From Sulfurimonas sp. HSL-1716 (GTDB lineage Bacteria; Campylobacterota; Campylobacteria; Campylobacterales; Sulfurimonadaceae), in contig NZ_CP147918.1 in NCBI RefSeq assembly GCF_039645975.1, forward strand, positions 682,001 through 746,000: a stretch of 64,000 nt of DNA. Direction: 5' to 3'. The notes beneath the pieces were generated by a model. It saw only the letters and a program-made list of their open reading frames with translations, was not told the DNA's origin and made no database searches. Within the stretch, counting starts at the first letter, position 1, and each line of letters starts with the position of its first letter. Of this stretch, positions 1 through 64,000 are shown piece by piece. Made by a program: the position numbers and the translations under genes.

Positions 1-116
1 GCGAGATGATAATCATAGAGCATATGAGCTCGCTGAAACTGCCTGAGACTATAAGTAAATACAGCAAAATCAAAACGAAAAAATTCGGTAACACCTCTTT
101 GACATACTACAACTGA
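1..116 (+). CDS. rsmD: C-terminal end of an RsmD-like 16S rRNA methyltransferase (partial)
   Basis: Only the last 37 codons are present, in the frame starting at base 3 and ending with TGA at 114-116. The tail carries an IIIEH stretch, then a Leu-Pro, then KTKKFGNTSL and a final YY. This resembles the end of RsmD proteins, which methylate G966 of 16S rRNA; their last beta strands usually read like (I/V)EH...LP...K..(Y/F)G.T.L. In C. jejuni a gene of this family (Cj1461) sits directly before flgI, and that synteny supports the call. The family assignment rests on a short tail plus gene order, so it is probable rather than certain. Confidence 0.6.
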   Translation, partial: EMIIIEHMSSLKLPETISKYSKIKTKKFGNTSLTYYN

Positions 117-119
117 TTA

Positions 120-136
120 TTGGAATAGATTTTGCT
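120..136 (+). promoter_or_regulatory. Sigma-54 (RpoN) promoter of the flgI operon
   Basis: The sequence TTGGAATAGATTTTGCT has GG at 122-123 and GC at 134-135 with exactly 10 bases between them, the -24/-12 arrangement of sigma-54 promoters. It also fits the TTGGAA-N6-TTGC form seen in Campylobacter flagellar genes. Transcription would start near base 147, about 20 bases before the flgI ATG. RpoN plus FlgR control of middle flagellar genes is known in this phylum, so flgI and the genes after it are probably in that class. Confidence 0.85.
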
Positions 137-165
137 ACCTTCTTTGCAATACGCAAGGACGGTAT

Positions 166-1212
166 ATGAAATCTTTTTTAATACTTTTATTTTTATCATT
201 AACACTTCAAGCAACCAAGATAGGGGATATTTCATCCATAGTGGGAGTCCGGGAAAATCAAGTCATCGGTTACTCTTTGGTCGTCGGTCTTCAAAAGACG
301 GGTGACGGTACGACTTCGAAGTTCACTCTTCAATCAATTGCAAATATGCTAAAAGCGATGAACATAGATATGAACCCTGTGGATATAAAATCAAAAAATG
401 TCGCGGCAGTGGTCGTAACCGCAAAGATAGGACCTTTTGCAAAACAGGGAGATAAGCTTGACGTCACCGTTTCATCTATCGGAGATGCAAAGTCGCTGCA
501 AGGCGGTACGCTTTTGATGACACCTTTAAAAGGGGTCGACGGTAAGATATATGCACTTGCACAAGGACCGGTCAGTATAGGCGGAAAAAATGACCGCGGG
601 GCGGGAAGTGCATCTCATCCTACTGCCGGTATCGTCTATTCCGGCGGTATGATAGAACGCGAGATCAATATCGACCTTTACCATCAAAAATATGCAACGC
701 TCTCCTTAAAGGAATCGAACTTTGAAAATGCCGTCGCGGTGCAAAAAGCGATAAATGCGCTTTACCACACGCAAATAGCGGTCGCACTCGACCCCCGTAC
801 CATCAAACTTGAACGCCCTACGAATCTTTCGATGACGGAGTTCTTGTCTCAGATAGAAAATATCGATATGAACTATACGCCCGAGAACAAGATCGTCATC
901 AACGAAAGAACGGGAACTATAATTGCTGGAGTTGATATAGAGATAAAACCGGTGATAATCACGCAGGGTGACATAACCATCAAGATCAAACAATCGGATC
1001 AGCCACAGACCCCTGCGGGAAGTATGAAGATAGATAACGATCTGGTTATCGGATTAAATGAAAACGAGGTTTATACGAAAAAAGGGACTACAACCGTAGC
1101 CAATATCGTAAGATCTCTCCAAAAACTAGGTGCGTCGCCTAAAGCGATCATATCGATACTCGAAGCTATGAAAAGCGCGGGTTCTATCTCGGCAGATCTG
1201 GAGGTGATTTAA
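166..1212 (+). CDS. flgI: Flagellar P-ring protein FlgI
   Basis: 348 residues, the usual FlgI length. Residues 1-16 form a Sec signal peptide (MKSFLILLFLSLTLQA), after which the mature protein begins near TKIGDISSIVGVRENQ, the conserved start of FlgI, followed by GYSLVVGLQKTGDGT. It builds the periplasmic P ring around the flagellar rod, in the peptidoglycan layer. AAGGA at 155-159 supports the ATG at 166. A sigma-54 promoter lies just upstream, and the stop codon overlaps the next start (TAATG), so flgI and the flgJ-like gene are translationally coupled. No unusual residues were seen. Confidence 0.97.
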   Translation: MKSFLILLFLSLTLQATKIGDISSIVGVRENQVIGYSLVVGLQKTGDGTTSKFTLQSIANMLKAMNIDMNPVDIKSKNVAAVVVTAKIGPFAKQGDKLDVTVSSIGDAKSLQGGTLLMTPLKGVDGKIYALAQGPVSIGGKNDRGAGSASHPTAGIVYSGGMIEREINIDLYHQKYATLSLKESNFENAVAVQKAINALYHTQIAVALDPRTIKLERPTNLSMTEFLSQIENIDMNYTPENKIVINERTGTIIAGVDIEIKPVIITQGDITIKIKQSDQPQTPAGSMKIDNDLVIGLNENEVYTKKGTTTVANIVRSLQKLGASPKAIISILEAMKSAGSISADLEVI

Positions 1213-1532
1213 TGAGCTCTTCTATAAATTCCGCTTTTTTACAGCAGGCGATGTTGGCTAAAGATATAAGTTCAACGCCAAAGATAGAAGCGACGACGGA
1301 TAATAAAAAACTGCGCGAACAGACGGATGCGTTTGAGTCGATCATAATAAAGATGATGATGGATAATGCAATGAAAGATGAGAAAAATCTTTTCTCATCT
1401 CAGAAGGATCCTGGAGATAAAATATATAAATCCATGTATCGTGAGGAGTTGAGTAAAGCGAGTGCGGGAAGTTTTGGTTTTTCACAGATGTTATATGACT
1501 ATCTAAGTCAAAAGTCGGGCAAGATAAACTAA
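1212..1532 (+). CDS. flgJ: FlgJ-like rod-binding protein (no muramidase domain)
   Basis: 106 residues matching only the N-terminal rod-binding part of FlgJ. The segment LREQTDAFESIIIKMMMDNAM, followed by GDKIYKSMYREELS and GSFGFSQMLYDYL, is the typical rod-binding pattern. Enterobacterial FlgJ continues with a peptidoglycan hydrolase domain; this one stops before it, as is usual in Campylobacterota, so wall opening must be done by another enzyme. It probably caps or scaffolds rod assembly in the periplasm. The ATG overlaps the flgI stop by one base. The stop codon TAA at 1530-1532 forms part of the -35 element of the flgM promoter. Confidence 0.88.
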   Translation: MSSSINSAFLQQAMLAKDISSTPKIEATTDNKKLREQTDAFESIIIKMMMDNAMKDEKNLFSSQKDPGDKIYKSMYREELSKASAGSFGFSQMLYDYLSQKSGKIN

Positions 1533-1556
1533 AAAAAATAGTTTATCAGCCGATAT
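1530..1556 (+). promoter_or_regulatory. Sigma-28 (FliA) promoter of flgM
   Basis: TAAA at 1530-1533, a spacer of exactly 15 bases, then GCCGATAT at 1549-1556. This differs from the FliA consensus (TAAA-N15-GCCGATAA) only in the last base. The -35 TAAA is built from the stop codon of the upstream flgJ-like gene. Transcription would start near 1564, about 50 bases before flgM. A FliA promoter here lets FlgM, the inhibitor of FliA, be made under FliA control, the known negative feedback loop. An 8-bp inverted repeat (TAGTTTAT at 1539-1546, ATAAACTA at 1570-1577) brackets the -10 element. Confidence 0.88.
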
Positions 1557-1612
1557 AGAGATATAGATCATAAACTAAAATAAATTCTCATTTCGAGAAA
1601 AAAGGAATATCG

Positions 1613-1825
1613 ATGATATCTCAATTGAACAGTGCGGGTATCAAAACGGCGTATCAAAACGGCGGCACTGAACCCAAGACGAATGCTAAAAAAACCCAGG
1701 AGATGAACAAAGAGGCGGATATGAGCAAAGTAGACCAGCTTAAAGAATCTATTCAATCCGGCGAGTACAAGATCAATTTACAGGCTTTGTCCAAACGCAT
1801 AGCCGACGAGTTGATGCCAAACTAA
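1613..1825 (+). CDS. flgM: Anti-sigma-28 factor FlgM
   Basis: 70 residues, acidic and basic patches, no membrane segment. The C-terminal half, KVDQLKESIQSGEYKINLQA followed by LSKRIADELM, is the conserved FlgM helix-turn-helix segment that binds sigma-28 (FliA) and keeps it from RNA polymerase until the hook is finished. It is short compared with enterobacterial FlgM (about 97 residues) but normal for Campylobacterota. The ATG at 1613 follows AAAGGA at 1600-1605. The gene has its own sigma-28 promoter and sits upstream of flgN and flgK. Confidence 0.9.
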   Translation: MISQLNSAGIKTAYQNGGTEPKTNAKKTQEMNKEADMSKVDQLKESIQSGEYKINLQALSKRIADELMPN

Positions 1826-1840
1826 AAAACATAGGAGTTT

Positions 1841-2272
1841 ATGATGCTATTACACCATTTAAAAAGTGCTTTAAAAGATCTTGAAGATCTTATAAGCATA
1901 ACGCAGACTGATATAGAAGATATAAAAGAGGCGAAACAGAGTCCTCAGTTTGATCGCATACCTTTAAAAGATGAAAAGATCAAGAGCTTCGAATCGAAAA
2001 AGGCGATGATCGATCATGAAATATCCAAACTCATGAGCGCAAACCCGCAAAAAGATCTCTCTGATCTGCTTAACGACGAGCAGCATAAAGCTCTTGACGA
2101 GCTCAAAGAGGGATTGTCGAACTTGAGAGATATAAATCAGAGATATGCGAAAATGGTCCTTACGGTAAGTTCATTCTACAATACGCTGTTGGAGCGTATT
2201 GTTCCGACAGAGATGAACGGATACAATAAGGTAGCATCAAAAAAACCATCATTTTTGGAAATAAGAGCGTAG
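1841..2272 (+). CDS. flgN: FlgN-like flagellar chaperone
   Basis: 143 residues, almost entirely predicted alpha helix and rich in Lys, Glu, Leu and Asp, as in FlgN chaperones. FlgN keeps the hook-filament junction proteins FlgK and FlgL in a secretion-ready state in the cytoplasm. Sequence similarity among FlgN proteins is low, so the call rests on the helical pattern, the size, and the position between flgM and flgK, as in C. jejuni Cj1464-Cj1466. Two ATG codons follow each other; AGGAG at 1833-1837 fits the second (1844) slightly better in spacing, which would give 142 residues. The stop is 3 bases before the flgK start. Confidence 0.8.
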   Translation: MMLLHHLKSALKDLEDLISITQTDIEDIKEAKQSPQFDRIPLKDEKIKSFESKKAMIDHEISKLMSANPQKDLSDLLNDEQHKALDELKEGLSNLRDINQRYAKMVLTVSSFYNTLLERIVPTEMNGYNKVASKKPSFLEIRA

Positions 2273-2275
2273 ATC

Positions 2276-4162
2276 ATGGCATCAATATTCAATACATTAG
2301 GCATAGGTTATTCGGGGTTGAACGCGGCACAGCTCGGTATCGATACGACCGGGCATAATATATCAAATGCCAACACTGACGGCTATACCCGCCAAAGAGT
2401 GGTTACAGAGGCCGCTCCTCCTATAAGCAATGTAACTCCGGGCGCCGTAGGAAACGGTACTCAGGTTCAGCAGATAGCCCGTATCTTTGATCAGTTCGTA
2501 TTTAACAACTACAGCTCTACCTCTGCAGACAAAGAGGCTTCGGATTTTACAAAAAGCACGCTGCAGCAGCTATCGACGTTTTTCCCTGAGATAGACAATG
2601 TCGGTATCAAATCGGATATGCATGCATATTACGATCTTTGGCAGTCTCTTTCGGACAATCCCGATAACAATGCGGTCAAAGTAGCTCTTGCACAGCAGAC
2701 ACAGACGCTTACACAGCATATACAAAGTACAAAATCTCAAGTGACCGATCTTCAAAATCAGTTAAATGATCAGTTAAAGATCAATATCGATGAAGTCAAT
2801 AAGATCGCAAAAGAGATAGCAAGCATAAATCTTGCCATAAACAATGCCGAATCCGGCGGAATCAATAATGCCAACGATTTAAGAGATAAAAGAAACACTC
2901 TTGAACTTTCGCTATCCAAACTGGTGGGAGCCACCGTCTTTAACGGTACAGTACAGTCCAATACCGCGGTCGATTCGAACATCGCGACCGCATCGGGAAG
3001 TTATAATATAAGCATATCGGGATTTAACCTGGTCGACGGTACGTCTTATCACCCGATAGGAATAGACAATACGGATAACGCTAGCGGGATGTACGATCTT
3101 TATTACGAACGTCAAGACGGTGTAAAGATACCGTTTGCCCAGGAGATACAGGGCGGCAAAGTCGGTGCCATTCTTGACCTGCGGGGTTCTACGTTAAATA
3201 CGACGGACGGTGTACCGACGGACGGCGTTTTGCAAAATGTCAAAGATCAGCTGGATTCGTTTGCCGCGGGGCTTATAGAAAACACGAATAACGTGTATGC
3301 AAAAAGTTCCGATACCGTGATGCAGTCAAATCCGGTATATCTGGATCCATCAGGTACTTTGGTGAGTTCCGGTCTGAATGTAAAAAAGGGTAGTTTTGAT
3401 GTTGTCTTATACGATATAAACGGAAACGAAACAGCAAGGCGTACGATCACTATAGATGATCTTACAACGCTTACAAGCGGAACCGATTCGATCAAAGACC
3501 AGATAGAAACCAATAAAGACGATAACGGAGACAATAACGCCAACAACGATATCGACGATTTCCTATCTGTAAATTACGACACTTATCCTCCGGGCGGTTC
3601 TTTGTCGATCAATCTAAAAAATTCCGATCTGGTATCTCAGGGGTATACGTTCGCGATACAGGATAATCTCGACAGTAGCAACAGCTTTGGTTCGGGGACC
3701 AATTTTGCAGGAGCGTTTGGAATGCATAAATTCTTTGACGGAACGAATGCAAGCGATATCGGTCTGGCATACGATCTCAAAAGCGATCCTACGAAGATAT
3801 CGGCGCATGCCGCTCCGATATCGGGAAATAACGACGTATCTCTTGACATGGTGCAGTCACAGTTTGAAAAAATAGATTTTACGCAGACCAACAGTGATGT
3901 AACATACAACGATACCGTTTATGGCATGTTCGATACGATTGCAACGGGAGTCGGAACACAGACAAATGCTGCAGTACTTGCAAATGATACTATCACGGCA
4001 AAATACAATGCCGTACAGCAGGAATACAATTCCGTTTCGCAGGTCAATATAGATGAAGAGATGAGCAATCTCATCCGCTATCAGACATCTTACGGCGCCG
4101 CGGCAAAGGTGATAACGACCGTAGATCAGATGATGAACACGCTGCTTGGTATTAAACAGTAG
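2276..4162 (+). CDS. flgK: Flagellar hook-associated protein 1 FlgK
   Basis: 628 residues. The first 40 residues contain GLNAAQLGIDTTGHNISNAN and DGYTRQRV, the rod-domain signature found at the N terminus of axial flagellar proteins. The last 50 residues contain the matching heptad-repeat end (VNIDEEMSNLIRYQTSY, then TTVDQMMNTLLGI). FlgK forms the junction between hook and filament and is exported by the flagellar type III apparatus, so no Sec signal is expected or seen. The middle domain (roughly 230-520) is Ser/Thr/Asn/Asp-rich and variable. It is the last gene of the flagellar block. Confidence 0.96.
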   Translation: MASIFNTLGIGYSGLNAAQLGIDTTGHNISNANTDGYTRQRVVTEAAPPISNVTPGAVGNGTQVQQIARIFDQFVFNNYSSTSADKEASDFTKSTLQQLSTFFPEIDNVGIKSDMHAYYDLWQSLSDNPDNNAVKVALAQQTQTLTQHIQSTKSQVTDLQNQLNDQLKINIDEVNKIAKEIASINLAINNAESGGINNANDLRDKRNTLELSLSKLVGATVFNGTVQSNTAVDSNIATASGSYNISISGFNLVDGTSYHPIGIDNTDNASGMYDLYYERQDGVKIPFAQEIQGGKVGAILDLRGSTLNTTDGVPTDGVLQNVKDQLDSFAAGLIENTNNVYAKSSDTVMQSNPVYLDPSGTLVSSGLNVKKGSFDVVLYDINGNETARRTITIDDLTTLTSGTDSIKDQIETNKDDNGDNNANNDIDDFLSVNYDTYPPGGSLSINLKNSDLVSQGYTFAIQDNLDSSNSFGSGTNFAGAFGMHKFFDGTNASDIGLAYDLKSDPTKISAHAAPISGNNDVSLDMVQSQFEKIDFTQTNSDVTYNDTVYGMFDTIATGVGTQTNAAVLANDTITAKYNAVQQEYNSVSQVNIDEEMSNLIRYQTSYGAAAKVITTVDQMMNTLLGIKQ

Positions 4163-4175
4163 AGAGTAAAGAGCA

Positions 4176-4976
4176 TTGATTCCCTATTTTAGCATCGCTG
4201 TCCTTGTGTCGGTGATGCTTTTTAGTTTTACAGGTTCTTTTTTTTACACGGTATCTCCTTCGGATCTTCACACAGGGGCTATTCTCTCTCCCCCTTCGAC
4301 ACATTTTCTTCTCGGTACCGACAGGCTCGGACGCGATCTTTTGGCACGTTTGATAGAGGGTGGAAAAGTCTCTTTGATCATCGGTATCGTAAGTGCTTTT
4401 ATTGCGACTTTTGTCGGGCTTATCATTGGTGCGACCGCAGGATATTTAAGAGGAAAAGTGGATAAGGCTTTTGTCGTTATTGTAGATATTTTCTTGACCT
4501 TTCCCACTTTTTTTCTGCTTTTAGCGCTTGTCAGTTATGTCAACGCTTCGGTCTGGGTATTGATCGTCATCATCTCCATAACGGGATGGATGACGACGGC
4601 AAGGCTGATCAGAAGCGAGAGTTACGCTATCACTTCACAACCTTTTATTAAGATCTTAAACATTGCAAAAGTCTCGAAGTGGAAGATACTGCTGAAGTAT
4701 TATGCACCGCTTTTAGCACCCATCTATTTTGTCAGTTTTACTTTTGGCGTGGGCGGAGCGATCCTTGCCGAATCCGGGCTCAGTTTTCTCGGTCTTGGCA
4801 TCGTCGCTCCCCAGATGAGCTGGGGAACGATCATAAGCGACGGCAAAGAGGTTATAGAGATAGCGTGGTGGGTAAGTTTCTTTCCCGGGCTTTTGATATT
4901 CCTTATCACGTTCTCACTGATAAACATATCGAACTATCTGCAGCAGCTGACAAATAAAAAAGAGATCAGAGAATAA
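4176..4976 (+). CDS. ABC transporter permease, DppC/OppC type (orphan)
   Basis: 266 residues with five or six membrane segments. The stretch LLGTDRLGRDLLARL near residue 46 and the C-terminal AESGLSFLGLGI / QMSWG segment are hallmarks of the second permease (DppC/OppC/NikC) of peptide and nickel importers. The start is TTG at 4176, giving a protein that opens directly in the first membrane helix; family members often have a longer cytoplasmic lead. No DppB-type partner, ATPase or binding protein is next to it. It begins 13 bases after flgK and ends exactly where a convergent gene ends. The substrate cannot be told from the sequence. Confidence 0.85.
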   Translation: MIPYFSIAVLVSVMLFSFTGSFFYTVSPSDLHTGAILSPPSTHFLLGTDRLGRDLLARLIEGGKVSLIIGIVSAFIATFVGLIIGATAGYLRGKVDKAFVVIVDIFLTFPTFFLLLALVSYVNASVWVLIVIISITGWMTTARLIRSESYAITSQPFIKILNIAKVSKWKILLKYYAPLLAPIYFVSFTFGVGGAILAESGLSFLGLGIVAPQMSWGTIISDGKEVIEIAWWVSFFPGLLIFLITFSLINISNYLQQLTNKKEIRE

Positions 4977-5696
4977 TCATTCTGTGCTCTCATCCTCGAT
5001 ATTTTCCAGATTTGAATAACCAAAAAGTCTGCGGTATAAAACGCCGTTTGTCATAAACGACAGAGGCAGTACCCATATAAAACCTATTCCAAACGTCAAT
5101 AGGCTGAGTATGCTTAAAAATATAAGGATAAGATAGACTCCGAAAAACTTGAACCATCTCTTTCGTACGACCTTAAAGGAGGTTTTCATCGCATCTAGGA
5201 TGTCAAGCTGTTTATCGATGATAAGAGGGATGACAAAAGCAAAAGTGATGCTTAGATATATTCCCGGTATTATAAGCAGAAGAAAGCCTATGATGACAAC
5301 TGCATTAACAAACAGCGATGCAAATACCAGCGGCCACACCAGGACATAATAGTTGAAAATGGAAAGAACTTCTATTTTTTTATGCGCCGCTCTTTTGATA
5401 GCCATCATCACGATACCGGAAATTATTGGCATAAGGATAGGAAGAGAAAGCAGGGATTGCGCTTGTTCACTCAAAAAACCTTTTAAAAACTCATGCGAAT
5501 CGTAATAGATTTTAGGATCAAAAATGTACGATAAAAGGGTAGACAAGACGACGGCTACCAAGATATATAGGATGAACGAAACATTTAAGATGAGTTTTGC
5601 GCCGTTTGTCAGCTCCCATGCTTCGGATAATATCTCTTTTATAGTGAAGTCATACTCTTGGTTGAGAGCGCTGTCAAGTGAACCATTTTCCTGCAT
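4977..5696 (-). CDS. Multi-pass membrane protein, YciC/DUF975-like, function unknown
   Basis: 239 residues from an ATG at 5696; the open frame continues upstream into gdhA, but that part is antisense to a clear gene and is not counted. After a short hydrophilic N terminus (about 35 residues) come about six hydrophobic segments, including ILNVSFILYILVAVVLSTLL and VVIIGFLLLIIPGIYLSITF. The LLIIPGIYL...F..P.I.D pattern followed by A.K.SF..V is typical of the broad membrane family that includes YciC and DUF975 proteins. It is transcribed away from gdhA and ends flush against the permease gene. Function is unknown. Confidence 0.75.
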   Translation of the reverse strand: MQENGSLDSALNQEYDFTIKEILSEAWELTNGAKLILNVSFILYILVAVVLSTLLSYIFDPKIYYDSHEFLKGFLSEQAQSLLSLPILMPIISGIVMMAIKRAAHKKIEVLSIFNYYVLVWPLVFASLFVNAVVIIGFLLLIIPGIYLSITFAFVIPLIIDKQLDILDAMKTSFKVVRKRWFKFFGVYLILIFLSILSLLTFGIGFIWVLPLSFMTNGVLYRRLFGYSNLENIEDESTE

Positions 5697-5723
5697 TGTG
5701 TCTTTTCCATGAATTTTATTTGA

Positions 5724-5729
5724 TATAAT
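5724..5729 (+). promoter_or_regulatory. Probable -10 element of gdhA
   Basis: TATAAT lies 37 bases before the gdhA ATG in the 69-base gap between two divergent genes. No strong -35 is visible, which is normal for sigma-70 promoters in Campylobacterota. Confidence 0.5.
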
Positions 5730-5765
5730 CATAACATACATTAGAAAATTAATGATGGAGAGTGC

Positions 5766-7124
5766 ATGTTTGAGACTGTAAAAGATGAACTTATGAAATT
5801 TGAAAATTCCAATTGTGCCGAAGACAGTATCTTCTTTCAGGCTATGGAGGAGGTCATATATTCGATATCTCCGCTGCTGGAATCTGATCCGAAATATAAA
5901 AGGTATGCGATTCTGGAACGTTTGGTCGTTCCGGACAGAGTTATCAAGTTCCAAGTTACATGGCTGGACGACAACAACAAGATACAGGTAAACACCGGAT
6001 ACAGAGTCCAGTTTAACAATGCGCTGGGACCGTATAAAGGCGGTCTTCGTTTCCATCCGACGGTCAATGAAGGGGTGTTGAAATTTCTTGGTTTTGAGCA
6101 GATACTGAAAAATTCGCTTACGGGTCTGCCAATAGGCGGTGCAAAAGGGGGAAGCGATTTCAATCCGAAAGGAAAAAGCGATTTTGAAATCATGAAGTTC
6201 TGTTCTGCTTTCATGACCGAACTGCATAAATATATCGGACCGCGTATCGATGTTCCGGCAGGTGACATAGGAGTGGGATCCCGCGAGATAGGGTATCTGT
6301 TTGGTGAATATAAAAAGATAACATCTTCATATGACGGGGTGCTTACGGGAAAACCCTATATGTTCGGCGGTTCTCTTATGAGACCAGAAGCGACGGGTTA
6401 CGGACTTGTCTATTTCACCCAGGCGATGCTCGAACATGAAAAGAAAGACCCTTTAACGGGAAAAGTATGTACAGTCAGCGGTGCGGGGAACGTGGCTATC
6501 CATACGATAGAAAAACTCCAGGAGATCGGAGCCATAGTCGTCACCTGCTCGGATTCCGAAGGAATGCTGTATGACAGCAGAGGCGTGGATTTAAAACTTA
6601 TAAAAGAGATCAAACTCGAAAGAAGAGGAACACTAAAAGAGTATCTGGAGGTCTATAAGGATGTGAACTATATTCCGGTAGCCGATTATCCAGACGGCGG
6701 ACACTCTGTGTGGACGATACCTTGTTATGCGGCATTCCCCTGCGCAACGCAAAACGAACTAACGGAAGTGGATGCCAAGAATCTCATTGCAAACGGATGT
6801 GTTTCCGTGAGCGAAGGTGCGAATATGCCTTCGACTCCCAAAGCTACGGAGCTTTTTCTGACAAATAAAATATGTTTTGCGCCCGCAAAAGCTGCCAATG
6901 CAGGCGGTGTTGCCGTCAGCGAGTTCGAGATGAGTCAAAACGCTTCTATGCAGAAATGGTCGTTTGACATGGTCGATGAAAGATTAAAAGAGACGATGAC
7001 GCAGATATGTAAACGCGTCGCTTTAACGGCAAAGGATTACGGAGTCGAAGGCAACTATGTAGACGGTGCGAATATCGCAGGATTTAAAAGAGTCGCCGAT
7101 GCGATGATAACAGAGGGTATATAG
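5766..7124 (+). CDS. gdhA: NADP-type glutamate dehydrogenase
   Basis: 452 residues, the length of hexameric bacterial GdhA. It interconverts 2-oxoglutarate plus ammonia and glutamate in the cytoplasm. Visible landmarks are PYKGGLRFHP with the substrate-binding lysine region, GLPIGGAKGGSDF holding the catalytic lysine, PAGDIGVGSREIG, and the dinucleotide-binding GAGNVA near residue 240. It provides ammonium assimilation beside the GlnD-controlled route encoded at 17416-19923. GGAG precedes the ATG. The gene converges on pgpA, and both stop codons lie in one 8-bp hairpin. Confidence 0.97.
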   Translation: MFETVKDELMKFENSNCAEDSIFFQAMEEVIYSISPLLESDPKYKRYAILERLVVPDRVIKFQVTWLDDNNKIQVNTGYRVQFNNALGPYKGGLRFHPTVNEGVLKFLGFEQILKNSLTGLPIGGAKGGSDFNPKGKSDFEIMKFCSAFMTELHKYIGPRIDVPAGDIGVGSREIGYLFGEYKKITSSYDGVLTGKPYMFGGSLMRPEATGYGLVYFTQAMLEHEKKDPLTGKVCTVSGAGNVAIHTIEKLQEIGAIVVTCSDSEGMLYDSRGVDLKLIKEIKLERRGTLKEYLEVYKDVNYIPVADYPDGGHSVWTIPCYAAFPCATQNELTEVDAKNLIANGCVSVSEGANMPSTPKATELFLTNKICFAPAKAANAGGVAVSEFEMSQNASMQKWSFDMVDERLKETMTQICKRVALTAKDYGVEGNYVDGANIAGFKRVADAMITEGI

Positions 7125-7143
7125 CCTTTAAATACAAAGGCTA
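7122..7143. terminator. Hairpin shared by the convergent stop codons of gdhA and pgpA
   Basis: TAGCCTTT (7122-7129), a 6-base loop, and AAAGGCTA (7136-7143) form a perfect 8-bp stem. The gdhA TAG is the left end and the pgpA TAG, on the other strand, is the right end. No T-run follows on either strand, so it is not a standard intrinsic terminator, but it could slow polymerase or protect both mRNA ends. Confidence 0.45.
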
Positions 7144-7650
7144 TGAAAAGTACTGTTGCAGTTTTAAGATTATCTGCCAGACAAGCGCAGAGGATATTCC
7201 CGCTGCAAATCCTGCAACGATATCGTCTGCCATCACTCCGAGTCCCCCTGTCATCTTTTTATCTATCCTGCCGATAATAGAAGGCTTCTTGATATCAAAA
7301 TATCTGAAAAACACAAAAGAGAGAATCGCTTGAATGACAAATCCGTTTTCATAGTTGAAGATATTGTCAAAATCAAGCATAACGCCAGGTGCGATGCTAA
7401 GGGCAAGCCACATGCCTGCCAGTTCGTCTATGACAATGCGTTTGTCGTCATGGACTGCGCTTTTTTGCTCATATTTGTTTATCTCTTTGACTGCGATTGC
7501 GGAGATCAAAAGCGTTAATGTGAACATAAGCTGAGAGCCGAGATACGCCGATAGGGGTATGCCGAGGATAAGGGCGACCAAAGAACCGACGGTGCCGGGT
7601 GCTTTTGGAAAAAGTCCGCTGTATCCCAATGTTATGAAAAACCAGTTCAT
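7141..7650 (-). CDS. pgpA: Phosphatidylglycerophosphatase A
   Basis: 169 residues from the ATG at 7650. Two earlier start codons are in frame at 7653 and 7656, but the AAGGG at 7656-7660 fits 7650 best. The protein removes the phosphate from phosphatidylglycerophosphate to make phosphatidylglycerol in the inner membrane. Family landmarks are GYSGLFPKAPGTVGSL at the N terminus, VIDELAGMW in the middle and GGLGVMADDIVAG near the C terminus, plus about four hydrophobic segments. It follows the ATP-sulfurylase-like gene by only 8 bases and is probably co-transcribed with it. Confidence 0.93.
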   Translation of the reverse strand: MNWFFITLGYSGLFPKAPGTVGSLVALILGIPLSAYLGSQLMFTLTLLISAIAVKEINKYEQKSAVHDDKRIVIDELAGMWLALSIAPGVMLDFDNIFNYENGFVIQAILSFVFFRYFDIKKPSIIGRIDKKMTGGLGVMADDIVAGFAAGISSALVWQIILKLQQYFS

Positions 7651-7658
7651 CATCACCC

Positions 7659-8849
7659 TTATGTCAAAGATGTCGTTTGATAAAGTGTCATAAGCTCTTT
7701 ATAAAAATCTTCTTCGGTATGGTTCTCTAGGAGCCCTCCGATAGGAAGAAGGTTATAGTAAAGCTTTTCAAGATTTGTAAACCTGTTTATAAACATTTTG
7801 GAGAGCAGTAACGCCGATATCTCTTTTCTCACTAAAACGGCAGGAGGAACGATGCCGAGTTTTAAAAGCTCGAGTATCGACTCGGCATGATAAGAGATAT
7901 GGTGATGCTGTCCGTGCGGGCAGGTACTCGTACTGACTAAAGTCTTGCAGACATTGCAGTAGACATATTCGCTTGCGATAGAGATCTCGATATCCAGATC
8001 CGTTACACGGTCGAGGATGGATTTGTGCGTGTTGCTGTCATAGTACATCCCAAGTCCTGCATGGTTTTGCCCGATAGTAAGTTTTGTACAGCCGTAGTTC
8101 TTCGCGACGATCGCATCGATGATTATTTCGTTGATCCCTGCAAAGATATAGTTTGATTCAAGAGGAACAATGATAACCCTGTTCTTTGGCAGATAGTTGT
8201 CCGTAAAATGTTTGAGAGCTTCATATCTGATACTGTATTTGAGGTCTGCCGTCTCATATGGCTTGAGCAAAAAGATGACTGTCAGATCGCTGTTTTCCAG
8301 CGACTGTCTGATAAGGCGTTCATGTGCTCTGTGCAGAGGATTTACCGCCATCATCAAAGCTGTGATGTTTTTTGCACCGATAAGATCGATAGAGTTCTTT
8401 ATGTAATCTTTGTGAAGATTGGGTACCTCTTTAGCAAGTGTATATTCACCGCAGACCGCATATTTTCCAAGGCGTTTGCTTGTCTGTCTTACGCCGGGAT
8501 GTGTTTCGTCATCCGTTCCGTATATGTGGCGGAGTCTCTCTTTTGGATCTATCTCAAAAACTTCGTCGACGATAAGCGTGGCAAAAAGTTTTTCGTTACA
8601 GATAAGGTCGAGTTCGTCGCCTGCTTTTGCTTCTTTAAGGACGCTCGCATTGCGTTTTCCCGAAGGAGCGAGGATGAACGGAAAAGGGAATGTTTTTTTA
8701 TTTATCGTCGAAGTGGAGAGTACTTCTGAAACTTCTCTTTTATTCATCAACGAAGTCGCAGGGTATAACAGGCCCGCTTTTAAAAACTCTAAAGCCGATG
8801 CTGCTTCAGGATCTATGAACAGGGAATTATTTTTTCTTTGTGATGCCAT
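7659..8849 (-). CDS. ATP-sulfurylase homologue lacking key catalytic residues
   Basis: 396 residues from the ATG at 8849, whose first codons overlap the regulator gene end by 23 bases; a longer reading to 8891 is possible but less likely. Overall layout is that of bacterial Sat (ATP + sulfate to APS + PPi): a PUA-like N-terminal domain, HRAH at 173-176 (the HXXH nucleotide motif), and a zinc-type cluster C298-x2-C301-x8-C310-P-H. However, the QTRN motif before HRAH is MAVN (167-170), GRDHAG is GQNHAG (260-265), and the SGTKxR region is replaced by SYHAES. Both catalytic arginines are therefore missing. It may be a non-catalytic homologue or act on another substrate. True sulfate activation is encoded by cysD/cysN at 28046-30360. 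Confidence 0.75.
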   Translation of the reverse strand: MASQRKNNSLFIDPEAASALEFLKAGLLYPATSLMNKREVSEVLSTSTINKKTFPFPFILAPSGKRNASVLKEAKAGDELDLICNEKLFATLIVDEVFEIDPKERLRHIYGTDDETHPGVRQTSKRLGKYAVCGEYTLAKEVPNLHKDYIKNSIDLIGAKNITALMMAVNPLHRAHERLIRQSLENSDLTVIFLLKPYETADLKYSIRYEALKHFTDNYLPKNRVIIVPLESNYIFAGINEIIIDAIVAKNYGCTKLTIGQNHAGLGMYYDSNTHKSILDRVTDLDIEISIASEYVYCNVCKTLVSTSTCPHGQHHHISYHAESILELLKLGIVPPAVLVRKEISALLLSKMFINRFTNLEKLYYNLLPIGGLLENHTEEDFYKELMTLYQTTSLT

Positions 8850-9714
8850 ATTTCTTTCTCTTTTCCCATAAGCTTTTTCTTGAGATTCCAAGTTTTTTGG
8901 AGAGTTCCGTATCAGGAAACTTGTGTTGATAATTTAAAACAATATATTTTACATAATCTTCGATAGGAAGTATATCGCTTTGGTCGAATATATTATTGTC
9001 GCTTTTGATCTCTACGATATCAAAATCCACGTCATCTATCTTATCCGTACTGGATACTATCACATTTCTGTCTTTTATAAGGTCTAAAAACTCTTTTTTC
9101 TCGGATTTTTTGATTACTTGAAAATCCGTAACATAAATGATGGTACTGATCGGCAGGGAAGCTATCTCGCTCATCGCTTTTGGATTTGTCAGTGAGACAA
9201 AATAAAGAGGTTTATTTTGCTTGTTCGCATATTTAAAAGCAAAGGAATCCGAATATTTTTGAAAGTTGCACGAGATAAATAGAGGCAGCTCAAGATTTTC
9301 AAAATTATGTTCGCTTGAGATTGAGGAGAAACTGTGGTTGAGATATCTTTCATACGATTCGGACTGGCGTTTGAGTCTTTCATAATCCTGAAAATGATTG
9401 ATCTTGCGGATCAGTTCTTCGATCATAAACGGTTTTAAGATGTAATCCTTTGCACCCGCCGAGAGCGGTTTTGAAACGGTATCGTTGCTGATATATGATA
9501 CCATCAGGATGACAATAGAGTTTTTAAACGCTTCTATAATCGGGTTGAAGTCCTGCCCGTTTATATTGGTAGAAAGAAGCACGACATCGTAAAGATTGCT
9601 TTTAAGCGCATCTTTCGTTGATGTACACATATCACAGATGTGACCCAGTTCCCCCAGCTTTGTCGCAATGCTTTGTGCCAGATAAATTTCATTTTCGATG
9701 ATTAGTATTTTCAC
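8827..9714 (-). CDS. Atypical NtrC-like regulator with degenerate receiver and degenerate ATPase core
   Basis: 295 residues starting with GTG at 9714, overlapping the ispDF stop by 4 bases (GTGA). Residues 1-110 form a receiver: acidic pair E7/E9, Ser73, and Lys94 in ILKPF. The phospho-acceptor Asp is replaced by Ser48 in VVLLSTN. Residues 140-245 have the spacing of a shrunken sigma-54 AAA+ core (a Walker-B-like IIYVTDF and a later VIVSST) but no P-loop. Residues 268-295 (ELSKKLGISRKSLWEKRKKYGI) are a Fis-type DNA-binding helix-turn-helix as in NtrC proteins. It is likely a DNA-binding protein that does not respond to ordinary phosphorylation; targets are unknown. Confidence 0.8.
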   Translation of the reverse strand: MKILIIENEIYLAQSIATKLGELGHICDMCTSTKDALKSNLYDVVLLSTNINGQDFNPIIEAFKNSIVILMVSYISNDTVSKPLSAGAKDYILKPFMIEELIRKINHFQDYERLKRQSESYERYLNHSFSSISSEHNFENLELPLFISCNFQKYSDSFAFKYANKQNKPLYFVSLTNPKAMSEIASLPISTIIYVTDFQVIKKSEKKEFLDLIKDRNVIVSSTDKIDDVDFDIVEIKSDNNIFDQSDILPIEDYVKYIVLNYQHKFPDTELSKKLGISRKSLWEKRKKYGITKKK

Positions 9715-10832
9715 TTATTTGTCCAATTAAAGTAGTTTAACGAAGCAGTAGACTGTACGCCTACTCCCTCTTTTCTTCCGATAAAACCCAGTTTTTCCGT
9801 TGTCGTTGCTTTTACGTTGACACGAAAAACAGGGATCTGCAGTATCGAAGACAATGTCTTTCTCATAATCTCTTTATACGCTCCGATCCTTGGAGTTTCG
9901 GCGATTATGGTTATGTCTACGTTTACTATACTATACCCAAAACTATAAAGACTCGTAACTACCTCTTTGAGCAGTATTTTCGAATCTATCCCCTTATAGC
10001 TTTCATCACTGTCGGGAAAAAGCGTACCGATGTCGCCCATTCCCGCGGCTCCCAAAAGAGCATCTATAAGTGAATGAATAGCTACGTCCCCGTCGCTGTG
10101 AGCTTTGAATCCAAAACTGTTTTCGATCTTCACTCCGCATAAGAACATTTCGCCTTTGTCGTCAAATGCATGGACATCAAACCCGTTTCCTATTAAAGCG
10201 GCGTTTGCGGGTCCTTTAAGACATTCCATCTCTTTGACATCACCTGCAAACGTAAGTTTAAAAGCATTTTCTTCTCCTTCAACAAATATCCTGCTACCCC
10301 CGCTTGCGGCTATAGCACTGCTTTCGTCCGTATATTCGATGTCGGTATCCAAAGCCTTTCTCAGCGTATCGGTGCGGGAGAGCTGAGGAGTCTGGATGCG
10401 GAGAACTTTGTCTCTGTCGATCGTGTTTTTGTCATACACGACGGTATCGTTTACGTTCAAAGCCGGGACGATGCAGTCGGCCTCATCTTTTTTTTCTAAA
10501 ATTTTAGCGAGCATCGCGTCGCTTATACAGGATCTTGCCACATCGGTAACAAGGACATACGGCGTATCTACATGCTTTAATGCATTTTTCAAAGATGCCT
10601 GACGGGATGCTCCGCCCTCTACTATTTTATTTTGTGTGTAACTGTGCATAAAGGTAACGTCGTGCTTTGATGCCGTTATAATGATATTTGAAAATATTTT
10701 TGCTTTTTCAAATCGGGAAGCTACAAAAAGCCATAACGGTTCATGACCGATTCTTAACCATTGCTTCTTAATAGGGCTGTTAAAGCGGGTAGAACCGCCG
10801 GCTGCAAGAATAATTAGTGTTAAATCAGACAA
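9711..10832 (-). CDS. ispDF: Bifunctional IspD/IspF enzyme of the MEP isoprenoid pathway
   Basis: 373 residues. The N-terminal half (to about 205) is IspD, MEP cytidylyltransferase, with LAAGGSTRF and the KKQWL substrate motif, then TDVARSC. The C-terminal half is IspF, MEcPP synthase, with GNGFDVHAF (metal-binding Asp/His), AHSDGDVAIHSLIDALLG and GDIGTLFPD. Fusion of the two is common in Campylobacterota. The start is TTG at 10832, preceded by AGGAG. A TATAAT at 10866-10871 on this strand is a fair -10. The 3' end overlaps the regulator start. Confidence 0.96.
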   Translation of the reverse strand: MSDLTLIILAAGGSTRFNSPIKKQWLRIGHEPLWLFVASRFEKAKIFSNIIITASKHDVTFMHSYTQNKIVEGGASRQASLKNALKHVDTPYVLVTDVARSCISDAMLAKILEKKDEADCIVPALNVNDTVVYDKNTIDRDKVLRIQTPQLSRTDTLRKALDTDIEYTDESSAIAASGGSRIFVEGEENAFKLTFAGDVKEMECLKGPANAALIGNGFDVHAFDDKGEMFLCGVKIENSFGFKAHSDGDVAIHSLIDALLGAAGMGDIGTLFPDSDESYKGIDSKILLKEVVTSLYSFGYSIVNVDITIIAETPRIGAYKEIMRKTLSSILQIPVFRVNVKATTTEKLGFIGRKEGVGVQSTASLNYFNWTNK

Positions 10833-10865
10833 AAATTCTCCTGTTTTTCCTAAAACTGTTACGAA

Positions 10866-10871
10866 ATTATA
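10866..10871 (-). promoter_or_regulatory. Probable -10 element of the ispDF operon
   Basis: TATAAT on the minus strand, 34 bases before the ispDF TTG start, in the 186-base divergent gap between ispDF and thiC. No clear -35 is visible. The gap holds no TPP-riboswitch-like CTGAGA element. Confidence 0.5.
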
Positions 10872-11018
10872 CAGTGAAAAAGCTTTTTTTTATCTTGTTT
10901 GTGTAAAATTCTGGAAGTTTAAAATTAGTTGAAAATTTTTTTATTGTTAAATATACAGATGGTAATTTTTTGTGCGGTCTTGTATAAGTACAAAAGAGTT
11001 TGTAATAAGGAGAAATAA

Positions 11019-12386
<1,368 letters not shown>

Positions 12387-12455
12387 ACAAATTTTAGATA
12401 GAAGGAGTTAGCCCCTTCGTCGTAATAAATCAAATGAAAAGGAAAATAAAAATAG

Positions 12456-13616
12456 ATGACTCAAGAGATTGTTAAATCAGCACTTTCAAAAGTGATGTAT
12501 CCGGGATTTACGAAAGATATCGTAACTTTCGGATTCGTAAATAATATAAATATCAGCGGAACAGCCGTTAGTTTATCGGTGGATATCACATCAAGTGCGC
12601 CTGAAGTAGCCGCACAGATAAAAGATGATGCGACGGCTGAACTAAAAGCAGCAGGTGCGACGGATATAAATATTACTATCAATGCTCCGAAAATGCCTAG
12701 AGAAAGTTCATCTCACGGGAAGAACATCGCTCCTCAAGTCAAAAACTTTTTAATGGTCAGTTCAGGAAAAGGAGGAGTCGGTAAATCCACTACATCCGTA
12801 AACATCGCTATCGCACTTGCGATGCAGGGGAAAAAAGTGGGACTGCTTGATGCTGATATCTACGGTCCGAACGTTCCTCGTATGTTAGGTGTCGAAACGC
12901 TTAGACCGGAAGTAAACGGGAACAAAGTCCTTCCGATCAAAGCGTACGGAATCGAGATGATGTCCATGGGCTCACTTATGGAAGAGGGACAGTCGCTGAT
13001 CTGGCGCGGTGCTATGATCATGAAAGCGATCGAACAGTTCCTGCGCGATATATTATGGAGTGAACTGGATGTCTTGGTCATCGACATGCCTCCGGGAACG
13101 GGTGATGCGCAGCTTACTCTTGCTCAAAGCGTCCCTGTTACGGCCGGTTTGACCGTCACGACTCCGCAGATGGTTTCACTTGACGATTCAAGACGTTCGT
13201 TAGATATGTTTAAAAAACTTAACATTCCGATAGCGGGGATCGTGGAAAATATGAGCGGTTTCATCGCTCCTGATACCGGTGTCGAGTATGACATCTTCGG
13301 TAAAGGTACGAGTGAACCTATGGCTAAAGAGTTCGATACGAACATAATTGCCGAGATACCTATCGAGCCTGCCGTAAGAACGGGAGGAGACGAAGGAAAA
13401 CCTATCGTTTATGCTACGCCTGCAAGTGAAACGGCAAAACGTTACATGGCGGCAGCTGAAAAGATTTGGGCTATGATAGAAAAGATAAATGATGAGGGCG
13501 GTGTGGACAATCAGGCTATTCAGCCAAATACACCTCCTGGCGTGAGTGCATGTTCGACGGCCGCTTCGACACCGAAAAAACATGAAGAAAATTCAGACGG
13601 CTGCGGCTGCCATTAA
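12456..13616 (+). CDS. mrp: Mrp/ApbC-type Fe-S cluster carrier ATPase
   Basis: 386 residues: a DUF59/MIP18-like N-terminal domain (1-80), then a deviant Walker A loop SSGKGGVGKST (about 103-113), the DADIYGPNVPRML switch and DMPPGTGDAQLT. Such proteins carry Fe-S clusters to target enzymes in the cytoplasm. The usual CXXC after VENMS, the cluster site of ApbC, is absent: the segment reads NMSGFIAPDTG. Instead there are cysteines in the C-terminal tail (a lone Cys, then DGCGCH at the very end). It follows thiC, itself an Fe-S enzyme, by 69 bases, and a strong intrinsic terminator follows. Confidence 0.93.
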   Translation: MTQEIVKSALSKVMYPGFTKDIVTFGFVNNINISGTAVSLSVDITSSAPEVAAQIKDDATAELKAAGATDINITINAPKMPRESSSHGKNIAPQVKNFLMVSSGKGGVGKSTTSVNIAIALAMQGKKVGLLDADIYGPNVPRMLGVETLRPEVNGNKVLPIKAYGIEMMSMGSLMEEGQSLIWRGAMIMKAIEQFLRDILWSELDVLVIDMPPGTGDAQLTLAQSVPVTAGLTVTTPQMVSLDDSRRSLDMFKKLNIPIAGIVENMSGFIAPDTGVEYDIFGKGTSEPMAKEFDTNIIAEIPIEPAVRTGGDEGKPIVYATPASETAKRYMAAAEKIWAMIEKINDEGGVDNQAIQPNTPPGVSACSTAASTPKKHEENSDGCGCH

Positions 13617-13623
13617 TCTTTAT

Positions 13624-13661
13624 TCCTTATATGCAAAGTCGCGCATATAAGGAGTTTTTTT
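13624..13661 (+). terminator. Intrinsic terminator after mrp
   Basis: A perfect 11-bp stem (TCCTTATATGC 13624-13634 with GCATATAAGGA 13643-13653), an 8-base loop, then G and a run of seven T. It ends the thiC-mrp transcription unit and faces the convergent cyclase gene. Confidence 0.92.
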
Positions 13662-13689
13662 CTTAAAACATATCAGACGCAGAGTTTGA

Positions 13690-15531
13690 TTAGAAGTTAT
13701 CTCCTTCTCCTTCGAACATTTCCTGTTTAAATTCAATGACCTGATCCCTGCCGTGTTCTTTTGCATAATAAAGTGCCGTATCCGCGTATTTTATAGCTTT
13801 CCAGATAGAGTTGGCATCATCCGGGAATTGTGATATTCCGATACTGATGGTCTTTTGTATCACTTCTCCATTAACGTTAAATTTCCTTTTGTTGAACTCA
13901 TCATGGATCTTTTGCGCGACCGACAATGAGCCTTCAGGAGTAGCGTTATGTAAGAGTATGACAAACTCTTCTCCTCCGTAACGTACGGCAAGATCGGCTT
14001 CTCTGATAGATGTTCTTATAACCTCTGAAAGAGCTTTTATGACGACATCTCCCATATCATGTCCGTAAGTATCGTTGACCATCTTAAAGTAGTCGATATC
14101 AAGCATCAAGACACTGTATTTCGTATCGTTTCTCAGTGCCTGTTTTGCCAGCTTGTCAATAAACTGTTCTAGGAATCTTCTATTGTACAGACCCGTCATT
14201 CCGTCGCGGAGGGTCGTGTCTCTGAGCTTGTCCGTCAATATTTTGGATTCGATCACGGGTTTGGCGGCTTCTATATAGTTTTTAATACTTGACACGCTCA
14301 TGGCAATATCTTCGAAATTCGAAGCGTTATCGACAACGACGTTCAATGTCAGCGACACTTCATCACTTATATCAAACGGGATGCAGATATATCTGCTTTC
14401 GTTATGGTGGCAGCTGGTACAAAGATCAGGAAAATCCGTCGAGATTATGTCCGTATCGGTTCGGTAGGCCCTGCATAGATTCACATTTTTGTCTACATTG
14501 GTATTGCAATAGCTTTTATGAGAAATATAGATAGCCTCTCTGGTCTTGTTTATTCTGTCGATCTCATAAAAGGAGAAATTGTGTATATCGTACTTCGTTT
14601 GTAAAACGGTGGTGATTCTTTCATAGACAAGCTCTTTTGTATCGTCAAGTTCTATCGTTTTTTTGAACTTATAGATGTCGGCGAGCTCTTTTATAATGAT
14701 CTTCGCTTCAAAAAGAGGATCAGAACATGCAAGATTCGATTTTGTAACAAAAGTGGAAAGACTGTGTTTTATCTCGCCGAAAGTTTCCTGCATCTTATGA
14801 AAAAGAGTATTGATCTGTTCTGCGACATCTTTTCCTTCTCCAGAGACTCTCGTTTCGAATCTATGTGAGAAATCGCCGCTGTGGGCTTTTTTGATTCCGT
14901 CTCTTAGATTGGAGAAAAGTTCCATATAAGGCTTGATATAATGGTTTAGAACTAATAAAGCGATAAAGATAAATATAACGTTGATACCGAATATCTTTGC
15001 AATTGTCAGAGTGCTGGCGTTTCTGACGCTGTTGATATCGAACTCCATACTGATCGCGCCGAGAATGGCCCCGTCGTTCACACTGTGACATTCCAAACAG
15101 CTTACCTGTGCCGTACTTTGTGCAATATATGGAATAGTTATACGAAGTTCCGCAGTGTCGGGAGTCTCCGTTACTTTTTTTACCATTTTTCCGGATCCGA
15201 GTACCTCTCTGTCTATCTCGTCACGGGCGTTTTCGTAGCTAAAACCCTTGCCGTACTGTTCGATGACATTCTGGCCTCTGGCTATCCAAAGGTTTTTGAC
15301 TTCGTTGTTCTGCGTGATGGTATTTAAAAAGTATTTACGCTTATCCATTATATGGTTGACCATATGGGCGGTAAGACCGTCTTTGACTATGTTGGCGGTA
15401 AGCTTTGCTTTAGCTACGGCTGCATTTATGGCAAACTCTCTAAAGTTCAAGCCGACATTGACTATTGTTGCCGTAGCAAGAGCCGCGAGCATCAGAGTAA
15501 CCATTAAGAGGAATTTATTTTTTGTATTCAT
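13690..15531 (-). CDS. Diguanylate cyclase with periplasmic haem-c-type sensor domain
   Basis: 613 residues. A membrane helix at 7-27, a periplasmic domain of the Tll0287/DUF3365 type with CLECH at 145-149 (c-type haem motif), a second helix at about 177-197, then HAMP. A cytoplasmic middle domain (about 290-420) has Cys342, 353, 371, 374 and 383, including CTSCHH. The C-terminal GGDEF domain has GGEEF at 519-523 and an inhibitory I-site RxxD at 510-513. The expected output is cyclic di-GMP made in response to a redox or gas signal read by haem. The cytoplasmic CXXCH probably binds metal rather than covalent haem. Monocistronic; AT-rich upstream with TATAAT-like sequence on this strand. Confidence 0.88.
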   Translation of the reverse strand: MNTKNKFLLMVTLMLAALATATIVNVGLNFREFAINAAVAKAKLTANIVKDGLTAHMVNHIMDKRKYFLNTITQNNEVKNLWIARGQNVIEQYGKGFSYENARDEIDREVLGSGKMVKKVTETPDTAELRITIPYIAQSTAQVSCLECHSVNDGAILGAISMEFDINSVRNASTLTIAKIFGINVIFIFIALLVLNHYIKPYMELFSNLRDGIKKAHSGDFSHRFETRVSGEGKDVAEQINTLFHKMQETFGEIKHSLSTFVTKSNLACSDPLFEAKIIIKELADIYKFKKTIELDDTKELVYERITTVLQTKYDIHNFSFYEIDRINKTREAIYISHKSYCNTNVDKNVNLCRAYRTDTDIISTDFPDLCTSCHHNESRYICIPFDISDEVSLTLNVVVDNASNFEDIAMSVSSIKNYIEAAKPVIESKILTDKLRDTTLRDGMTGLYNRRFLEQFIDKLAKQALRNDTKYSVLMLDIDYFKMVNDTYGHDMGDVVIKALSEVIRTSIREADLAVRYGGEEFVILLHNATPEGSLSVAQKIHDEFNKRKFNVNGEVIQKTISIGISQFPDDANSIWKAIKYADTALYYAKEHGRDQVIEFKQEMFEGEGDNF

Positions 15532-15578
15532 TCTTGTCTCGATTATTATAATTATTTATATATTATAAAATAAATTGT

Positions 15579-15597
15579 TAAGATTAGATTAATCTTA
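15579..15597 (-). terminator. Inverted repeat at the glmS stop codon
   Basis: TAAGATTA, 3-base spacer, TAATCTTA; the glmS TAA is the first arm's start. As at gdhA/pgpA the stop codon is inside the stem. It is AT-only but for one pair and has no clean T-run after it, so termination is uncertain. Confidence 0.3.
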
Positions 15598-17409
15598 TTC
15601 AACCGTAACACTTTTTGCCAGATTTCGTGGCATATCTACATCATTTCCGAGTCTGATTGCGATCTCCATGGATAAAAGCTGCACGATGACCATCATCTCA
15701 AAAAATTCAAGCATATAGTCTTTTACATCCGATGTCTTGACATAATCGTCTGCTTTGTCGAACTCGACGGGACTGATGGCGCAGATAGTGGAATCTCTTG
15801 CGCTTAACTCTTCGACATTGCTTTTATTCTTTTCATAAAGCATATGCCGAGGAAGCAGGGCGATAGTAAAAAGCTCTGGATCGGCCAGAGCGATAGGTCC
15901 GTGTTTCATCTCTCCCGAAGGATATCCTTCTGCGTGAAGATAACTGATCTCTTTTAATTTCAACGCACCCTCTAACGCGAGAGGATAAAATACGTCGCGT
16001 CCTATAAAAAAGAAGCCGTGTCCGTGAAGGTATCTTTTGGAGAGTCTGGTTATCTTCTCATGCAGTTCCTCTTTTATCTTTAATAAGCCCGGTACTTCGC
16101 GAAGCAGAGATATCTGTCTGGCTATTTCATCGGAAGAAAGAGAACTTTTTATCTTTGCGAGATAAAGCGAGAGCATCCACAGCACTACAAGCTGCGTTGC
16201 AAACGCTTTTGTCGATGCGACACCTTTTTCTATTCCCGCACGGGTCAGCAGGGAAGCATCCGCAAGGCGTACCATGGATGAGTTGTCCACGTTGCACACG
16301 ACAAGGGTTTTGAGTCCTGCTTTTTTTGCCATTTTAAGCGTTTCAAGGGTGTCTGCCGTCTCGCCGCTTTGTGATATGACCACAAAGAGAGTGTCTTTGC
16401 ATAAAAGAGGCTCTTTATATCGAAATTCGCTGGCGATCTCGACGGAGACCCTGATCTTTGCGTATCTCTCAAAAAGATAGCTCGAAGCAAGTGCTGCATG
16501 GTAAGAGGTGCCGCATGCGCAGAGCTTTATCTCGTTTATCCCCTCAAAAAGCCGGGAGTCAAGTTCTTCAAAATGTATCTCTTTGTCGGTTATGCGGCCT
16601 GTCAGTGTGTCTACGATGACTTCGGACTGCTCATAGATCTCTTTTTCCATAAAAAATCTGAAACCGCTTTTTTGAGCTGAGAGTTTATTTGTCGAGAGTT
16701 TTGAAAAATAGGGAGTCTTTTTCTTGGAGTCCTTATCAAAGATGGCTATCTCATCGGGTGTGACATAACCGTAATCGCCGTCGTCAAGATATATGACTTC
16801 GCTGCATCTGCCGATGAGCGGAGTATCCGAAGAGGCAAAATATTTTTCCGAATCGGCATCTTTGCCTATTATCATAGGCGAGCCCTGTTTTGCAAAAAAG
16901 ATGGTTTTGTCTTCGGATTTCGTTACGAGCAGGATCGCAAAAGAGCCGTGAAGCTGTGATACCGTTTTTGTAAAGGCATCAAATGCGGATGCGGATGATT
17001 TTAACTCTTTTTCAAAAAGATGCACGATCACTTCCGTATCGGTCTGGCTTAAAAATTTGGCACCGTTTTTCTGCAGGGTCTGCTTTAAAACGGCGTAATT
17101 CTCGATGATACCGTTATGGACTACATAGGAGCATTCGCCTAGATGCGGATGTGCGTTTAGCTCTGTCGGTTTTCCATGTGTGGCCCATCTTGTATGACCT
17201 ATTCCGACCGCAAATCCCGTCGGGTCAAACGATGAAGCTTTTTCTTGCAGATTTATAAGTTTTCCGACCGCCTTGTAAACCGAAAAGTCGTCGTTTTGTA
17301 AAACGGCTATGCCTGCAGAATCGTATCCGCGATACTCAAGTTCCTGCAATCCGTCAAGTAAAATATCCTTTGTCTTTTTAGATCCTAAGTATCCAACAAT
17401 TCCGCACAT
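15595..17409 (-). CDS. glmS: Glutamine-fructose-6-phosphate aminotransferase GlmS
   Basis: 604 residues. The mature enzyme begins MCGIVGYLG, where Cys2 becomes the N-terminal nucleophile of the glutamine amidotransferase domain (to about 240). Two SIS sugar-phosphate domains follow, with SQSGETADTLETL and GVASTKAFATQ, and the C-terminal tail ends PRNLAKSVTVE, a nearly invariant feature. It makes glucosamine-6-phosphate for peptidoglycan and surface sugars, and so feeds the amino-sugar routes downstream in this window. It is 6 bases behind glnD and probably in the same transcript. No glmS ribozyme sequence is seen upstream because glnD occupies that space. Confidence 0.98.
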   Translation of the reverse strand: MCGIVGYLGSKKTKDILLDGLQELEYRGYDSAGIAVLQNDDFSVYKAVGKLINLQEKASSFDPTGFAVGIGHTRWATHGKPTELNAHPHLGECSYVVHNGIIENYAVLKQTLQKNGAKFLSQTDTEVIVHLFEKELKSSASAFDAFTKTVSQLHGSFAILLVTKSEDKTIFFAKQGSPMIIGKDADSEKYFASSDTPLIGRCSEVIYLDDGDYGYVTPDEIAIFDKDSKKKTPYFSKLSTNKLSAQKSGFRFFMEKEIYEQSEVIVDTLTGRITDKEIHFEELDSRLFEGINEIKLCACGTSYHAALASSYLFERYAKIRVSVEIASEFRYKEPLLCKDTLFVVISQSGETADTLETLKMAKKAGLKTLVVCNVDNSSMVRLADASLLTRAGIEKGVASTKAFATQLVVLWMLSLYLAKIKSSLSSDEIARQISLLREVPGLLKIKEELHEKITRLSKRYLHGHGFFFIGRDVFYPLALEGALKLKEISYLHAEGYPSGEMKHGPIALADPELFTIALLPRHMLYEKNKSNVEELSARDSTICAISPVEFDKADDYVKTSDVKDYMLEFFEMMVIVQLLSMEIAIRLGNDVDMPRNLAKSVTVE

Positions 17410-17415
17410 ATATAA

Positions 17416-19923
17416 CTATCCCTCACTTAGTAACTTAAAAAGATTTTCAACATTATTGCACATATTGCTTTGTTTTTCGATTAAAAAGTGATCTCTCGCT
17501 TTAGTTTTCGTAGAATGTACCTTTGCAGTTGCTACATTGATACTGTTTTGCTCAAAAATGTCCATAATATAGGCTAAGAGACCTCTTTGGTTTTTTGTGT
17601 GAATGCTTAATTCTGCATATGCCTGAGAATGCTCGCAGTCCATATTTATCTCCTCTTTTTTAATATTTGGTTTTTTAATATTTATGGTCTTGCTCATATC
17701 AAAAGAATTTTCTATTATATGTTCTATCTGTTCAATGGCATCGTTTTCGATATTTTCGGAAAACTCTATTTTAAAATACTTGACTCCGTTAAAGAGCGTA
17801 AAGACATCCATGGAACCGACATCCAGATAGCTGAGACTCGCCAGTAGATAGGAGATGTTGAGCGGAACCCGTCTAAATATCTCTATGCTCAGTCTTGTTT
17901 TGTTCGTCACTTTAAAACTAAACTCTTCTGTTTTTCTGGCTTGTCTTGCTATCTCTATGATCTCTTCAGGAGAGTGTTTTAAATAGAAGAGATTCGATTC
18001 TATCTCCAGAACTTTTTTCTGCTCTATTTTTGAGAGCGTCGCATACTGATCGGAGTTTTTTATGCGTTTTTCTATCTGAATACGCTTGGTCGCGTCGCTG
18101 ATCCTCTTTTTTTGTTTGGAGACTTCAAGAGCATTTATGTAGAGTTCTTTGAGCAGTTTTGAATTAAACGACGTATAGACATCTTCACCGACACCGTTGA
18201 TATCCGAATAGGTCAAAACATATAGAAGTTTCAGATTCTTTTCGTCTTTTATACTCGAGAGGAATTTGTACAGAGTCTCCTCGTGATGTATGTTTTCTCT
18301 AAAAGCGACGTTACTCATAAGAACATGGTGTTTGACTATGGTCACGGCCCTGTCAATATGTTCATCTTTGAACTTCAGCTGTCTGGCAAACTGTGCGATA
18401 AGTTTTGCGCCGACTTCGCTGTGATCCTGTTTCCTTCCTTTTCCCGTATCATGAAGCAGTGTGGATATTTTCAAAAGCAGTTTTTCATCCATGTTCAGCG
18501 TTTCGTAAATATCTTGTATATACGGTTCTTTGATACTTTCCAGTGCTTGTACGCACTTTATAGAGTGAATATCTACGGGATAGTGGTGGTACCCGTCAAA
18601 CTGAGGTAAAAACATTACTTTTCTGAAACTGCTGATAAGCTGGTGGAGTATTCCCGCGTTGTAAAAGAGTTTTAAAAAGCAGTAGCTGTTGTTTTTTTTG
18701 AATATCTCTTTGAGCTGCATATATATTTTTGTTTTTAACGGGTGCTGGATGATGGAGTATGTAAAAAGATGCAAAAATCCCGAATCGTATCTATAATATC
18801 TGTCGGGCAGGGATATAAGGATATCCAGAAGTCTTTCTATCGGCTGGGCTTTGAGATTGTATGAAGCATACAGCCTGTTTTCCATAAGAAAGATACCTTT
18901 TGTCAATCGGGAGTTTTTCAGCTCCTTGAAGTTATCTGTACGGACTATATAGGACCTGACCATTTTTTTGACGAATATCTGTGTAAAGTTATTTACGCGC
19001 CATTGTGCCTGAAAGAGCTTTGTCGCCATTTTTCGTTCATTGCGAAATCCAAGCATATGGCTGACTTGGGGCATCTGTTCTAATGAAAGCCTGTCCTCTT
19101 GTTTATTGTTGATAAGGTGCAAAGCGCTTCTAACGCGAAAAAGCAGTTCAAGAGAAACACGATACTCGTTATACTCCTCATCGGTAAAAAGTGTTCCGCT
19201 GAGGTCTTTGAGCGAGCGGATATCATAGATCGTTTTGGCTATCCAAAAAATGAGCTGCGAGTCGCGAAGTCCGCCGATGCTTTCTTTAATGTTTGGCTGC
19301 ATGGATGTCGGATATTTTTTTCTTCTGGCAGTTGCTTCATCTATTTTTGCGAGAATAAACTCTTTTTGATTATCCAGTCTGACCTTGCCCAGCTCTTTTT
19401 GTGCACCGTGCCACGTAAAATTCGAACCCGTTATAAAACGTGATTCCATGAAAGCTGTCTTAATGGTGATATCTTCGCGGGAAGCCTTGATGAGGTCTCC
19501 CAGTTCATGGACGCGGTGTCCGAGTTTCAATCCCGCATCCCATGCCAGATACAAAAACTTTTCTATGATAAGATCGGTGTTGTATCCTTCGCATTTCGAG
19601 TAAAGTATCATAAGGTCGATGTCGCTGTGGACACACAGCTGCTCGCGGCCGTAACTGCCAAGAGCCACAATGGTTATGGGGATGGAAGTGCTCATCGGAA
19701 CATAGATGCCAAAAGTGCGTCTTAGAACGGTTTTGTACATCAAAGAGATGATCTTGTCCAGTTCATTGGTGTGTTTGACCAAAAAATCTTTTCCCTGGTT
19801 TTTTTGAAAAAGGGCAGAAAGCGAATCTTTGTATTCTTTTATATATTGTTTGAAAATTTTTGAAAGTTCGAAATCGGAGCCGTTGTTTTCAATCGTATTT
19901 TCTATCTGAAGTATGATGTCCAT
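17416..19923 (-). CDS. glnD: PII uridylyltransferase / uridylyl-removing enzyme GlnD
   Basis: 835 residues, slightly shorter than enterobacterial GlnD (890). The nucleotidyltransferase domain has ALGSYGREQLCVHSDIDLMI (GS...SDxD metal site, near residue 90-110). The HD domain has LLHDTGKGRKQDHSEVGAKL (about 490-510). A clear ACT domain is at the C terminus (SIHTKNQRGLLAYIMDIFEQ); the first ACT domain before it is weakly conserved. It senses glutamine and modifies PII proteins to tune nitrogen assimilation. A TATAAT lies 27 bases upstream on this strand. It leads glmS. Confidence 0.94.
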   Translation of the reverse strand: MDIILQIENTIENNGSDFELSKIFKQYIKEYKDSLSALFQKNQGKDFLVKHTNELDKIISLMYKTVLRRTFGIYVPMSTSIPITIVALGSYGREQLCVHSDIDLMILYSKCEGYNTDLIIEKFLYLAWDAGLKLGHRVHELGDLIKASREDITIKTAFMESRFITGSNFTWHGAQKELGKVRLDNQKEFILAKIDEATARRKKYPTSMQPNIKESIGGLRDSQLIFWIAKTIYDIRSLKDLSGTLFTDEEYNEYRVSLELLFRVRSALHLINNKQEDRLSLEQMPQVSHMLGFRNERKMATKLFQAQWRVNNFTQIFVKKMVRSYIVRTDNFKELKNSRLTKGIFLMENRLYASYNLKAQPIERLLDILISLPDRYYRYDSGFLHLFTYSIIQHPLKTKIYMQLKEIFKKNNSYCFLKLFYNAGILHQLISSFRKVMFLPQFDGYHHYPVDIHSIKCVQALESIKEPYIQDIYETLNMDEKLLLKISTLLHDTGKGRKQDHSEVGAKLIAQFARQLKFKDEHIDRAVTIVKHHVLMSNVAFRENIHHEETLYKFLSSIKDEKNLKLLYVLTYSDINGVGEDVYTSFNSKLLKELYINALEVSKQKKRISDATKRIQIEKRIKNSDQYATLSKIEQKKVLEIESNLFYLKHSPEEIIEIARQARKTEEFSFKVTNKTRLSIEIFRRVPLNISYLLASLSYLDVGSMDVFTLFNGVKYFKIEFSENIENDAIEQIEHIIENSFDMSKTINIKKPNIKKEEINMDCEHSQAYAELSIHTKNQRGLLAYIMDIFEQNSINVATAKVHSTKTKARDHFLIEKQSNMCNNVENLFKLLSEG

Positions 19924-19950
19924 CTTAAAATCTTTTTTTATATTTTTAAC

Positions 19951-19972
19951 ATTATAGTATATTCGATATAAT
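19951..19972. promoter_or_regulatory. Divergent -10 elements of glnD and mqnE
   Basis: TATAAT on the minus strand at 19951-19956 serves glnD (start at 19923), and TATAAT on the plus strand at 19967-19972 serves mqnE (start at 20027). The two hexamers are only 10 bases apart, so polymerase binding at one should hinder the other. Confidence 0.6.
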
Positions 19973-20026
19973 TCGAGTCCATTATGATAAATTAAATTTT
20001 AATCAATTTTTTAAAAGGCGATATAT

Positions 20027-21061
20027 ATGAGCAGAATCTCTTTTGAGCAGGCGTTGAAGATGTATGACATGGATTTTTTCGAACTGGCCGAGCTGGCCGA
20101 TGCAAAAAGACGCGCCTTGCATGACAAAAAAACCTATTTCAATATCAACAGGCATATAAACCCGACAAATGTCTGCAAGGATGTCTGCAAGTTTTGTGCA
20201 TACAGCGCAAGCCGTAAAAATCCCAACCAGTACACCATGACGCATGACGAAATAATGGAGATCGTCAAAGATATAGATTCCCGCGGTATCAAAGAGGTCC
20301 ACATCGTCTCGGCGCACAATCCAAATACGGGGCTGGAGTGGTATCTGGAAGTCTTTAAAAAGATAAAGACGGCGTATCCGCATCTGCATGTAAAAGCGCT
20401 TACAGCAGCAGAAGTCAACTTCTTGGCCGAGGAATACGGCAAAAGCCATGACGAGATACTCGATCTTATGGTGCAAAACGGTGTGGATTCCATGCCGGGA
20501 GGCGGAGCCGAGATATTTGACGAAAAGGTCAGGGAGTATATCTGTAAAGGGAAAGTGACGTCCGAGCAGTGGCTTGATATCCATAGAAAATGGCACCAAA
20601 GAGGTAAAAAAAGCAATGTAACGATGCTTTTTGGCCATGTCGAAAACCGCGAACACCGCATAGATCATATGATGCGCATCCGCGATCTGCAGGATGAGAC
20701 GGGCGGTTTCAATTGTTTTATCCCTCTCGTGTATCAGACGGAGAACAACTTCTTAAACGTGAAAAAAGATATCACCGCAAACGAGATACTCCGCACTATG
20801 GCGATAAGCCGTCTGGTACTCGATAACGTGCCGAACTTAAAAGCTTACTGGGTGACCTCCACGGTCAACCTTGCACTCATAGCTCAGGAGTTCGGAGCAA
20901 ACGATCTTGACGGAACGATAGAAAAAGAGTCCATAAACTCGGCCGCCGGAGCAGCGAGTGCAAACGGCATGAAAATGGATGAGTTTGTGCAGCTTATTAA
21001 AAACAGCGGATTTGTGCCCGTTGAGCGCGACAGCGTCTATAACGAGATTAAAGTATGGTGA
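20027..21061 (+). CDS. mqnE: Aminofutalosine synthase MqnE
   Basis: 344 residues; radical SAM enzyme of the futalosine pathway to menaquinone, the respiratory quinone of this phylum. The cluster motif is C50-x3-C54-x2-C57 (NVCKDVCKFCAYS), preceded by INPTN, and later come HIVSAHNP, SMPGGGAEIF and GANDLDGTI. The GGGAEIF and ANDLDG stretches are shared by MqnC and MqnE; the N-terminal cysteine context fits MqnE better. A TATAAT is 55 bases upstream and AAGGCG precedes the ATG. It is the last core gene before the polysaccharide island. Confidence 0.88.
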   Translation: MSRISFEQALKMYDMDFFELAELADAKRRALHDKKTYFNINRHINPTNVCKDVCKFCAYSASRKNPNQYTMTHDEIMEIVKDIDSRGIKEVHIVSAHNPNTGLEWYLEVFKKIKTAYPHLHVKALTAAEVNFLAEEYGKSHDEILDLMVQNGVDSMPGGGAEIFDEKVREYICKGKVTSEQWLDIHRKWHQRGKKSNVTMLFGHVENREHRIDHMMRIRDLQDETGGFNCFIPLVYQTENNFLNVKKDITANEILRTMAISRLVLDNVPNLKAYWVTSTVNLALIAQEFGANDLDGTIEKESINSAAGAASANGMKMDEFVQLIKNSGFVPVERDSVYNEIKVW

Positions 21062-21088
21062 TTTTGTAAAGATTAAGTATCGCTTAGG

Positions 21089-21094
21089 TAGAAT
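21089..21094 (+). promoter_or_regulatory. Possible -10 element of the polysaccharide operon
   Basis: TAGAAT in the 69-base gap after mqnE, 37 bases before the Wzz-like gene. A TTGTAA at 21064-21069 is 19 bases upstream, a long spacing. It is the only promoter-like sequence seen before the long run of coupled genes that follows. Confidence 0.35.
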
Positions 21095-21130
21095 CATAAA
21101 CTTAGTGAAAAAATATGAAGCAGGGTAAAG

Positions 21131-22252
21131 ATGAATCAAAACAACGAAAATAATATGCAAGAAGATGAGATAGATATAAGAGAGCTTTTTAAAACGATTG
21201 TAAAATATAAAGTATTTATTTTTGTTTTCACGATTTTAGTTACAGTAGGGGCTGGGATATATGCCTTGATGAAAACACCAATATATGAAGTGAAATCTGA
21301 CATACAGGTAGGATATATAGGTGATGCCTTGCTCGGAGAACCTATAAGTATTAACAAAGAGCTTCGTGTTGTATTTCATGTGGATGACCAAAGCTCTAAT
21401 AAGAAAATAAAAAGTTTAGTTACAAACATATCTGTAAACAGACAAGTGAAAAATTTTATAGAGATCACTACGCAAGGTGTTTCTAATAATGAAGCGCTGA
21501 AAAAGAACAAAGAAGTTTTAACGTATGCACAAAACATTTACAAAAAGAAGATCGATAACTTTATAGAAAATACAAAAAACAGTATTGAAAATAGAAAGAA
21601 AGCTTTGCAATACGTAGATGAAATTGAAATCCCAGAAGTACAAAGAGAGATAGAAAAGCTAAAAACGCAGAAAATAGTTGAAGTTGACAACCAGATTGTT
21701 TTTTTACAAAAAAATGAGATATCTTCTTTAAATGAAAAAATAAAATCATATCAAAAACGCCTTACGGATTATATGTATTCCGTCGAAAAGCTGCAGCATT
21801 ATGATCTTAAAGATAAGTCTGAAAACATGATAGTTGCTATTCAGATGATGAACTATCAAAATCTTATACAAAATGCTCAAAACCAGATACAAAATTTAAA
21901 ACTGAAAAAAGATAAGATCGAGATGGAAGCCATTCCGAACCTAAAAGTTCAAAAAACGAATATACAACGCGATGATATCAAAAAATTAGAAGATAAAATT
22001 AATATCACTTTGAGAGATAAAAAAATCGATCTACAAAAAAATATCGATGATTTGGAGTATCTGACGAGTAGTGCAAATATTAAAAATACGGATATCGTAG
22101 GAAATTATGTCATTCATGATCATCCCGTCAAACCGAGAAAAAAACTTATTGTCGGTGTTGCGTTCGTAGCAGGATTTGTATTGTCCATTTTTTTGGTATT
22201 TTTTATGGAGTTCGTAAAAGGAATTAAAAAAGAAGAGGAAGCAGAAGCGTGA
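21131..22252 (+). CDS. Wzz-like polysaccharide chain-length regulator
   Basis: 373 residues with the layout of a Wzz/polysaccharide co-polymerase: a membrane helix at about 30-50 (KVFIFVFTILVTVGAGIYAL), a long periplasmic coiled-coil region rich in Lys, Glu, Asn and Ile (about 100-330), and a second helix at about 342-364 preceded by the proline motif DHPVKPRKK. There is no C-terminal tyrosine-kinase domain. It would set the length of the surface polysaccharide in the inner membrane. Its TGA overlaps the GTG start of galE, placing it at the head of the operon. Confidence 0.85.
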   Translation: MNQNNENNMQEDEIDIRELFKTIVKYKVFIFVFTILVTVGAGIYALMKTPIYEVKSDIQVGYIGDALLGEPISINKELRVVFHVDDQSSNKKIKSLVTNISVNRQVKNFIEITTQGVSNNEALKKNKEVLTYAQNIYKKKIDNFIENTKNSIENRKKALQYVDEIEIPEVQREIEKLKTQKIVEVDNQIVFLQKNEISSLNEKIKSYQKRLTDYMYSVEKLQHYDLKDKSENMIVAIQMMNYQNLIQNAQNQIQNLKLKKDKIEMEAIPNLKVQKTNIQRDDIKKLEDKINITLRDKKIDLQKNIDDLEYLTSSANIKNTDIVGNYVIHDHPVKPRKKLIVGVAFVAGFVLSIFLVFFMEFVKGIKKEEEAEA

Positions 22253-23268
22253 ACGTCCTTATAACAGGCGGAGCAGGGTATATCGGTTCACATGTTGTAA
22301 AACAGCTTTTGGAAACAACGGCATATAAAGTGACCGTAGTGGATAATCTCAGCACGGGAAGCAGAAAGACTCTTGATACGCTACGTGCTATTGGAGACTT
22401 CAAATTTATTGATTTGGACCTTAAAGAGTTTGATAAAGTAGCCGAACTTTTCACCAAGAGCAGCTTTGACACCGTTATCCATTTTGCCGCAAGCATCGTT
22501 GTTCCAGAATCGGTACAAAATCCTCTGAAATACTACATGAATAACACAGTCAATACGACAAATCTCATTAACTGTGCAGTGCAAAACGGCGTTAAAAAAT
22601 TCATCTTTTCAAGTACTGCAGCAGTCTATGGAGAGCCTCAGGAGATACCTGTTCTTGGCTTAGACGAGAAATTTGCCGTTGAGCCGATAAACCCCTACGG
22701 TATGAGCAAACTTATGAGCGAAAGAGTTTTGCAGGACACGGCAAAAGCGCATAAAGATTTTAAATATGTGATATTTAGATATTTCAATGTCGCGGGTGCA
22801 GATATTCATTATGAAAACGATACTCTCTTGCCGCGTATCGGACAAAGCTTTCCAAATGCTACGCATCTCATCAAGATCGCATCGGAATGTGCTTTGGGCA
22901 AACGCGACAAGATGGCGATATTCGGAGATGATTTTAATACAACGGACGGTACGGGAGTGAGAGATTACATCCATGTAGACGATCTGGCCGAAGCACATAT
23001 AAAAGCGGTGAAATATCTCAAAGAAAACGACAGTGATATCTTTAATATCGGGTATGGTAAGGGGTATTCGGTTAAGGAGGTTATCGAAACTATGAAAAAA
23101 GTTACATCTAATGATTTTCAGGTGGAGACTGCCCCAAGACGCGCAGGCGATCCTGCGGCACTGATATCGGATAACAGAAAAATAAAAAAGAAGATGGGAT
23201 GGATTCCCAGATATGAAGATCTGGGACTTATCTGTAAAAGTGCTTACGAGTGGGAAAAAAAACTGTGA
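22249..23268 (+). CDS. galE: UDP-glucose 4-epimerase
   Basis: 339 residues; extended short-chain dehydrogenase. GGAGYIGSH at the N terminus binds NAD, and SSTAAVYG followed by NPYGMSK supplies the catalytic Ser and the YxxxK pair. It interconverts UDP-Glc and UDP-Gal, or the N-acetyl forms; substrate breadth cannot be judged by eye. It starts with GTG at 22249, sharing GTGA with the previous stop. It supplies galactose-type donors to the island. Confidence 0.93.
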   Translation: MNVLITGGAGYIGSHVVKQLLETTAYKVTVVDNLSTGSRKTLDTLRAIGDFKFIDLDLKEFDKVAELFTKSSFDTVIHFAASIVVPESVQNPLKYYMNNTVNTTNLINCAVQNGVKKFIFSSTAAVYGEPQEIPVLGLDEKFAVEPINPYGMSKLMSERVLQDTAKAHKDFKYVIFRYFNVAGADIHYENDTLLPRIGQSFPNATHLIKIASECALGKRDKMAIFGDDFNTTDGTGVRDYIHVDDLAEAHIKAVKYLKENDSDIFNIGYGKGYSVKEVIETMKKVTSNDFQVETAPRRAGDPAALISDNRKIKKKMGWIPRYEDLGLICKSAYEWEKKL

Positions 23269-24590
23269 CGAACATAATTTTGTGCGGCGGAAGCGGAACG
23301 AGGCTGTGGCCCGTAAGCCGTACCTTGATGCCAAAACAGTTTGTGAAGCTTTTTAACGATAGATCGCTTTTCCAGTTAACGGTAGAGAGAAACTCCAAGG
23401 TATGCAGCGGGCAGTTCATCGTTTCAAACGCTGAGCAGTATTTTCTGGCACTCGATCAGCTTGAAGAGCTCAACCGCACCGGCAGTTCATATCTGCTTGA
23501 GCCCGTCGGAAGAAATACCGCCCCTGCGATCGCTTTGGCGTGTCTGGCGTTTGATGAGGAAGAAATACTTTTGATAACCCCTTCGGATCATCTTATAAAA
23601 AATCAGGAGGAGTATGAAAAAGTCCTCAAAAGAGCAAAAGAACTTGCACAAGAGAATTTTCTCGTTACTTTCGGTATAAAGCCGACATTTGCCGAAACGG
23701 GTTTTGGTTATATCGAAGCGGATGATGAGGATGTCAAGGCTTTTCATGAAAAACCTGATCTTGATACGGCTGAGAGATATATACAAAAGGGGAACCATTA
23801 CTGGAACTCCGGAATATTCTGCTTTAAAGCGGGGGTGTTTTTAGAAGAGCTGAAAAAGTATTCTCCCGATATTTACGAGAGTTCACGCGAGGCATATGCA
23901 AACAGCAAAAAAAACGAACTTATACGAGTAGCCTACGAAGATATGATAAAGATACCCGAAAACAGCATAGATTATGCGGTTATGGAAAAATCGGACAAAG
24001 TAAAGATCATCCCTTCGGACATATCCTGGAGTGATGTGGGGAGTTTCGATTCTCTCTCCTGCGAACTCCAAAACGACGCCAGTAACAATTTCATTATCTC
24101 AAATAAAAACGTAGAGACCATAGATATACAGGATTGCATTATCGTAGATACCAGTGATGCGCTTTTGGTATGCAAAAAAGGCAGCAGCCAAAAAGTCAAA
24201 GATATCGTGGCAAGATTGAAAAAAGAGAAGTCCGAACTACCGAACATCCATCTTACGGGGCATCGCCCTTGGGGGACATATACCGTTTTGGAAGACTCCA
24301 GCGGCTATAAGATCAAGCGCATAGAAGTCAGAGAAGGAAAAAGACTCTCTTTGCAAAAACACTACCATAGAAACGAACACTGGGTAGTGCTGAGCGGGAC
24401 GGCAACAGTGACCATAGAGGATAAGACATTTACGGTAAATCCTAATGAAAGCACATACATAAAAGCAGGTGATATCCATCGTCTTGAAAACAAAGGTAAG
24501 ACACCTTTGGTTATAATTGAAGTCCAAGTAGGCCGATATACTGGAGAAGACGATATAGTCAGACTCGACGATGACTTTACAAGGCAGTAG
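23265..24590 (+). CDS. manC: Mannose-1-phosphate guanylyltransferase / mannose-6-phosphate isomerase
   Basis: 441 residues from the GTG at 23265, which gives the same 4-base GTGA overlap as the preceding pair; an upstream GTG at 23250 would add five residues. The N-terminal nucleotidyltransferase has LCGGSGTRLWPVSR and PKQF (about 6-30), and FGYIEADDEDV and EKPD follow. The C-terminal cupin (about 345-441) begins with HRPWGTY and has QKHYHRNEHW metal-binding residues, the type II PMI domain. It makes GDP-mannose for gmd and fcl just downstream. Confidence 0.94.
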   Translation: MTNIILCGGSGTRLWPVSRTLMPKQFVKLFNDRSLFQLTVERNSKVCSGQFIVSNAEQYFLALDQLEELNRTGSSYLLEPVGRNTAPAIALACLAFDEEEILLITPSDHLIKNQEEYEKVLKRAKELAQENFLVTFGIKPTFAETGFGYIEADDEDVKAFHEKPDLDTAERYIQKGNHYWNSGIFCFKAGVFLEELKKYSPDIYESSREAYANSKKNELIRVAYEDMIKIPENSIDYAVMEKSDKVKIIPSDISWSDVGSFDSLSCELQNDASNNFIISNKNVETIDIQDCIIVDTSDALLVCKKGSSQKVKDIVARLKKEKSELPNIHLTGHRPWGTYTVLEDSSGYKIKRIEVREGKRLSLQKHYHRNEHWVVLSGTATVTIEDKTFTVNPNESTYIKAGDIHRLENKGKTPLVIIEVQVGRYTGEDDIVRLDDDFTRQ

Positions 24591-25712
24591 ATGAAAAAGA
24601 AAAAAGTAGCATTAATAACAGGAGTAACAGGGCAGGACGGTTCGTATCTTGCGGAATTCTTGCTGAAGAAAGGCTATCTTGTCCACGGCATCAAAAGAAG
24701 AAGTTCCCTTCTAAACACAGACAGGATAGATCATATCTATGAAGACCCGCATGTAGAAAACAGAAACTTTATCCTTCATTACGGCGATATGACGGATTCT
24801 ATGAATCTGACTAGAATCATTCAAGAAACACAGCCTGACGAGATCTATAATCTTGCGGCGATGAGCCATGTGCATGTAAGCTTTGAAACACCGGAATACG
24901 TAGCAAATGCGGACGGCACGGGAACTTTAAGGATCCTTGAAGCAGTAAGGCTGTTAGGATTGGAAAAAAAGACGAAAATATACCAGGCATCGACCTCGGA
25001 GCTGTACGGAAAAGTGCAGGAGACCCCTCAAAACGAGGCTACGCCTTTTTATCCGAGAAGCCCGTACGCAGTTGCAAAGATGTATGCGTATTGGATAACC
25101 GTCAATTACCGCGAAGCTTACGGCATATTCGCGTGTAACGGTATTCTTTTTAACCATGAATCTCCCGTCAGGGGAGAGACGTTCGTGACCAGAAAGATCA
25201 CAAGAGCTGCAAGCAAGATAGCACTTGGTCTTCAGGACAAACTCTATCTAGGTAATCTCGATGCAAAACGCGACTGGGGTCATGCAAAAGACTACGTGCG
25301 TATGATGTGGATGATCCTTCAGACCGACGAGCCCGAGGACTGGGTTATCGCAACCGGACAGACGACGACCGTAAGAGAGTTTGTCAAGATGGCGTTCTTG
25401 TATGCGGGGATAGAGCTGGAGTTCAGAGGCGAGGGCATAGATGAAAAAGCTTACGTCAAATCCTGCTCAAACCCTCAGTACAAGATGGAAATCGGCAAGG
25501 AAGTAGTGGCTGTCGATCCGAGATATTTCAGACCGACCGAGGTCGACCTTCTTTTAGGCGATCCGACAAAAGCGGAGCAGAAACTGGGTTGGAAAAGAGA
25601 ATATGACCTGCAGGATCTGGTAAACGATATGATGCGGTCCGATCTGAAACTGATGACAAAAGACGTGTATCTTCAAGAAGGCGGCTATAAAACCATGAGC
25701 TATTTTGAATAG
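24591..25712 (+). CDS. gmd: GDP-mannose 4,6-dehydratase
   Basis: 373 residues, typical length. [19 protein letters not shown] at the N terminus and IKRRSS identify Gmd; [19 protein letters not shown] holds the catalytic Thr/Ser-Glu, and [12 protein letters not shown] the YxxxK. NADP-dependent, it converts GDP-mannose to the 4-keto-6-deoxy intermediate. Its ATG directly abuts the manC stop. With fcl it makes GDP-L-fucose, though the intermediate could also feed other 6-deoxy sugars. Confidence 0.96.
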
Positions 25713-25725
25713 GACTGTTTGAGAA

Positions 25726-26691
25726 ATGGATAAAAACGGTAAGATCTATTTGGCAGGTCATAAAGGGCTTGCAGGCAGCGCCATACTAAATAACCTTTTA
25801 TCCAAAGGCTATACGAATATAGTCTGCAAAACACATGACGAGCTCGATCTGACGGATCAGCAGGCGGTAGCTGCTTTTTTTGAAAAAGAGAAACCGGAGT
25901 ATGTCATACTTGCAGCCGCCAAAGTAGGAGGCATAGCCGCCAACAACACTTACAGGGCAGATTTTATCTATGAGAATCTGCAGATACAAAATAACGTTAT
26001 ACATCAAAGCTATCTGCATAAAGTAAAGAAGCTGCTTTTTTTGGGTTCTACCTGCATCTATCCAAAAAATGCTCCTCAACCGATGAAAGAAAAGTATCTT
26101 CTTACAAGTGAGCTTGAATATACAAATGAGCCATATGCAATAGCAAAGATCGCCGGTATCAAGATGTGCGAGAGTTACAATATCCAGTACGGTACGAACT
26201 TTATAAGCGTAATGCCTACAAATCTCTACGGCCCAAACGATAATTTTGATCTTGAAACTTCCCATGTGCTTCCGGCACTTCTTAGAAAGATACATGAAGC
26301 AAAGGTGAACAATGTGTCAAAAGTAGAGATTTGGGGAAGCGGAGAACCCAGACGAGAATTTCTTTACAGCGAAGATATGGCCGATGCCTGTATATTTTTG
26401 ATGGAAAACATAGATTTTAAAGATATGTACGACAAAAACGCAAAAGAGATAAGAAACACACATATAAACCTCGGTACGGGAAAGGATATATCCATCAGAG
26501 AACTGGCGTATCTTATAAAAGATATAACAGGGTATCAAGGCGAGTTCTATTTTAATGCGGATAAAGAAGACGGAACGATGGTCAAGCTTACGGATTCGTC
26601 AAAACTTCATGCACTCGGATGGAAACATACTATTGAGCTAAAAAAAGGTATTGAAACTGCATATGAAAGGTATGTAAATAATGTTAGATAA
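25726..26691 (+). CDS. fcl: GDP-L-fucose synthase
   Basis: 321 residues. [10 protein letters not shown] is the Rossmann loop; [17 protein letters not shown] supplies the catalytic Ser and Cys and [18 protein letters not shown] the Tyr-Lys pair. It epimerises and reduces the Gmd product with NADPH to give GDP-L-fucose. The gene is 13 bases behind gmd and overlaps cysQ by 11 bases. No fucosyltransferase can be identified by sequence alone nearby. Confidence 0.95.
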
Positions 26692-27436
26692 CATAAACCT
26701 AGAAGATATAAAAGATATAGCTAGACAGGCCGGTGAGGTTATTATGCAAATTTACAATAAAGACTTTGATATAGAATATAAAGATGACAGTTCACCCTTG
26801 ACAGAAGCCGATCTTAAGTCCAATGAACTCATCTGCAGTGCTTTAAATGCACTGTATCCTGCTATTCCTATCTTATCGGAAGAGAATAAGGTCATTGAGT
26901 ATGAAGAAAGAAAAAGCTGGACATATTATTGGTGTATCGATCCGATCGACGGTACAAAGGAGTTTATAAAAAAGAACGGTGAATTTACCGTAAATATCGC
27001 ATTGATTCATAAAAACGAACCCGTTTTGGGTGTTGTCTATGCTCCTGCGCTAGGCGATATATATTATGCAAAAAAAGGATTCGGTTCGTATAAAAATGTA
27101 GAAAAACTGCCTTTAAAAATAAATACCTTCCCAAAAGAAAAACTTTATGTGGTTGCATCAAAATCCCACTTGTCACCGGAGACGCAAGCCTTTATCGACA
27201 ATCTTGAAACCAAAGAGATCGAACAAGTTTCAAAAGGCAGTTCTTTAAAGCTTTGTATGGTTGCAGAAGGAGAAGCGGATATCTATCCAAGACTGGCACC
27301 TACGATGGAATGGGATACGGCAGCTGCAGATGCAATAGTGAGGGAAAGCTCAAAAATGAGTTATCAATTCGATACGAACGAACCTTTGAAATACAATAAA
27401 GAGAACCTGTTGAACCCTTGGTTTGTGGTGAAGTAA
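26681..27436 (+). CDS. cysQ: 3'(2'),5'-bisphosphate nucleotidase CysQ
   Basis: 251 residues of the inositol-monophosphatase fold. Metal-site motifs are ILSEEN near residue 67, DPIDGTKEF near 88 and EWDTAAAD near 210. It hydrolyses PAP (left over after PAPS donates sulfate) to AMP. The placement directly before cysC, cysD and cysN makes a PAPS-supply and PAP-recycling unit, which fits either cysteine synthesis or sulfation of a surface glycan. The ATG is 11 bases inside fcl, and the stop abuts cysC. Confidence 0.93.
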
Positions 27437-28045
27437 ATGGATAAAAACATAGTCTGGCATGATCATCGTGTGACAAAAAAAGAGAGAAGCAAAATCACAA
27501 AGCAAGAACCCTGTGTTTTATGGTTTACTGGACTTAGCGGAAGCGGCAAATCTACTATAGCCAATACTCTTGAAGAGATATTGCATAATAACAAAAATCT
27601 TACCTATGTGCTGGATGGAGATAATATCCGCCATGGATTAAACAGCGACCTTGATTTTAGCGATAAAAGCAGAAATGAAAATATCAGGCGGATAGGGGAA
27701 GTGGCAAAACTTTTTATCGATAGCGGATTGATAGTAATCACGGCTTTTATCTCTCCTTTCATTAGTGATAGAAAAATGGTTAAAGATTTGGTAGAAAAGG
27801 GTGAATTTATTGAAATTTTTGTAGACACTCCTCTGGAAATCTGCGAAAGCAGAGATCCAAAAGGTCTTTATAAAAAAGCAAGAGCAGGTGAAATAAAAGA
27901 CTTCACGGGAATCGATTCACCGTACGAACCGCCTGTTTTACCTGACATTCATATTATAAACGATAATATTTCTGTAGAACAAGCCTGTCAACAGATCATC
28001 AATTATTTAGTAGAGCATAAATATATAAGTTGGAGAGAGAACTAA
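27437..28045 (+). CDS. cysC: Adenylylsulfate kinase
   Basis: 202 residues. FTGLSGSGKST is the P-loop (about 30-40), DGDNIRHGL binds APS, NENIRRIGEVAKLF follows, and RDPKGLYKKARAGEIKDFTGIDSPYE is the lid region. It phosphorylates APS to PAPS. A soluble, standard-length enzyme with all visible active-site motifs. It abuts cysQ and cysD on both sides. A second, membrane-associated APS kinase homologue follows cysN, so the operon encodes two. Confidence 0.96.
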   Translation: MDKNIVWHDHRVTKKERSKITKQEPCVLWFTGLSGSGKSTIANTLEEILHNNKNLTYVLDGDNIRHGLNSDLDFSDKSRNENIRRIGEVAKLFIDSGLIVITAFISPFISDRKMVKDLVEKGEFIEIFVDTPLEICESRDPKGLYKKARAGEIKDFTGIDSPYEPPVLPDIHIINDNISVEQACQQIINYLVEHKYISWREN

Positions 28046-28957
28046 ATGTTGAATGAGCAAAGATTAACACATTTAAAACAGTTAGAAGCAGAATCCATTT
28101 TTATTCTTCGTGAGGTAGCCGCGGAATTTAGCAATCCTGTCATGATGTATTCGATCGGAAAAGATTCATCGGTAATGCTTCACCTTGCGCAGAAAGCTTT
28201 TGCCCCGAGCAAGATACCGTTTCCGTTATTGCATGTGGATACTCTTTGGAAGTTTAAAGAGATGATAGAGTTTCGTGACAAACGTGCCAAAGAGATCGGA
28301 TTTGATTTAATCGTACATAGTAATCCTGAGGGTATCGATATGGATGTATCACCCTTTGAACATGGAAGTAAGGTCCATACCGATATTATGAAAACAGAAG
28401 GGCTGAAGCAGGCTTTAAATAGCGGCGGTTATGATGCGATCATCGGTGGAGCAAGACGCGATGAAGAGAAAAGCCGTGCAAAAGAGCGCATATTCTCTTT
28501 TCGCGATAAAAATCATAGATGGGATCCTAAAAACCAGCGCCCGGAACTTTGGAACCTTTATAATACGAAGATTCAAAAAGGCGAAAGTGTAAGGGTATTT
28601 CCGATATCGAACTGGACGGAACTGGATATCTGGCAATATATATATCTGGAAAAAATACAGATACCCTCCCTTTATTTTGCAAAAGAGCGTCCTGTTGTCG
28701 AGTATGAAGGTACAAAGATCATGGTCGATGATGAGAGAGTACCAAACGAGCTAAAAAAGAAAGCTAAAAAAGAGATGGTTCGTTTTAGAACACTCGGATG
28801 TTATCCGCTTACGGGAGCAATCAATTCGACTGCTGCTACATTGCCAGAAATAATTAAAGAGATGCTTCTTTCAACCAGCAGCGAAAGAGAAGGCCGTCTT
28901 ATAGATAAAGATCAAGAAGGTGCGATGGAACGTAAAAAAATAGAGGGATATTTTTGA
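28046..28957 (+). CDS. cysD: Sulfate adenylyltransferase small subunit CysD
   Basis: 303 residues of the PP-loop ATPase family. [20 protein letters not shown] is the PP-loop, [20 protein letters not shown] is a strongly conserved CysD segment, and [13 protein letters not shown] lies near the C terminus. With CysN it makes APS from sulfate and ATP, driven by GTP hydrolysis. It starts immediately after the cysC stop and overlaps cysN by one base (TGATG). It is the authentic sulfate-activating enzyme of this window, unlike the degenerate Sat homologue at 7659-8849. Confidence 0.97.
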
Positions 28958-30360
28958 TGGACATAGAAGCTTACTTAAAACAGCATGAAAACAAAGATAT
29001 GCTTCGCTTTTTGACTTGCGGCAGTGTCGATGACGGAAAAAGTACGCTGATCGGCCGTATGCTTTATGATTCAAAGATGGTTTTTGAAGATCAACTCTCA
29101 GCAGCCGAAAGTGAGAGTAAAAAGTACGGTACTACAGGTGAAAAGATAGATATGGCTTTACTGGTAGACGGTCTTCAAAGTGAAAGGGAACAAGGCATTA
29201 CCATAGATGTGGCATATCGATTCTTTGCGACGGAAAACAGAAAGTTCATTATTGCCGATACTCCGGGTCATGAACAATATACACGAAATATGGTCACGGG
29301 CGCGTCGACGGCTGATGTTGCCATTATACTCATAGATGCCCGTAAGGGTATTCTGACACAAACCCGCAGACATAGCTTTATAGTGTCTTTACTCGGTATA
29401 GAACATGTCATAGTGGCGATCAATAAAATGGATCTGGTCGATTTTTCCCAAGAGGTTTTCAATGAGATCGGTGTCGCTTACGATAAGCTGGCAGATAAAC
29501 TCGGGATCAAGCATAAATATTATATTCCTTTAAGTGCATTAAATGGAGATAACGTCGTCAATATAAGCGAATCAATGTCATGGTATGAAGGCAAACCGCT
29601 TTTGACCCTTCTTGACACGATGGATATAACAAAAGAGCAAAAAGCAGAACAGTTCAGATTTCCCGTGCAATATGTAAATCGTCCAAACTTGGACTTTAGA
29701 GGGTTTTGCGGAACTGTCGTATCTGGAAGTATCAAGGTCGGTGATGAAATCACTGTTCTGCCCTCAGGTAAAAGCGCAAAAATAAAAAGTATAATTAATG
29801 CAGGCGATATTACGGAAAATAACTTGTATGTAACTACCCAAGAAGCGTTTCGTGATATGGCTGTTACGATAATGACCGAAGAGGAGATCGATATCTCCCG
29901 GGGAGATATGCTGGTACATTCAAACGCTCTGCCGAGCGTATCGAATAATATCAAGGTTATGATAGTTTGGATGGATGAAAAACCGATGGAACTTCATCGA
30001 AATTATGATATCAAAAGAGCCACGACGATTTTATCCGGAAGCATTGAAAAGATAAACTATAAAATAGATGTAAATACTTTTGAGAGGATGCAGGTAGAAA
30101 GGCTGGAGTTAAATGATATAGCGTCATGCAGAATGGTGTTGAGCCGTCCTATCGCAGCTGATGCGTATAAAGAGAATAAACCGACAGGGAGTTTTATAGT
30201 GATAGACCGCATTACGAACAATACGGTCGGTGCAGGTATGATAGTAGGCTTAAGCAGAAGAGATAACGATACAATAAAAAAAGAATATACGATCGAGGAA
30301 AAAGAGCTCAATGCGTATGTTAGAAAACATTTTCCTGAATGGGACTGTAAAGCAATCTAA
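28957..30360 (+). CDS. cysN: Sulfate adenylyltransferase GTPase subunit CysN
   Basis: 467 residues from the ATG at 28957 (a TTG three bases earlier is possible). GTPase motifs: GSVDDGKSTLIGRML (G1), DTPGHEQYTRNM (G3) and NKMDLVDF (G4), followed by EF-Tu-like beta-barrel domains. It is CysN only, without a fused C-terminal CysC domain; APS kinase is encoded separately on both sides. It overlaps cysD by one base and the next gene by one base (TAATG). Confidence 0.97.
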   Translation: MDIEAYLKQHENKDMLRFLTCGSVDDGKSTLIGRMLYDSKMVFEDQLSAAESESKKYGTTGEKIDMALLVDGLQSEREQGITIDVAYRFFATENRKFIIADTPGHEQYTRNMVTGASTADVAIILIDARKGILTQTRRHSFIVSLLGIEHVIVAINKMDLVDFSQEVFNEIGVAYDKLADKLGIKHKYYIPLSALNGDNVVNISESMSWYEGKPLLTLLDTMDITKEQKAEQFRFPVQYVNRPNLDFRGFCGTVVSGSIKVGDEITVLPSGKSAKIKSIINAGDITENNLYVTTQEAFRDMAVTIMTEEEIDISRGDMLVHSNALPSVSNNIKVMIVWMDEKPMELHRNYDIKRATTILSGSIEKINYKIDVNTFERMQVERLELNDIASCRMVLSRPIAADAYKENKPTGSFIVIDRITNNTVGAGMIVGLSRRDNDTIKKEYTIEEKELNAYVRKHFPEWDCKAI

Positions 30361-31085
30361 TGTATAAAGAAACGAACCTGAGATCCATTGTAAAGGGAAT
30401 GAGTTGGCGATTATTCGCTACAGCGACAACAGTTATCATTGTTTATGTGTTCTTTGGAAGGCTTGATCTTGCAATTGCAGCAGGTATTATTGAAACAGTC
30501 GCAAAAGTTGCACTTTACTGGGCACATGAACGTGCATGGGTCAAGATCAGATGGGGCAAAAGAAAAATAGAACCGTTCAACCTTTGGTTCACAGGACTTC
30601 CGCTTTCTGGAAAAACGACTATTGCCGATAGGGTATACAAAGAGCTTGAAAAACTCGATATTCCGCTTGAAAGAATCGATTCTAAAGATATAAGAGAACT
30701 TATTCCGCATATCGGATTTAGCAGAGAAGATAGAAACAGGCATATGCATCGTATCGGTCATCTCATAAAAACACTTCAAAATAATTCTATCTCAACGGTT
30801 GCTTCATTCGTGAGTCCCTATAAAGAGTCTAGAAAAGCGATCCGGGAGATGGTAAAAAACAATGTTGTCGTATATGTGAAAGCCGATATTGAAACTTGTA
30901 AGGCGAGGGATTATAAAGGAGTATACGAGAAGGCTCTGAAAGGTGAATATCAAAACTTTACCGGTATTAATGACGTATATGAAGAACCGCAGCATGCAGA
31001 AATAATCATAGATACGGATCAGCTCAGTGTAGATGAATCGGTAAGCACAATACTAAAATATATAAAAAAAAGGTATATTACATAG
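30360..31085 (+). CDS. DUF2061 membrane domain fused to an APS-kinase-like domain
   Basis: 241 residues. Residues 5-62 match the DUF2061 pattern: RSIVKGMSWRLFATATT, two short hydrophobic helices, then ETVAKVALYWAHERAW. Residues 74-241 are CysC-like: P-loop GLPLSGKTT (79-87), SREDRNRHMHRIGHL, and RDYKGVYEKALKGEYQNFTG. The DGDxxR motif of CysC is altered to DSKDIR, so activity is probable but not certain. The membrane domain would hold APS phosphorylation at the inner membrane. Its immediate neighbours are cysN and a sugar dehydratase, which fits PAPS delivery to a membrane sulfotransferase. No sulfotransferase lies in this window. Confidence 0.85.
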   Translation: MYKETNLRSIVKGMSWRLFATATTVIIVYVFFGRLDLAIAAGIIETVAKVALYWAHERAWVKIRWGKRKIEPFNLWFTGLPLSGKTTIADRVYKELEKLDIPLERIDSKDIRELIPHIGFSREDRNRHMHRIGHLIKTLQNNSISTVASFVSPYKESRKAIREMVKNNVVVYVKADIETCKARDYKGVYEKALKGEYQNFTGINDVYEEPQHAEIIIDTDQLSVDESVSTILKYIKKRYIT

Positions 31086-31086
31086 G

Positions 31087-32277
31087 ATGAATAAAATACT
31101 AAAATTAATAGGCAGAGAAAAAGAACTTTTTACCGAAGATATTCAATTTTATGAAAAAGAACTTTCACAAAAAGTTTCGTCATCATCTTTTTTAGTTATA
31201 GGCGGAGCCGGCAGTATCGGTCAGGCCGTAACAAAAGAGATATTTAAACGCCACCCTAAAAAGCTCCATGTCGTAGATATATCCGAAAACAATATGGTCG
31301 AACTTGTACGTGATATACGAAGCAGTTTTGGATATATAGAGGGTGATTTTCAGACTTTTGCACTCGATATCGGAAGTATCGAATATGACGCTTTTATAAA
31401 GGCTGACGGTAAATATGACTATGTTTTGAATTTATCTGCACTCAAACATGTAAGAAGTGAAAAAGATTCTTTTACTCTGATGCGTATGATCGATGTTAAT
31501 ATTTTCAATACGGATAAGACACTCCAGCAGTCTATTGAAAACGGAACTAAAAAATATTTTTGCGTCAGTACGGATAAAGCTGCAAATCCGGTAAATATGA
31601 TGGGTGCAAGCAAAAGGATCATGGAGATGTTCGTGATGAGAAGGTCTCAGCAGATAGATGTTTCTATGGCACGATTTGCCAATGTTGCTTTTAGTGACGG
31701 TTCGCTTCTTCACGGATTTAATCAAAGGATTCAAAAACAGCAGCCGATCGTAGCGCCGAATGATATCAAAAGATATTTTGTAACTCCGCAGGAGAGCGGC
31801 GAACTTTGTCTAATGAGCTGCATATTCGGTGAAAATAGAGATATATTCTTTCCAAAGCTCAGTGAAAATCTGCATCTTATAACTTTTGCGGATATTGCGG
31901 TAAAATATCTAAAAGATTTGGGTTATGAACCGTATCTGTGCGAAAGTGAAGACGAAGCGAGAGAGCTGGCGAAGACATTGCCTCCGCTTGGCAAATGGCC
32001 CTGTCTTTTTACTTCAAGCGATACGACAGGCGAGAAGGATTTTGAAGAGTTCTTTACCGAGAGGGAAATTTTGGATATGGAGCGGTTTGAAAACCTCGGT
32101 ATCATCAAAAACGAGCTTCTCTTTGATGAGAATCTTTTAAATGAATTTGAAGAAACTGTTAAAAAATATAAAACAAAACAATCCTGGACAAAAGAGCAGA
32201 TCGTTGCTCTGTTTTTTAAGATGATCCCGGATTTCGGACATAAAGAGACAGGTAAATACTTAGATGGAAAAATGTGA
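31087..32277 (+). CDS. legB: Sugar-nucleotide 4,6-dehydratase, LegB role (GDP/UDP-GlcNAc)
   Basis: 396 residues of the soluble CapD/PglF-type dehydratase family. VIGGAGSIGQAV (about 36-47) binds NAD(P); the SALKHVRSEKDSF segment and STDKAANPVNMMGASKR hold active-site residues. The usual YxxxK Tyr is Met (MGASK), as in the PglF-like subgroup. An N-terminal lead of about 33 residues and a C-terminal extension make it longer than C. jejuni Cj1319. Standing directly before legC, it most likely starts legionaminic acid synthesis by making the 4-keto-6-deoxy sugar from GDP-GlcNAc. The gene overlaps legC by one base. Confidence 0.8.
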   Translation: MNKILKLIGREKELFTEDIQFYEKELSQKVSSSSFLVIGGAGSIGQAVTKEIFKRHPKKLHVVDISENNMVELVRDIRSSFGYIEGDFQTFALDIGSIEYDAFIKADGKYDYVLNLSALKHVRSEKDSFTLMRMIDVNIFNTDKTLQQSIENGTKKYFCVSTDKAANPVNMMGASKRIMEMFVMRRSQQIDVSMARFANVAFSDGSLLHGFNQRIQKQQPIVAPNDIKRYFVTPQESGELCLMSCIFGENRDIFFPKLSENLHLITFADIAVKYLKDLGYEPYLCESEDEARELAKTLPPLGKWPCLFTSSDTTGEKDFEEFFTEREILDMERFENLGIIKNELLFDENLLNEFEETVKKYKTKQSWTKEQIVALFFKMIPDFGHKETGKYLDGKM

Positions 32278-33416
32278 TGCAAAAGATTGTTAATTTTGTT
32301 CAAGATATTTATAACACGAAAGAGTTTATTTCTTTGCATGAGCCTAGGTTCATAGGCAATGAAAAAAAATACCTGAACGAATGTATTGACTCTACTTTTG
32401 TTTCATCAGTCGGAAAGTTTGTAGACGAATTTGAAAAAAAGATCGCTGAATTTACGGGGGTAAAATATGCCGTTGCCACAACCAATGGAACCAGTGCTTT
32501 ACATATTTCATTGCTTTTGGCAGGAGTACAAAACGGCGACGAAGTAATAACTCAACCTTTGACGTTCATCGCTACATGCAATGCGATAAGCTACTGTAAT
32601 GCACAACCGGTCTTTGTAGATGTAGATCTCGATACACTTGGACTTTCTCCTTCATCATTAGAGAAATTCCTGAACGAGAACTGTGAGGTAAAAGAGAACC
32701 GATGTGTCAATAGAATTACGGGAAAAATCGTAAAAGCCTGTGTACCGATGCACACGTTTGGACATCCATGCAGAATTGACGAAATAAAAGATATCTGTGA
32801 TAAGTGGCATATAGTTTTAGTCGAAGATGCAGCAGAAAGCCTGGGAAGTTATTATAAAGGCAGACATACCGGAACTTTTGGGAAACTGGCCGCTATCAGC
32901 TTCAACGGAAATAAGATAATCACTTCGGGCGGCGGCGGCTGTATTATCACAAATGATGAAGAACTGGCAAAAAAAGCCAAGCATATGACAACGACTGCAA
33001 AAGTACCGCATAGATGGGAATATACCCATGATATGATAGGTTACAACTATCGCCTTCCCAATATTAATGCAGCACTTTTAGTGGCTCAACTAGAACAATT
33101 AGAAGTGTTCTTGCAAAATAAAAGAGAACTTGCAAAAGAGTATGAAGGTTTTTTTGCCGACTTGACAGATATAGAATTTATAAAAGAACCGCAAGACAGC
33201 AGATCAAACTACTGGCTGCATGCAGTATCGTTAAAAGACAGAGCCCATAGAGACGCGTTCTTAAAGTTCACTAATGAGAACGGCGTGATGACAAGACCTA
33301 TCTGGACACTGATGAACAGGCTTGAGATGTTCAAAGAATGTCAATGTACGGATATCTCAAACTCGGTCTACCTTGAAGACAGAATAGTGAACATCCCAAG
33401 TTCGGTGAGAATATAG
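32277..33416 (+). CDS. legC: LegC aminotransferase (GDP-4-amino-4,6-dideoxy-GlcNAc)
   Basis: 379 residues from the ATG at 32277 (overlap TGATG with the dehydratase; a GTG at 32274 is possible). DegT/DnrJ/EryC1/StrS fold: TTNGTSALHISLLLAGV, EDAAESLGSYY, and the PLP lysine K213 in SFNGNKIITSGGGG. It transfers an amino group to C4 of the 4-keto sugar. The N-terminal HEPRFIGNEKKYLNECIDSTFVS pattern is typical of LegC. It abuts the acyltransferase gene. Confidence 0.92.
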   Translation: MQKIVNFVQDIYNTKEFISLHEPRFIGNEKKYLNECIDSTFVSSVGKFVDEFEKKIAEFTGVKYAVATTNGTSALHISLLLAGVQNGDEVITQPLTFIATCNAISYCNAQPVFVDVDLDTLGLSPSSLEKFLNENCEVKENRCVNRITGKIVKACVPMHTFGHPCRIDEIKDICDKWHIVLVEDAAESLGSYYKGRHTGTFGKLAAISFNGNKIITSGGGGCIITNDEELAKKAKHMTTTAKVPHRWEYTHDMIGYNYRLPNINAALLVAQLEQLEVFLQNKRELAKEYEGFFADLTDIEFIKEPQDSRSNYWLHAVSLKDRAHRDAFLKFTNENGVMTRPIWTLMNRLEMFKECQCTDISNSVYLEDRIVNIPSSVRI

Positions 33417-33989
33417 ATGGAAAAGATCATCCTTATCGGCGGCGGCGGTCATTGTAAATCTTGCATAGATGTGATTGAGCAGGAAGGCAGATTCGAGATA
33501 GCCGGTATAATCGATCAGGCCGAATTGATAGGGAAAAAGGTCTTAGGTTATGAAGTCATAGGCAGTGATGCCGATCTCGATACATTGGCGCAGAAATACA
33601 GATTCGCATTTATTGCGGTCGGGCAGATCAGATCTTCGGAGGTAAGAGTAAGGCTCTTTGAACTGGCAAAAAGAGCAGGATTTGAACTGCCTGTGGTGAT
33701 CTCCCCTAGAGCTTATGTGTCAAAACATGCCAAGGTAGAAGAGGGGACTATCATAATGCATGACGCTCTTGTAAATGCCGATGCAAAAATCGGCAGGAAC
33801 TGCATCATAAACTCAAAAGCACTTATAGAGCATGATGCGGTCGTAGAAGATAACTGTCATATATCGACAGGTGCGATCATCAATGGCGGAACAGTAGTGA
33901 AATCAAATACGTTTTACGGAAGCAGTGCGACCTCAAAAGAGAATACAGAAGCATCAGGTTTCGTAAAAGCCGGGAGTGTCGTAAAATGA
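33417..33989 (+). CDS. NeuD/PglD-type sugar N-acetyltransferase (LegH role)
   Basis: 190 residues. A Rossmann-like N-terminal part begins MEKIILIGGGGHCKSCIDVIE, the PglD/NeuD signature, and a left-handed beta helix of hexapeptide repeats runs from about residue 95 to the end (VEEGTIIMHDALVNADAKIG and following). His in LIEHDAVVEDNCHIS is the expected catalytic base. It probably acetylates the 4-amino group made by LegC; C. jejuni LegH is a GNAT-like enzyme instead, so the role is by position. ATGA overlap with legI. Confidence 0.85.
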   Translation: MEKIILIGGGGHCKSCIDVIEQEGRFEIAGIIDQAELIGKKVLGYEVIGSDADLDTLAQKYRFAFIAVGQIRSSEVRVRLFELAKRAGFELPVVISPRAYVSKHAKVEEGTIIMHDALVNADAKIGRNCIINSKALIEHDAVVEDNCHISTGAIINGGTVVKSNTFYGSSATSKENTEASGFVKAGSVVK

Positions 33990-34984
33990 GTAAAACTTTT
34001 ATTATCGCAGAAGCCGGAGTAAACCATAACGGTTCGATCGAACTGGCAAAAAAACTTATAGATGCAGCGGTTCAAGCCGGCGCGGATGCAGTAAAATTTC
34101 AAACGTTCAAAGCTGAAAATCTAGTGAGTAAAAACGCTGCAAAAGCGGATTATCAAAAACAGACTACCGATAAAGAGGAATCTCAATTCGAGATGATCAA
34201 AAAACTGGAACTTGACGTTGACACGCATAAAGAGTTGATGGCGTACTGTAAAGTAAAAAATGTTATGTTCCTCTCTACACCCTTTGACCACGATAGTATT
34301 GAGCTCTTAAATGATCTTGGGTTACAGGTATTTAAAATACCTAGCGGCGAGATCACTAATCTTCCGTATTTAAGACATATAGGCAGACTCAATAAAAAGG
34401 TCATTCTTTCTACGGGAATGAGTGACATCGGCGAGATAGAAGATGCTTTAGATATATTGATAGATGCAGGTACATCTAAAGCAAACATTACTGTTTTACA
34501 TGCAAATACCGAGTATCCTACACCGTTGGAAGATGTAAATCTAAAAGCTATGGTGACGATAGGCAGGACGTTTGACATCCCTTATGGGTATAGCGACCAT
34601 ACATTGGGCATAGAGGTTGATATAGCTGCCGTCGCTTTAGGTGCAAGCTGTATAGAAAAACATTTTACTCTTGATAAAACGATGGAGGGTCCCGATCATA
34701 AGGCAAGTTTAGAACCGGATGAATTACAGACCATGGTACAGGCTATACGCAATATCGAACTGGCTCTTGGAAGCAGTGTCAAAAAACCGAGTAAAAGTGA
34801 ACTGAAAAACAAACCGATCGCCAGAAAGTCCATAGTATCAGGCAAGGCAATAAAAAAAGGCGATATCTTGACGCAAGAAAATCTTGCCGTAAAAAGACCC
34901 GGTAACGGTATAAGCCCGATGAGATGGGATGAGGTCATCGGAACTGTTGCGACACGAGATTATAAGAAAGATGAGCTGTTATGA
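33986..34984 (+). CDS. legI: N,N'-diacetyllegionaminate synthase
   Basis: 332 residues of the NeuB family. IIAEAGVNHNGS at the N terminus, KFQTFKAENLVSKNAAKADYQ, STGMSDIGEIEDAL and GYSDHTLGI define the TIM barrel that condenses PEP with the 2,4-diacetamido hexose. A C-terminal SAF (antifreeze-like) domain begins about residue 275 with RKSIVSGKAIKKGD. The KADYQ form is typical of legionaminic and pseudaminic synthases rather than NeuB. Overlaps both neighbours by 4 bases (ATGA). Confidence 0.94.
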   Translation: MSKTFIIAEAGVNHNGSIELAKKLIDAAVQAGADAVKFQTFKAENLVSKNAAKADYQKQTTDKEESQFEMIKKLELDVDTHKELMAYCKVKNVMFLSTPFDHDSIELLNDLGLQVFKIPSGEITNLPYLRHIGRLNKKVILSTGMSDIGEIEDALDILIDAGTSKANITVLHANTEYPTPLEDVNLKAMVTIGRTFDIPYGYSDHTLGIEVDIAAVALGASCIEKHFTLDKTMEGPDHKASLEPDELQTMVQAIRNIELALGSSVKKPSKSELKNKPIARKSIVSGKAIKKGDILTQENLAVKRPGNGISPMRWDEVIGTVATRDYKKDELL

Positions 34985-36150
34985 GTAAGAAAAAAATCTG
35001 TGTAGTTACCGGAACCCGTGCAGAGTATGGGCTGCTTTATTGGCTGATGAAAGAGATAGAAGCCGATGATACGTTACAGCTACAAGTCGTGGTGACGGGT
35101 ATGCATCTGTCTCCTGAATTCGGGTTGACTTACAAAGAGATAGAGAAAGATTTTCATATAGATAAAAAAATAGAGATGCTGCTCTCTTCTGATACTTCTG
35201 TGGGCATATCAAAATCTATGGGGATCGCCCAGATAGGTTTTGCAGATGCTTATGAAGAGTTGCAGCCGGATATCCTTGTTGTCCTCGGTGACAGATATGA
35301 GATATTTTCAGCAGTAAGTACCGCTATGATAGCTCGTATTCCTATCGCTCATCTTCATGGCGGAGAGACGACAGAAGGTGCTTTTGACGAAGCTATAAGG
35401 CACAGCATAACAAAGATGAGCCATCTTCATTTTACTGCTACACAGGAGTATAAAAACAGGGTAATACAACTCGGTGAACATCCTGAGAGAGTCTTTAACG
35501 TCGGCGGCATGGGTATAGAAAACATCAAAAGACTTCAACTCTTGTCGAAAGAGGAGTTTGAAAACTCTATCGATTTTAAACTCGGAATCAAAAACATACT
35601 CGTCACGTTTCATCCCGTGACTTTAGAAAATGCGACTGCAAAAGAGCAGTTTCAAGAGCTGTTGGATGCAGTTGACGAACTTACAGATACAAAGATCATC
35701 TTTACCAAAGCAAACAGCGATACCGACGGAAGAATCATAAATAAGATGATAGATGAATATGTATCAAAAAATTCGCACAAAGCGGTTGGTTTTACATCTT
35801 TGGGACAACTTAGATATTTAAGTGCTTTGCAATATGTTGATGCAATGGCAGGAAACAGTTCGAGCGGTTTGATCGAAGCACCGAGCTTTAAAGTTGCCAC
35901 TATTAATATCGGAGATAGACAAAAAGGCCGTATCAAAGCGGACAGCGTAATAGACTGTACTCCGGCAAAAAAAGATATTTTAAAAGCTTTTGATACTGTT
36001 TATTCCGATGCTTTTAAAAATAGGTTGAAACATATTAAAAATCCTTATGGTGACGGATGTGCAAGTCGGTTAATAATAAAAGAGATCAAAAACGCAGATT
36101 TGAATCAAATTCTTAAAAAATCTTTTTATACAGTTAAGGTTTCTCAATGA
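34981..36150 (+). CDS. legG: GDP-2,4-diacetamido-trideoxy-glucose hydrolase/2-epimerase LegG
   Basis: 389 residues of the NeuC/UDP-GlcNAc 2-epimerase family. VVTGTRAEYGLLYWLM at the N terminus, HLHGGETTEGAFDEAIRHSITKMSHLHF in the middle and GNSSSGLIEAP near residue 298 are diagnostic. It removes the nucleotide and inverts C2 to give the substrate of LegI. The gene order (legI before legG) matches C. jejuni Cj1327-Cj1328. Overlaps legI and ptmE by 4 bases each. Confidence 0.94.
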   Translation: MSKKKICVVTGTRAEYGLLYWLMKEIEADDTLQLQVVVTGMHLSPEFGLTYKEIEKDFHIDKKIEMLLSSDTSVGISKSMGIAQIGFADAYEELQPDILVVLGDRYEIFSAVSTAMIARIPIAHLHGGETTEGAFDEAIRHSITKMSHLHFTATQEYKNRVIQLGEHPERVFNVGGMGIENIKRLQLLSKEEFENSIDFKLGIKNILVTFHPVTLENATAKEQFQELLDAVDELTDTKIIFTKANSDTDGRIINKMIDEYVSKNSHKAVGFTSLGQLRYLSALQYVDAMAGNSSSGLIEAPSFKVATINIGDRQKGRIKADSVIDCTPAKKDILKAFDTVYSDAFKNRLKHIKNPYGDGCASRLIIKEIKNADLNQILKKSFYTVKVSQ

Positions 36151-37193
36151 AAAATTATAAAAACATAATATTAAATCCAAGTTCCAGCATAAAAGAAGCA
36201 TTAAAAATCATCGATAGCGGAGCGATGAAAATTGCTCTTGTTGTTGATGAGAATGAAAAACTATTAGGCACGCTTACTGACGGCGATATCAGAAGAGGTC
36301 TTTTAAATAATCTTTCGCTCGACGATGCCATCGAACCTATTATTTTTAAAACACCGACAACCTGTTCAATCGAAGATACAAAAGAGAAAATACTGGAGAT
36401 AGCCGTAGAAAAAAAGCTTTATCAGATACCGGTAGTCGACAATACGGGAAAGCTTATAGGCATAGAAGAGGTCGATGAGCTTTTAAAACCTAAGAATAGG
36501 AATAATAAGGTCGTTTTGATGGTTGGCGGACTTGGTACCAGACTTAGACCTTTAACGGAAAAGATACCAAAACCGATGTTAAAAGTCGGAGATAAGCCTA
36601 TCTTAGAGACCATTATATTAAATTTCAAAAAATATGGATTTTCAAATATCGTTCTTAGTGTAAGTTACAAATCGGAGATGATCGAAAATTATTTTGGCAA
36701 CGGTTCAAAGCTTGGAGTTCATATAGAATATGTTCATGAAGAGAAAAGAATGGGTACGGCAGGAGCATTAAGTCTCATACAAGAGAAGTTGAATGAGCCG
36801 TTTTTTGTGATGAACGGTGATCTGCTTACAAATATTAATTTCGAACATATGATGGATTATCATATACAAAATAGTTCGGTCGCGACAATGGGGGTTCGAG
36901 AATACGATTTTCAGGTACCTTACGGTGTTGTCAATATAGACGGAATAAATATAAAAAGTATTGCGGAAAAACCGGTACACAATTTTTATGTAAGCGGCGG
37001 AGTGTATATACTTGATCGGGCAGTATTGGATTTTATACCGAAAAACCAATTTTTTGATATGCCGACACTTTTTGAAAAAGTTATTGCGAACAATATGAAA
37101 AGTATCTCTTTTCCTATACGGGAGTATTGGCTGGATATCGGCAGAATGGAAGAGTTCGAAAAAGCGAATAATGAATATCATAAGGTGTTTTGA
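36147..37193 (+). CDS. ptmE: PtmE: CBS-pair glucosamine-1-phosphate guanylyltransferase
   Basis: 348 residues. Two CBS motifs occupy residues 1-113 (SIKEALKIIDSGAMKIALVV, GTLTDGDIRRGLL, then IPVVDNTGKLIGI). A nucleotidyltransferase domain follows, with MVGGLGTRLRPLTEKIPKPM at about 125-144. This two-part layout is that of C. jejuni PtmE (Cj1329), which makes GDP-glucosamine and so commits this pathway to GDP- rather than UDP-linked intermediates. The CBS pair may bind adenine nucleotides for control. ATGA overlap with legG; the next gene begins right after the stop. Confidence 0.9.
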   Translation: MKNYKNIILNPSSSIKEALKIIDSGAMKIALVVDENEKLLGTLTDGDIRRGLLNNLSLDDAIEPIIFKTPTTCSIEDTKEKILEIAVEKKLYQIPVVDNTGKLIGIEEVDELLKPKNRNNKVVLMVGGLGTRLRPLTEKIPKPMLKVGDKPILETIILNFKKYGFSNIVLSVSYKSEMIENYFGNGSKLGVHIEYVHEEKRMGTAGALSLIQEKLNEPFFVMNGDLLTNINFEHMMDYHIQNSSVATMGVREYDFQVPYGVVNIDGINIKSIAEKPVHNFYVSGGVYILDRAVLDFIPKNQFFDMPTLFEKVIANNMKSISFPIREYWLDIGRMEEFEKANNEYHKVF

Positions 37194-38102
37194 TTGAAAG
37201 TATTGATTATCGGCTATGGTTCAATCGGTAAAAGGCACGAAGATGTGTTATCCAAGTTTGAAAGTATTAAGAATATCGATATCGTTACAAAACAAACATT
37301 GAAAGACAAAACAACATATATATCTTTAGAACAAGTACCTGATCTAGGTTTATATGATTATTTTGTCATCGCATCTGAAACAAATAAACATTATGAGCAG
37401 CTTGTATATTTGGAATCTCAAATTTCTGACAGATTGATTTTTTGCGAAAAACCTCTTTTTGAAACAAAAAGAGAGTTAAAAATAGAGAAAAATAAAGTTT
37501 TTGTCGGTTATGTACTTAGATTTCATCCATTGTTGAAAAAACTGAAAGATCTCATAGATAAAGAAAAAGTATTAAGTGCATATGTAAATTGCGGACAATA
37601 CTTGCCTGACTGGAGACCCGATATAGATTATAGAACTTCATATAGTGCGAAAAAAGATGGAGGCGGTGGAGTTTTACTTGATCTGACTCATGAAATAGAT
37701 TATGTACAGTGGTTATTCGGTAAAATAAAAGAGGTCAAAAGTTATCAGTTAAAAATCTCCGATTTAGAGATTGAGACGGATGATCTTACTACATTCATCG
37801 GCAAAACGAAAAACGGAACCATTGTTAATGTATCGATAGACTATATAAGTAAGATTACATATAGAAAAATGCTGGTGCATACTTTTGAACACAGCTATGA
37901 ATTAGACTTTATAAACAATCATCTAATCCAAAAAGATAAATCCGGTCTAGAGCAGGTTTATAATATGCAGATTTTGCAAAGAAATCATATGTTCGAACAG
38001 ATGCATAAAGCGATTTTGGATAATCAAAACGATGTATGCAGTTATGAAGAAGGATTGGAAACTATGAACACGGTATTTATGATTCAGGAACAAAATAGAT
38101 GA
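37194..38102 (+). CDS. ptmF: Gfo/Idh/MocA oxidoreductase, PtmF-like
   Basis: 302 residues. Rossmann start MKVLIIGYGSIGKRHEDVL, the family motif FCEKPLFE (about 82-90), and LLDLTHEIDYVQWLFG around residue 160. The start codon is TTG at 37194, immediately after the ptmE stop. Its place between ptmE and the CMP-synthetase matches ptmF (Cj1330) of C. jejuni. That protein has been linked with PtmA to making glucosamine-phosphate for the legionaminic acid route; the exact reaction is less firmly known than for the leg enzymes. ATGA overlap with legF. Confidence 0.8.
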   Translation: MKVLIIGYGSIGKRHEDVLSKFESIKNIDIVTKQTLKDKTTYISLEQVPDLGLYDYFVIASETNKHYEQLVYLESQISDRLIFCEKPLFETKRELKIEKNKVFVGYVLRFHPLLKKLKDLIDKEKVLSAYVNCGQYLPDWRPDIDYRTSYSAKKDGGGGVLLDLTHEIDYVQWLFGKIKEVKSYQLKISDLEIETDDLTTFIGKTKNGTIVNVSIDYISKITYRKMLVHTFEHSYELDFINNHLIQKDKSGLEQVYNMQILQRNHMFEQMHKAILDNQNDVCSYEEGLETMNTVFMIQEQNR

Positions 38103-38803
38103 AGAATGTACTATGTACTATATGTGCTCGAGGCGGTTCCAAAGGTGTGAAAAATAAAAATATCAAAGAGATAAACGGTAAGCCTCTTATAGCTTATACG
38201 ATCGAACAGGCTAAAGCTTCCGGATTATTTGAGCATATTGTGATCAGTACCGATTCGGATGAAATAGCTGATACTGCCAAAAAATACGGTGCTGAAGTGT
38301 TCTTTAAAAGAAGTGCTGAAATGGCAGGTGATACCGCAGGTAAGCTGGATGTCATAAAAGATGCTTTTATGAAGAGTGAAGAATATTACGGTAAGAAATT
38401 TGACTATTTGATAGATCTGGATGTAACCGCACCGCTTAGAAGCGTTGAAGATATAGTAGATTCGTTCGAACAGTTCATACAAAACGACAATGATAATCTT
38501 ATCACGGCTATGCCGAGCAGACGAAGCCCTTATTTTAATCTTGTAGAAGTAGATAAGAACGGTAAAGTAGAACTCTCCAAGAAACTGGACGATACGGTTG
38601 TAAGAAGACAAGACGCACCAAAAAGCTATGATATGAACGCCTCGATCTATATATGGAAAAGAGATACCATATTAAATGAAAATTCTATCTTTTTGGAAAG
38701 AACAGGTCTATACGTAATGCCCGAAGAAAGATCGATCGATATAGACAATGAACTTGATTTTGAATTTGTAGAGTTTTTGATGAGGAAACAAGATGCTAGA
38801 TAG
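38099..38803 (+). CDS. legF: CMP-N,N'-diacetyllegionaminic acid synthetase
   Basis: 234 residues of the CMP-sialate synthetase family. CARGGSKGVKNKNIKEINGKPL at the N terminus is the CTP-binding signature; DLDVTAPLRSVEDI carries the metal-binding Asp, and the RRQDAPKSYDMNASIYIW segment is typical of LegF/PtmB. It activates legionaminic acid with CTP for transfer by a glycosyltransferase. It overlaps ptmA by 11 bases, as expected for the ptmB-ptmA pair. Confidence 0.93.
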   Translation: MKNVLCTICARGGSKGVKNKNIKEINGKPLIAYTIEQAKASGLFEHIVISTDSDEIADTAKKYGAEVFFKRSAEMAGDTAGKLDVIKDAFMKSEEYYGKKFDYLIDLDVTAPLRSVEDIVDSFEQFIQNDNDNLITAMPSRRSPYFNLVEVDKNGKVELSKKLDDTVVRRQDAPKSYDMNASIYIWKRDTILNENSIFLERTGLYVMPEERSIDIDNELDFEFVEFLMRKQDAR

Positions 38804-39563
38804 CAAGGTAGTAGTCGTTACCGGCGGTGCAGGACTTATAGGAAAAGAGTTTATCAAAGCCATAGTGGAAAATGACGGTATAGCTGTAATCGCAGATATA
38901 AATGAAGAACTCGGTACAAAGGCAAAAGCAGACCTGTCAAAAGAACTGAACAGTTCAAATATAGATTTTATAAGACTTGATATCACTTCTACGGATTCAT
39001 TACAAGAGTGTCTAGAGTATCTTGACGGAAAATACGGCAGGATAGATGCGTTGGTAAATAATGCTTACCCGAGAAATAAAAACTACGGTAAGCATTTTTT
39101 TGATGTAAAGTATGAAGATTTTGTAGAGAACATAGGTTTAAACCTGGGCGGGTATTTTACTGCTTCACAGCAATTTGCTACCTATTTCCAGAAACAGGGA
39201 TATGGAAATATCATCAATATCAGTTCCATATATGGGGTAGTCGCTCCAAAGTTTGAGATATACGATAATACGCCGATGACAATGCCTGTAGAGTATGCCG
39301 CTATAAAATCAGGACTTATTCACCTTACAAAGTATATGGCAAAATACTTTAAAGGGATGAACATCAAGGTAAACGCGTTGAGTCCCGGCGGTATATTTGA
39401 TAATCAGCCGGAACCTTTTTTGGAAGCATATAAAAAACAATGCTCAAATAAAGGTATGTTAGATAAAAGTGATCTAAAAGGCACTCTGGTATACCTGCTT
39501 AGTGATATGAGCAGGTATGTGAACGGACAGAATATTATAGTTGATGATGGGTTTAGCTTATAA
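38793..39563 (+). CDS. ptmA: PtmA-like short-chain dehydrogenase
   Basis: 256 residues; classical SDR. VVTGGAGLIGKEF binds NAD(P), NISSIYG contains the catalytic Ser and YAAIKSGLIH the Tyr-Lys pair; the C terminus reads VNGQNIIVDDGFSL. PtmA is a standing member of Campylobacter flagellin glycosylation loci, between the CMP-synthetase and other legionaminate genes. It closes the strictly coupled gene block: a 60-base gap follows. A degraded copy of the 3' end of a related gene is found at about 45462-45520. Confidence 0.88.
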   Translation: MLDSKVVVVTGGAGLIGKEFIKAIVENDGIAVIADINEELGTKAKADLSKELNSSNIDFIRLDITSTDSLQECLEYLDGKYGRIDALVNNAYPRNKNYGKHFFDVKYEDFVENIGLNLGGYFTASQQFATYFQKQGYGNIINISSIYGVVAPKFEIYDNTPMTMPVEYAAIKSGLIHLTKYMAKYFKGMNIKVNALSPGGIFDNQPEPFLEAYKKQCSNKGMLDKSDLKGTLVYLLSDMSRYVNGQNIIVDDGFSL

Positions 39564-39623
39564 TATACGCCATTAAAAAACTAGAATGAAAAATTAAATA
39601 AAGAAGGTCGTAAGGAGTTTTCT

Positions 39624-40562
39624 ATGCAACTGTCTATAGTAACGACGCTGTATAAATCATCATTTTATATAAATGAGTTTTATGAAAGAATTACACAGGA
39701 AGCTAGAAAAATTACGAACGATTATGAAATAATTTTTGTAGATGACGGAAGCCCGGATGATAGCTTACAAAAAGCGATAAATTTACATCAAAAAGACAGT
39801 AAAGTGAAAGTTATAGAACTTTCACGGAACTTTGGACATCATAAAGCAATTATGACAGGACTCTCTCATACTGAAGGTGATTATGTTTTTTTGATAGATA
39901 GTGATTTAGAAGAAGAACCTGAATTATTAGCTAAGTTTTGGTCAGAGATGCAAAATAGTCAAGATATAGATGTCGTCTACGGTGTCCAAGCTCAGCGGAA
40001 AGGCCATTGGTTCGAAAAATTAAGCGGTACAATTTTTTGGAAGATAGTTGATGCTCTATCATCAATACAAATTCCATCAAACATATTAACAGCCAGGTTG
40101 ATGAATAAAAAATATGTCAAATCCTTAATCCTTTATAACGAATCCGAGGTGTTTTTAGGAGGAATTTTAGCTGATACCGGCTATAACCAGTTAGGTGTAA
40201 AAGTAAAAAAAGGATCACATAGTAAAACAACATATACTTTCAAAAAAAAAGTTTCATTGTTAACTAATTCTATAACTTCTTTCAGTAGTAAACCTTTGGT
40301 GTACATTTTTTACTTTGGATTTTTTATAACTTTAGTATCTGCCATCTTTATTTTAAAACTCATTTATAATAAATTGGTTTTAAATATTGCATTTCAAGGC
40401 TGGACATCCCTTATTATCTCAATATGGTTTTTTGGAGGTTTAATCATTTTGGTGCTTGGAATAATGGGAATTTATTTATCTAAAGTTTTCAAAGAAGTGA
40501 AAAACAGACCATATACTATTATAAAAAATATTTACGAACAGGAAAACAGTCATGAGCTTTAA
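39624..40562 (+). CDS. GT2 glycosyltransferase, DPM1/GtrB-like, membrane-anchored
   Basis: 312 residues. GT-A domain with FVDDGSPDDSL and LIDSDLEEEPE (DxD-type) in residues 1-220, then two membrane helices at about 228-250 and 265-290. This is the layout of GtrB/DPM-type enzymes, which load a sugar onto undecaprenyl phosphate at the inner face of the membrane. AAGGAG 7 bases before the ATG begins a new block after a 60-base gap. Product sugar unknown; it may supply the lipid-linked donor for the probable GT-C protein at 43916-45466. Confidence 0.88.
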   Translation: MQLSIVTTLYKSSFYINEFYERITQEARKITNDYEIIFVDDGSPDDSLQKAINLHQKDSKVKVIELSRNFGHHKAIMTGLSHTEGDYVFLIDSDLEEEPELLAKFWSEMQNSQDIDVVYGVQAQRKGHWFEKLSGTIFWKIVDALSSIQIPSNILTARLMNKKYVKSLILYNESEVFLGGILADTGYNQLGVKVKKGSHSKTTYTFKKKVSLLTNSITSFSSKPLVYIFYFGFFITLVSAIFILKLIYNKLVLNIAFQGWTSLIISIWFFGGLIILVLGIMGIYLSKVFKEVKNRPYTIIKNIYEQENSHEL

Positions 40563-41292
40563 AATGGTTGGAGATCAAAGAAAAGTATCAAATTTGCTTG
40601 GAACAGGGATACAATATATTCCTGGACATATAGAGCCTTATGTAGATGAATGTGTTCAAGAAGTTCAGAAATATAAACCGAAAAGAATTTTAGAAATAGG
40701 CGGTGGAGGATTTCGTTTCATATCTGAAGTAATTACTAATGAAGCGATAAAGGAAGCTTTAATTATTGAACCAGATTATTATGCGTTAGATTATAAAAAA
40801 ATTTTAACTAAAATTGATCAATTGGAACTTATCGACCTGATGGAGAAAAAAGTAAATTTTTTTATTGGTACTGATGAAAAATATTTTGAAATTAATAATA
40901 TAAAAATGCAGTTTGACTGTATTGCAGCATTTAGAGTTTATCACTTTTCGACTCCTGAAAAATTTCAAAATATAATTCAAAAATTCAGTGAAATCATGAG
41001 TGAAAATGCGTTGCTTTTTCTTTCAGGAATGTGTAGTTTAGACTATTTAACAAAAGAAGAAAATATTTTTTTTACAAACTCAATGCCGATAAACAGTGAA
41101 AAATATTATAGAAAACTAGATCAAACAAATGAAATGGTCAGAGATGCAATTACAAAACAAAACTTACCGGAAAATATTTTATTTTTAGATATGGAATTCA
41201 TTGAAAGGAGTATTGGTAAAAATTTTAAAGTTCTAAAAGGGCCTATTATGAGTACTAAAATTGTTGCCGGGTACATATTGCAAAAAGTATGA
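40552..41292 (+). CDS. Class I SAM-dependent methyltransferase-like protein
   Basis: 246 residues. RILEIGGGGFRFISEVI at about 44-60 is motif I of class I methyltransferases and ALIIEPDYYALDY the acidic loop after strand 2. A later FDCIAAFRVYHFSTPEKFQ fits motif IV/post-IV. The segment after residue 170 lacks recognisable family marks, so substrate is unknown. It overlaps the glycosyltransferase by 11 bases and the WbqC-like gene by 4, so the three are coupled. A role in decorating the sugar made by this sub-cluster is the simplest reading. Confidence 0.75.
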   Translation: MSFKMVGDQRKVSNLLGTGIQYIPGHIEPYVDECVQEVQKYKPKRILEIGGGGFRFISEVITNEAIKEALIIEPDYYALDYKKILTKIDQLELIDLMEKKVNFFIGTDEKYFEINNIKMQFDCIAAFRVYHFSTPEKFQNIIQKFSEIMSENALLFLSGMCSLDYLTKEENIFFTNSMPINSEKYYRKLDQTNEMVRDAITKQNLPENILFLDMEFIERSIGKNFKVLKGPIMSTKIVAGYILQKV

Positions 41293-41981
41293 AAAAAATA
41301 GCAATATTACAATCTAATTATATTCCATGGAAAGGTTATTTCGATCTAATAAGCAGTGTAGATGAATTTATTTTTTATGATGATGTTCAATATACAAAAA
41401 ATGATTGGCGAAACCGAAACAAAATAAAAACATTTCAGGGTGTTCAGTGGATAACGATCCCAGTAGAACAAAAAAATTTGGAGCAAAAAATAAAAGATAC
41501 TAAAGTTGCAGACAATAGATGGAATAAAAAACATTGGAGTACAATATCCCAAAGCTATGCAAAAGCAAAATATTTTCAAGAATATAAAGACATTTTTGAA
41601 GAACTATATTTAAAGGGTGAAGAGAAGTATTTGAGCGAGATAAACTATAAATTTATAATGACTATAAATAAGATACTCGGTATAACTACGAAAATCAGAT
41701 GGTCAGATGAATTTGAATTGTCAAATGGACAAACTGAAAAACTGTTGGCGATTTGTAAACAGTGTGATGCCAATGTATATCTGAGTGGACCTGCTGCAAA
41801 AAATTATTTTAATAAAAATCTGGCAAAACAGGAAAATATTCAAGTAGAATGGATAGACTACAGCGGTTATCCCGAGTATAACCAACTTTTTTTGCCATTT
41901 GAGCATAGCGTGAGTATAATAGATCTTATTTTCAATGAAGGACGAAATGCAACCCAATTTATGAAGAGTTTTGAATGCTAA
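41289..41981 (+). CDS. WbqC-like family protein
   Basis: 230 residues. The N terminus KIAILQSNYIPWKGYFDLI, followed by EFIFYDDVQYTKNDWRNRNKIK and WITIPV, is the signature of the WbqC-like family found in O-antigen loci; WSDEFEL and the C-terminal LPFEHSVSIIDLIFNEG also match. The biochemical activity of the family is not established; members commonly stand beside DegT-type aminotransferases and may modify the amino sugar. Here a WecE-like aminotransferase is two genes downstream. ATGA overlap with the preceding methyltransferase. Confidence 0.9.
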   Translation: MKKIAILQSNYIPWKGYFDLISSVDEFIFYDDVQYTKNDWRNRNKIKTFQGVQWITIPVEQKNLEQKIKDTKVADNRWNKKHWSTISQSYAKAKYFQEYKDIFEELYLKGEEKYLSEINYKFIMTINKILGITTKIRWSDEFELSNGQTEKLLAICKQCDANVYLSGPAAKNYFNKNLAKQENIQVEWIDYSGYPEYNQLFLPFEHSVSIIDLIFNEGRNATQFMKSFEC

Positions 41982-41991
41982 GGTCTAATAT

Positions 41992-42801
41992 ATGATTTTA
42001 CAGGAGTATAAAAATGTTGATAACATCAAAATTTTTCATGAAACTATCGATGGTCATGCAGATTACAATGTAAAGGGTTTAGAAAACCTTTATAAACAAG
42101 AAGAAAAACATTTTTGGTTTATTGCACGAAAAGAGTTTATCTTCAACAATATAAAAAAATTTATTGAAAAACATGAAAAAATCATAGAAATAGGTGCGGG
42201 TACAGGTAATGTATCAAGGTACTTGATAGAAAATGAGTATAAAGATATATCTGTAGGAGAAATGCATTTAACAGGATTAAAATATGCTCAAAGCTACGGT
42301 ATAGAAAAATGTTATCAATTCAACTTACTTGACACTCCATTTGAAAATGAATTTAATGCAGTTTGTATGTTTGATGTGCTTGAGCATATCGAAGATGCAA
42401 GCGCGGCATTAAAAAATGTTAACAGAATGCTTCAGGAAAATGGGAAAATAGTATTAACGGTTCCTTCGCATATGTGGCTTTGGAATAGAAGTGATGCTAT
42501 TGCAGGACATAAAATTAGATATACAAAAAAACAATTGATGCAAAAATTAGAGGAAGAAGGTTTTGAAGTATTGAGTGCAAGGTATTTTTTTATAAGTATA
42601 ATTTTACTACTTATATTAAGGCGACTACTTGAAAAAGATAACGGTAGAGAAGTCAAAAATCAAGAATATGATAAAGATATTTCAATAATTTCACCTCTAA
42701 ATCACTTATTGCTTTGGATATCAAGAATAGAAAATAAATTAAACCGATTTTTGCCAAACTTATGTGGCGGAAGTTTATTTATAGTAGGAAGGAAAAGATA
42801 A
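41992..42801 (+). CDS. Class I SAM-dependent methyltransferase
   Basis: 269 residues. KIIEIGAGTGNVSRYLIEN at about 63-81 is motif I; NAVCMFDVLEHIEDASAALKNVNRML is the typical motif IV region of the UbiE/Methyltransf_11 class, followed by ENGKIVLTVPSHMWLW. A hydrophobic stretch near 200 (FISIILLLILRRLL) may bind the membrane, as in lipid-linked sugar methyltransferases. The stop directly abuts the aminotransferase start. Substrate unknown. Confidence 0.85.
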   Translation: MILQEYKNVDNIKIFHETIDGHADYNVKGLENLYKQEEKHFWFIARKEFIFNNIKKFIEKHEKIIEIGAGTGNVSRYLIENEYKDISVGEMHLTGLKYAQSYGIEKCYQFNLLDTPFENEFNAVCMFDVLEHIEDASAALKNVNRMLQENGKIVLTVPSHMWLWNRSDAIAGHKIRYTKKQLMQKLEEEGFEVLSARYFFISIILLLILRRLLEKDNGREVKNQEYDKDISIISPLNHLLLWISRIENKLNRFLPNLCGGSLFIVGRKR

Positions 42802-43935
42802 ATGATACCGTTTAATAAACCTCCTTCGACTGGGAATGAAGAACAATATATATTGCAATCGATAAAAAGCCTTAAAATCTCAGGAGATGGAGACTTTTCA
42901 AAAAAATGTCATCAATGGTTTGAAGAAAAGCTAAATTGTGAAAAGGTACTTTTAACGCCGTCATGTACTCATGCGCTTGAAATGGCAGCAATACTTCTTG
43001 ATATAAGAGAAGGAGATGAAGTTATTATGCCTTCATATACATTTGTCAGTACAGCAAATGCTTTTACTTTAAGAGGGGCAAAAATTGTTTTTGTAGATAT
43101 CCGTCCCGATACCATGAATATAGATGAAACAAAAATAGAGCAAGCGATCACAAATAAAACAAAAGTTATAGTTCCTGTTCATTATGCCGGCATAGCATGC
43201 GAAATGGATGCGATTATGAAAATTGCATCACGATATGGTCTTTTTGTTGTAGAAGATGCAGCTCAAGGAATGATGAGCAGTTATAAAAACAGACCACTAG
43301 GAACGATCGGGCATTTAGGAACCTATAGTTTTCATGAAACAAAAAATTATACAAGTGCGGGAGAAGGCGGACTTTTAATAATAAATGATAAACAGTTTAT
43401 TGAAAAAGCAGAAGTCATAAGAGAAAAAGGAACCAACAGGAGCCTGTTTTTCAGAGGGATGGTCGACAAATACACATGGGTAAATATAGGAAGCAGCTAT
43501 CTTCTCAATGATGTTAGTGCAGCATATTTATGGGGTAATCTTGAAAAAGCAGATGAAATTAATCAAAACAGATTAAATTCTTGGCAAAGTTATTATAAGG
43601 AATTAAAACCACTAGAAGAAAAAAGATTAATAGAACTTCCCAATATCCCAAAAGAATGTATTCATAATTCTCATATGTTTTATTTGAAAGTAAAAGATAT
43701 TGAAGAAAGAACAAAATTTTTAGAATATTTAAACAAAAATGGAATATTTGCAGTATTTCATTATGTACCTCTGCATTCGTCCGCTGCCGGTAAAAAGTTC
43801 GGTAGATTTGTTGGGAAAGATATTTTTACAACACGAGAAAGTGAAAGATTGGTAAGGCTGCCCATGTATTATCAATTAAAGCCAAAAGATATTTACTATA
43901 TTAGCAGGATTGTTCATGACTATTTCTCAAACTAA
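42802..43935 (+). CDS. WecE/RffA-like sugar aminotransferase (dTDP-4-amino-4,6-dideoxygalactose type)
   Basis: 377 residues, DegT/DnrJ/EryC1/StrS family. The N terminus MIPFNKPPSTGNEEQYI is the recognisable WecE start; TPSCTHALEMAAILL, EDAAQGMMSSYKNRPLGTIG, and the PLP-binding lysine K181 in YSFHETKNYTSAGEGG follow. WecE makes dTDP-4-amino-4,6-dideoxygalactose from the 4-keto sugar; the dTDP-glucose genes (rmlA, rmlB) are not in this window. It would create the free amine that the ligase/acyl carrier/acyltransferase set downstream could acylate. The next gene overlaps by 20 bases. Confidence 0.9.
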   Translation: MIPFNKPPSTGNEEQYILQSIKSLKISGDGDFSKKCHQWFEEKLNCEKVLLTPSCTHALEMAAILLDIREGDEVIMPSYTFVSTANAFTLRGAKIVFVDIRPDTMNIDETKIEQAITNKTKVIVPVHYAGIACEMDAIMKIASRYGLFVVEDAAQGMMSSYKNRPLGTIGHLGTYSFHETKNYTSAGEGGLLIINDKQFIEKAEVIREKGTNRSLFFRGMVDKYTWVNIGSSYLLNDVSAAYLWGNLEKADEINQNRLNSWQSYYKELKPLEEKRLIELPNIPKECIHNSHMFYLKVKDIEERTKFLEYLNKNGIFAVFHYVPLHSSAAGKKFGRFVGKDIFTTRESERLVRLPMYYQLKPKDIYYISRIVHDYFSN

Positions 43936-45466
43936 TAAAAGATATATGATACTGTTTCTCATTTACTGTATTACAAATATTCTTAATTTTTTGAATTATG
44001 ATGGGATATATTGGGATGATTATTCGCTTATAGGGCATGATTATAGCTTTATTCATAATATTTTTAATCAGGCTACAGGTGGCTTGGATTTTATATCGCC
44101 AATACATGGAATATTATTGTACTTTGATAATAGTATTGTCATATATAGGTTTATTACTTATTTTTCATATTTTTTTACAGGTATTTTGATATTTAAAATC
44201 TTACAATCTCTCGATAAGTTACGAGATGAAGATATTTTTTGTATAGTTTTATTATATCTAGTAATACCACTTAACAGTGCAAAAATCGCATTAATTAATT
44301 TACCATCAAACTTTTATTTGCTTTTGTTTTTTATAGCATTTTTTTTATTTGTAAAATATATTCAAAACTCTCAAAATATATTTAAAAGAATTCTAATATA
44401 TATATTATTTTTTCTGTCGTTCAGTGTCAATTCACTACTCGTATTTTATGGGTTGGTTTTATTATATGCATTGCAATATGAATTTTCAAAAGAAAACTTT
44501 AAAATTAAATCATTTCTTTTTAAATATATAGATTTTATATTACTACCGATTATATATTGGTTAATTAAAATAAACTACTTTCCTCCTTATGGAGCATATG
44601 AAAATTATAATAGCATACATTTTGATTTAATCAAGCTCTTTGATCTATTCCATCGATCTATTTATAGTTCCTTTTATGAACCAGCAGAAATTGCATTATT
44701 ATATAGTTATAAACATTTATATTTTTTTACTATTGTTTTGTTGGGATTATTGTATATATTTAGAAATTTACAGATAAGTAAGAAAATTTCATATACATTT
44801 ATTTTTATAGGAATAAGTGGTTTTTTGTTTGCAGTTTTTCCATATATTATGGTAGGTAAACTACCCAGAGTATATGATTGGGATTCACGTCATCAATTGT
44901 TAATGCCTCTAGGTATATCAATTTTAGTGTATACAAGTGTACAATTGATGAGGAAAATAAATAATATGTTTGGTAAAATACTATTACTTAGTATAATATC
45001 AGTTTTTATAATGCAGTCTTTTTATACTAGTTATAGGTATAATCAAGATATCTTTTATCAATATGCAATTGAAAACCATTTGAAAAAGTCTGAATTAGTT
45101 AAAACTCACACAACATTTTTAACAGATAGAAAAATCATGAGTTGCTTTTCAAATTATAGAACAGTAAGAGATTATGAGTATAATGGTTTTCTTAAAAATG
45201 TTTTTAAAAATGAAAAACGTGCGATGTTCTCCAAACTAGATACATTAAATTATTATAAAAATGCTCAAAAAAATCCTATAAATGCAGAAGATTGGGTTTA
45301 TAAAAAACCTGTTGTTTTTGTTGATATAGATAAGAATAAAAAGTTCGAATTAAACTATAAAACGATTGTACAGTTGTTTTATTATAAATTTTTTAATAAG
45401 GAAAAATTTGATTTATTAATTGAGCAGCTTATTACATTAAAGGCACATATAATTAATGAAAAATGA
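43916..45466 (+). CDS. Large multi-pass membrane protein, possible GT-C glycosyltransferase or Wzy
   Basis: 516 residues from the ATG at 43916, very AT-rich. About ten hydrophobic helices occupy residues 5-385, and a soluble tail of about 130 residues follows. The first extracytoplasmic loop has YDGIYWDDYSLIGHDY; an acidic pair at this place is typical of GT-C enzymes, which use lipid-linked sugars. It could instead be the missing O-unit polymerase (Wzy), of which no other candidate exists in the window. Sequence alone does not decide. The stop codon falls in the remnant of a ptmA-like gene, so the end may have been set by a recombination junction. Confidence 0.6.
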   Translation: MTISQTNKRYMILFLIYCITNILNFLNYDGIYWDDYSLIGHDYSFIHNIFNQATGGLDFISPIHGILLYFDNSIVIYRFITYFSYFFTGILIFKILQSLDKLRDEDIFCIVLLYLVIPLNSAKIALINLPSNFYLLLFFIAFFLFVKYIQNSQNIFKRILIYILFFLSFSVNSLLVFYGLVLLYALQYEFSKENFKIKSFLFKYIDFILLPIIYWLIKINYFPPYGAYENYNSIHFDLIKLFDLFHRSIYSSFYEPAEIALLYSYKHLYFFTIVLLGLLYIFRNLQISKKISYTFIFIGISGFLFAVFPYIMVGKLPRVYDWDSRHQLLMPLGISILVYTSVQLMRKINNMFGKILLLSIISVFIMQSFYTSYRYNQDIFYQYAIENHLKKSELVKTHTTFLTDRKIMSCFSNYRTVRDYEYNGFLKNVFKNEKRAMFSKLDTLNYYKNAQKNPINAEDWVYKKPVVFVDIDKNKKFELNYKTIVQLFYYKFFNKEKFDLLIEQLITLKAHIINEK

Positions 45467-45520
45467 TAAAGTAAAAATACAAAAGGACAAAATATAGTAG
45501 ATGATGGATTTTAGCCTATG
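45462..45520 (+). pseudogene. Remnant of the 3' end of a ptmA-like dehydrogenase
   Basis: From 45485 the bases track the last codons of ptmA (39519-39563) with one 3-base deletion and one added T. The peptide reads G-Q-N-I-V-D-D-G-F against GQNIIVDDGF in PtmA. Weaker likeness reaches back to about 45462. In the ancestor the dehydrogenase would have ended in an ATGA overlap with the ligase start at 45518. Confidence 0.7.
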
Positions 45521-47071
45521 ATAATAAACTTTTTAATTAAAAATGCAAAACAGTTTCCGGACAGAGCAGCTATTATTGTATCTGATAAAACGTATACATA
45601 TTCGGAGTTGACGGAAGATGTTAAATGTTTATCTCAACTTTTAGAAAATGTTGGTGTTCAAAAAAAAGAACATATATTGATTTTATTAGATAATTCATAT
45701 GAGTTTGTTGTAACAATGTTTGCAGTTGCCAACTTAGGTGCTGTTTTAGTGCCGATCAACACAACTATGAGTGATGATGCTATTGAAAAAGCAATGAAAA
45801 GTTCAGATATTCAATATATTATCGGCTTGTCAAATGTTATAAAGCAGCACGCAGACAAATTACAAACCATTCTGGATAGTAAAAAATGGATTGTTGTCGG
45901 TGAAAAAGTTTTAGAGAGTAAAGTTTTTCAAGATATAAAAAGATATAGAACAAAGACATACTCTTTGGGGCAATATGATATAGATATAACCAGTCCATAT
46001 ATTCTAACGATGACATCTGGATCGACAGGTGAACCAAAGCCAATCATTTTTTCTCAAGAAACAAAGATTAATAGGGCTATGCTAAGTGCAAAAGAACTTT
46101 ATGGACTGATTCAAGAGGATGTTATAATCGCATCATCGCCTATGTACCACTCTCTAGCACAGCGACTTGTTTTACTCCCTATTATGTTAGGTGCTACATC
46201 AGTGCTTCTAAAAAAATTCAATCCTCAGGTTTGGTTAGAAGCTGTTGAAAAACATAAAGTTTCTTTTGCAATACTAGTTGCGTCTAACTTGGAATTGTTA
46301 TTACTCAAATTAAAAGAGAAGACTTTTAATTTGGATTCATTGCGCACAGTTGTTTCATCTTCAGCGTTATTAAAAGATGATATAAAAAGTGAATGCATTA
46401 AACAGTTTAATGCTGATTTCCATGAAATGTATGGGGCATCAGAAATAGGAACAGCAACAAACTTATCACCTAATGATAGTAAAAATAAAGTGAGCAGTGT
46501 TGGAACGCCTCTAAGATATGTTGACTTAAAAATAGTTGATGATAATGGTGAAGAAGTTGTTGCAAATACTGAAGGTGAGATTATTTGTAAGACTCTTACA
46601 AAATTTGTAGGATATTATAAAAATGAAAAAGCAACGAATGAAAGTGTAAAAAACGGATATTTTTATACAGGAGATATCGGATACGTCGATGATGAAGGGT
46701 TTTTATATTTCAAAGGAAGAAAAAAAGATGTCATCAATGTCGGAGGTACTTTAGTGTACCCAAAAGATATAGAAGATGTTATCAGTAAATTTGAATTTGT
46801 TGAAGAATGTGCAGTGATAGGTGTTGATGATATCTATTTCGGAGAAGCGGTAGTTGCTGTAATAGTGCCGAAAAAGAATATGGATTTTAATTTAACAAAA
46901 ATTAAATTAGAGTGTAGAAATTCTTTAGCCGATTTTCAACAGCCCATGGGATATGAAATTATTGAAGCTTTGCCGAAAAATTCAATGGGAAAAGTGATGA
47001 AGTTTAAAATTCAAGAGATGTTCAAAGATTATGATGCCTCGGCTTTAATTAGAAAGTTAATGAAGATATAA
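45518..47071 (+). CDS. Adenylate-forming acyl/amino-acyl ligase (ANL superfamily)
   Basis: 517 residues. TMTSGSTGEPKP (about 167-178) is the phosphate loop, MYGASEIG the adenine-binding motif, YFYTGDIGYVDDEGFLYFKGRKKDVI the hinge region, and PKNSMGKVMK near the end holds the catalytic lysine. It should activate a carboxylic acid as an AMP ester and load it on a thiol. A free-standing acyl carrier protein is encoded at 53172-53417, so that is the likely acceptor. C. jejuni's flagellin glycosylation island also has a stand-alone activating enzyme and acyl carrier protein (Cj1307, Cj1308). Substrate (fatty, hydroxy or amino acid) cannot be read off. Confidence 0.88.
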   Translation: MIINFLIKNAKQFPDRAAIIVSDKTYTYSELTEDVKCLSQLLENVGVQKKEHILILLDNSYEFVVTMFAVANLGAVLVPINTTMSDDAIEKAMKSSDIQYIIGLSNVIKQHADKLQTILDSKKWIVVGEKVLESKVFQDIKRYRTKTYSLGQYDIDITSPYILTMTSGSTGEPKPIIFSQETKINRAMLSAKELYGLIQEDVIIASSPMYHSLAQRLVLLPIMLGATSVLLKKFNPQVWLEAVEKHKVSFAILVASNLELLLLKLKEKTFNLDSLRTVVSSSALLKDDIKSECIKQFNADFHEMYGASEIGTATNLSPNDSKNKVSSVGTPLRYVDLKIVDDNGEEVVANTEGEIICKTLTKFVGYYKNEKATNESVKNGYFYTGDIGYVDDEGFLYFKGRKKDVINVGGTLVYPKDIEDVISKFEFVEECAVIGVDDIYFGEAVVAVIVPKKNMDFNLTKIKLECRNSLADFQQPMGYEIIEALPKNSMGKVMKFKIQEMFKDYDASALIRKLMKI

Positions 47072-47072
47072 A

Positions 47073-47576
47073 ATGATCTATATAGTTTGTGGCGTATCAG
47101 GGGCGGGTAAAACTTCGGTCGGTATTAGATTGGCAGAACTGTTGACCTGTCCTTTTTATGATGCAGATGATTATCATTCTGATATCAATATTGAAAAAAT
47201 GGCAAATAATATTCCTTTAACGGATGATGACAGATCACAGTGGCTTGAGAAGTTATCTCAAGAGATCAAGGGCTGGAATGAGCACAATAAGATGAGTGTT
47301 CTTGCATGTTCTGCATTAAAAGAAAAATATAGAAAAATATTGTCTAAAGGATCGTTTGATATCGTACAATATATATTTTTAGATATAGATTATGATACTG
47401 CTTATCGACGTTTAAAAGCGAGACAGAATCATTTTTTCTCAGAAGAGCTTTTAAAAAGTCAATATGATATTTTGGAAATAAACAATAATGTATTGACCGT
47501 CTCTATGGGTAATGATAACTCTGTAGATGAGATATGTAGTAAAATAATGACTCAAATTGGTAAGGATATGTTGTGA
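47073..47576 (+). CDS. gntK: Gluconokinase
   Basis: 167 residues. MIYIVCGVSGAGKTSVG is the P-loop; FYDADDYHSDINIEKMANNIPLTDDDRSQWL is the strongly conserved GntK substrate segment, and LACSALKEKYRKIL and HFFSEELLKSQYDILE follow. It phosphorylates gluconate to 6-phosphogluconate. It is fused in operon with gnd by a 4-base GTGA overlap, giving a gluconate to ribulose-5-phosphate route. No gluconate transporter or glucose dehydrogenase is in the window. Its presence inside a glycan island is unusual. Confidence 0.93.
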   Translation: MIYIVCGVSGAGKTSVGIRLAELLTCPFYDADDYHSDINIEKMANNIPLTDDDRSQWLEKLSQEIKGWNEHNKMSVLACSALKEKYRKILSKGSFDIVQYIFLDIDYDTAYRRLKARQNHFFSEELLKSQYDILEINNNVLTVSMGNDNSVDEICSKIMTQIGKDML

Positions 47577-49006
47577 AATACGATATAGGTGTATATGGAC
47601 TTGGCGTCATGGGACAAAATATTGCATTAAATTTTGCAAACCATGGATTTAATGTGGCAGTTTTCAATCGGTATGATGTCAATGAAGAGAAAGCCGTACA
47701 AAAATTTATGGATAAAAAATGTAGAAACAAAACTGTTACCAGATTTTTGAACATAAATGATTTTGTAAGCTCTCTTAAAAATCCTAAAAAAATCTTAATG
47801 ATGATTACTGCAGGTAATGCGGTGGATAAGGTTATAGAAGAAACAATTCAGTATTTAGCCAAAAATGATATTTTGATAGATGGCGGGAACTCACATTACG
47901 AAGATACAAAAAGAAGACTTGACTTTTTAGCATCAAAACAGATCAGGTATCTTGGATGCGGTATTTCCGGAGGTTCTGAAGGCGCTTTAAAAGGTCCGTC
48001 AATAATGGTCGGCGGCGATGTAAGTGCATGGAACGATACAAAAGAGATACTGCAGGCAATAGCTGCTAAAGATAGAAACAATGAATATTGTTGTCGATGG
48101 ATCGGTTCTGAAGGTTCCGGGCATTTTGTTAAAATGGTGCATAACGGTATCGAATATTCGTTAATGCAGATCATAGCAGAATCATATGATATGCAAAAAA
48201 GAATGCTCAATATGCAGCCTGATGAAATTAAAAAAGTGTATGATGATTGGAATGAAGCAGAGGGACGCAGTTACTTAATGAAAATCACTGCACAAATAGT
48301 TACGATGACCGATAAGAATGGTAATTATATTTTAGATGAGATCCTTGATAGTTCCAGTCATAAAGGAACAGGCAAAGACACCTCTATCGCTGCATTAAAC
48401 CTAGGTGTCCCGGCACCGCCGTTAACAGCCTCTGTAAATGAAAGATATATATCAAGTCTATCAGATTTACGTTTTTGTTACTCTTCCAAAAGTGTAAGTG
48501 AAAAGGAGTTATATGCTCAAATACAGACGCATTTATTGAGATTGAAAGATGCTCAGTATTTAGCACAAATTATTTCATATGTAAACGGACTGATGATCAT
48601 TTCTGAAGCCTCTGATAAATTTAATTGGAACATAAACATTCAAGAAGTTGCCAAAGTTTGGTTAAACGGATGTATTATTGAATCAGAGATATTATATAAA
48701 TTAGTGGATATTATTGAGAAACAAAATACGAATAATAAAAATCTTTTACTGTCCCGGCAAATAATAGACTGTGTAAACTTAAAAGTTGAAAATTTAAGAG
48801 AAACCGTACTTACAGCCATTACGCACCGTATTCCGATACCTGTGATGTCATCCGTTTTGTCTTTTTTAGATTCAATATCGTCTGAAGTGCTGCCTGCAAA
48901 TCTGATACAAGCGCAAAGAGATTATTTTGGTCAACATGGATATCAAAAAAAAGGTATGAGCGATACAATGACTTTTCATTTAAGGAATGATAATGAAAAT
49001 ATTTGA
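47573..49006 (+). CDS. gnd: 6-phosphogluconate dehydrogenase (decarboxylating)
   Basis: 477 residues, the full length of the dimeric enzyme. GLGVMGQNIALNFANHGF binds NADP, GGNSHYEDTKRR and GISGGSEGALKGPSIMVGG shape the active site, and MVHNGIEYSLMQIIAE holds the catalytic lysine region. The usual GTGKWT motif reads GTGKDT, a conservative-looking change near the substrate. The C terminus retains PANLIQAQRDYFGQHGYQ. Start is GTG at 47573. gnd often lies beside O-antigen loci in enterobacteria, but here it is inside the locus with gntK. Confidence 0.94.
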   Translation: MKYDIGVYGLGVMGQNIALNFANHGFNVAVFNRYDVNEEKAVQKFMDKKCRNKTVTRFLNINDFVSSLKNPKKILMMITAGNAVDKVIEETIQYLAKNDILIDGGNSHYEDTKRRLDFLASKQIRYLGCGISGGSEGALKGPSIMVGGDVSAWNDTKEILQAIAAKDRNNEYCCRWIGSEGSGHFVKMVHNGIEYSLMQIIAESYDMQKRMLNMQPDEIKKVYDDWNEAEGRSYLMKITAQIVTMTDKNGNYILDEILDSSSHKGTGKDTSIAALNLGVPAPPLTASVNERYISSLSDLRFCYSSKSVSEKELYAQIQTHLLRLKDAQYLAQIISYVNGLMIISEASDKFNWNINIQEVAKVWLNGCIIESEILYKLVDIIEKQNTNNKNLLLSRQIIDCVNLKVENLRETVLTAITHRIPIPVMSSVLSFLDSISSEVLPANLIQAQRDYFGQHGYQKKGMSDTMTFHLRNDNENI

Positions 49007-49625
49007 TGTTTCTGTTCCGGTTTCGAAAAATATGATATCCTGGCCTGGTGATCCGTCCGTTGAACTGTCGAAGTCGGTATCCATTGCAAAGGGCGATCTC
49101 TGTAACGTAACGAATTTATGCATGGGAGTCCATAGCGGTACGCATATAGATGCTCCGTATCATTTTATTGAATCCGGCGATACGGTCGATGCGATAGATA
49201 TTGAACTGCTGATCGGTGACTGCCTCGTAATAGAGGTCGATGTTCAAACAACCATAGAGTATGAAGATATCAGATCATATAACATACATGGGTATACGAA
49301 GATTTTATTTAAAACTAAAAATTCTACGTTTTGGAAAGATGATTTTTTTCATAAGGATTTCATCTCATTGGGAATGAGTGCTGCCAAATATTTAGTTGAA
49401 AATAATATAGGTCTGATAGGTATAGATTATTTGTCTATTGAATCATTTAATTCTAAAGATGCTAGTATTCATAAATTTTTGTTAGAAAAAAACGTAATTA
49501 TCCTTGAAGGTTTGAATCTGGCGAACATTAAAAGTGGAAGATATGAGCTTATATGTATGCCTTTAAAACTGATAGGAACGGATGGTGCACCGGCAAGGGT
49601 AGTTCTAAAAAGCCTTGAAAATTGA
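48993..49625 (+). CDS. Cyclase-family (kynurenine-formamidase-like) metal hydrolase
   Basis: 210 residues from the ATG at 48993, chosen because AAGGA at 48982-48986 is 6 bases upstream; an ATG at 48987 adds two residues. MGVHSGTHIDAPYHF is the HxGTHxDxPxH metal-binding motif of the PF04199 cyclase family, with GLIGIDYLSIE and LEGLNLANIKSGRYELICMPLKL typical of the rest. Members hydrolyse formyl-kynurenine or isatin, or close lactam/lactone rings. In this setting it could release a formyl or acyl group or cyclise a precursor; the substrate is not evident. It overlaps the gnd end by 14 bases. Confidence 0.85.
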   Translation: MKIFDVSVPVSKNMISWPGDPSVELSKSVSIAKGDLCNVTNLCMGVHSGTHIDAPYHFIESGDTVDAIDIELLIGDCLVIEVDVQTTIEYEDIRSYNIHGYTKILFKTKNSTFWKDDFFHKDFISLGMSAAKYLVENNIGLIGIDYLSIESFNSKDASIHKFLLEKNVIILEGLNLANIKSGRYELICMPLKLIGTDGAPARVVLKSLEN

Positions 49626-49654
49626 ATTTTTGATATATTAAAATAGGATCTAGT

Positions 49655-52027
49655 ATGGATATAGTTAATAAAAAAAATGAAGATATTATCTTTAGTATCA
49701 TAATACCGACATATAACTCCAGCGGTTTTATCTATAAATGTTTAGATAGTCTGAATAGACAAAATTTTCCGCATGATAAATTTGAAGTCGTTGTCGTAGA
49801 CGACGCCTCAAGTGACGATACGATAAAAAAAGTTAAAAAATATAATAAATTGAACCTAAAATTAATTGAGTTAACTGAGAACGGAGGTCCGGGTACTGCA
49901 AGAAACCATGGCATCGATGCTTCAAACGGAGAGTGGCTATTATTTATAGATAGCGATGATATCGTAACGGAGGATTATCTGTCTTCATTAAACTCGTATA
50001 TCGTTCATAACGATAAAAATCTGATGGCAGTCGGATTTGACTGGGCAAGAGATTCCGCAAAACATAATGAATCAAGAAAAGATTTTTATACCGGGAGAAG
50101 AGACGGTAAATTTTTATTTGATAAAAACACGTTAATAGATAATTTTCTTTCTGCAAGAATGGACGGTTCGGTCATTTATACCGCAATGAGAAAGGATCTT
50201 ATAAAAAAACATAATATATATTTTGCAGGTGGTCTGCATGAAGATATAGATTTTATATATAAAATTTATCAATTTGCAGAAAAAACAGGCTATTTAAATA
50301 AAATCCTATACTTAAAAAGCCATAGAGAAGAATCGATTATAAATACAGTCTCGCAAAAGCATATTGAGGGGTATATTAGAGCATGGCGTGAGATAGGAAA
50401 GACTTTAAAAGATGCTATTAGCAGCGGGTTGTTGTCAGAAAAATTTCTAGAAAGCTATTCTTTAGGTTTAATCGGTATGGTTGCAAGCCGTGTGAAGGAG
50501 ATTAGGAGACACTCTTCAAATAGGGAACAAATTATAAAACTATATGAATTTTTATATGACCATTCTTTAAAGTTAATAAGTATTGATAAAATAAAAAATA
50601 TAACATCAACATGTAAGACCTCGTATTGTCAAATCACAAAAGAGTTTATGGACATAATGTCTAAACGAGATATGAGTCTTGCCAAGAGAGTAGAAGCGGT
50701 GCTTGATTATGTCAGCAGTATGGAAGGGAAGAGCTGGAGTTGTACCGATCTGCACTATTCTGTTTTTCTAAGACCAAATGAAGTCAATACCTGCTGTCGA
50801 AGATTTTTTGTAAATAACCAAAGAAAAGGGGATGTGACCATACTCTCTGTTGAGAAAGATCCTGAGCAGATAATTAGCAGTTATGATATTTTAAATGCGA
50901 AAAAAGAGCTGCATCATCAAATAAATACCGGCATTGAAAATCCTTGTGACGGCTGTCCTTTCTTGGAATATAAAGAATGGGATGCGATAAACTCTCTTGA
51001 CATCAGATATCTTTCGTTCGAATATCATTCAGTGTGTAATTTAAGATGTTCCTATTGCAGTGATGAATATTACGGCGGATCACAGCCTTCGTATAATATT
51101 ATGGGAACGATAGACGCATTTTTAGAGGAGGGCAGTTTAGACAACTGCCATACCGTTGTGTGGGGCGGAGGAGAGCCGACTATCGATAAAAATTTTGACG
51201 GCATCTTAGAACAGATCTCAAATAAAATTCCAAATGCAAGACATAGGCTGGTTACCAATGGAATAAAAAGATCCGAGATAGTAGAAAAATTATTATCAGA
51301 AAATAAACTGCAATTGACAACAAGTATAGATTCGGGATCTGAAAAAACTTTTGAGTTGGTCAGAGGCCGAAATAATTTAAAAGACGTTATAGGCAATCTC
51401 ATAGAGTATTCGTCCATAAATCCAAACTTAGTAACGATTAAATATTTATTTACTGAGGGTAATGGAACGATTGAAGATCTTGAGAATTTTGCAGATCTGA
51501 TAGAAAAGAACGAACTTCAAAATTGCTTATTTCAAATTAGTATGGATTTCAAATATGAGCATCTTGATATCGATTTCACAAAAAATATGATAATCCTATA
51601 CGGGTTATTGAAAAAGATAAATTGTAAAACGGTTTACTTCGATGAGATTGTTTTACAAAGAATAAGAGATATAAAGTTCGTAAAAGAATTAAATGTGGAC
51701 GAGATATGCCGGTATGTAGGACTTGATTTTATTGCAAAACCTAGCGAATATCCTAAAATAGTCATATGGGGTGCAAGCGGGAATTCAAAAAGTTTACTTG
51801 AAAAAAGTATATTTTTTAAAGATTTTGAGATAGAGTTTTTTGTTGATAGCGATGTAAAAAAGCATACAAAGAAGTTTTGCGGTAAAGATGTTAAACCGCC
51901 GGAAGTTTTAAAAAATACCGATTACAATATATTGATAACGGCAGTTCAAGGGTATGGAGAAATATTAAAAGCGTTGGAGAAGATGGATTATCCGTTAGAG
52001 TATGTAATAGATAAGTTGATCATTTGA
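49655..52027 (+). CDS. GT2 glycosyltransferase / SPASM-like / radical SAM / Rossmann fusion protein
   Basis: 790 residues in four parts. Residues 12-250: GT-A glycosyltransferase with SIIIPTYNSSGF, VVVDDASSDDT, FIDSDD (97-102) and the catalytic-type HED at 195-197. Residues 360-440: a SPASM/Twitch-like cysteine region, with Cys363, Cys380-381 and C431-x2-C434 around an RPNEVNTCC stretch. Residues 450-690: radical SAM core, C461-x3-C465-x2-C468, followed by GGGEPT at 504-509. Residues 700-790: a small nucleotide-binding-type domain, VIWGASGNSKSLLEK then FFVDSD. No stop or frameshift interrupts it. It suggests a sugar-transferring protein that also does radical chemistry on the glycan or a linked group. 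I know of no characterised protein with this order. Confidence 0.85.
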   Translation: MDIVNKKNEDIIFSIIIPTYNSSGFIYKCLDSLNRQNFPHDKFEVVVVDDASSDDTIKKVKKYNKLNLKLIELTENGGPGTARNHGIDASNGEWLLFIDSDDIVTEDYLSSLNSYIVHNDKNLMAVGFDWARDSAKHNESRKDFYTGRRDGKFLFDKNTLIDNFLSARMDGSVIYTAMRKDLIKKHNIYFAGGLHEDIDFIYKIYQFAEKTGYLNKILYLKSHREESIINTVSQKHIEGYIRAWREIGKTLKDAISSGLLSEKFLESYSLGLIGMVASRVKEIRRHSSNREQIIKLYEFLYDHSLKLISIDKIKNITSTCKTSYCQITKEFMDIMSKRDMSLAKRVEAVLDYVSSMEGKSWSCTDLHYSVFLRPNEVNTCCRRFFVNNQRKGDVTILSVEKDPEQIISSYDILNAKKELHHQINTGIENPCDGCPFLEYKEWDAINSLDIRYLSFEYHSVCNLRCSYCSDEYYGGSQPSYNIMGTIDAFLEEGSLDNCHTVVWGGGEPTIDKNFDGILEQISNKIPNARHRLVTNGIKRSEIVEKLLSENKLQLTTSIDSGSEKTFELVRGRNNLKDVIGNLIEYSSINPNLVTIKYLFTEGNGTIEDLENFADLIEKNELQNCLFQISMDFKYEHLDIDFTKNMIILYGLLKKINCKTVYFDEIVLQRIRDIKFVKELNVDEICRYVGLDFIAKPSEYPKIVIWGASGNSKSLLEKSIFFKDFEIEFFVDSDVKKHTKKFCGKDVKPPEVLKNTDYNILITAVQGYGEILKALEKMDYPLEYVIDKLII

Positions 52028-52063
52028 TGACTACAGTATAAAACTAAAAGATGGAGATATATT

Positions 52064-53155
52064 ATGAAAAAATATAAATTGGCTTTTATCGGAGGAAGTA
52101 AATACTCAATAGCGGGGACTCCTCATTATATTGCAAGTCAAATGGATGACAGGTTTGAGGTTGTAGCAGGCGTGTTTAGCAGTAAATCTGAAATTAATCA
52201 TGAAATGGAACAAGCATGGAATGTAAAAAGTTATAATAACTACATCACGATGCTCGAATGTGAAGATATCGATATCGTTGCGATATTGACGCCTACACCG
52301 TTGCATTTTGAAGCATTGGAATATCTATTAAGCAAAAATATTCCCGTGATCTGTGAAAAACCATTGGTTTCTTCATTAGCCGATGCCGTAAGACTGGAAG
52401 AACTCTCTAAAAATAAATTTTTGGTAGTAACGAATAATTATAGCGGATATCCAATGGTCAGGGAACTAAAAGAAAGAATAGTGAACAACGAATTAGGCGA
52501 AATAATAAATATTAAACTAGAGATGCCTCAAGAAACATTTTTAAGACCTCCAAAAAGTGTAAAATATCCGCAGCCTTGGAGATTGAAAGATGATTACATT
52601 CCAATGATCTGTCTGGATTTAGGCGCACACCTACATCATTTGGCTTATTTTCTCATTGAAGAGGAACCTGATGAGATTATAGGGCATTTCAGTACATTTT
52701 CCTCATATAATGTCATTGATGATGTGAAAATGCTTTTAAACTATAAGGACAATAAAAAAGCTTCGCTTTGGATCAGTAAAAGTGCCATTGGACATAGAAA
52801 CGGATTAAGCATAGAAGTATATGGAACAAAAGGAAGTGCTAGCTGGGTTCAAGAAAAATCAGAAGAATTAAAGATGTCTTTTTTTAACGGCGATAAGATT
52901 ATTGTGGATAGAGGCAATGATTGCATGATCGCAAATGAAAAAAGATATAATAGAATGACGTCGGGACATCCTTCCGGATTTATCGAAGCTTTTGCAAATT
53001 TATATACTGATATAGCAGAACAGTTCGATAATTTTAATCAGAAAAACTCCTATAAAAGCAAATATGTCTTTGGAATCGAACACGCGAAGAACGGTTTAAA
53101 CCTGTTTCATAAGGCAAAAGAGTCGTTTGAAAAGAAAGAATGGGTCAAATTATAA
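52064..53155 (+). CDS. Gfo/Idh/MocA-family sugar oxidoreductase
   Basis: 363 residues. The Rossmann start is KLAFIGGSKYSIAGTPHYIAS, slightly atypical (GGS rather than GxGxxG); ILTPTPLHFEALEYLLSKNIPVICEKPLVSS gives the EKP catalytic lysine motif, and MICLDLGAHLHHLAYFLIEEEP holds the histidines of the sugar site. The wider C-terminal domain has IEVYGTKGSASW. It probably oxidises or reduces a nucleotide sugar, as WlbA- or KijD10-type enzymes do, before amination or acylation. It precedes the acyl carrier protein gene by 16 bases. Confidence 0.88.
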   Translation: MKKYKLAFIGGSKYSIAGTPHYIASQMDDRFEVVAGVFSSKSEINHEMEQAWNVKSYNNYITMLECEDIDIVAILTPTPLHFEALEYLLSKNIPVICEKPLVSSLADAVRLEELSKNKFLVVTNNYSGYPMVRELKERIVNNELGEIINIKLEMPQETFLRPPKSVKYPQPWRLKDDYIPMICLDLGAHLHHLAYFLIEEEPDEIIGHFSTFSSYNVIDDVKMLLNYKDNKKASLWISKSAIGHRNGLSIEVYGTKGSASWVQEKSEELKMSFFNGDKIIVDRGNDCMIANEKRYNRMTSGHPSGFIEAFANLYTDIAEQFDNFNQKNSYKSKYVFGIEHAKNGLNLFHKAKESFEKKEWVKL

Positions 53156-53171
53156 AGGTAAAGGATACTAT

Positions 53172-53417
53172 ATGAATGAATATAAAGAATTTTTGATCTC
53201 TTGGATCTGCGAAAAAACAGGAATAGAAAAAAACAAAATAGATAGTGAGATCAATATGTTTGAGAACGGTTATGTGGATTCTCTTTCCTTATTCGGTTTA
53301 TTGCTGGATATTGAAACGAACTTTGGCGTAACACTGGACACGGATGATATTTTAAATGATCGGGCAGCGACCGTAGATGGATTGTCTGAAATCCTTAAAA
53401 ATAAAAGTAATAGTTAA
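53172..53417 (+). CDS. Acyl (or peptidyl) carrier protein
   Basis: 81 residues from the ATG at 53172, which follows AAAGGTAAAGGATA; an open reading upstream to 53127 overlaps the previous gene and is not needed. Asp36-Ser37-Leu38 in GYVDSLSLFGLLLDIE is the phosphopantetheine attachment site, and helix 3 reads TLDTDDILNDRAATVDGLSEIL. It differs clearly from housekeeping AcpP (no DSLDTVE). With the ligase at 45518 and the GNAT-like protein immediately after it, it probably presents an acyl or amino-acyl group for transfer to an amino sugar. Confidence 0.9.
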   Translation: MNEYKEFLISWICEKTGIEKNKIDSEINMFENGYVDSLSLFGLLLDIETNFGVTLDTDDILNDRAATVDGLSEILKNKSNS

Positions 53418-53419
53418 TA

Positions 53420-54448
53420 ATGAACATATCTTTTGCGACTATTAACGATACAGAAAAGATCATGGAGTTTTTAGATAAATATTGGAAAAAAAATCATATT
53501 CTTTCTGTTGATAAACATCTTTTCTTATATGAATTTCAAGACAAGGAAAAATTAAATTTTGCGATAGCTCAAGATGCTCAAAATGAAATAATCGGTCTTT
53601 TCGGTTTTATTAAATATAATTTTTTGAAGATTCCCGATCTGGCAGGATCATTATGGAAAGTACGAGATGATTGTACCGTTCCTCTTTTAGGATTGAAACT
53701 CAGAGATTTTGTTATAAAAAATGTTCCACATCGATTTTTTGCCGCACCCGGTGCAGGTATTCAAACAAAGCCGATCTATCAGATCATTAAAATGAATTGG
53801 AATAGAATGGAACAATACTTTTTGGTTAATGATACGATAGATGAATATAAAGTGTTAAAAACCAGAGACAAATCCATATTGAAAACTTATAAAGCATTTC
53901 ACGAAAGTAACGATGTCGTAATAGAGTTGGCTAAAGATATTAGTGAGCTGCAATCATTTGTTTTTGATGACTTTAAAGAGATTGTCCCTTTTAAAGACCT
54001 AAAATATATCGAAAAAAGATTTGTGAACTATCCGATATACAAATATGATATCTATACGGTTAAAAAATCGGGTTTGATTAGTAATATATTTATTTGCAGA
54101 ACGGCTGCATATCTGGATAGAAAAGTTTACCGTATTGTAGATTTTTACGGTGATGAACGCAACATGGGATATATAACGAATTTTTTATATAAATATATAG
54201 TCGATAATCATTATGAGTATTGTGACTTTATTTCATATGGATTTGAAGATATCCATATGCTTAACGCCGGGTTCGATAGATTGGATTTTGAGAGCGAAGA
54301 CATAATCGTGCCAAACTTTTTTGAGCCTTTTGTGCAAAAAAATATTTCCGTTTTTTGTGTATCGGATAAAACAGATGGCCTAAAGTTTAGACAATGTAAG
54401 GCTGACGGTGACCAAGACAGACCAAATTATGTGAGTAGCAAGATATGA
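53420..54448 (+). CDS. GNAT/FemAB-like acyltransferase (putative acyl-carrier-dependent)
   Basis: 342 residues with two apparent halves of GNAT-like pattern. The first (1-120) has LNFAIAQDAQNEIIGLFGFIKYNF, a beta4-like strand with its bulge; the second (200-300) has SGLISNIFICRTAAYLDRKVYRIVDFYGDERNMGYI. A FRQCKADGDQDRPN tail resembles GNAT-type proteins of other glycan loci. No exact family name is certain. Starting 3 bases after the carrier-protein stop, and joined by ATGA to a deacetylase gene, it is well placed to move the carrier-bound group onto a sugar amine. Confidence 0.6.
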   Translation: MNISFATINDTEKIMEFLDKYWKKNHILSVDKHLFLYEFQDKEKLNFAIAQDAQNEIIGLFGFIKYNFLKIPDLAGSLWKVRDDCTVPLLGLKLRDFVIKNVPHRFFAAPGAGIQTKPIYQIIKMNWNRMEQYFLVNDTIDEYKVLKTRDKSILKTYKAFHESNDVVIELAKDISELQSFVFDDFKEIVPFKDLKYIEKRFVNYPIYKYDIYTVKKSGLISNIFICRTAAYLDRKVYRIVDFYGDERNMGYITNFLYKYIVDNHYEYCDFISYGFEDIHMLNAGFDRLDFESEDIIVPNFFEPFVQKNISVFCVSDKTDGLKFRQCKADGDQDRPNYVSSKI

Positions 54449-55419
54449 ACAAAAAACTAACAGTTGTCATGTACCACTATGTGAGAGATTTAAAAAACTC
54501 AAAATATCCAAATATAAAAGGTCTAGACTTAAAACTGTTCAGAGAACAAATAATGTTTTTTAAAAAACACTATCGGTTTATTACTATGGAAGAGTTGATT
54601 TTTAGTATGGAAAATCAAAAAGAATTACCTCCAAAGTCAATTCTTTTGACATTTGATGACGGTTATATCGATCATTATAAAAATGTCTTTCCTGTTTTAG
54701 CAGAGAATAAAGTTCAGGGAAGTTTTTATATCCCCGCAAAAACCGTTTGTGAAAATAAGGTTCTGGACGTGAATAAAATACATTTCATTTTGGCATCCCA
54801 AGTCGATACGATCAAGATCGTCGATACCATTAAAGAGCAGTTGAATATTTATAGAGATGAGTATGGACTTGATAGTTTTGAATATTATTATAATAAACTT
54901 GCTTGTGCGAACAGATTTGACGATAAGGATGTCGTATTTGTAAAAAGGCTGCTTCAGGTTGAACTTGATGAAGAGGTAAGATATAAGATCACGGATTTTT
55001 TATTTTCACTTTTTCTAAATAAAGATGAGCAAGAGTTTAGTGATGAACTATATATGAGCAGATCGAACATAAAAGAGATGTTAAAAGAGGGGATGCACAT
55101 AGGATGTCATGGGTATGATCACTATTGGTGGAATAAACTTTCCAAGAAAAAATTAGAGCAAGATCTGACCTCGTCTTTAAGTTTTTTACAAGAAGTGGGA
55201 GTCGATATAGATAATTGGACCGCTTGTTTTCCTTATGGCTCATATTCAAATGAAGCCGTTGATATCCTGGCTAAATTAAATTGTAAAGCGGCATTTACAA
55301 CCGATGTCGATGTAGCAGATCTTTCTGTCGGCAGTAGGTTGTTGATACCTAGATTAGATACTAATGATTTCCCCGTAGATCAGAAAAATGATCCGAACGA
55401 ATGGTATGTGAAAGGTTAA
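54445..55419 (+). CDS. NodB-type polysaccharide deacetylase
   Basis: 324 residues. [19 protein letters not shown] at the start, [19 protein letters not shown] (the DD metal motif) near residue 70, and [20 protein letters not shown] (the HxxxH motif, offset as HGYDH) near 215, then [12 protein letters not shown]. This is the carbohydrate esterase 4 fold, which removes N-acetyl or O-acyl groups from sugars. There is no signal peptide, so it probably acts in the cytoplasm on a precursor, possibly unmasking an amine for the neighbouring acyltransferase. Overlaps the previous gene by 4 bases. Confidence 0.88.
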
Positions 55420-55426
55420 GAGATTT

Positions 55427-55975
55427 ATGTTTTTGGATATAATAAATAAAATAAGATTTGACATAAAAAATGACAGAGTGGGACCGGATTGCCCTTTTAC
55501 ACATTGGAAATTATATTTTAAATCCAGCATGCTGCATCTTTGTAAAAAAAAGTTTGAAAGTTTTGACGATACGGCAGAATTTAGAGCAGGTGCCTATGCA
55601 ATATGCTGTTCAAAGATCTCTATCGGGAAAAAAGTCATTATTAGACCGCAAACGATGATCTTTGCCGATCCTCGCGATGAAAATTTAGGGAAAGTGATTA
55701 TTGAAGATTTTGTCATGATGGGTTCAGGCGTACATATTTATACGTCAAACCATAAATATGATGATAAGGAAAAATATTTAATAGAACAATATAGTTATGA
55801 GGCAGAGAATGTTTACTTGAGAAAAGGTTGCTGGATAGGTGCGAATTCAATAATACTGCCCGGCGTTGAAATAGGTGAAAACAGTATAGTTGGAGCAGGC
55901 AGCGTTGTCACTAAAAATGTTCCGTCTAGAACAATATATGCTGGTAACCCTGCAAAATTAATTAAAAAGATCTGA
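55427..55975 (+). CDS. Hexapeptide-repeat (LbH) sugar O-acetyltransferase
   Basis: 182 residues. Hexapeptide repeats run from about residue 55 to the end: [18 protein letters not shown], then [14 protein letters not shown] with the catalytic-type His, and [48 protein letters not shown]. The last segment is the WbbJ/CatB-like end. It most likely acetylates a sugar hydroxyl, using acetyl-CoA, in the cytoplasm. It lies 7 bases after the deacetylase and 5 before the flippase. Confidence 0.9.
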
Positions 55976-55980
55976 TAAAC

Positions 55981-57477
55981 GTGGAAGATAGTCTTAAAAA
56001 AAGATACATCATAAAGTTATTGTCTAATATTGTGACCGGTATTATAAATGTTATATTGGTTGCGATAGTGCCAAAAGCACTCGGCCCTGTGACCTATGGA
56101 CAATTTAGTTTTATACAGCAGTTTTTTAATCAGGTAATTGCTTTTTTGGATGCTAGTACGTCCATAGCGTTCTTTACAAAACTTTCAGCCTCGCATACAC
56201 GAAAAGACCTGCTCTCTTTTTATTTTCTATTTGCATTCTTGCTATTGACCGTATTATCTATTTTTATAGTCAGTATAGATGTATTTGGATACACAAATAC
56301 CTTTTTACCGGCTATTCCCGTTAAGTATATATATTTTGGTATGTGGTTTGGTTTTTTTACATGGCTTACACAAGTTTTTATAAAAATATCGGATGCGCAT
56401 GCTTTGACGGTTTCTGTAGAGTTAATTAAAATATTGCATAAAATAGCTATATTGTTTTTGCTTTTATATATGGTTCATTATACACTTTTTGATCTATCTT
56501 CTTATTTTTATTTTCATTATATTTCATTACTGTCCTTCTTAATGGTAATCACTGTTTTATTTATAAGAAAAAGTATCTTTACAAAGCAAATATTCAAGAA
56601 AATAAAATATATAAGTTTAATAATGGAGTTCTATAGATTTTCATCGCCGCTGTTCGTTTTTAATTCTGTCGCTATTTCAGTTAGCCTGTTCGATATTTGG
56701 CTTTTACAAAAAGTAAGCGGTTCCGTTCAAACAGGGTATTACGGCTTGGCGTATTCTCTTGCTGCGATGTGTTTTGTGTTTACAAGTGCAATGACACCGG
56801 TTATCACTCGCGAATTCTCAAAATCATATGCTTCTAAAAATATCGAAGATATCCAAAAGCTTTTTAAAAGATACGTTCCTATGCTCTATGCAATAGCAGC
56901 ATACTTTGGAGTGTTTATATCTTTTCAAAGTGAAAATTTAATACATATCTTTACAAATGAAAGTTTTAAGGGCGCTTTTTTTGCATTGGTAATAATTGCA
57001 TTTTTTCCTATTCATCAAACATATGGACAATTAAACGGATCACTGTTTTTTGCAATGGGAGAAACAAAACCGTATAGCAAAATAGGTATATTCGTTTCAT
57101 TTTCCGGTCTTGTCCTTAGCTACCTTTTTATTTTTCATTATAAACTTGGTGCAGAAGGTCTTGCATTGAAAATGGTGTTGACTCAAGTAGTCGGTGTGAA
57201 TATACAATTGTTTTTCAATGTAAAGGTTTTAAAAATCAAGATGTTTCCATTTCTTTTTCATCAGTTTTATACAGTCGTTTTCTTTGTTGTTTTGGCATTT
57301 TTTGCAAGTTCGATTCCTGACATAATGTCAGGTTATCTAAGTAATTTTATACTGAAGGGCATGGTGTATACGATATTGGTCTGTATCGGAGTATTTATTG
57401 TTCCCGTTGTTTTTTCAACGAATAAAAACGAATTGTTCTCTATAATGCGTAAGATAAAAAATAAGGTTAATCTATAA
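55981..57477 (+). CDS. wzx: Wzx-type oligosaccharide flippase
   Basis: 498 residues with about twelve to fourteen membrane helices. The start is GTG at 55981. The N terminus LKKRYIIKLLSNIVTGIINVILVAIVPKALGPVTYGQFSF is the standard Wzx/MATE-like opening (N..G......PR.LGP..YG). It should move undecaprenyl-diphosphate-linked repeat units to the periplasm. With the Wzz-like protein at 21131 it indicates a Wzx/Wzy-dependent assembly route, though Wzy is not firmly identified. Very AT-rich. Confidence 0.92.
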   Translation: MEDSLKKRYIIKLLSNIVTGIINVILVAIVPKALGPVTYGQFSFIQQFFNQVIAFLDASTSIAFFTKLSASHTRKDLLSFYFLFAFLLLTVLSIFIVSIDVFGYTNTFLPAIPVKYIYFGMWFGFFTWLTQVFIKISDAHALTVSVELIKILHKIAILFLLLYMVHYTLFDLSSYFYFHYISLLSFLMVITVLFIRKSIFTKQIFKKIKYISLIMEFYRFSSPLFVFNSVAISVSLFDIWLLQKVSGSVQTGYYGLAYSLAAMCFVFTSAMTPVITREFSKSYASKNIEDIQKLFKRYVPMLYAIAAYFGVFISFQSENLIHIFTNESFKGAFFALVIIAFFPIHQTYGQLNGSLFFAMGETKPYSKIGIFVSFSGLVLSYLFIFHYKLGAEGLALKMVLTQVVGVNIQLFFNVKVLKIKMFPFLFHQFYTVVFFVVLAFFASSIPDIMSGYLSNFILKGMVYTILVCIGVFIVPVVFSTNKNELFSIMRKIKNKVNL

Positions 57478-57480
57478 AAT

Positions 57481-59289
57481 ATGAAAAATAAATTTAGAAA
57501 AATTTATGTAATTGATTCTTTTTATTATTTTCATAGTATCAGCGATCAATATCAGCTCAAAGACGATCTAGTGCTCACTTACGATCTCAGATTAAAAAAA
57601 GAGATAGAATCTATTGGCGGAAGTGCTTTTTATATTGATCACTTGTCCGATTCAGACACAATGGAAATGAATAACATGATAGTTTATAAGTTTCTCAAAA
57701 ACTGGTACAACGACCCAAAAGGCAACGATATATTTAGTTATAAAAACGTATCTTTTGGAATCTCTTTTAGACTGGAAATTTTAAATGATTGTTTGACCTA
57801 TATAAGGTTACATTTATCTTTGTCAAAAATAAAGGATATGCAATTCGAACAGCTCTTTATAATTTCCGATACTGATCGTATATCAAGTGTATTGGATGCT
57901 TTGGCGGTGAGCTATACGATAATCGAACATGAGACAAACAATCAAAATAGTTTTTATTTTCCTATAGATAAATGGTTGGAAGAAAGAACACAGCCAAAAG
58001 GTTTTCGTAAAGTTTTGCATCAGTTAAAGCAGACCGTTACGCTGATACATGCAAAAAGTATGTTGTTTATGGATAAGATGATTTTTACTGCAGATAAAAA
58101 AAGTATTTTTGTAGAAGAGTATTACCCAACACGAAGCATCATAAAAAAGTTAAAATCAGACAATAAGATCAATGTCGTTCAATCCAGTTTTTCGAGAACT
58201 TCCAGTTTAAAAGAGAATCTTTTATCCAGAATCATACCAGTTAGCGTATTCGTAAAAGAGTATAAAAAAATAAAAGATGATTTGCTGGAGAACTTTAAAA
58301 AGCAGCGATATTATCAATTGGTTTTGAGCAATGGTCATAATGTGTCAAAACAGATATATAAGATCATTGAAGCCAAGTTGGAAAAAAGCTGCATAGAAAA
58401 ACTGAAGATTATAGATGATGTGATATATTATATTGACAGACATCCTCTCAATATGAATATTTTGATTTCCAATATCGGTAAGGTCAGTATACTTGTCGAT
58501 TGCGTTTGTAAGAGCAGAAATATTCCCAGCTATTTTATAGCTAACGGACTTCTTTTAGGCAAATACGGCGATGAGGGAAAATACGCAACAATGATAAATG
58601 CATATTCCCAAAGTGTTAAAGATAATTATTTTGAAGGGATGGATAATGTGGTTGCTATCGGTGATCCGCGAATGGACATGTATTCATCGATGAAAAAAAA
58701 CAGTATAGATCGAACTAATCCGACCGTAACAATAGGTGCTTCAGGTTTTGGAGTGAGTAGTTTAAACTCATATGTAGCTACGGAGTTTGATTTTGTATAT
58801 GATCTTCTTGCAGCATTTCAAAAAATTAAAGATAATAAAACAGAGGTAAATATAAATATAAAAGTCAGATCAAACGGATATATAAAGCAGTATCAAGATT
58901 TTGCAGCCCAATATTTTCCGAATTTGGCGGTAAGTGTTTATGATTCAATTTCAATGAATGAGATCCTTTTAAAAACAGATCTGTATATCAGTATACATTC
59001 CCAAACACTGTTTGAAGCTTCATGCATGGGAATACCGGTGATATACTATAAAAATGATACGGAGGTATTTACTCCTCCGTTTGATAACCATTCAGAATTA
59101 GTTACTATAAACAACGTAGATGATATGGTTCAGGCTTTTTATGATTTTAAAAACAAGCATGAAAGATACGAACCTTTTTTAGATCGTAAAGTTATGGAAG
59201 AATATATCGGACCTCTGGACGGAAAGAACTTAAAAAGAAATATCGATTTTATTTATAAGTTATTAGAAAATGACATTACACGCGAGTAG
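57481..59289 (+). CDS. Large GT-B-like glycosyltransferase-type protein, function unknown
   Basis: 602 residues, soluble. The first 330 residues show no family mark I recognise. The C-terminal 250 residues look like the donor half of a GT-B fold: [23 protein letters not shown], then [24 protein letters not shown], the pattern seen in CDP-glycerol/TagB-like and LPS glycosyltransferases (a phosphate-binding Ser/Gln segment and an EA.C.GIPVI loop). It lies between the flippase and an acetyltransferase, so it probably builds the repeat unit. Donor and acceptor are unknown. Confidence 0.6.
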
Positions 59290-59294
59290 GTACA

Positions 59295-59960
59295 ATGTTA
59301 AAAAAAATAAAAAAAACGATCAAGTACTTTTTATTGCTAAAGAAGTACCCCCACAGTAAAATACACTATGGTGCTTTTTTAGACAAAGATAGTTCGATCG
59401 GAAGAAATACAGTTCTGTTTGACGATGTATTTTTGCAAAATACGCAAGTTGATGATTATAGCTACATTCAATCATCTTCCACTCTGGTCAATACGAAAGT
59501 CGCAAAGTTCTGTTCGATAGCGAGCCGAGTACAGATAGGGTTATCGGAACATCCTACACATATGGTCAGCACGAGTCCTGTTTTTTATGACAATACACAG
59601 CCTCTGCCGTTTTTCTTTATAGATACGAACCATTACGTCGGTAATCAAACAATAACAAATATCGGCTATGATGTCTGGATAGGTTATGGAGCCATTATAA
59701 AAGCCGGAGTAAATATCGGAGTGGGTGCGGTAATCGGCGCCGGTGCTGTTGTAACAAAAGATGTAGAAGCATACAGTATTGTTGCCGGAGTACCCGCTAA
59801 ACATATTAAGTTCCGGTTCGATACAGCAACAAGGGAAGAACTTTTATCCTCAAGATGGTGGATGTTAAGTGAAGAAAAATTAAAAAAGCTGTCTAAATAC
59901 TTTGAAAATCCGCAAGAGATGATCGAAAAAATTAAATATGAAAATATTTTAAACACATAG
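59295..59960 (+). CDS. CatB/VatD-like hexapeptide acyltransferase
   Basis: 221 residues. A short basic, hydrophobic lead ([17 protein letters not shown]) is followed by hexapeptide repeats: [51 protein letters not shown] with the catalytic His, and [51 protein letters not shown]. The SEHP...STSPVFY loop is typical of the xenobiotic-acetyltransferase branch, which in glycan loci acetylates sugars. It is the second LbH enzyme of the island. A 58-base gap follows. Confidence 0.9.
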
Positions 59961-60018
59961 AAGTTAACATTTATAGTTAATTTGATAAGATAAATAAAAA
60001 AAAAAGGAAATTGAATAG

Positions 60019-61803
60019 ATGAGTAGTAATATATTAAGTTTTACGATGAGTGGACATGGATTTAGTGGCGTTTTGGTTATAGATGGAGAAGTAAAAATTG
60101 CTACTAGTTTAGAAAGACTTACAAGAATTAAAAATGATATTTTATTACCTATATCTAAAAATGATCTAAAAACTTTTGGATGGAACTCTAATCCGGCGAT
60201 ATATGAAAAAAACGTTGACCTGCCGTTTGATCTGCAAAACGACTATTCTACGGTAGATTTCAGCAAATCAGCAAACTTTTTAAAACTTTTGAACTACTTA
60301 TTAGATTCCCAAAATTTAACTATCGATGATATTGATTACGTAGCTTACAGTTATAGATATAATGAATCAATGAAGCAGTTTTTCTATAATCAAAATCCAA
60401 ATATAAAATTTGTTGAGTTAGAGCATCATTTCGGTCACGCCTGTCAAGCCTTTTTACCTTCTGGCTTTGAAGATGCAGCAATTATGGTCGTTGACGGACA
60501 AGGCGTGCCTTTGAAAAGAACAGGAGGAGATCAATTATCGGGATGTCTGGCTTATGGTCAAGGAAATCAGATAGATACATTCTATGATTTACCGGTTCGG
60601 CATAGTCTGGGAGGCATGTATGCAGCCTTTACAAAAAAAGTCGGCTTTAAAACGAATGAAGAGGGGAAAACGATGGGGCTAGCCCCATACGGATCACCTA
60701 GATACTATGATATATTGAAAAAAGATCTGATTTTTAATACAACGGAGTATAGTATTAAGGATTTTAAACAACTGGTAAAAAGAGGTTTTAGCAAAAGAGA
60801 GGTGTTATATCAATTACCGGATTATAACAAGTTTTTAAAATCTTTTCCGACAAGATTAAAATCGGAAGAGATCACTGATGTACATAGAGATTTAGCATAT
60901 GCTGTTCAAAAATTAACAGAAGATGTAATGATCTTTCTTGCTAACTGGCTTTATGAAAAAACAGGTTCTAAAAATCTCTGTATAGCCGGTGGCGTGGGTC
61001 TTAACTGTGTCGCAAATTATCAAGTCCTCATACATTCTAAATTCGATAATATTTTTATTCACCCGAATTCAGGGGATAACGGTTTAGCAGTAGGACAAGC
61101 CCTTTATGTACATAATGTTCTTAATAATAACCCGAGAACCTACGTAGCGACAACAGATTCCCTTGGTAAAGAATATACTGATGATGACATAAAAGAAGCG
61201 ATAAACAAATATTCAAATGACGAAGATCTTGAAATAATACACTATACGAATCTAGATGAATTATATGATACGTTCGCTTCATATATTGAGCAAGGATACA
61301 TAACGAGTTGGTTCCAGGGACGAAGCGAGTTTGGACCTAGAGCACTTGGTAATAGGAGTATTATTGCAGATCCGAGAAGAAAGGATATGAAAGACATCCT
61401 TAATTCTAGGGTTAAATTTAGGGAAAGCTTTAGACCGTTCACTCCTTCGGTTTTAGCAGAAAAAGTAAATGAGTTTTTTGAGTTAGAGATAGATTCTCCT
61501 TTTATGTTATTGGCCGCATACGTAAGAAAAGGCAAAGCGGAACTGGTTCCGGCAATTACACACGAAGACAATACGGCAAGGATTCAAACAGTAACAGAAG
61601 ATATAAATCCGCCATATTATCATTTAATTAAAGCATTTTATAAACGAACGGGTATTCCGTTAATTTTGGAAACATCATTCAATATAGCGGATGAGCCGAT
61701 CGTTGAAACACCTTCGGATGCGATTCGAACATTTAAATCAACGGATATTGATATACTCTGTTTAAAAGATTATATTATAAAGAAAAAGAGTAAGGGTATA
61801 TAG
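60019..61803 (+). CDS. NodU/CmcH-family carbamoyltransferase
   Basis: 594 residues. The N-terminal Kae1-like domain has MSGHGFSGVLVIDGEVKIATSLERLTRIK, ELEHHFGHACQAFLPSGF (metal-binding HxxxH) and CIAGGVGLNCVANY. The C-terminal domain has WFQGRSEFGPRALGNRSIIADPR and FRESFRPFTPSVL, the YrdC-like carbamoyl-transfer marks of NodU, TobZ and CmcH. It uses carbamoyl phosphate and ATP to carbamoylate a hydroxyl, here probably of a glycan sugar. An unbroken run of 10 A (59996-60005) precedes the GGA ribosome-binding site. Confidence 0.93.
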   Translation: MSSNILSFTMSGHGFSGVLVIDGEVKIATSLERLTRIKNDILLPISKNDLKTFGWNSNPAIYEKNVDLPFDLQNDYSTVDFSKSANFLKLLNYLLDSQNLTIDDIDYVAYSYRYNESMKQFFYNQNPNIKFVELEHHFGHACQAFLPSGFEDAAIMVVDGQGVPLKRTGGDQLSGCLAYGQGNQIDTFYDLPVRHSLGGMYAAFTKKVGFKTNEEGKTMGLAPYGSPRYYDILKKDLIFNTTEYSIKDFKQLVKRGFSKREVLYQLPDYNKFLKSFPTRLKSEEITDVHRDLAYAVQKLTEDVMIFLANWLYEKTGSKNLCIAGGVGLNCVANYQVLIHSKFDNIFIHPNSGDNGLAVGQALYVHNVLNNNPRTYVATTDSLGKEYTDDDIKEAINKYSNDEDLEIIHYTNLDELYDTFASYIEQGYITSWFQGRSEFGPRALGNRSIIADPRRKDMKDILNSRVKFRESFRPFTPSVLAEKVNEFFELEIDSPFMLLAAYVRKGKAELVPAITHEDNTARIQTVTEDINPPYYHLIKAFYKRTGIPLILETSFNIADEPIVETPSDAIRTFKSTDIDILCLKDYIIKKKSKGI

Positions 61804-61816
61804 CAGCAAGTACAGA

Positions 61817-62806
61817 ATGAATATCTCAGGCAAAAACATTTTATTTATTGCACCAAAGTTTTATAGTTACCATAAAGACATCATTGATCTTTTAGAACGA
61901 AAAAGCGCGAGGGTGACTTTTTATGAAGAAGATTTATATACCCCTTTATATCGAGTTTTAAATAGAACTGTTAAAAGAGCTGCAGATTATTTAAAAGATA
62001 GATACCGAAACAAGATATTACAAAATATTTCGCATGATATGTACGACATAGTATTTGTGATACGAGGCGGGATATTATCGCCGCAAATGCTGGAGTATTT
62101 AAAAGAGCGGCTGCCGAATGCAAAATTTGTAATGTATCAATGGGACTCTATGTTGCAAAGTAAGTATGATTCCATAATCAAATATTTTGATGTAGTAAAA
62201 ACATTTGATCGGGAAGATGCAAAACAGTATGGACTGAAATATTTGCCATTGTTTTATACAAAAAAATATCAGGTTTTGGCACAAAATAAAAAGAAGAAAC
62301 GGTATGATCTTGTTTTTTTTGGGGCATACCACAGCGATAGGCTTAAAATAGTAAAAGAGATCGATGAGATATGTAAAAAGAATGGTTTGAACTTTAAGTA
62401 TCATCTCTTTATTACTAAAATGGGTTTATTGAGGCTTATACTGCTTCAAAAAATAAATATCAAAGATTTAAAATACTTGAAAACTTATTCTGTAGGTACC
62501 GATAAAATATTAGAAGTATACAAAGAGTCCAAAGCAGTGTTGGATATAGAACTAAACATTCAAAACGGCTTAACAATGAGAACGTTCGAGGCGCTCGGGG
62601 CTGAACTGAAACTGCTGACAACAAATTATCATATAAAAGATGAACCTTTTTATAATGATAAAAATATTATCATTATAAAAAGAGATCATTTAGAGCTAGA
62701 TCTAGGTTTTTTTCAAAGCGATTTTTGTTCTGACCCTGTTTTTGAACACTATTTATTTGAAAATTGGATAGAAAATATTTTTGGTGGAGTTGATGATAAT
62801 GGTTAA
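61817..62806 (+). CDS. CgeB-like glycosyltransferase
   Basis: 329 residues, soluble. NILFIAPKFYSYHKDIIDLLER opens a Rossmann-like half. YDIVFVIRGGILSPQMLEYLKERLPNAKFVMYQWDS and FDVVKTFDREDAKQYGLKYLPLFY are typical of the CgeB/DUF3880-type GT-B proteins, and LDIELNIQNGLTMRTFEALG is the conserved end motif (GL..R..E.LG). It probably adds a sugar to the repeat unit. The stop overlaps the next gene start by 8 bases. Confidence 0.82.
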   Translation: MNISGKNILFIAPKFYSYHKDIIDLLERKSARVTFYEEDLYTPLYRVLNRTVKRAADYLKDRYRNKILQNISHDMYDIVFVIRGGILSPQMLEYLKERLPNAKFVMYQWDSMLQSKYDSIIKYFDVVKTFDREDAKQYGLKYLPLFYTKKYQVLAQNKKKKRYDLVFFGAYHSDRLKIVKEIDEICKKNGLNFKYHLFITKMGLLRLILLQKINIKDLKYLKTYSVGTDKILEVYKESKAVLDIELNIQNGLTMRTFEALGAELKLLTTNYHIKDEPFYNDKNIIIIKRDHLELDLGFFQSDFCSDPVFEHYLFENWIENIFGGVDDNG

Positions 62807-63548
62807 AGTCTTAGTTACGGGATCAAAAGGATTTATCGGAAAAAATCTATTAAAAAAATTAGAAGATAAGAAAGTAAGTATTTTAGAATTCAATAGAAAC
62901 GATACTGCTGATAAATTAAAAACCTTGGTATTGGAGAGTGATTTTATCTGTCATCTCGCAGGAGAGGTCAGACCCGGTAGTACCGAAGAAGATTTTAAAG
63001 AGTCCAATGTAGTATTGACAAAAGCAATTATTGATATATTGACACAGGCTAATAAAAACATTCCCATATTACTGGCTTCTTCTATCCATGCAAAACTCTT
63101 GAAAAACGAATATGGAAAAACAAAAAGAGAATCTGAAATATTGATTGAAAGATATTCAAAAGAAAACAGTATCAATTGTTTTATCTATAGACTGCCGCAT
63201 CTGTTTGGTGAAGGATGTAAACCTAACTATAACTCGGTAATGTCTACATGGATATATAACAGTATAAAAAATTTGGAAATCAATGTTTTTGATAGAAACA
63301 TCAATATGCGCTACTTATACGTTCAGGATGTGGTTGACGAGTTTACTGATACTGTTTTTAACCAAAATAAACCGCTGTATATAGAAAATATCGCTGCATA
63401 TGATACTACATTGGGAGAAGTAGTAGATTATATCAATGAGTTTAAAGAAAATGTTAGAGATACAAAATTTACGATCAAAAATAATGAATTTAAAAGTAAG
63501 CTTTTTAGAACTTATCAGGATTACTATAATAAATTCATTGAACTATAG
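62799..63548 (+). CDS. CapF/WbjC-like sugar-nucleotide reductase lacking the cupin domain
   Basis: 249 residues from the ATG at 62799, with GGAG 9 bases upstream (ATG at 62793 is an alternative). VLVTGSKGFIGKNL is the Rossmann loop; Y105-x3-K109 in NEYGKTKRES is the catalytic pair, and RLPHLFGEGCKPNYNSVMSTW is the CapF/FnlB/WbjC signature, with KLFRTYQDYYNKF at the end. CapF proteins carry about 115 further residues as a C-terminal cupin; that is missing here. It is likely an NAD(P)H reductase of a 4-keto 6-deoxy sugar. The gene before rfbF could provide one step of a deoxysugar route. Confidence 0.8.
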   Translation: MVKVLVTGSKGFIGKNLLKKLEDKKVSILEFNRNDTADKLKTLVLESDFICHLAGEVRPGSTEEDFKESNVVLTKAIIDILTQANKNIPILLASSIHAKLLKNEYGKTKRESEILIERYSKENSINCFIYRLPHLFGEGCKPNYNSVMSTWIYNSIKNLEINVFDRNINMRYLYVQDVVDEFTDTVFNQNKPLYIENIAAYDTTLGEVVDYINEFKENVRDTKFTIKNNEFKSKLFRTYQDYYNKFIEL

Positions 63549-63590
63549 TTTGATAAGTTACAATAAAAAATATTTTTAAGAGGATAAGCA

Positions 63591-64000
63591 ATGAAAGTAC
63601 TACTATTAGCCGGCGGATTTGGGACAAGGCTGAGCGAAGAAACAGATATCAGACCAAAACCAATGGTAGAGATTGGCGGTAAACCGATTTTATGGCACAT
63701 AATGAAAATCTATTCTCATTACGGCTTTAATGATTTTGTAGTATTGCTTGGATATAAAGGGTATTACATCAAAGAGTACTTTGCAAACTATTTTTTACAT
63801 CAAAGCGACGTAACCATTGATTTAAAAAACAATAATATGGAAATATTAAATAACTCGAGCGAGCCATGGAAAGTCACGTTGATCGATACAGGGCTTAACA
63901 GTATGACGGGCAGTCGTATCAAAAAAGCTCAGCAATACGTAGGCAATGAATCTTTTATGTTGACATATGGAGACGGTGTAAGTGATGTGAATATCGCAGA
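63591..64000 (+). CDS. rfbF: Glucose-1-phosphate cytidylyltransferase RfbF (5' part)
   Basis: 136 residues before the window edge; the frame is open. [45 protein letters not shown] is the unmistakable RfbF/DdhA start, followed by [16 protein letters not shown] and [10 protein letters not shown] with the metal-binding Asp. It makes CDP-glucose from glucose-1-phosphate and CTP, the first step to CDP-3,6-dideoxyhexoses and related sugars. The ATG at 63591 follows AAGAGGATAA. CDP-glucose 4,6-dehydratase (rfbG) would be expected just outside. Confidence 0.95.

Follow-up and report, generated by a model that had tools for sequence, protein, structure and literature searches.

An ATP-sulfurylase-like protein of the Campylobacterales that has lost the sulfate-binding residues and carries a conserved zinc-histidine motif

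Introduction

What does a protein named sulfate adenylyltransferase do in the Campylobacterales when the residues by which such enzymes hold sulfate are missing? The question is raised by a gene of Sulfurimonas sp. HSL-1716 lying in a stretch of 64,000 nucleotides (contig NZ_CP147918.1, positions 682,001 to 746,000 of the forward strand), which we call the window. This gene (7659..8849, minus strand; ORF, Pfam and alignment) encodes a full-length ATP-sulfurylase-like protein of 396 amino acids without the sulfurylase signature. Two publications list Sat in Sulfurimonas (PMC4584964; PMC7952632); the first, a review of the genus, gives a Sat-type enzyme a role in assimilating sulfate. A proteomic study of Nautilia counted a sulfate adenylyltransferase, which may or may not be the divergent protein, as part of sulfur respiration (PMC10092268). 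In both cases the name has steered published interpretation. No description of an inactive or repurposed sulfurylase of the Campylobacterales was found in the open-licence literature searched. At stake is an order-wide protein under a misleading name. Its positional counterpart in Campylobacter jejuni has been reported essential in two major food-borne pathogens. The alternative set out below, in which the groove chemistry is lost and a new zinc-histidine motif and tail are present, would clear sulfur-cycle reconstructions of an erroneous entry.

Results

Family membership, distribution and descent

The open reading frame, on the minus strand, comprises 396 codons uninterrupted by stops; its ATG is at 8849 and its stop codon at 7659. 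The protein matched PF01747 (184.7 bits) and, at its N-terminus, the PUA_2 domain (65.7 bits; residues 4-139, 8433..8840, minus strand; Pfam), and by homology and fold it belongs to the Sat-type ATP sulfurylase family (EC 2.7.7.4). Both NCBIfam models for sulfate adenylyltransferase scored it below cut-off, at 201.2 where 387 is required and at 137.2 where 322.95 is required; of eight canonical control proteins, seven passed the first threshold and five the second. A profile search of the 2.26-Mb genome found no second PF01747 gene, the window gene being the sole copy. PUA_2 is missing in three relatives of one genus (L088, L094 and L099; 288-289 amino acids), in which HRAHE, the zinc-histidine motif and the tail are still present.

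A PF01747 match was obtained in 307 of the 397 genomes of the phylum sample and in 53 of its 68 genera, and among the matches listed the carriers were Campylobacterales throughout. One hundred stretches were taken, non-randomly, to span genera; 98 hold the divergent form, one a canonical copy only (L109) and one a weak fragment without a recognisable gene (L108). To the 98 were added 12 loci from a sequence scan, one plasmid copy (L151) and the window protein, giving 112 aligned rows. The motif counts below cover these rows, which are part of the 307 PF01747 genomes, in a search centred on the Campylobacterales. In the FastTree phylogeny, a branch whose local support is full sets all 112 apart and the canonical copies form a separate clade, bearing out the idea that the substitutions mark a conserved clade; the divergent form has one origin, and the clades within it largely match species families. 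The dN/dS ratio was 0.028-0.09 in the seven of 26 pairs with dS < 1 (the other 19 had dS > 1 or were saturated), and the gene is under purifying selection. The window gene is thus not decaying, as the original prediction, made from the DNA letters alone, had maintained. Decay was rejected as a general account on the intact reading frame, the conservation in 112 rows and these ratios.

The plasmid copy comes from Sulfurovum mangrovi (NZ_CP087125.1, 106-3945), where the whole ispDF-regulator-sulfurylase-like-pgpA cluster resides on a 395-kb replicon; its sulfurylase-like gene is frameshifted near the end and was retained as an alignment row.

Catalytic positions

The motif sequences of the window protein are ALMMAVNPLHRAHE (QTRN region), TIGQNHAG and CNVCKTLVSTSTCPHGQHHHISYHAESILELL. 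We compared the 112 rows with 11 canonical sulfurylases, six from the Campylobacterales and five plasmid-borne from other phyla, all 11 of which have the Arg of QTRN, the Arg of GRD and the Thr and Arg of SGTxxR. All three motifs proved non-canonical in the window protein, as originally predicted, and the relatives, checked for the canonical residues, hardly differ: MAVN replaces QTRN (residues 167-170, 8340..8351, minus strand), with Q and R each in 0/112; GQNHAG replaces GRDHAG (residues 260-265, 8055..8072, minus strand), with R in 11/112 and D in 0/112; and HAESIL replaces SGTxxR (residues 321-326, 7872..7889, minus strand), with T323 in one row, R326 in seven and Thr and Arg together in a single row. 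The loss of this last segment had been called correctly but located at SYHAES, two residues to the left of its true partner in the alignment. Neither of two further canonical invariants, the Met-Arg of MRYAG and R249, occurs in any of the 112 rows. Because the same losses recur across 112 aligned relatives, the pattern is far beyond chance.

In the ATP sulfurylase of A. vinosum, sulfate is contacted by Gln199 and Arg201, the alpha-phosphate by Thr200 and Asn202 and pyrophosphate by Arg365, and the binding site is described as virtually identical across enzymes (PMC3779200). Every sulfate-contact side chain named in that paper is absent from the divergent family, and the equivalent of Asn202 is present in only 47 of the 112 rows. 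The positions that gripped the anion have become Ala, Gly or Val (R169) and Gln, Glu, Lys or Arg (R261). Fifteen catalytic sites have a mean conservation percentile of 57 within the divergent family (random expectation 50, P 0.17), as against 92 in canonical enzymes. A protein with these residues lacks the known means of binding sulfate or pyrophosphate.

Retained groove residues, a zinc-histidine segment and a new tail

Part of the nucleotide-binding groove has been kept. HRAHE (residues 173-177, 8319..8333, minus strand; alignment) retains the HxxH(E) pattern, with H173 in 80, H176 in 109 and E177 in all 112 rows, and both histidines together in 78; since 32 rows have Asn or Thr in place of H173 and three have lost H176, ligand binding through HxxH would not be universal. 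H263, whose equivalent contacts ribose in the A. vinosum enzyme (PMC3779200), is found in 95/112.

The strongest conservation lies elsewhere. A zinc knuckle is continued into the motif C-x2-C-x8-CPHGxHHHIxY (residues 298-320, 7890..7958, minus strand; alignment), in which the zinc ligands C298, C301, C310 and H312 are each present in 112/112, as is P311, followed by G313 and H315 (111 each), H316 (109), Y320 (108) and H317 (106); the new-motif sites reach a mean conservation percentile of 97 within the divergent family. A C-terminal extension ending FYxELxxLYQTTSLT (residues 356-396, 7662..7784, minus strand; alignment) is similarly constrained (G372 and F382 in 110/112, Y383 in 112/112), LYQTTSLT being the common ending, and has no counterpart in the canonical enzymes, all 11 of which show a gap at G372 and the later counted tail positions. 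Neither this motif nor the tail figured in the original prediction, nor did the 23-nt overlap and the order-wide spread of the gene.

In canonical enzymes the adenine-binding strand is connected to the pyrophosphate-binding helix by the zinc segment (PMC3779200), from which we infer that the new histidines would occupy the former pyrophosphate-holding site. This placement of the zinc/HHH segment and tail in the groove rests on canonical structures, because the predicted model is weak exactly there (see below).

The zinc-tail module was also sought in 80 genomes, 77 without a PF01747 match, one with a canonical copy only (G122), one with a fragment only (G376) and G000 as positive control. Matches were confined to G000 and the canonical G122 copy, and among these genomes no module surviving alone was found. 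A PDB search with the module profile matched sulfurylases only.

Comparison with solved structures and canonical copies

The predicted model has a mean pLDDT of 78.7, with low confidence at the zinc/HHH segment and the tail, and its nearest solved structures are ATP sulfurylases. The whole fold, to about residue 356, is common to the Thermus thermophilus enzyme (1v47; Z 33.0, rmsd 2.5, 331 residues aligned), and the whole fold is likewise common to those of Methanothermococcus (8a8d/8a8g; Z 30.5, rmsd 3.0-3.1, 333-336 aligned), with 27-28% identity and a common zinc site. Unlike these enzymes, the window protein lacks the sulfate, alpha-phosphate and pyrophosphate contacts and has gained CPHGxHHHIxY and the tail. 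With phosphopantetheine and nicotinamide-nucleotide adenylyltransferases (PPAT and NMNAT), only the nucleotidyltransferase core is common (residues 159-356; about 150 residues aligned at Z about 15 and rmsd about 3), whereas the zinc knuckle and PUA_2 are features of the window protein. These single-domain nucleotidyltransferases carry HxGH and an ISSTxxR-type motif; on inspection of its sequence, the window protein has HRAH but no ISSTxxR-type motif. No unrelated fold family besides the nucleotidyltransferases emerged from the structure comparison, which effectively covered residues 4-358.

Canonical Sat copies are rare in the Campylobacterales. Those in L003-L007 and L109 (for example L003 1072-2121, L004 1078-2127 and L109 5676-6743) come from the same fold family and the same order as the divergent gene, but hold QTRN, GRD and SGTxxR (one with SAT for SGT) and lack the tail. 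In L004 and L109 the canonical copy is preceded by an APS-kinase-like ORF, and in both of these as well as in L003 it is followed by a pyruvate-kinase-like ORF (names by eye).

Gene neighbourhood

The gene lies between a response regulator of the HP1021/Cj1608 (CemR) kind (8827..9714, minus strand; position and domains) and pgpA (7141..7656, minus strand; PF04608, 131 bits), with ispDF further upstream in the cluster (9711..10832, minus strand; ORF and locus comparison). The 3' end of the regulator overlaps the start of the gene by 23 nt (8827..8849, minus strand; ORF coordinates). Among 110 loci, the window excluded, the regulator is immediately upstream in 104 and missing from that place in five, and one locus is ended by a contig edge. 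Of the 104, 94 show an overlap of the two genes, and in 81 its length is exactly the 23 nt seen in the window; the coupling to neighbours claimed for the window gene is supported. Downstream, pgpA is found on the same strand in 94/110 loci, and ispDF is upstream in most. The 23-nt junction is unusually fixed.

The loci without an adjacent regulator are L053, L058, L060, L140 and L107. In the first four, all of one family, the gene stands elsewhere, divergent from a queH-like gene, and is itself followed by a small lipoprotein gene (names by eye). Two of the genomes with the relocated gene were searched (G044 and G134), and both have a regulator at another place. A search of 76 genomes lacking the sulfurylase-like gene detected the regulator in 69 (E < 1e-27), and it is therefore more widespread than that gene; as these genomes and the five loci illustrate, the two do not invariably occur together.

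Sulfate activation in the window and in the phylum

The actual sulfate-activation genes of the genome, cysC-cysD-cysN (27437..30360, plus strand; profile search, names beyond CysD/CysN by eye), lie within a surface-glycan locus, so the original statement that CysD/CysN serve real sulfate activation holds. The region 26681-31085 (plus strand), inside about 21131-40562, comprises a cysQ-like gene, cysC, cysD, cysN and a second APS-kinase-like gene, accompanied by neuB/neuC-like genes (partly by eye). Because cysC-cysD-cysN sit among nucleotide-sugar genes, glycan sulfation is suggested, and the locus probably supplies PAPS for this purpose and not for assimilation.

Of the 307 genomes with PF01747, 77 had a CysD score above cut-off, compared with 33 of the 90 without. 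There was no positive association between the two across the 397 genomes, the tendency being in the opposite direction (odds ratio 0.58, P 0.044, uncorrected for relatedness). CysH, sought with TIGR00434 only, gave no match above cut-off in any of 80 carriers, the window genome included. A link of the divergent gene to sulfate assimilation was rejected on these two results. Reading the genes next to the divergent gene, in the window and at five relatives' loci, revealed no APS kinase.

Discussion

In C. jejuni, Cj1607 is IspDF, with Cj1608 and Cj1609 next in order (PMC4435418), and Cj1608 is the HP1021-type regulator CemR, an orphan that can be deleted in this species (PMC11334517). Cj1609 occupies the same place after ispDF and the regulator and is matched to the window gene by gene order. 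Annotated as a sulfate adenyltransferase, it is listed as essential only in C. jejuni and C. coli, and is also core to C. lari and C. hyointestinalis (PMC10077673). The mariner transposon used in that study carried a resistance gene with a promoter and a putative terminator (PMC10077673), so a polar effect on pgpA may have entered the essentiality call, and the reported essentiality of Cj1609 is possibly due to such polarity.

Catalytic parts lost across the order, together with a new zinc-histidine motif and tail that stay unchanged, point to a function other than sulfate activation; a textbook enzyme has genuinely been repurposed throughout the order. The new role originally proposed finds support, since sulfurylase chemistry is lost while the gene is not decaying, is coupled to its neighbours and forms a conserved clade. 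We consider it fairly probable that the gene is a neofunctionalised Campylobacterales paralogue of ATP sulfurylase that no longer activates sulfate and still binds a nucleotide or nucleotide-like ligand. Such a ligand would be held by the retained half of the groove, namely the second His of HxxH and, in the GRD loop, the Gly and His that contact ribose, and the zinc-stapled, histidine-rich segment replacing the pyrophosphate wall would, with the tail, read out or act on it. The rebuilt wall and tail would convert the state of the ligand into an effect on a partner, new transfer catalysis being less likely. It is quite possible, though we would not press it, that the former pyrophosphate wall was rebuilt as a zinc-linked histidine site with a Campylobacterales-specific, non-sulfate function that is essential in some pathogenic Campylobacter, as a metal-dependent nucleotide enzyme or as a nucleotide/redox sensor acting via the tail. 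More tentatively, the protein may be a binder or scaffold, a ligand-gated non-sulfurylase protein on whose tail a partner docks. A sensor role, also raised in the original prediction, is possible.

We rank this binder or scaffold form a little higher than a new nucleotidyltransferase or adenylate-handling enzyme with a neutral or non-oxyanion acceptor, in which HxxH would act on the alpha-phosphate and the CPHGxHHHIxY histidines would replace SGTxxR. We regard such an enzyme as rather doubtful: the retention of H176 (109/112), E177 (112/112) and H263 (95/112), the new histidines placed directly ahead of the helix that formerly bore SGTxxR and the reported essentiality of Cj1609 would all suit it, but HxxH is complete in only 78 of the 112 rows, the remaining groove loops drift freely, the alpha-phosphate Asn is kept in 47 rows only, and an obvious substrate supplier is absent among the neighbours across loci. 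The suggestion of a nucleotidyltransferase for another anion is not supported: the anion-gripping positions R169 and R261 are now neutral and variable, and this speaks against the mere replacement of sulfate by a different oxyanion. It is very improbable that, its unusual residues notwithstanding, the protein has remained an ATP sulfurylase working in sulfate assimilation, as the Sulfurimonas literature proposes. The fold, the zinc site and HxxH are retained and Sat is listed for the genus (PMC4584964; PMC7952632), but the sulfate-contact side chains named in PMC3779200 are all lost, CysH exceeded its cut-off in 0/80 carriers and CysD shows no positive association, and no APS kinase adjoins the gene in the window or five loci, in contrast to the canonical copies in L004 and L109.

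The neighbourhood suggests another reading, in which the protein would serve the overlapping CemR/HP1021-type regulator specifically, as its partner or modulator. The regulator is itself an orphan and stands upstream in 104/110 loci, with the exact 23-nt overlap in 81/104. We judge this reading unlikely, given the regulator in 69/76 genomes that lack the gene, the four loci of one family without an adjacent regulator (with one elsewhere in G044 and G134) and the published finding that Cj1608 can be deleted while Cj1609 is reported essential; because of this last difference, the regulator is unlikely to be the sole partner. That the gene is a decaying pseudogene, or is maintained solely because its transcription or translation is coupled to that of pgpA, is scarcely credible: three relatives have lost PUA_2 and the plasmid copy is frameshifted, but residues are invariant across 112 rows and the dN/dS ratios are low.

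A further observation concerns an aerotolerant derivative of Campylobacter coli, in which the sat change A290V is among those listed (PMC5366326).

Follow-up and report, generated by a model that had tools for sequence, protein, structure and literature searches.

How can a glycosyltransferase and a radical SAM enzyme come to share one polypeptide, and what might such a protein do? The question is raised by a gene of Sulfurimonas sp. HSL-1716 that lies in the 64,000 nt stretch of contig NZ_CP147918.1 analyzed here (positions 682,001 to 746,000, hereafter the window). An original prediction, made from the sequence alone, described its product as one uninterrupted 790-residue protein with four domains and a role in glycan modification.

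Domain organization of the fusion protein

The gene is a single 790-aa frame running from ATG to stop on the + strand, and the antisense frame is full of stops. A run of eight A residues at window positions 49670–49677 (codons 6–8) is a possible slippage site. The parts of the gene are as follows, with the basis of each assignment in parentheses.

49655..52027, + strand, whole fusion gene, GT2–helical linker–twitch–radical SAM–Rossmann, 790 aa (ORF, Pfam, AlphaFold2)
49691..50344, + strand, GT-A glycosyltransferase domain, residues 13–230 (Pfam, Foldseek, alignment)
50354..50725, + strand, helical linker, residues 234–357 (AlphaFold2 secondary structure)
50729..50974, + strand, pre-core Cys region, probably of twitch type, residues 359–440 (invariant Cys, model, phage parallel)
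51002..51643, + strand, radical SAM barrel, residues 450–663 (Pfam, Foldseek)
51035..51058, + strand, CX3CX2C radical SAM cluster motif, residues 461–468 (sequence, alignment)
51752..52024, + strand, C-terminal Rossmann-like domain, residues 700–790 (profile match, hhalign)

The AlphaFold2 model, built from 13 aligned members (mean pLDDT 83.6), consists of a GT-A-like part (13–230), helices (234–357), a hairpin-plus-helix twitch (369–425), an alternating beta/alpha barrel (452–662) and a Rossmann-like end (702–790), and a second model restricted to residues 340–790 is consistent with it. The four domains follow one another in the order originally predicted, as judged from Pfam, the model and Foldseek, and a radical SAM barrel was found by the same three methods within the interval where it had been expected (residues 450–690). 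The predicted limits of the domains required correction: the GT-A domain ends near residue 230, a helical linker occupies residues 234–357, and the twitch region spans approximately residues 359–440.

By Pfam score and conserved motifs, the N-terminal part is a GT2 glycosyltransferase of the GT-A type, for which transfer activity is predicted. PF00535 (Glycos_transf_2) matches residues 14–152 with an E-value of 2e-33 and 116 bits, against a gathering score of 23.3. The motifs present are D49 D50, DSDD (99–102) and HED (195–197), and D49, D50, D99, D101, D102, H195, E196 and D197 are invariant in the 13 aligned members. Foldseek relates this part to the glycosyltransferases TarS, TarP and RmlT, which have the GT-A fold in common with it but, unlike the fusion, lack a radical SAM part and have wall teichoic acid as their target.

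The second half belongs to the radical SAM superfamily, as indicated by motif, Pfam score and the modeled barrel fold, and cleavage of SAM is predicted. PF04055 (Radical_SAM) matches residues 459–609 (E-value 1.6e-15; 58.1 bits against a gathering score of 29.5). The CX3CX2C core with a GGGEP sequence, which the prediction had pointed out, is present as C461-x3-C465-x2-C468 and GGGEP at 504–508, and the cluster motif is kept in all members of the fusion family. Many radical SAM structures were matched by Foldseek with a probability of 1.00, the neighbors including SkfB, BlsE, SuiB, anSME, DesII and CteB. Among these, SkfB, SuiB and CteB are peptide maturases and rank with the best structural neighbors, while BlsE and DesII act on sugars or nucleosides.

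Ahead of the core lie the additional cysteines that had been proposed to hold an auxiliary Fe-S cluster (C363, C380, C381, C431 and C434), all at the positions first given for them. They form the pattern C-x16-CC-x49-CxxC and are invariant in 13 full-length rows of the alignment and in a split form of the protein. In the model, residues 369–425 adopt a hairpin-plus-helix topology. The SPASM family PF13186 gave zero Pfam matches in the fusion, in which the Cys region is N-terminal to the core and the C-terminus is Rossmann-like; comparison of the twitch region with five C-terminal SPASM domains using hhalign gave a weak match (15%) with the CC and CxxC in register. Assignment as a twitch region is likely on the basis of Cys pattern, model topology and a phage parallel described below, and an auxiliary Fe-S cluster is likewise a likely prediction from the conserved cysteines.

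Placement of the twitch region before the core had been considered new. This order is not new, because there is precedent in NCBIfam NF033640 (N_Twi_rSAM), where, as in the fusion, the twitch Cys set is N-terminal to the CX3CX2C core: the first 70 positions of this model match C-terminal SPASM domains, and positions ~100–318 match the core. The same order is seen in a protein of Vibrio phage F86 (CAM0060303.1; C...CC...CxxC, then CX3CX2C), which matches NF033640 along its length with 134.7 bits (cut-off 170) and aligns with the fusion in register from the CxxC onward. Encoded at positions 922–1977 of L115, it is a phage-borne example of an N-terminal-twitch radical SAM protein, and phage radical SAM proteins give long collinear fold matches to the fusion. 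NF033640 proteins lack the GT and Rossmann domains of the fusion, and the fusion is not itself a member of that family, as it scores 41–44 bits against the cut-off of 170 with a match limited to the core region. A phage origin of the fusion was also considered and rejected, with zero matches in viral contigs and none in phage records at an E-value of 1e-5; its sole phage relatives are remote N-twitch radical SAM proteins. A plasmid search for copies of the fusion returned one match, at 22%.

The C-terminal domain gave a sub-threshold Pfam match to PglD_N (residues 701–746) and a weak profile match to 3nkl, a UDP-quinovosamine 4-dehydrogenase (E-value 0.0024). It was also matched by hhalign, with 92.6% probability, to the N-terminal Rossmann domain of FkbM methyltransferases found in sister cassettes, and therefore one kind of accessory domain rides on different tailoring enzymes.

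Distribution and conservation of the family

Full-length relatives, with radical SAM halves ~42% identical to that of the window protein, were found in two other genomes of the class sample, so that the fusion occurs in 3 of 397 class genomes. Within the host's own family, one further full-length member was present (2 of 228 genomes carry the fusion). When genome contigs were scanned with a profile of three rows, 12 loci were detected, and at 11 of these the whole four-part architecture was present (Rhodocyclales, Accumulibacter, an alphaproteobacterium, a betaproteobacterium, Colwellia, Methylophaga, Rhizobium, Helicobacter, Acidobacteria, Poribacteria and Verrucomicrobiota). Because the protein of the Helicobacter locus (L054) is identical to that of genome G256, the total is 14 full-length proteins including that of the window. 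The search for the full architecture across genomes thus yielded 13 further proteins with 31–40% identity and the four parts in the same order. They span five phyla (Campylobacterota, Pseudomonadota, Acidobacteriota, Poribacteria and Verrucomicrobiota), and the split form is found in a sixth.

The split form is that of Prochlorococcus (L056), in which a GT2 frame is followed by an adjacent frame for twitch, radical SAM and Rossmann parts. The best matches of the GT2 frame are the GT domains of the fusion family. The two halves (9005–11308 of L056) are in-frame with one TGA between them, an arrangement that could reflect gene fission, read-through or a sequence error.

Phylogenies computed separately for the GT half and the remaining half recover the same main groups, although many inner forks are weakly supported, and the four Campylobacterota proteins are spread over the main groups. 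Given this agreement, the fusion seems to have been transferred as a unit, and the sequence comparisons suggest that the two halves travel together.

These data bear on two skeptical readings. The fusion could be an assembly artefact or an accidental gene join, for which the low frequency of the fusion (2 of the 228 genomes of the family) might speak. However, 13 other full-length proteins share the architecture, and the junction recurs across numerous independent assemblies and phyla, which rules out a chance join, frameshift or chimeric assembly; a stop or frameshift separating two genes, raised in the original prediction as the outcome that would undo it, is ruled out on the same grounds, and the artefact reading, already refuted, retains a negligible probability. 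Alternatively, the GT half alone might be catalytic and the twitch-radical SAM half a structural or redox-sensing relic. Against this, there is no variation in any of the eight Fe-S cysteines, or in the GGG of the SAM motif, across aligned members only 31–40% identical, and Prochlorococcus retains the radical SAM part as a frame of its own. We consider a relic very improbable.

Gene neighborhoods and proposed function

The fusion gene lies in a cluster with the following genes.

42802..43935, + strand, DegT/DnrJ/EryC1 sugar aminotransferase of the cassette (PF01041, E-value 3e-83)
45518..47071, + strand, AMP-forming acyl/aminoacyl ligase of the cassette (Pfam, neighborhood comparison)
47073..47576, + strand, gluconokinase-like kinase (TIGR01313, above cut-off)
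47573..49006, + strand, 6-phosphogluconate dehydrogenase (TIGR00873, above cut-off)
48987..49625, + strand, PF04199 cyclase/formamidase-like hydrolase (Pfam)
52064..53155, + strand, partner Gfo/Idh/MocA dehydrogenase of a distinctive subfamily (Pfam, co-location in most members)
53172..53417, + strand, small acyl carrier protein, PP-binding (PF00550, E-value 5e-7)
55427..55975, + strand, hexapeptide-repeat acyltransferase, candidate N- or O-acyltransferase (Pfam)

Comparison of neighborhoods shows that the recurrent companions of the fusion are a Gfo/Idh/MocA dehydrogenase, a DegT aminotransferase and either an ATP-grasp or an AMP-forming ligase. The last is accompanied in several loci by a small acyl carrier protein (ACP) and a hexapeptide acyltransferase; in L047, L052 and L054, ACP genes lie close to the homologue. 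Nearly all cassettes include a module for carboxylate activation, either an ATP-grasp enzyme or an AMP-ligase together with an ACP. The possibility that the ligase type tracks phylogeny was unsupported on the radical SAM tree. In G556, genes for RmlA, RmlB, FdtA and DegT adjoin the fusion gene, a set pointing to a predicted dTDP-3-amino-3,6-dideoxyhexose in that genome; partial sets occur in G042 and L055. Flagellin genes lie close to the fusion gene only in L053, L055 and G042; none was found in the window, the 20 kb before it or the 40 kb after it, apart from one FlgK-like gene. A glycan-modification role, as first proposed, is thus supported by the gene neighborhoods, and participation of the fusion in glycan tailoring is probable.

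The dehydrogenase gene adjoins or lies near the fusion gene in most loci. Its family occurs in 16 of 397 class genomes, including all three fusion carriers; the chance of this co-occurrence is 5e-5 on the assumption, which does not hold, that the genomes are independent. An exclusive partnership is ruled out by the 13 genomes that have the dehydrogenase and lack the fusion. In those 13 genomes an ATP-grasp enzyme or AMP-ligase is usual in the cassette, and the majority encode FkbM methyltransferases that have a Rossmann domain of their own at the N-terminus, free-standing radical SAM/SPASM enzymes, or both. Six loci of Helicobacteraceae type (L093, L095, L097, L098, L099 and L101) combine the dehydrogenase with separate radical SAM/SPASM enzymes and lack the fusion, most of them also having FkbM methyltransferases that bear the N-terminal Rossmann domain. 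Runs of 10–11 G (or C) residues are present in a second radical SAM gene (L093, 8813; L095, 1154; L054, 12029), and in L093 and L095 its frame is broken near the run, as in phase-variable genes.

Directly upstream of the fusion gene is the trio of kinase, 6-phosphogluconate dehydrogenase and hydrolase (47073–49625), and the same trio follows the homologue in G556. Two genomes from a single family carry it, in the window and at 4650–7186 of L062, and it was not seen in the other neighborhoods. The PF04199 hydrolase occurs in 2 of the 228 family genomes, both of them fusion carriers, and the 6-phosphogluconate dehydrogenase in four. The hydrolase gave no matches in 15 other Campylobacterales genomes and one among 11 other fusion-bearing or split-form genomes; because it is missing from almost all genomes checked elsewhere, the system can in general do without it. 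That the trio might serve gluconate recycling is offered only as an idea.

Other genes of the window may concern the same cell surface. A nonulosonate pathway of legionaminic-acid type (31087–39563) comprises a dehydratase, DegT, PglD/NeuD, NeuB, NeuC, a CBS-nucleotidyltransferase, a Gfo/Idh/MocA protein, a CMP-transferase and an SDR. The glycan may be sulfated, as sulfate-activation genes (28046–31085) adjoin this pathway. A carbamoyltransferase (60019–61803) and a WbqC-like protein (41289–41981) are candidates for tailoring steps.

From the precedents of viosamine, BtrN and AprD4/AprD3, a scheme of transfer plus a radical step is proposed. The cassette would make an amino-deoxysugar (RmlA/RmlB/FdtA/DegT type), and a carboxylate activated by the ATP-grasp enzyme, or by the AMP-ligase plus ACP, would acylate the sugar amine. 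The GT2 half would pass the N-acyl amino sugar to a glycan of flagellin or of O-antigen type, and the twitch-radical SAM half, through a 5'-deoxyadenosyl radical, would carry out one oxidation, dehydration or epimerization on the same residue. The twitch Fe-S cluster might act as electron relay or acceptor, the dedicated Gfo/Idh/MocA dehydrogenase would finish the redox step as a partner, and the C-terminal Rossmann domain may be a binding or docking module for nucleotides or sugar nucleotides. We regard the chances that the fusion is a bifunctional surface-glycan tailoring enzyme acting in this complete manner as evenly balanced, and the particular reaction and substrate are put forward tentatively. 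The reading is favored by the conserved domain order and GT and Fe-S residues of the 14 full-length members, by the amino-sugar and flagellin genes near some of them and by the resemblance of the radical SAM part to BlsE and DesII, among others; against it count the peptide maturases among the best structural neighbors and the occurrence of the dehydrogenase in genomes that lack the fusion.

Two alternatives concern the target of the radical chemistry. In the first, the radical SAM half acts on the N-acyl or aminoacyl group rather than the sugar ring. The side chain would come from the ATP-grasp or AMP-ligase/ACP module, and the completed unit would be transferred by the GT. The near-universal carriage of the carboxylate-activating module is in keeping with this, as is the relationship of the cassette ATP-grasp, whose nearest relatives are PurD/CPS-type enzymes and L-amino-acid ligases; many SPASM/twitch enzymes, moreover, modify amino acid side chains. 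On the other hand, the type of ligase varies while the fusion protein is constant, and the dedicated neighboring dehydrogenase is of a sugar/inositol type, which favors the sugar. Modification of the acyl group is accordingly a minority prospect, though one of some weight.

In the second, the acceptor is a protein such as flagellin, of which a peptide side chain would be changed by the radical SAM half and glycosylated by the GT half, in a RiPP-like manner. The peptide maturases among the top Foldseek matches would fit, as would the flagellin genes near three fusion loci (L053, L055 and G042) and the example of mycofactocin, where a separate radical SAM enzyme and GT2 act on one peptide. However, the neighbors are mostly sugar-nucleotide enzymes, the GT part resembles glycosyltransferases of glycopolymers, and no precursor peptide was noticed in an unsystematic look at small ORFs. 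A protein substrate for the radical step is improbable.

For the preferred reading, that of transfer and radical modification of a sugar, the recurrence of the fusion beside unusual amino-sugar genes suggests an undescribed way of decorating cell-surface or flagellar sugars. It is conceivable, if doubtful, that a dispersed class of GT-radical SAM enzymes performs radical chemistry on the very sugar transferred; if true, surface and flagellar glycans would bear sugars not yet seen. The fusion ties radical chemistry to surface-glycan assembly, and the enzymes likely to make its substrate are encoded by neighboring genes. It might open a further route to modified amino sugars and account for some unassigned modifications of bacterial flagellin and O-antigen glycans.

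Comparison with known systems

The nearest described logic is that of the viosamine island of Pseudomonas syringae, which N-acylates an amino sugar and transfers it to the flagellin glycan (PMC3927599). Capping of the glycan there involves an aminotransferase, acylation that relies on an ACP, a methyltransferase and the glycosyltransferase VioT, which requires the modified amino group (PMC3927599). The cassette of the window likewise unites a sugar aminotransferase, an ACP/acyl module and a GT, but the seven named genes of the island (vioA, vioM, vioT, vioS, vioB, vioR and acp; PMC3927599) include no radical SAM, ATP-grasp or Gfo/Idh/MocA gene. ACP and AMP- or CoA-ligase genes are also carried by flagellin islands of Aeromonas and enterobacteria (PMC7874193, PMC4875605).

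Precedents for the radical step are BtrN, a twitch enzyme that oxidizes an amino-cyclitol, and AprD4, a radical dehydratase that works with the reductase AprD3 (PMC9012708, PMC5461906). As is proposed for the fusion, both apply radical SAM chemistry to amino-cyclitols or amino sugars, and the use by AprD4 of a separate reductase resembles the possible pairing of the fusion with the Gfo/Idh/MocA dehydrogenase. The twitch of BtrN, however, is a C-terminal extension, whereas that of the fusion precedes the core, and BtrN and AprD4/AprD3 are encoded by separate genes with no GT fusion reported.

Mycofactocin biosynthesis also places a radical SAM/SPASM enzyme (MftC) and a GT2 (MftF) in one pathway, and the fusion weakly matches the models for MftF and the mycofactocin radical SAM enzyme. 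MftC and MftF are the products of separate genes, act on a peptide, and the SPASM domain is C-terminal. A GT-radical SAM fusion was undescribed in the literature searched (radical SAM with glycosyltransferases, glycans and nucleotide sugars; few subscription journals covered). The domains are known, as is the kind of locus; what is new is the conserved combination of glycosyltransferase and radical SAM enzyme.
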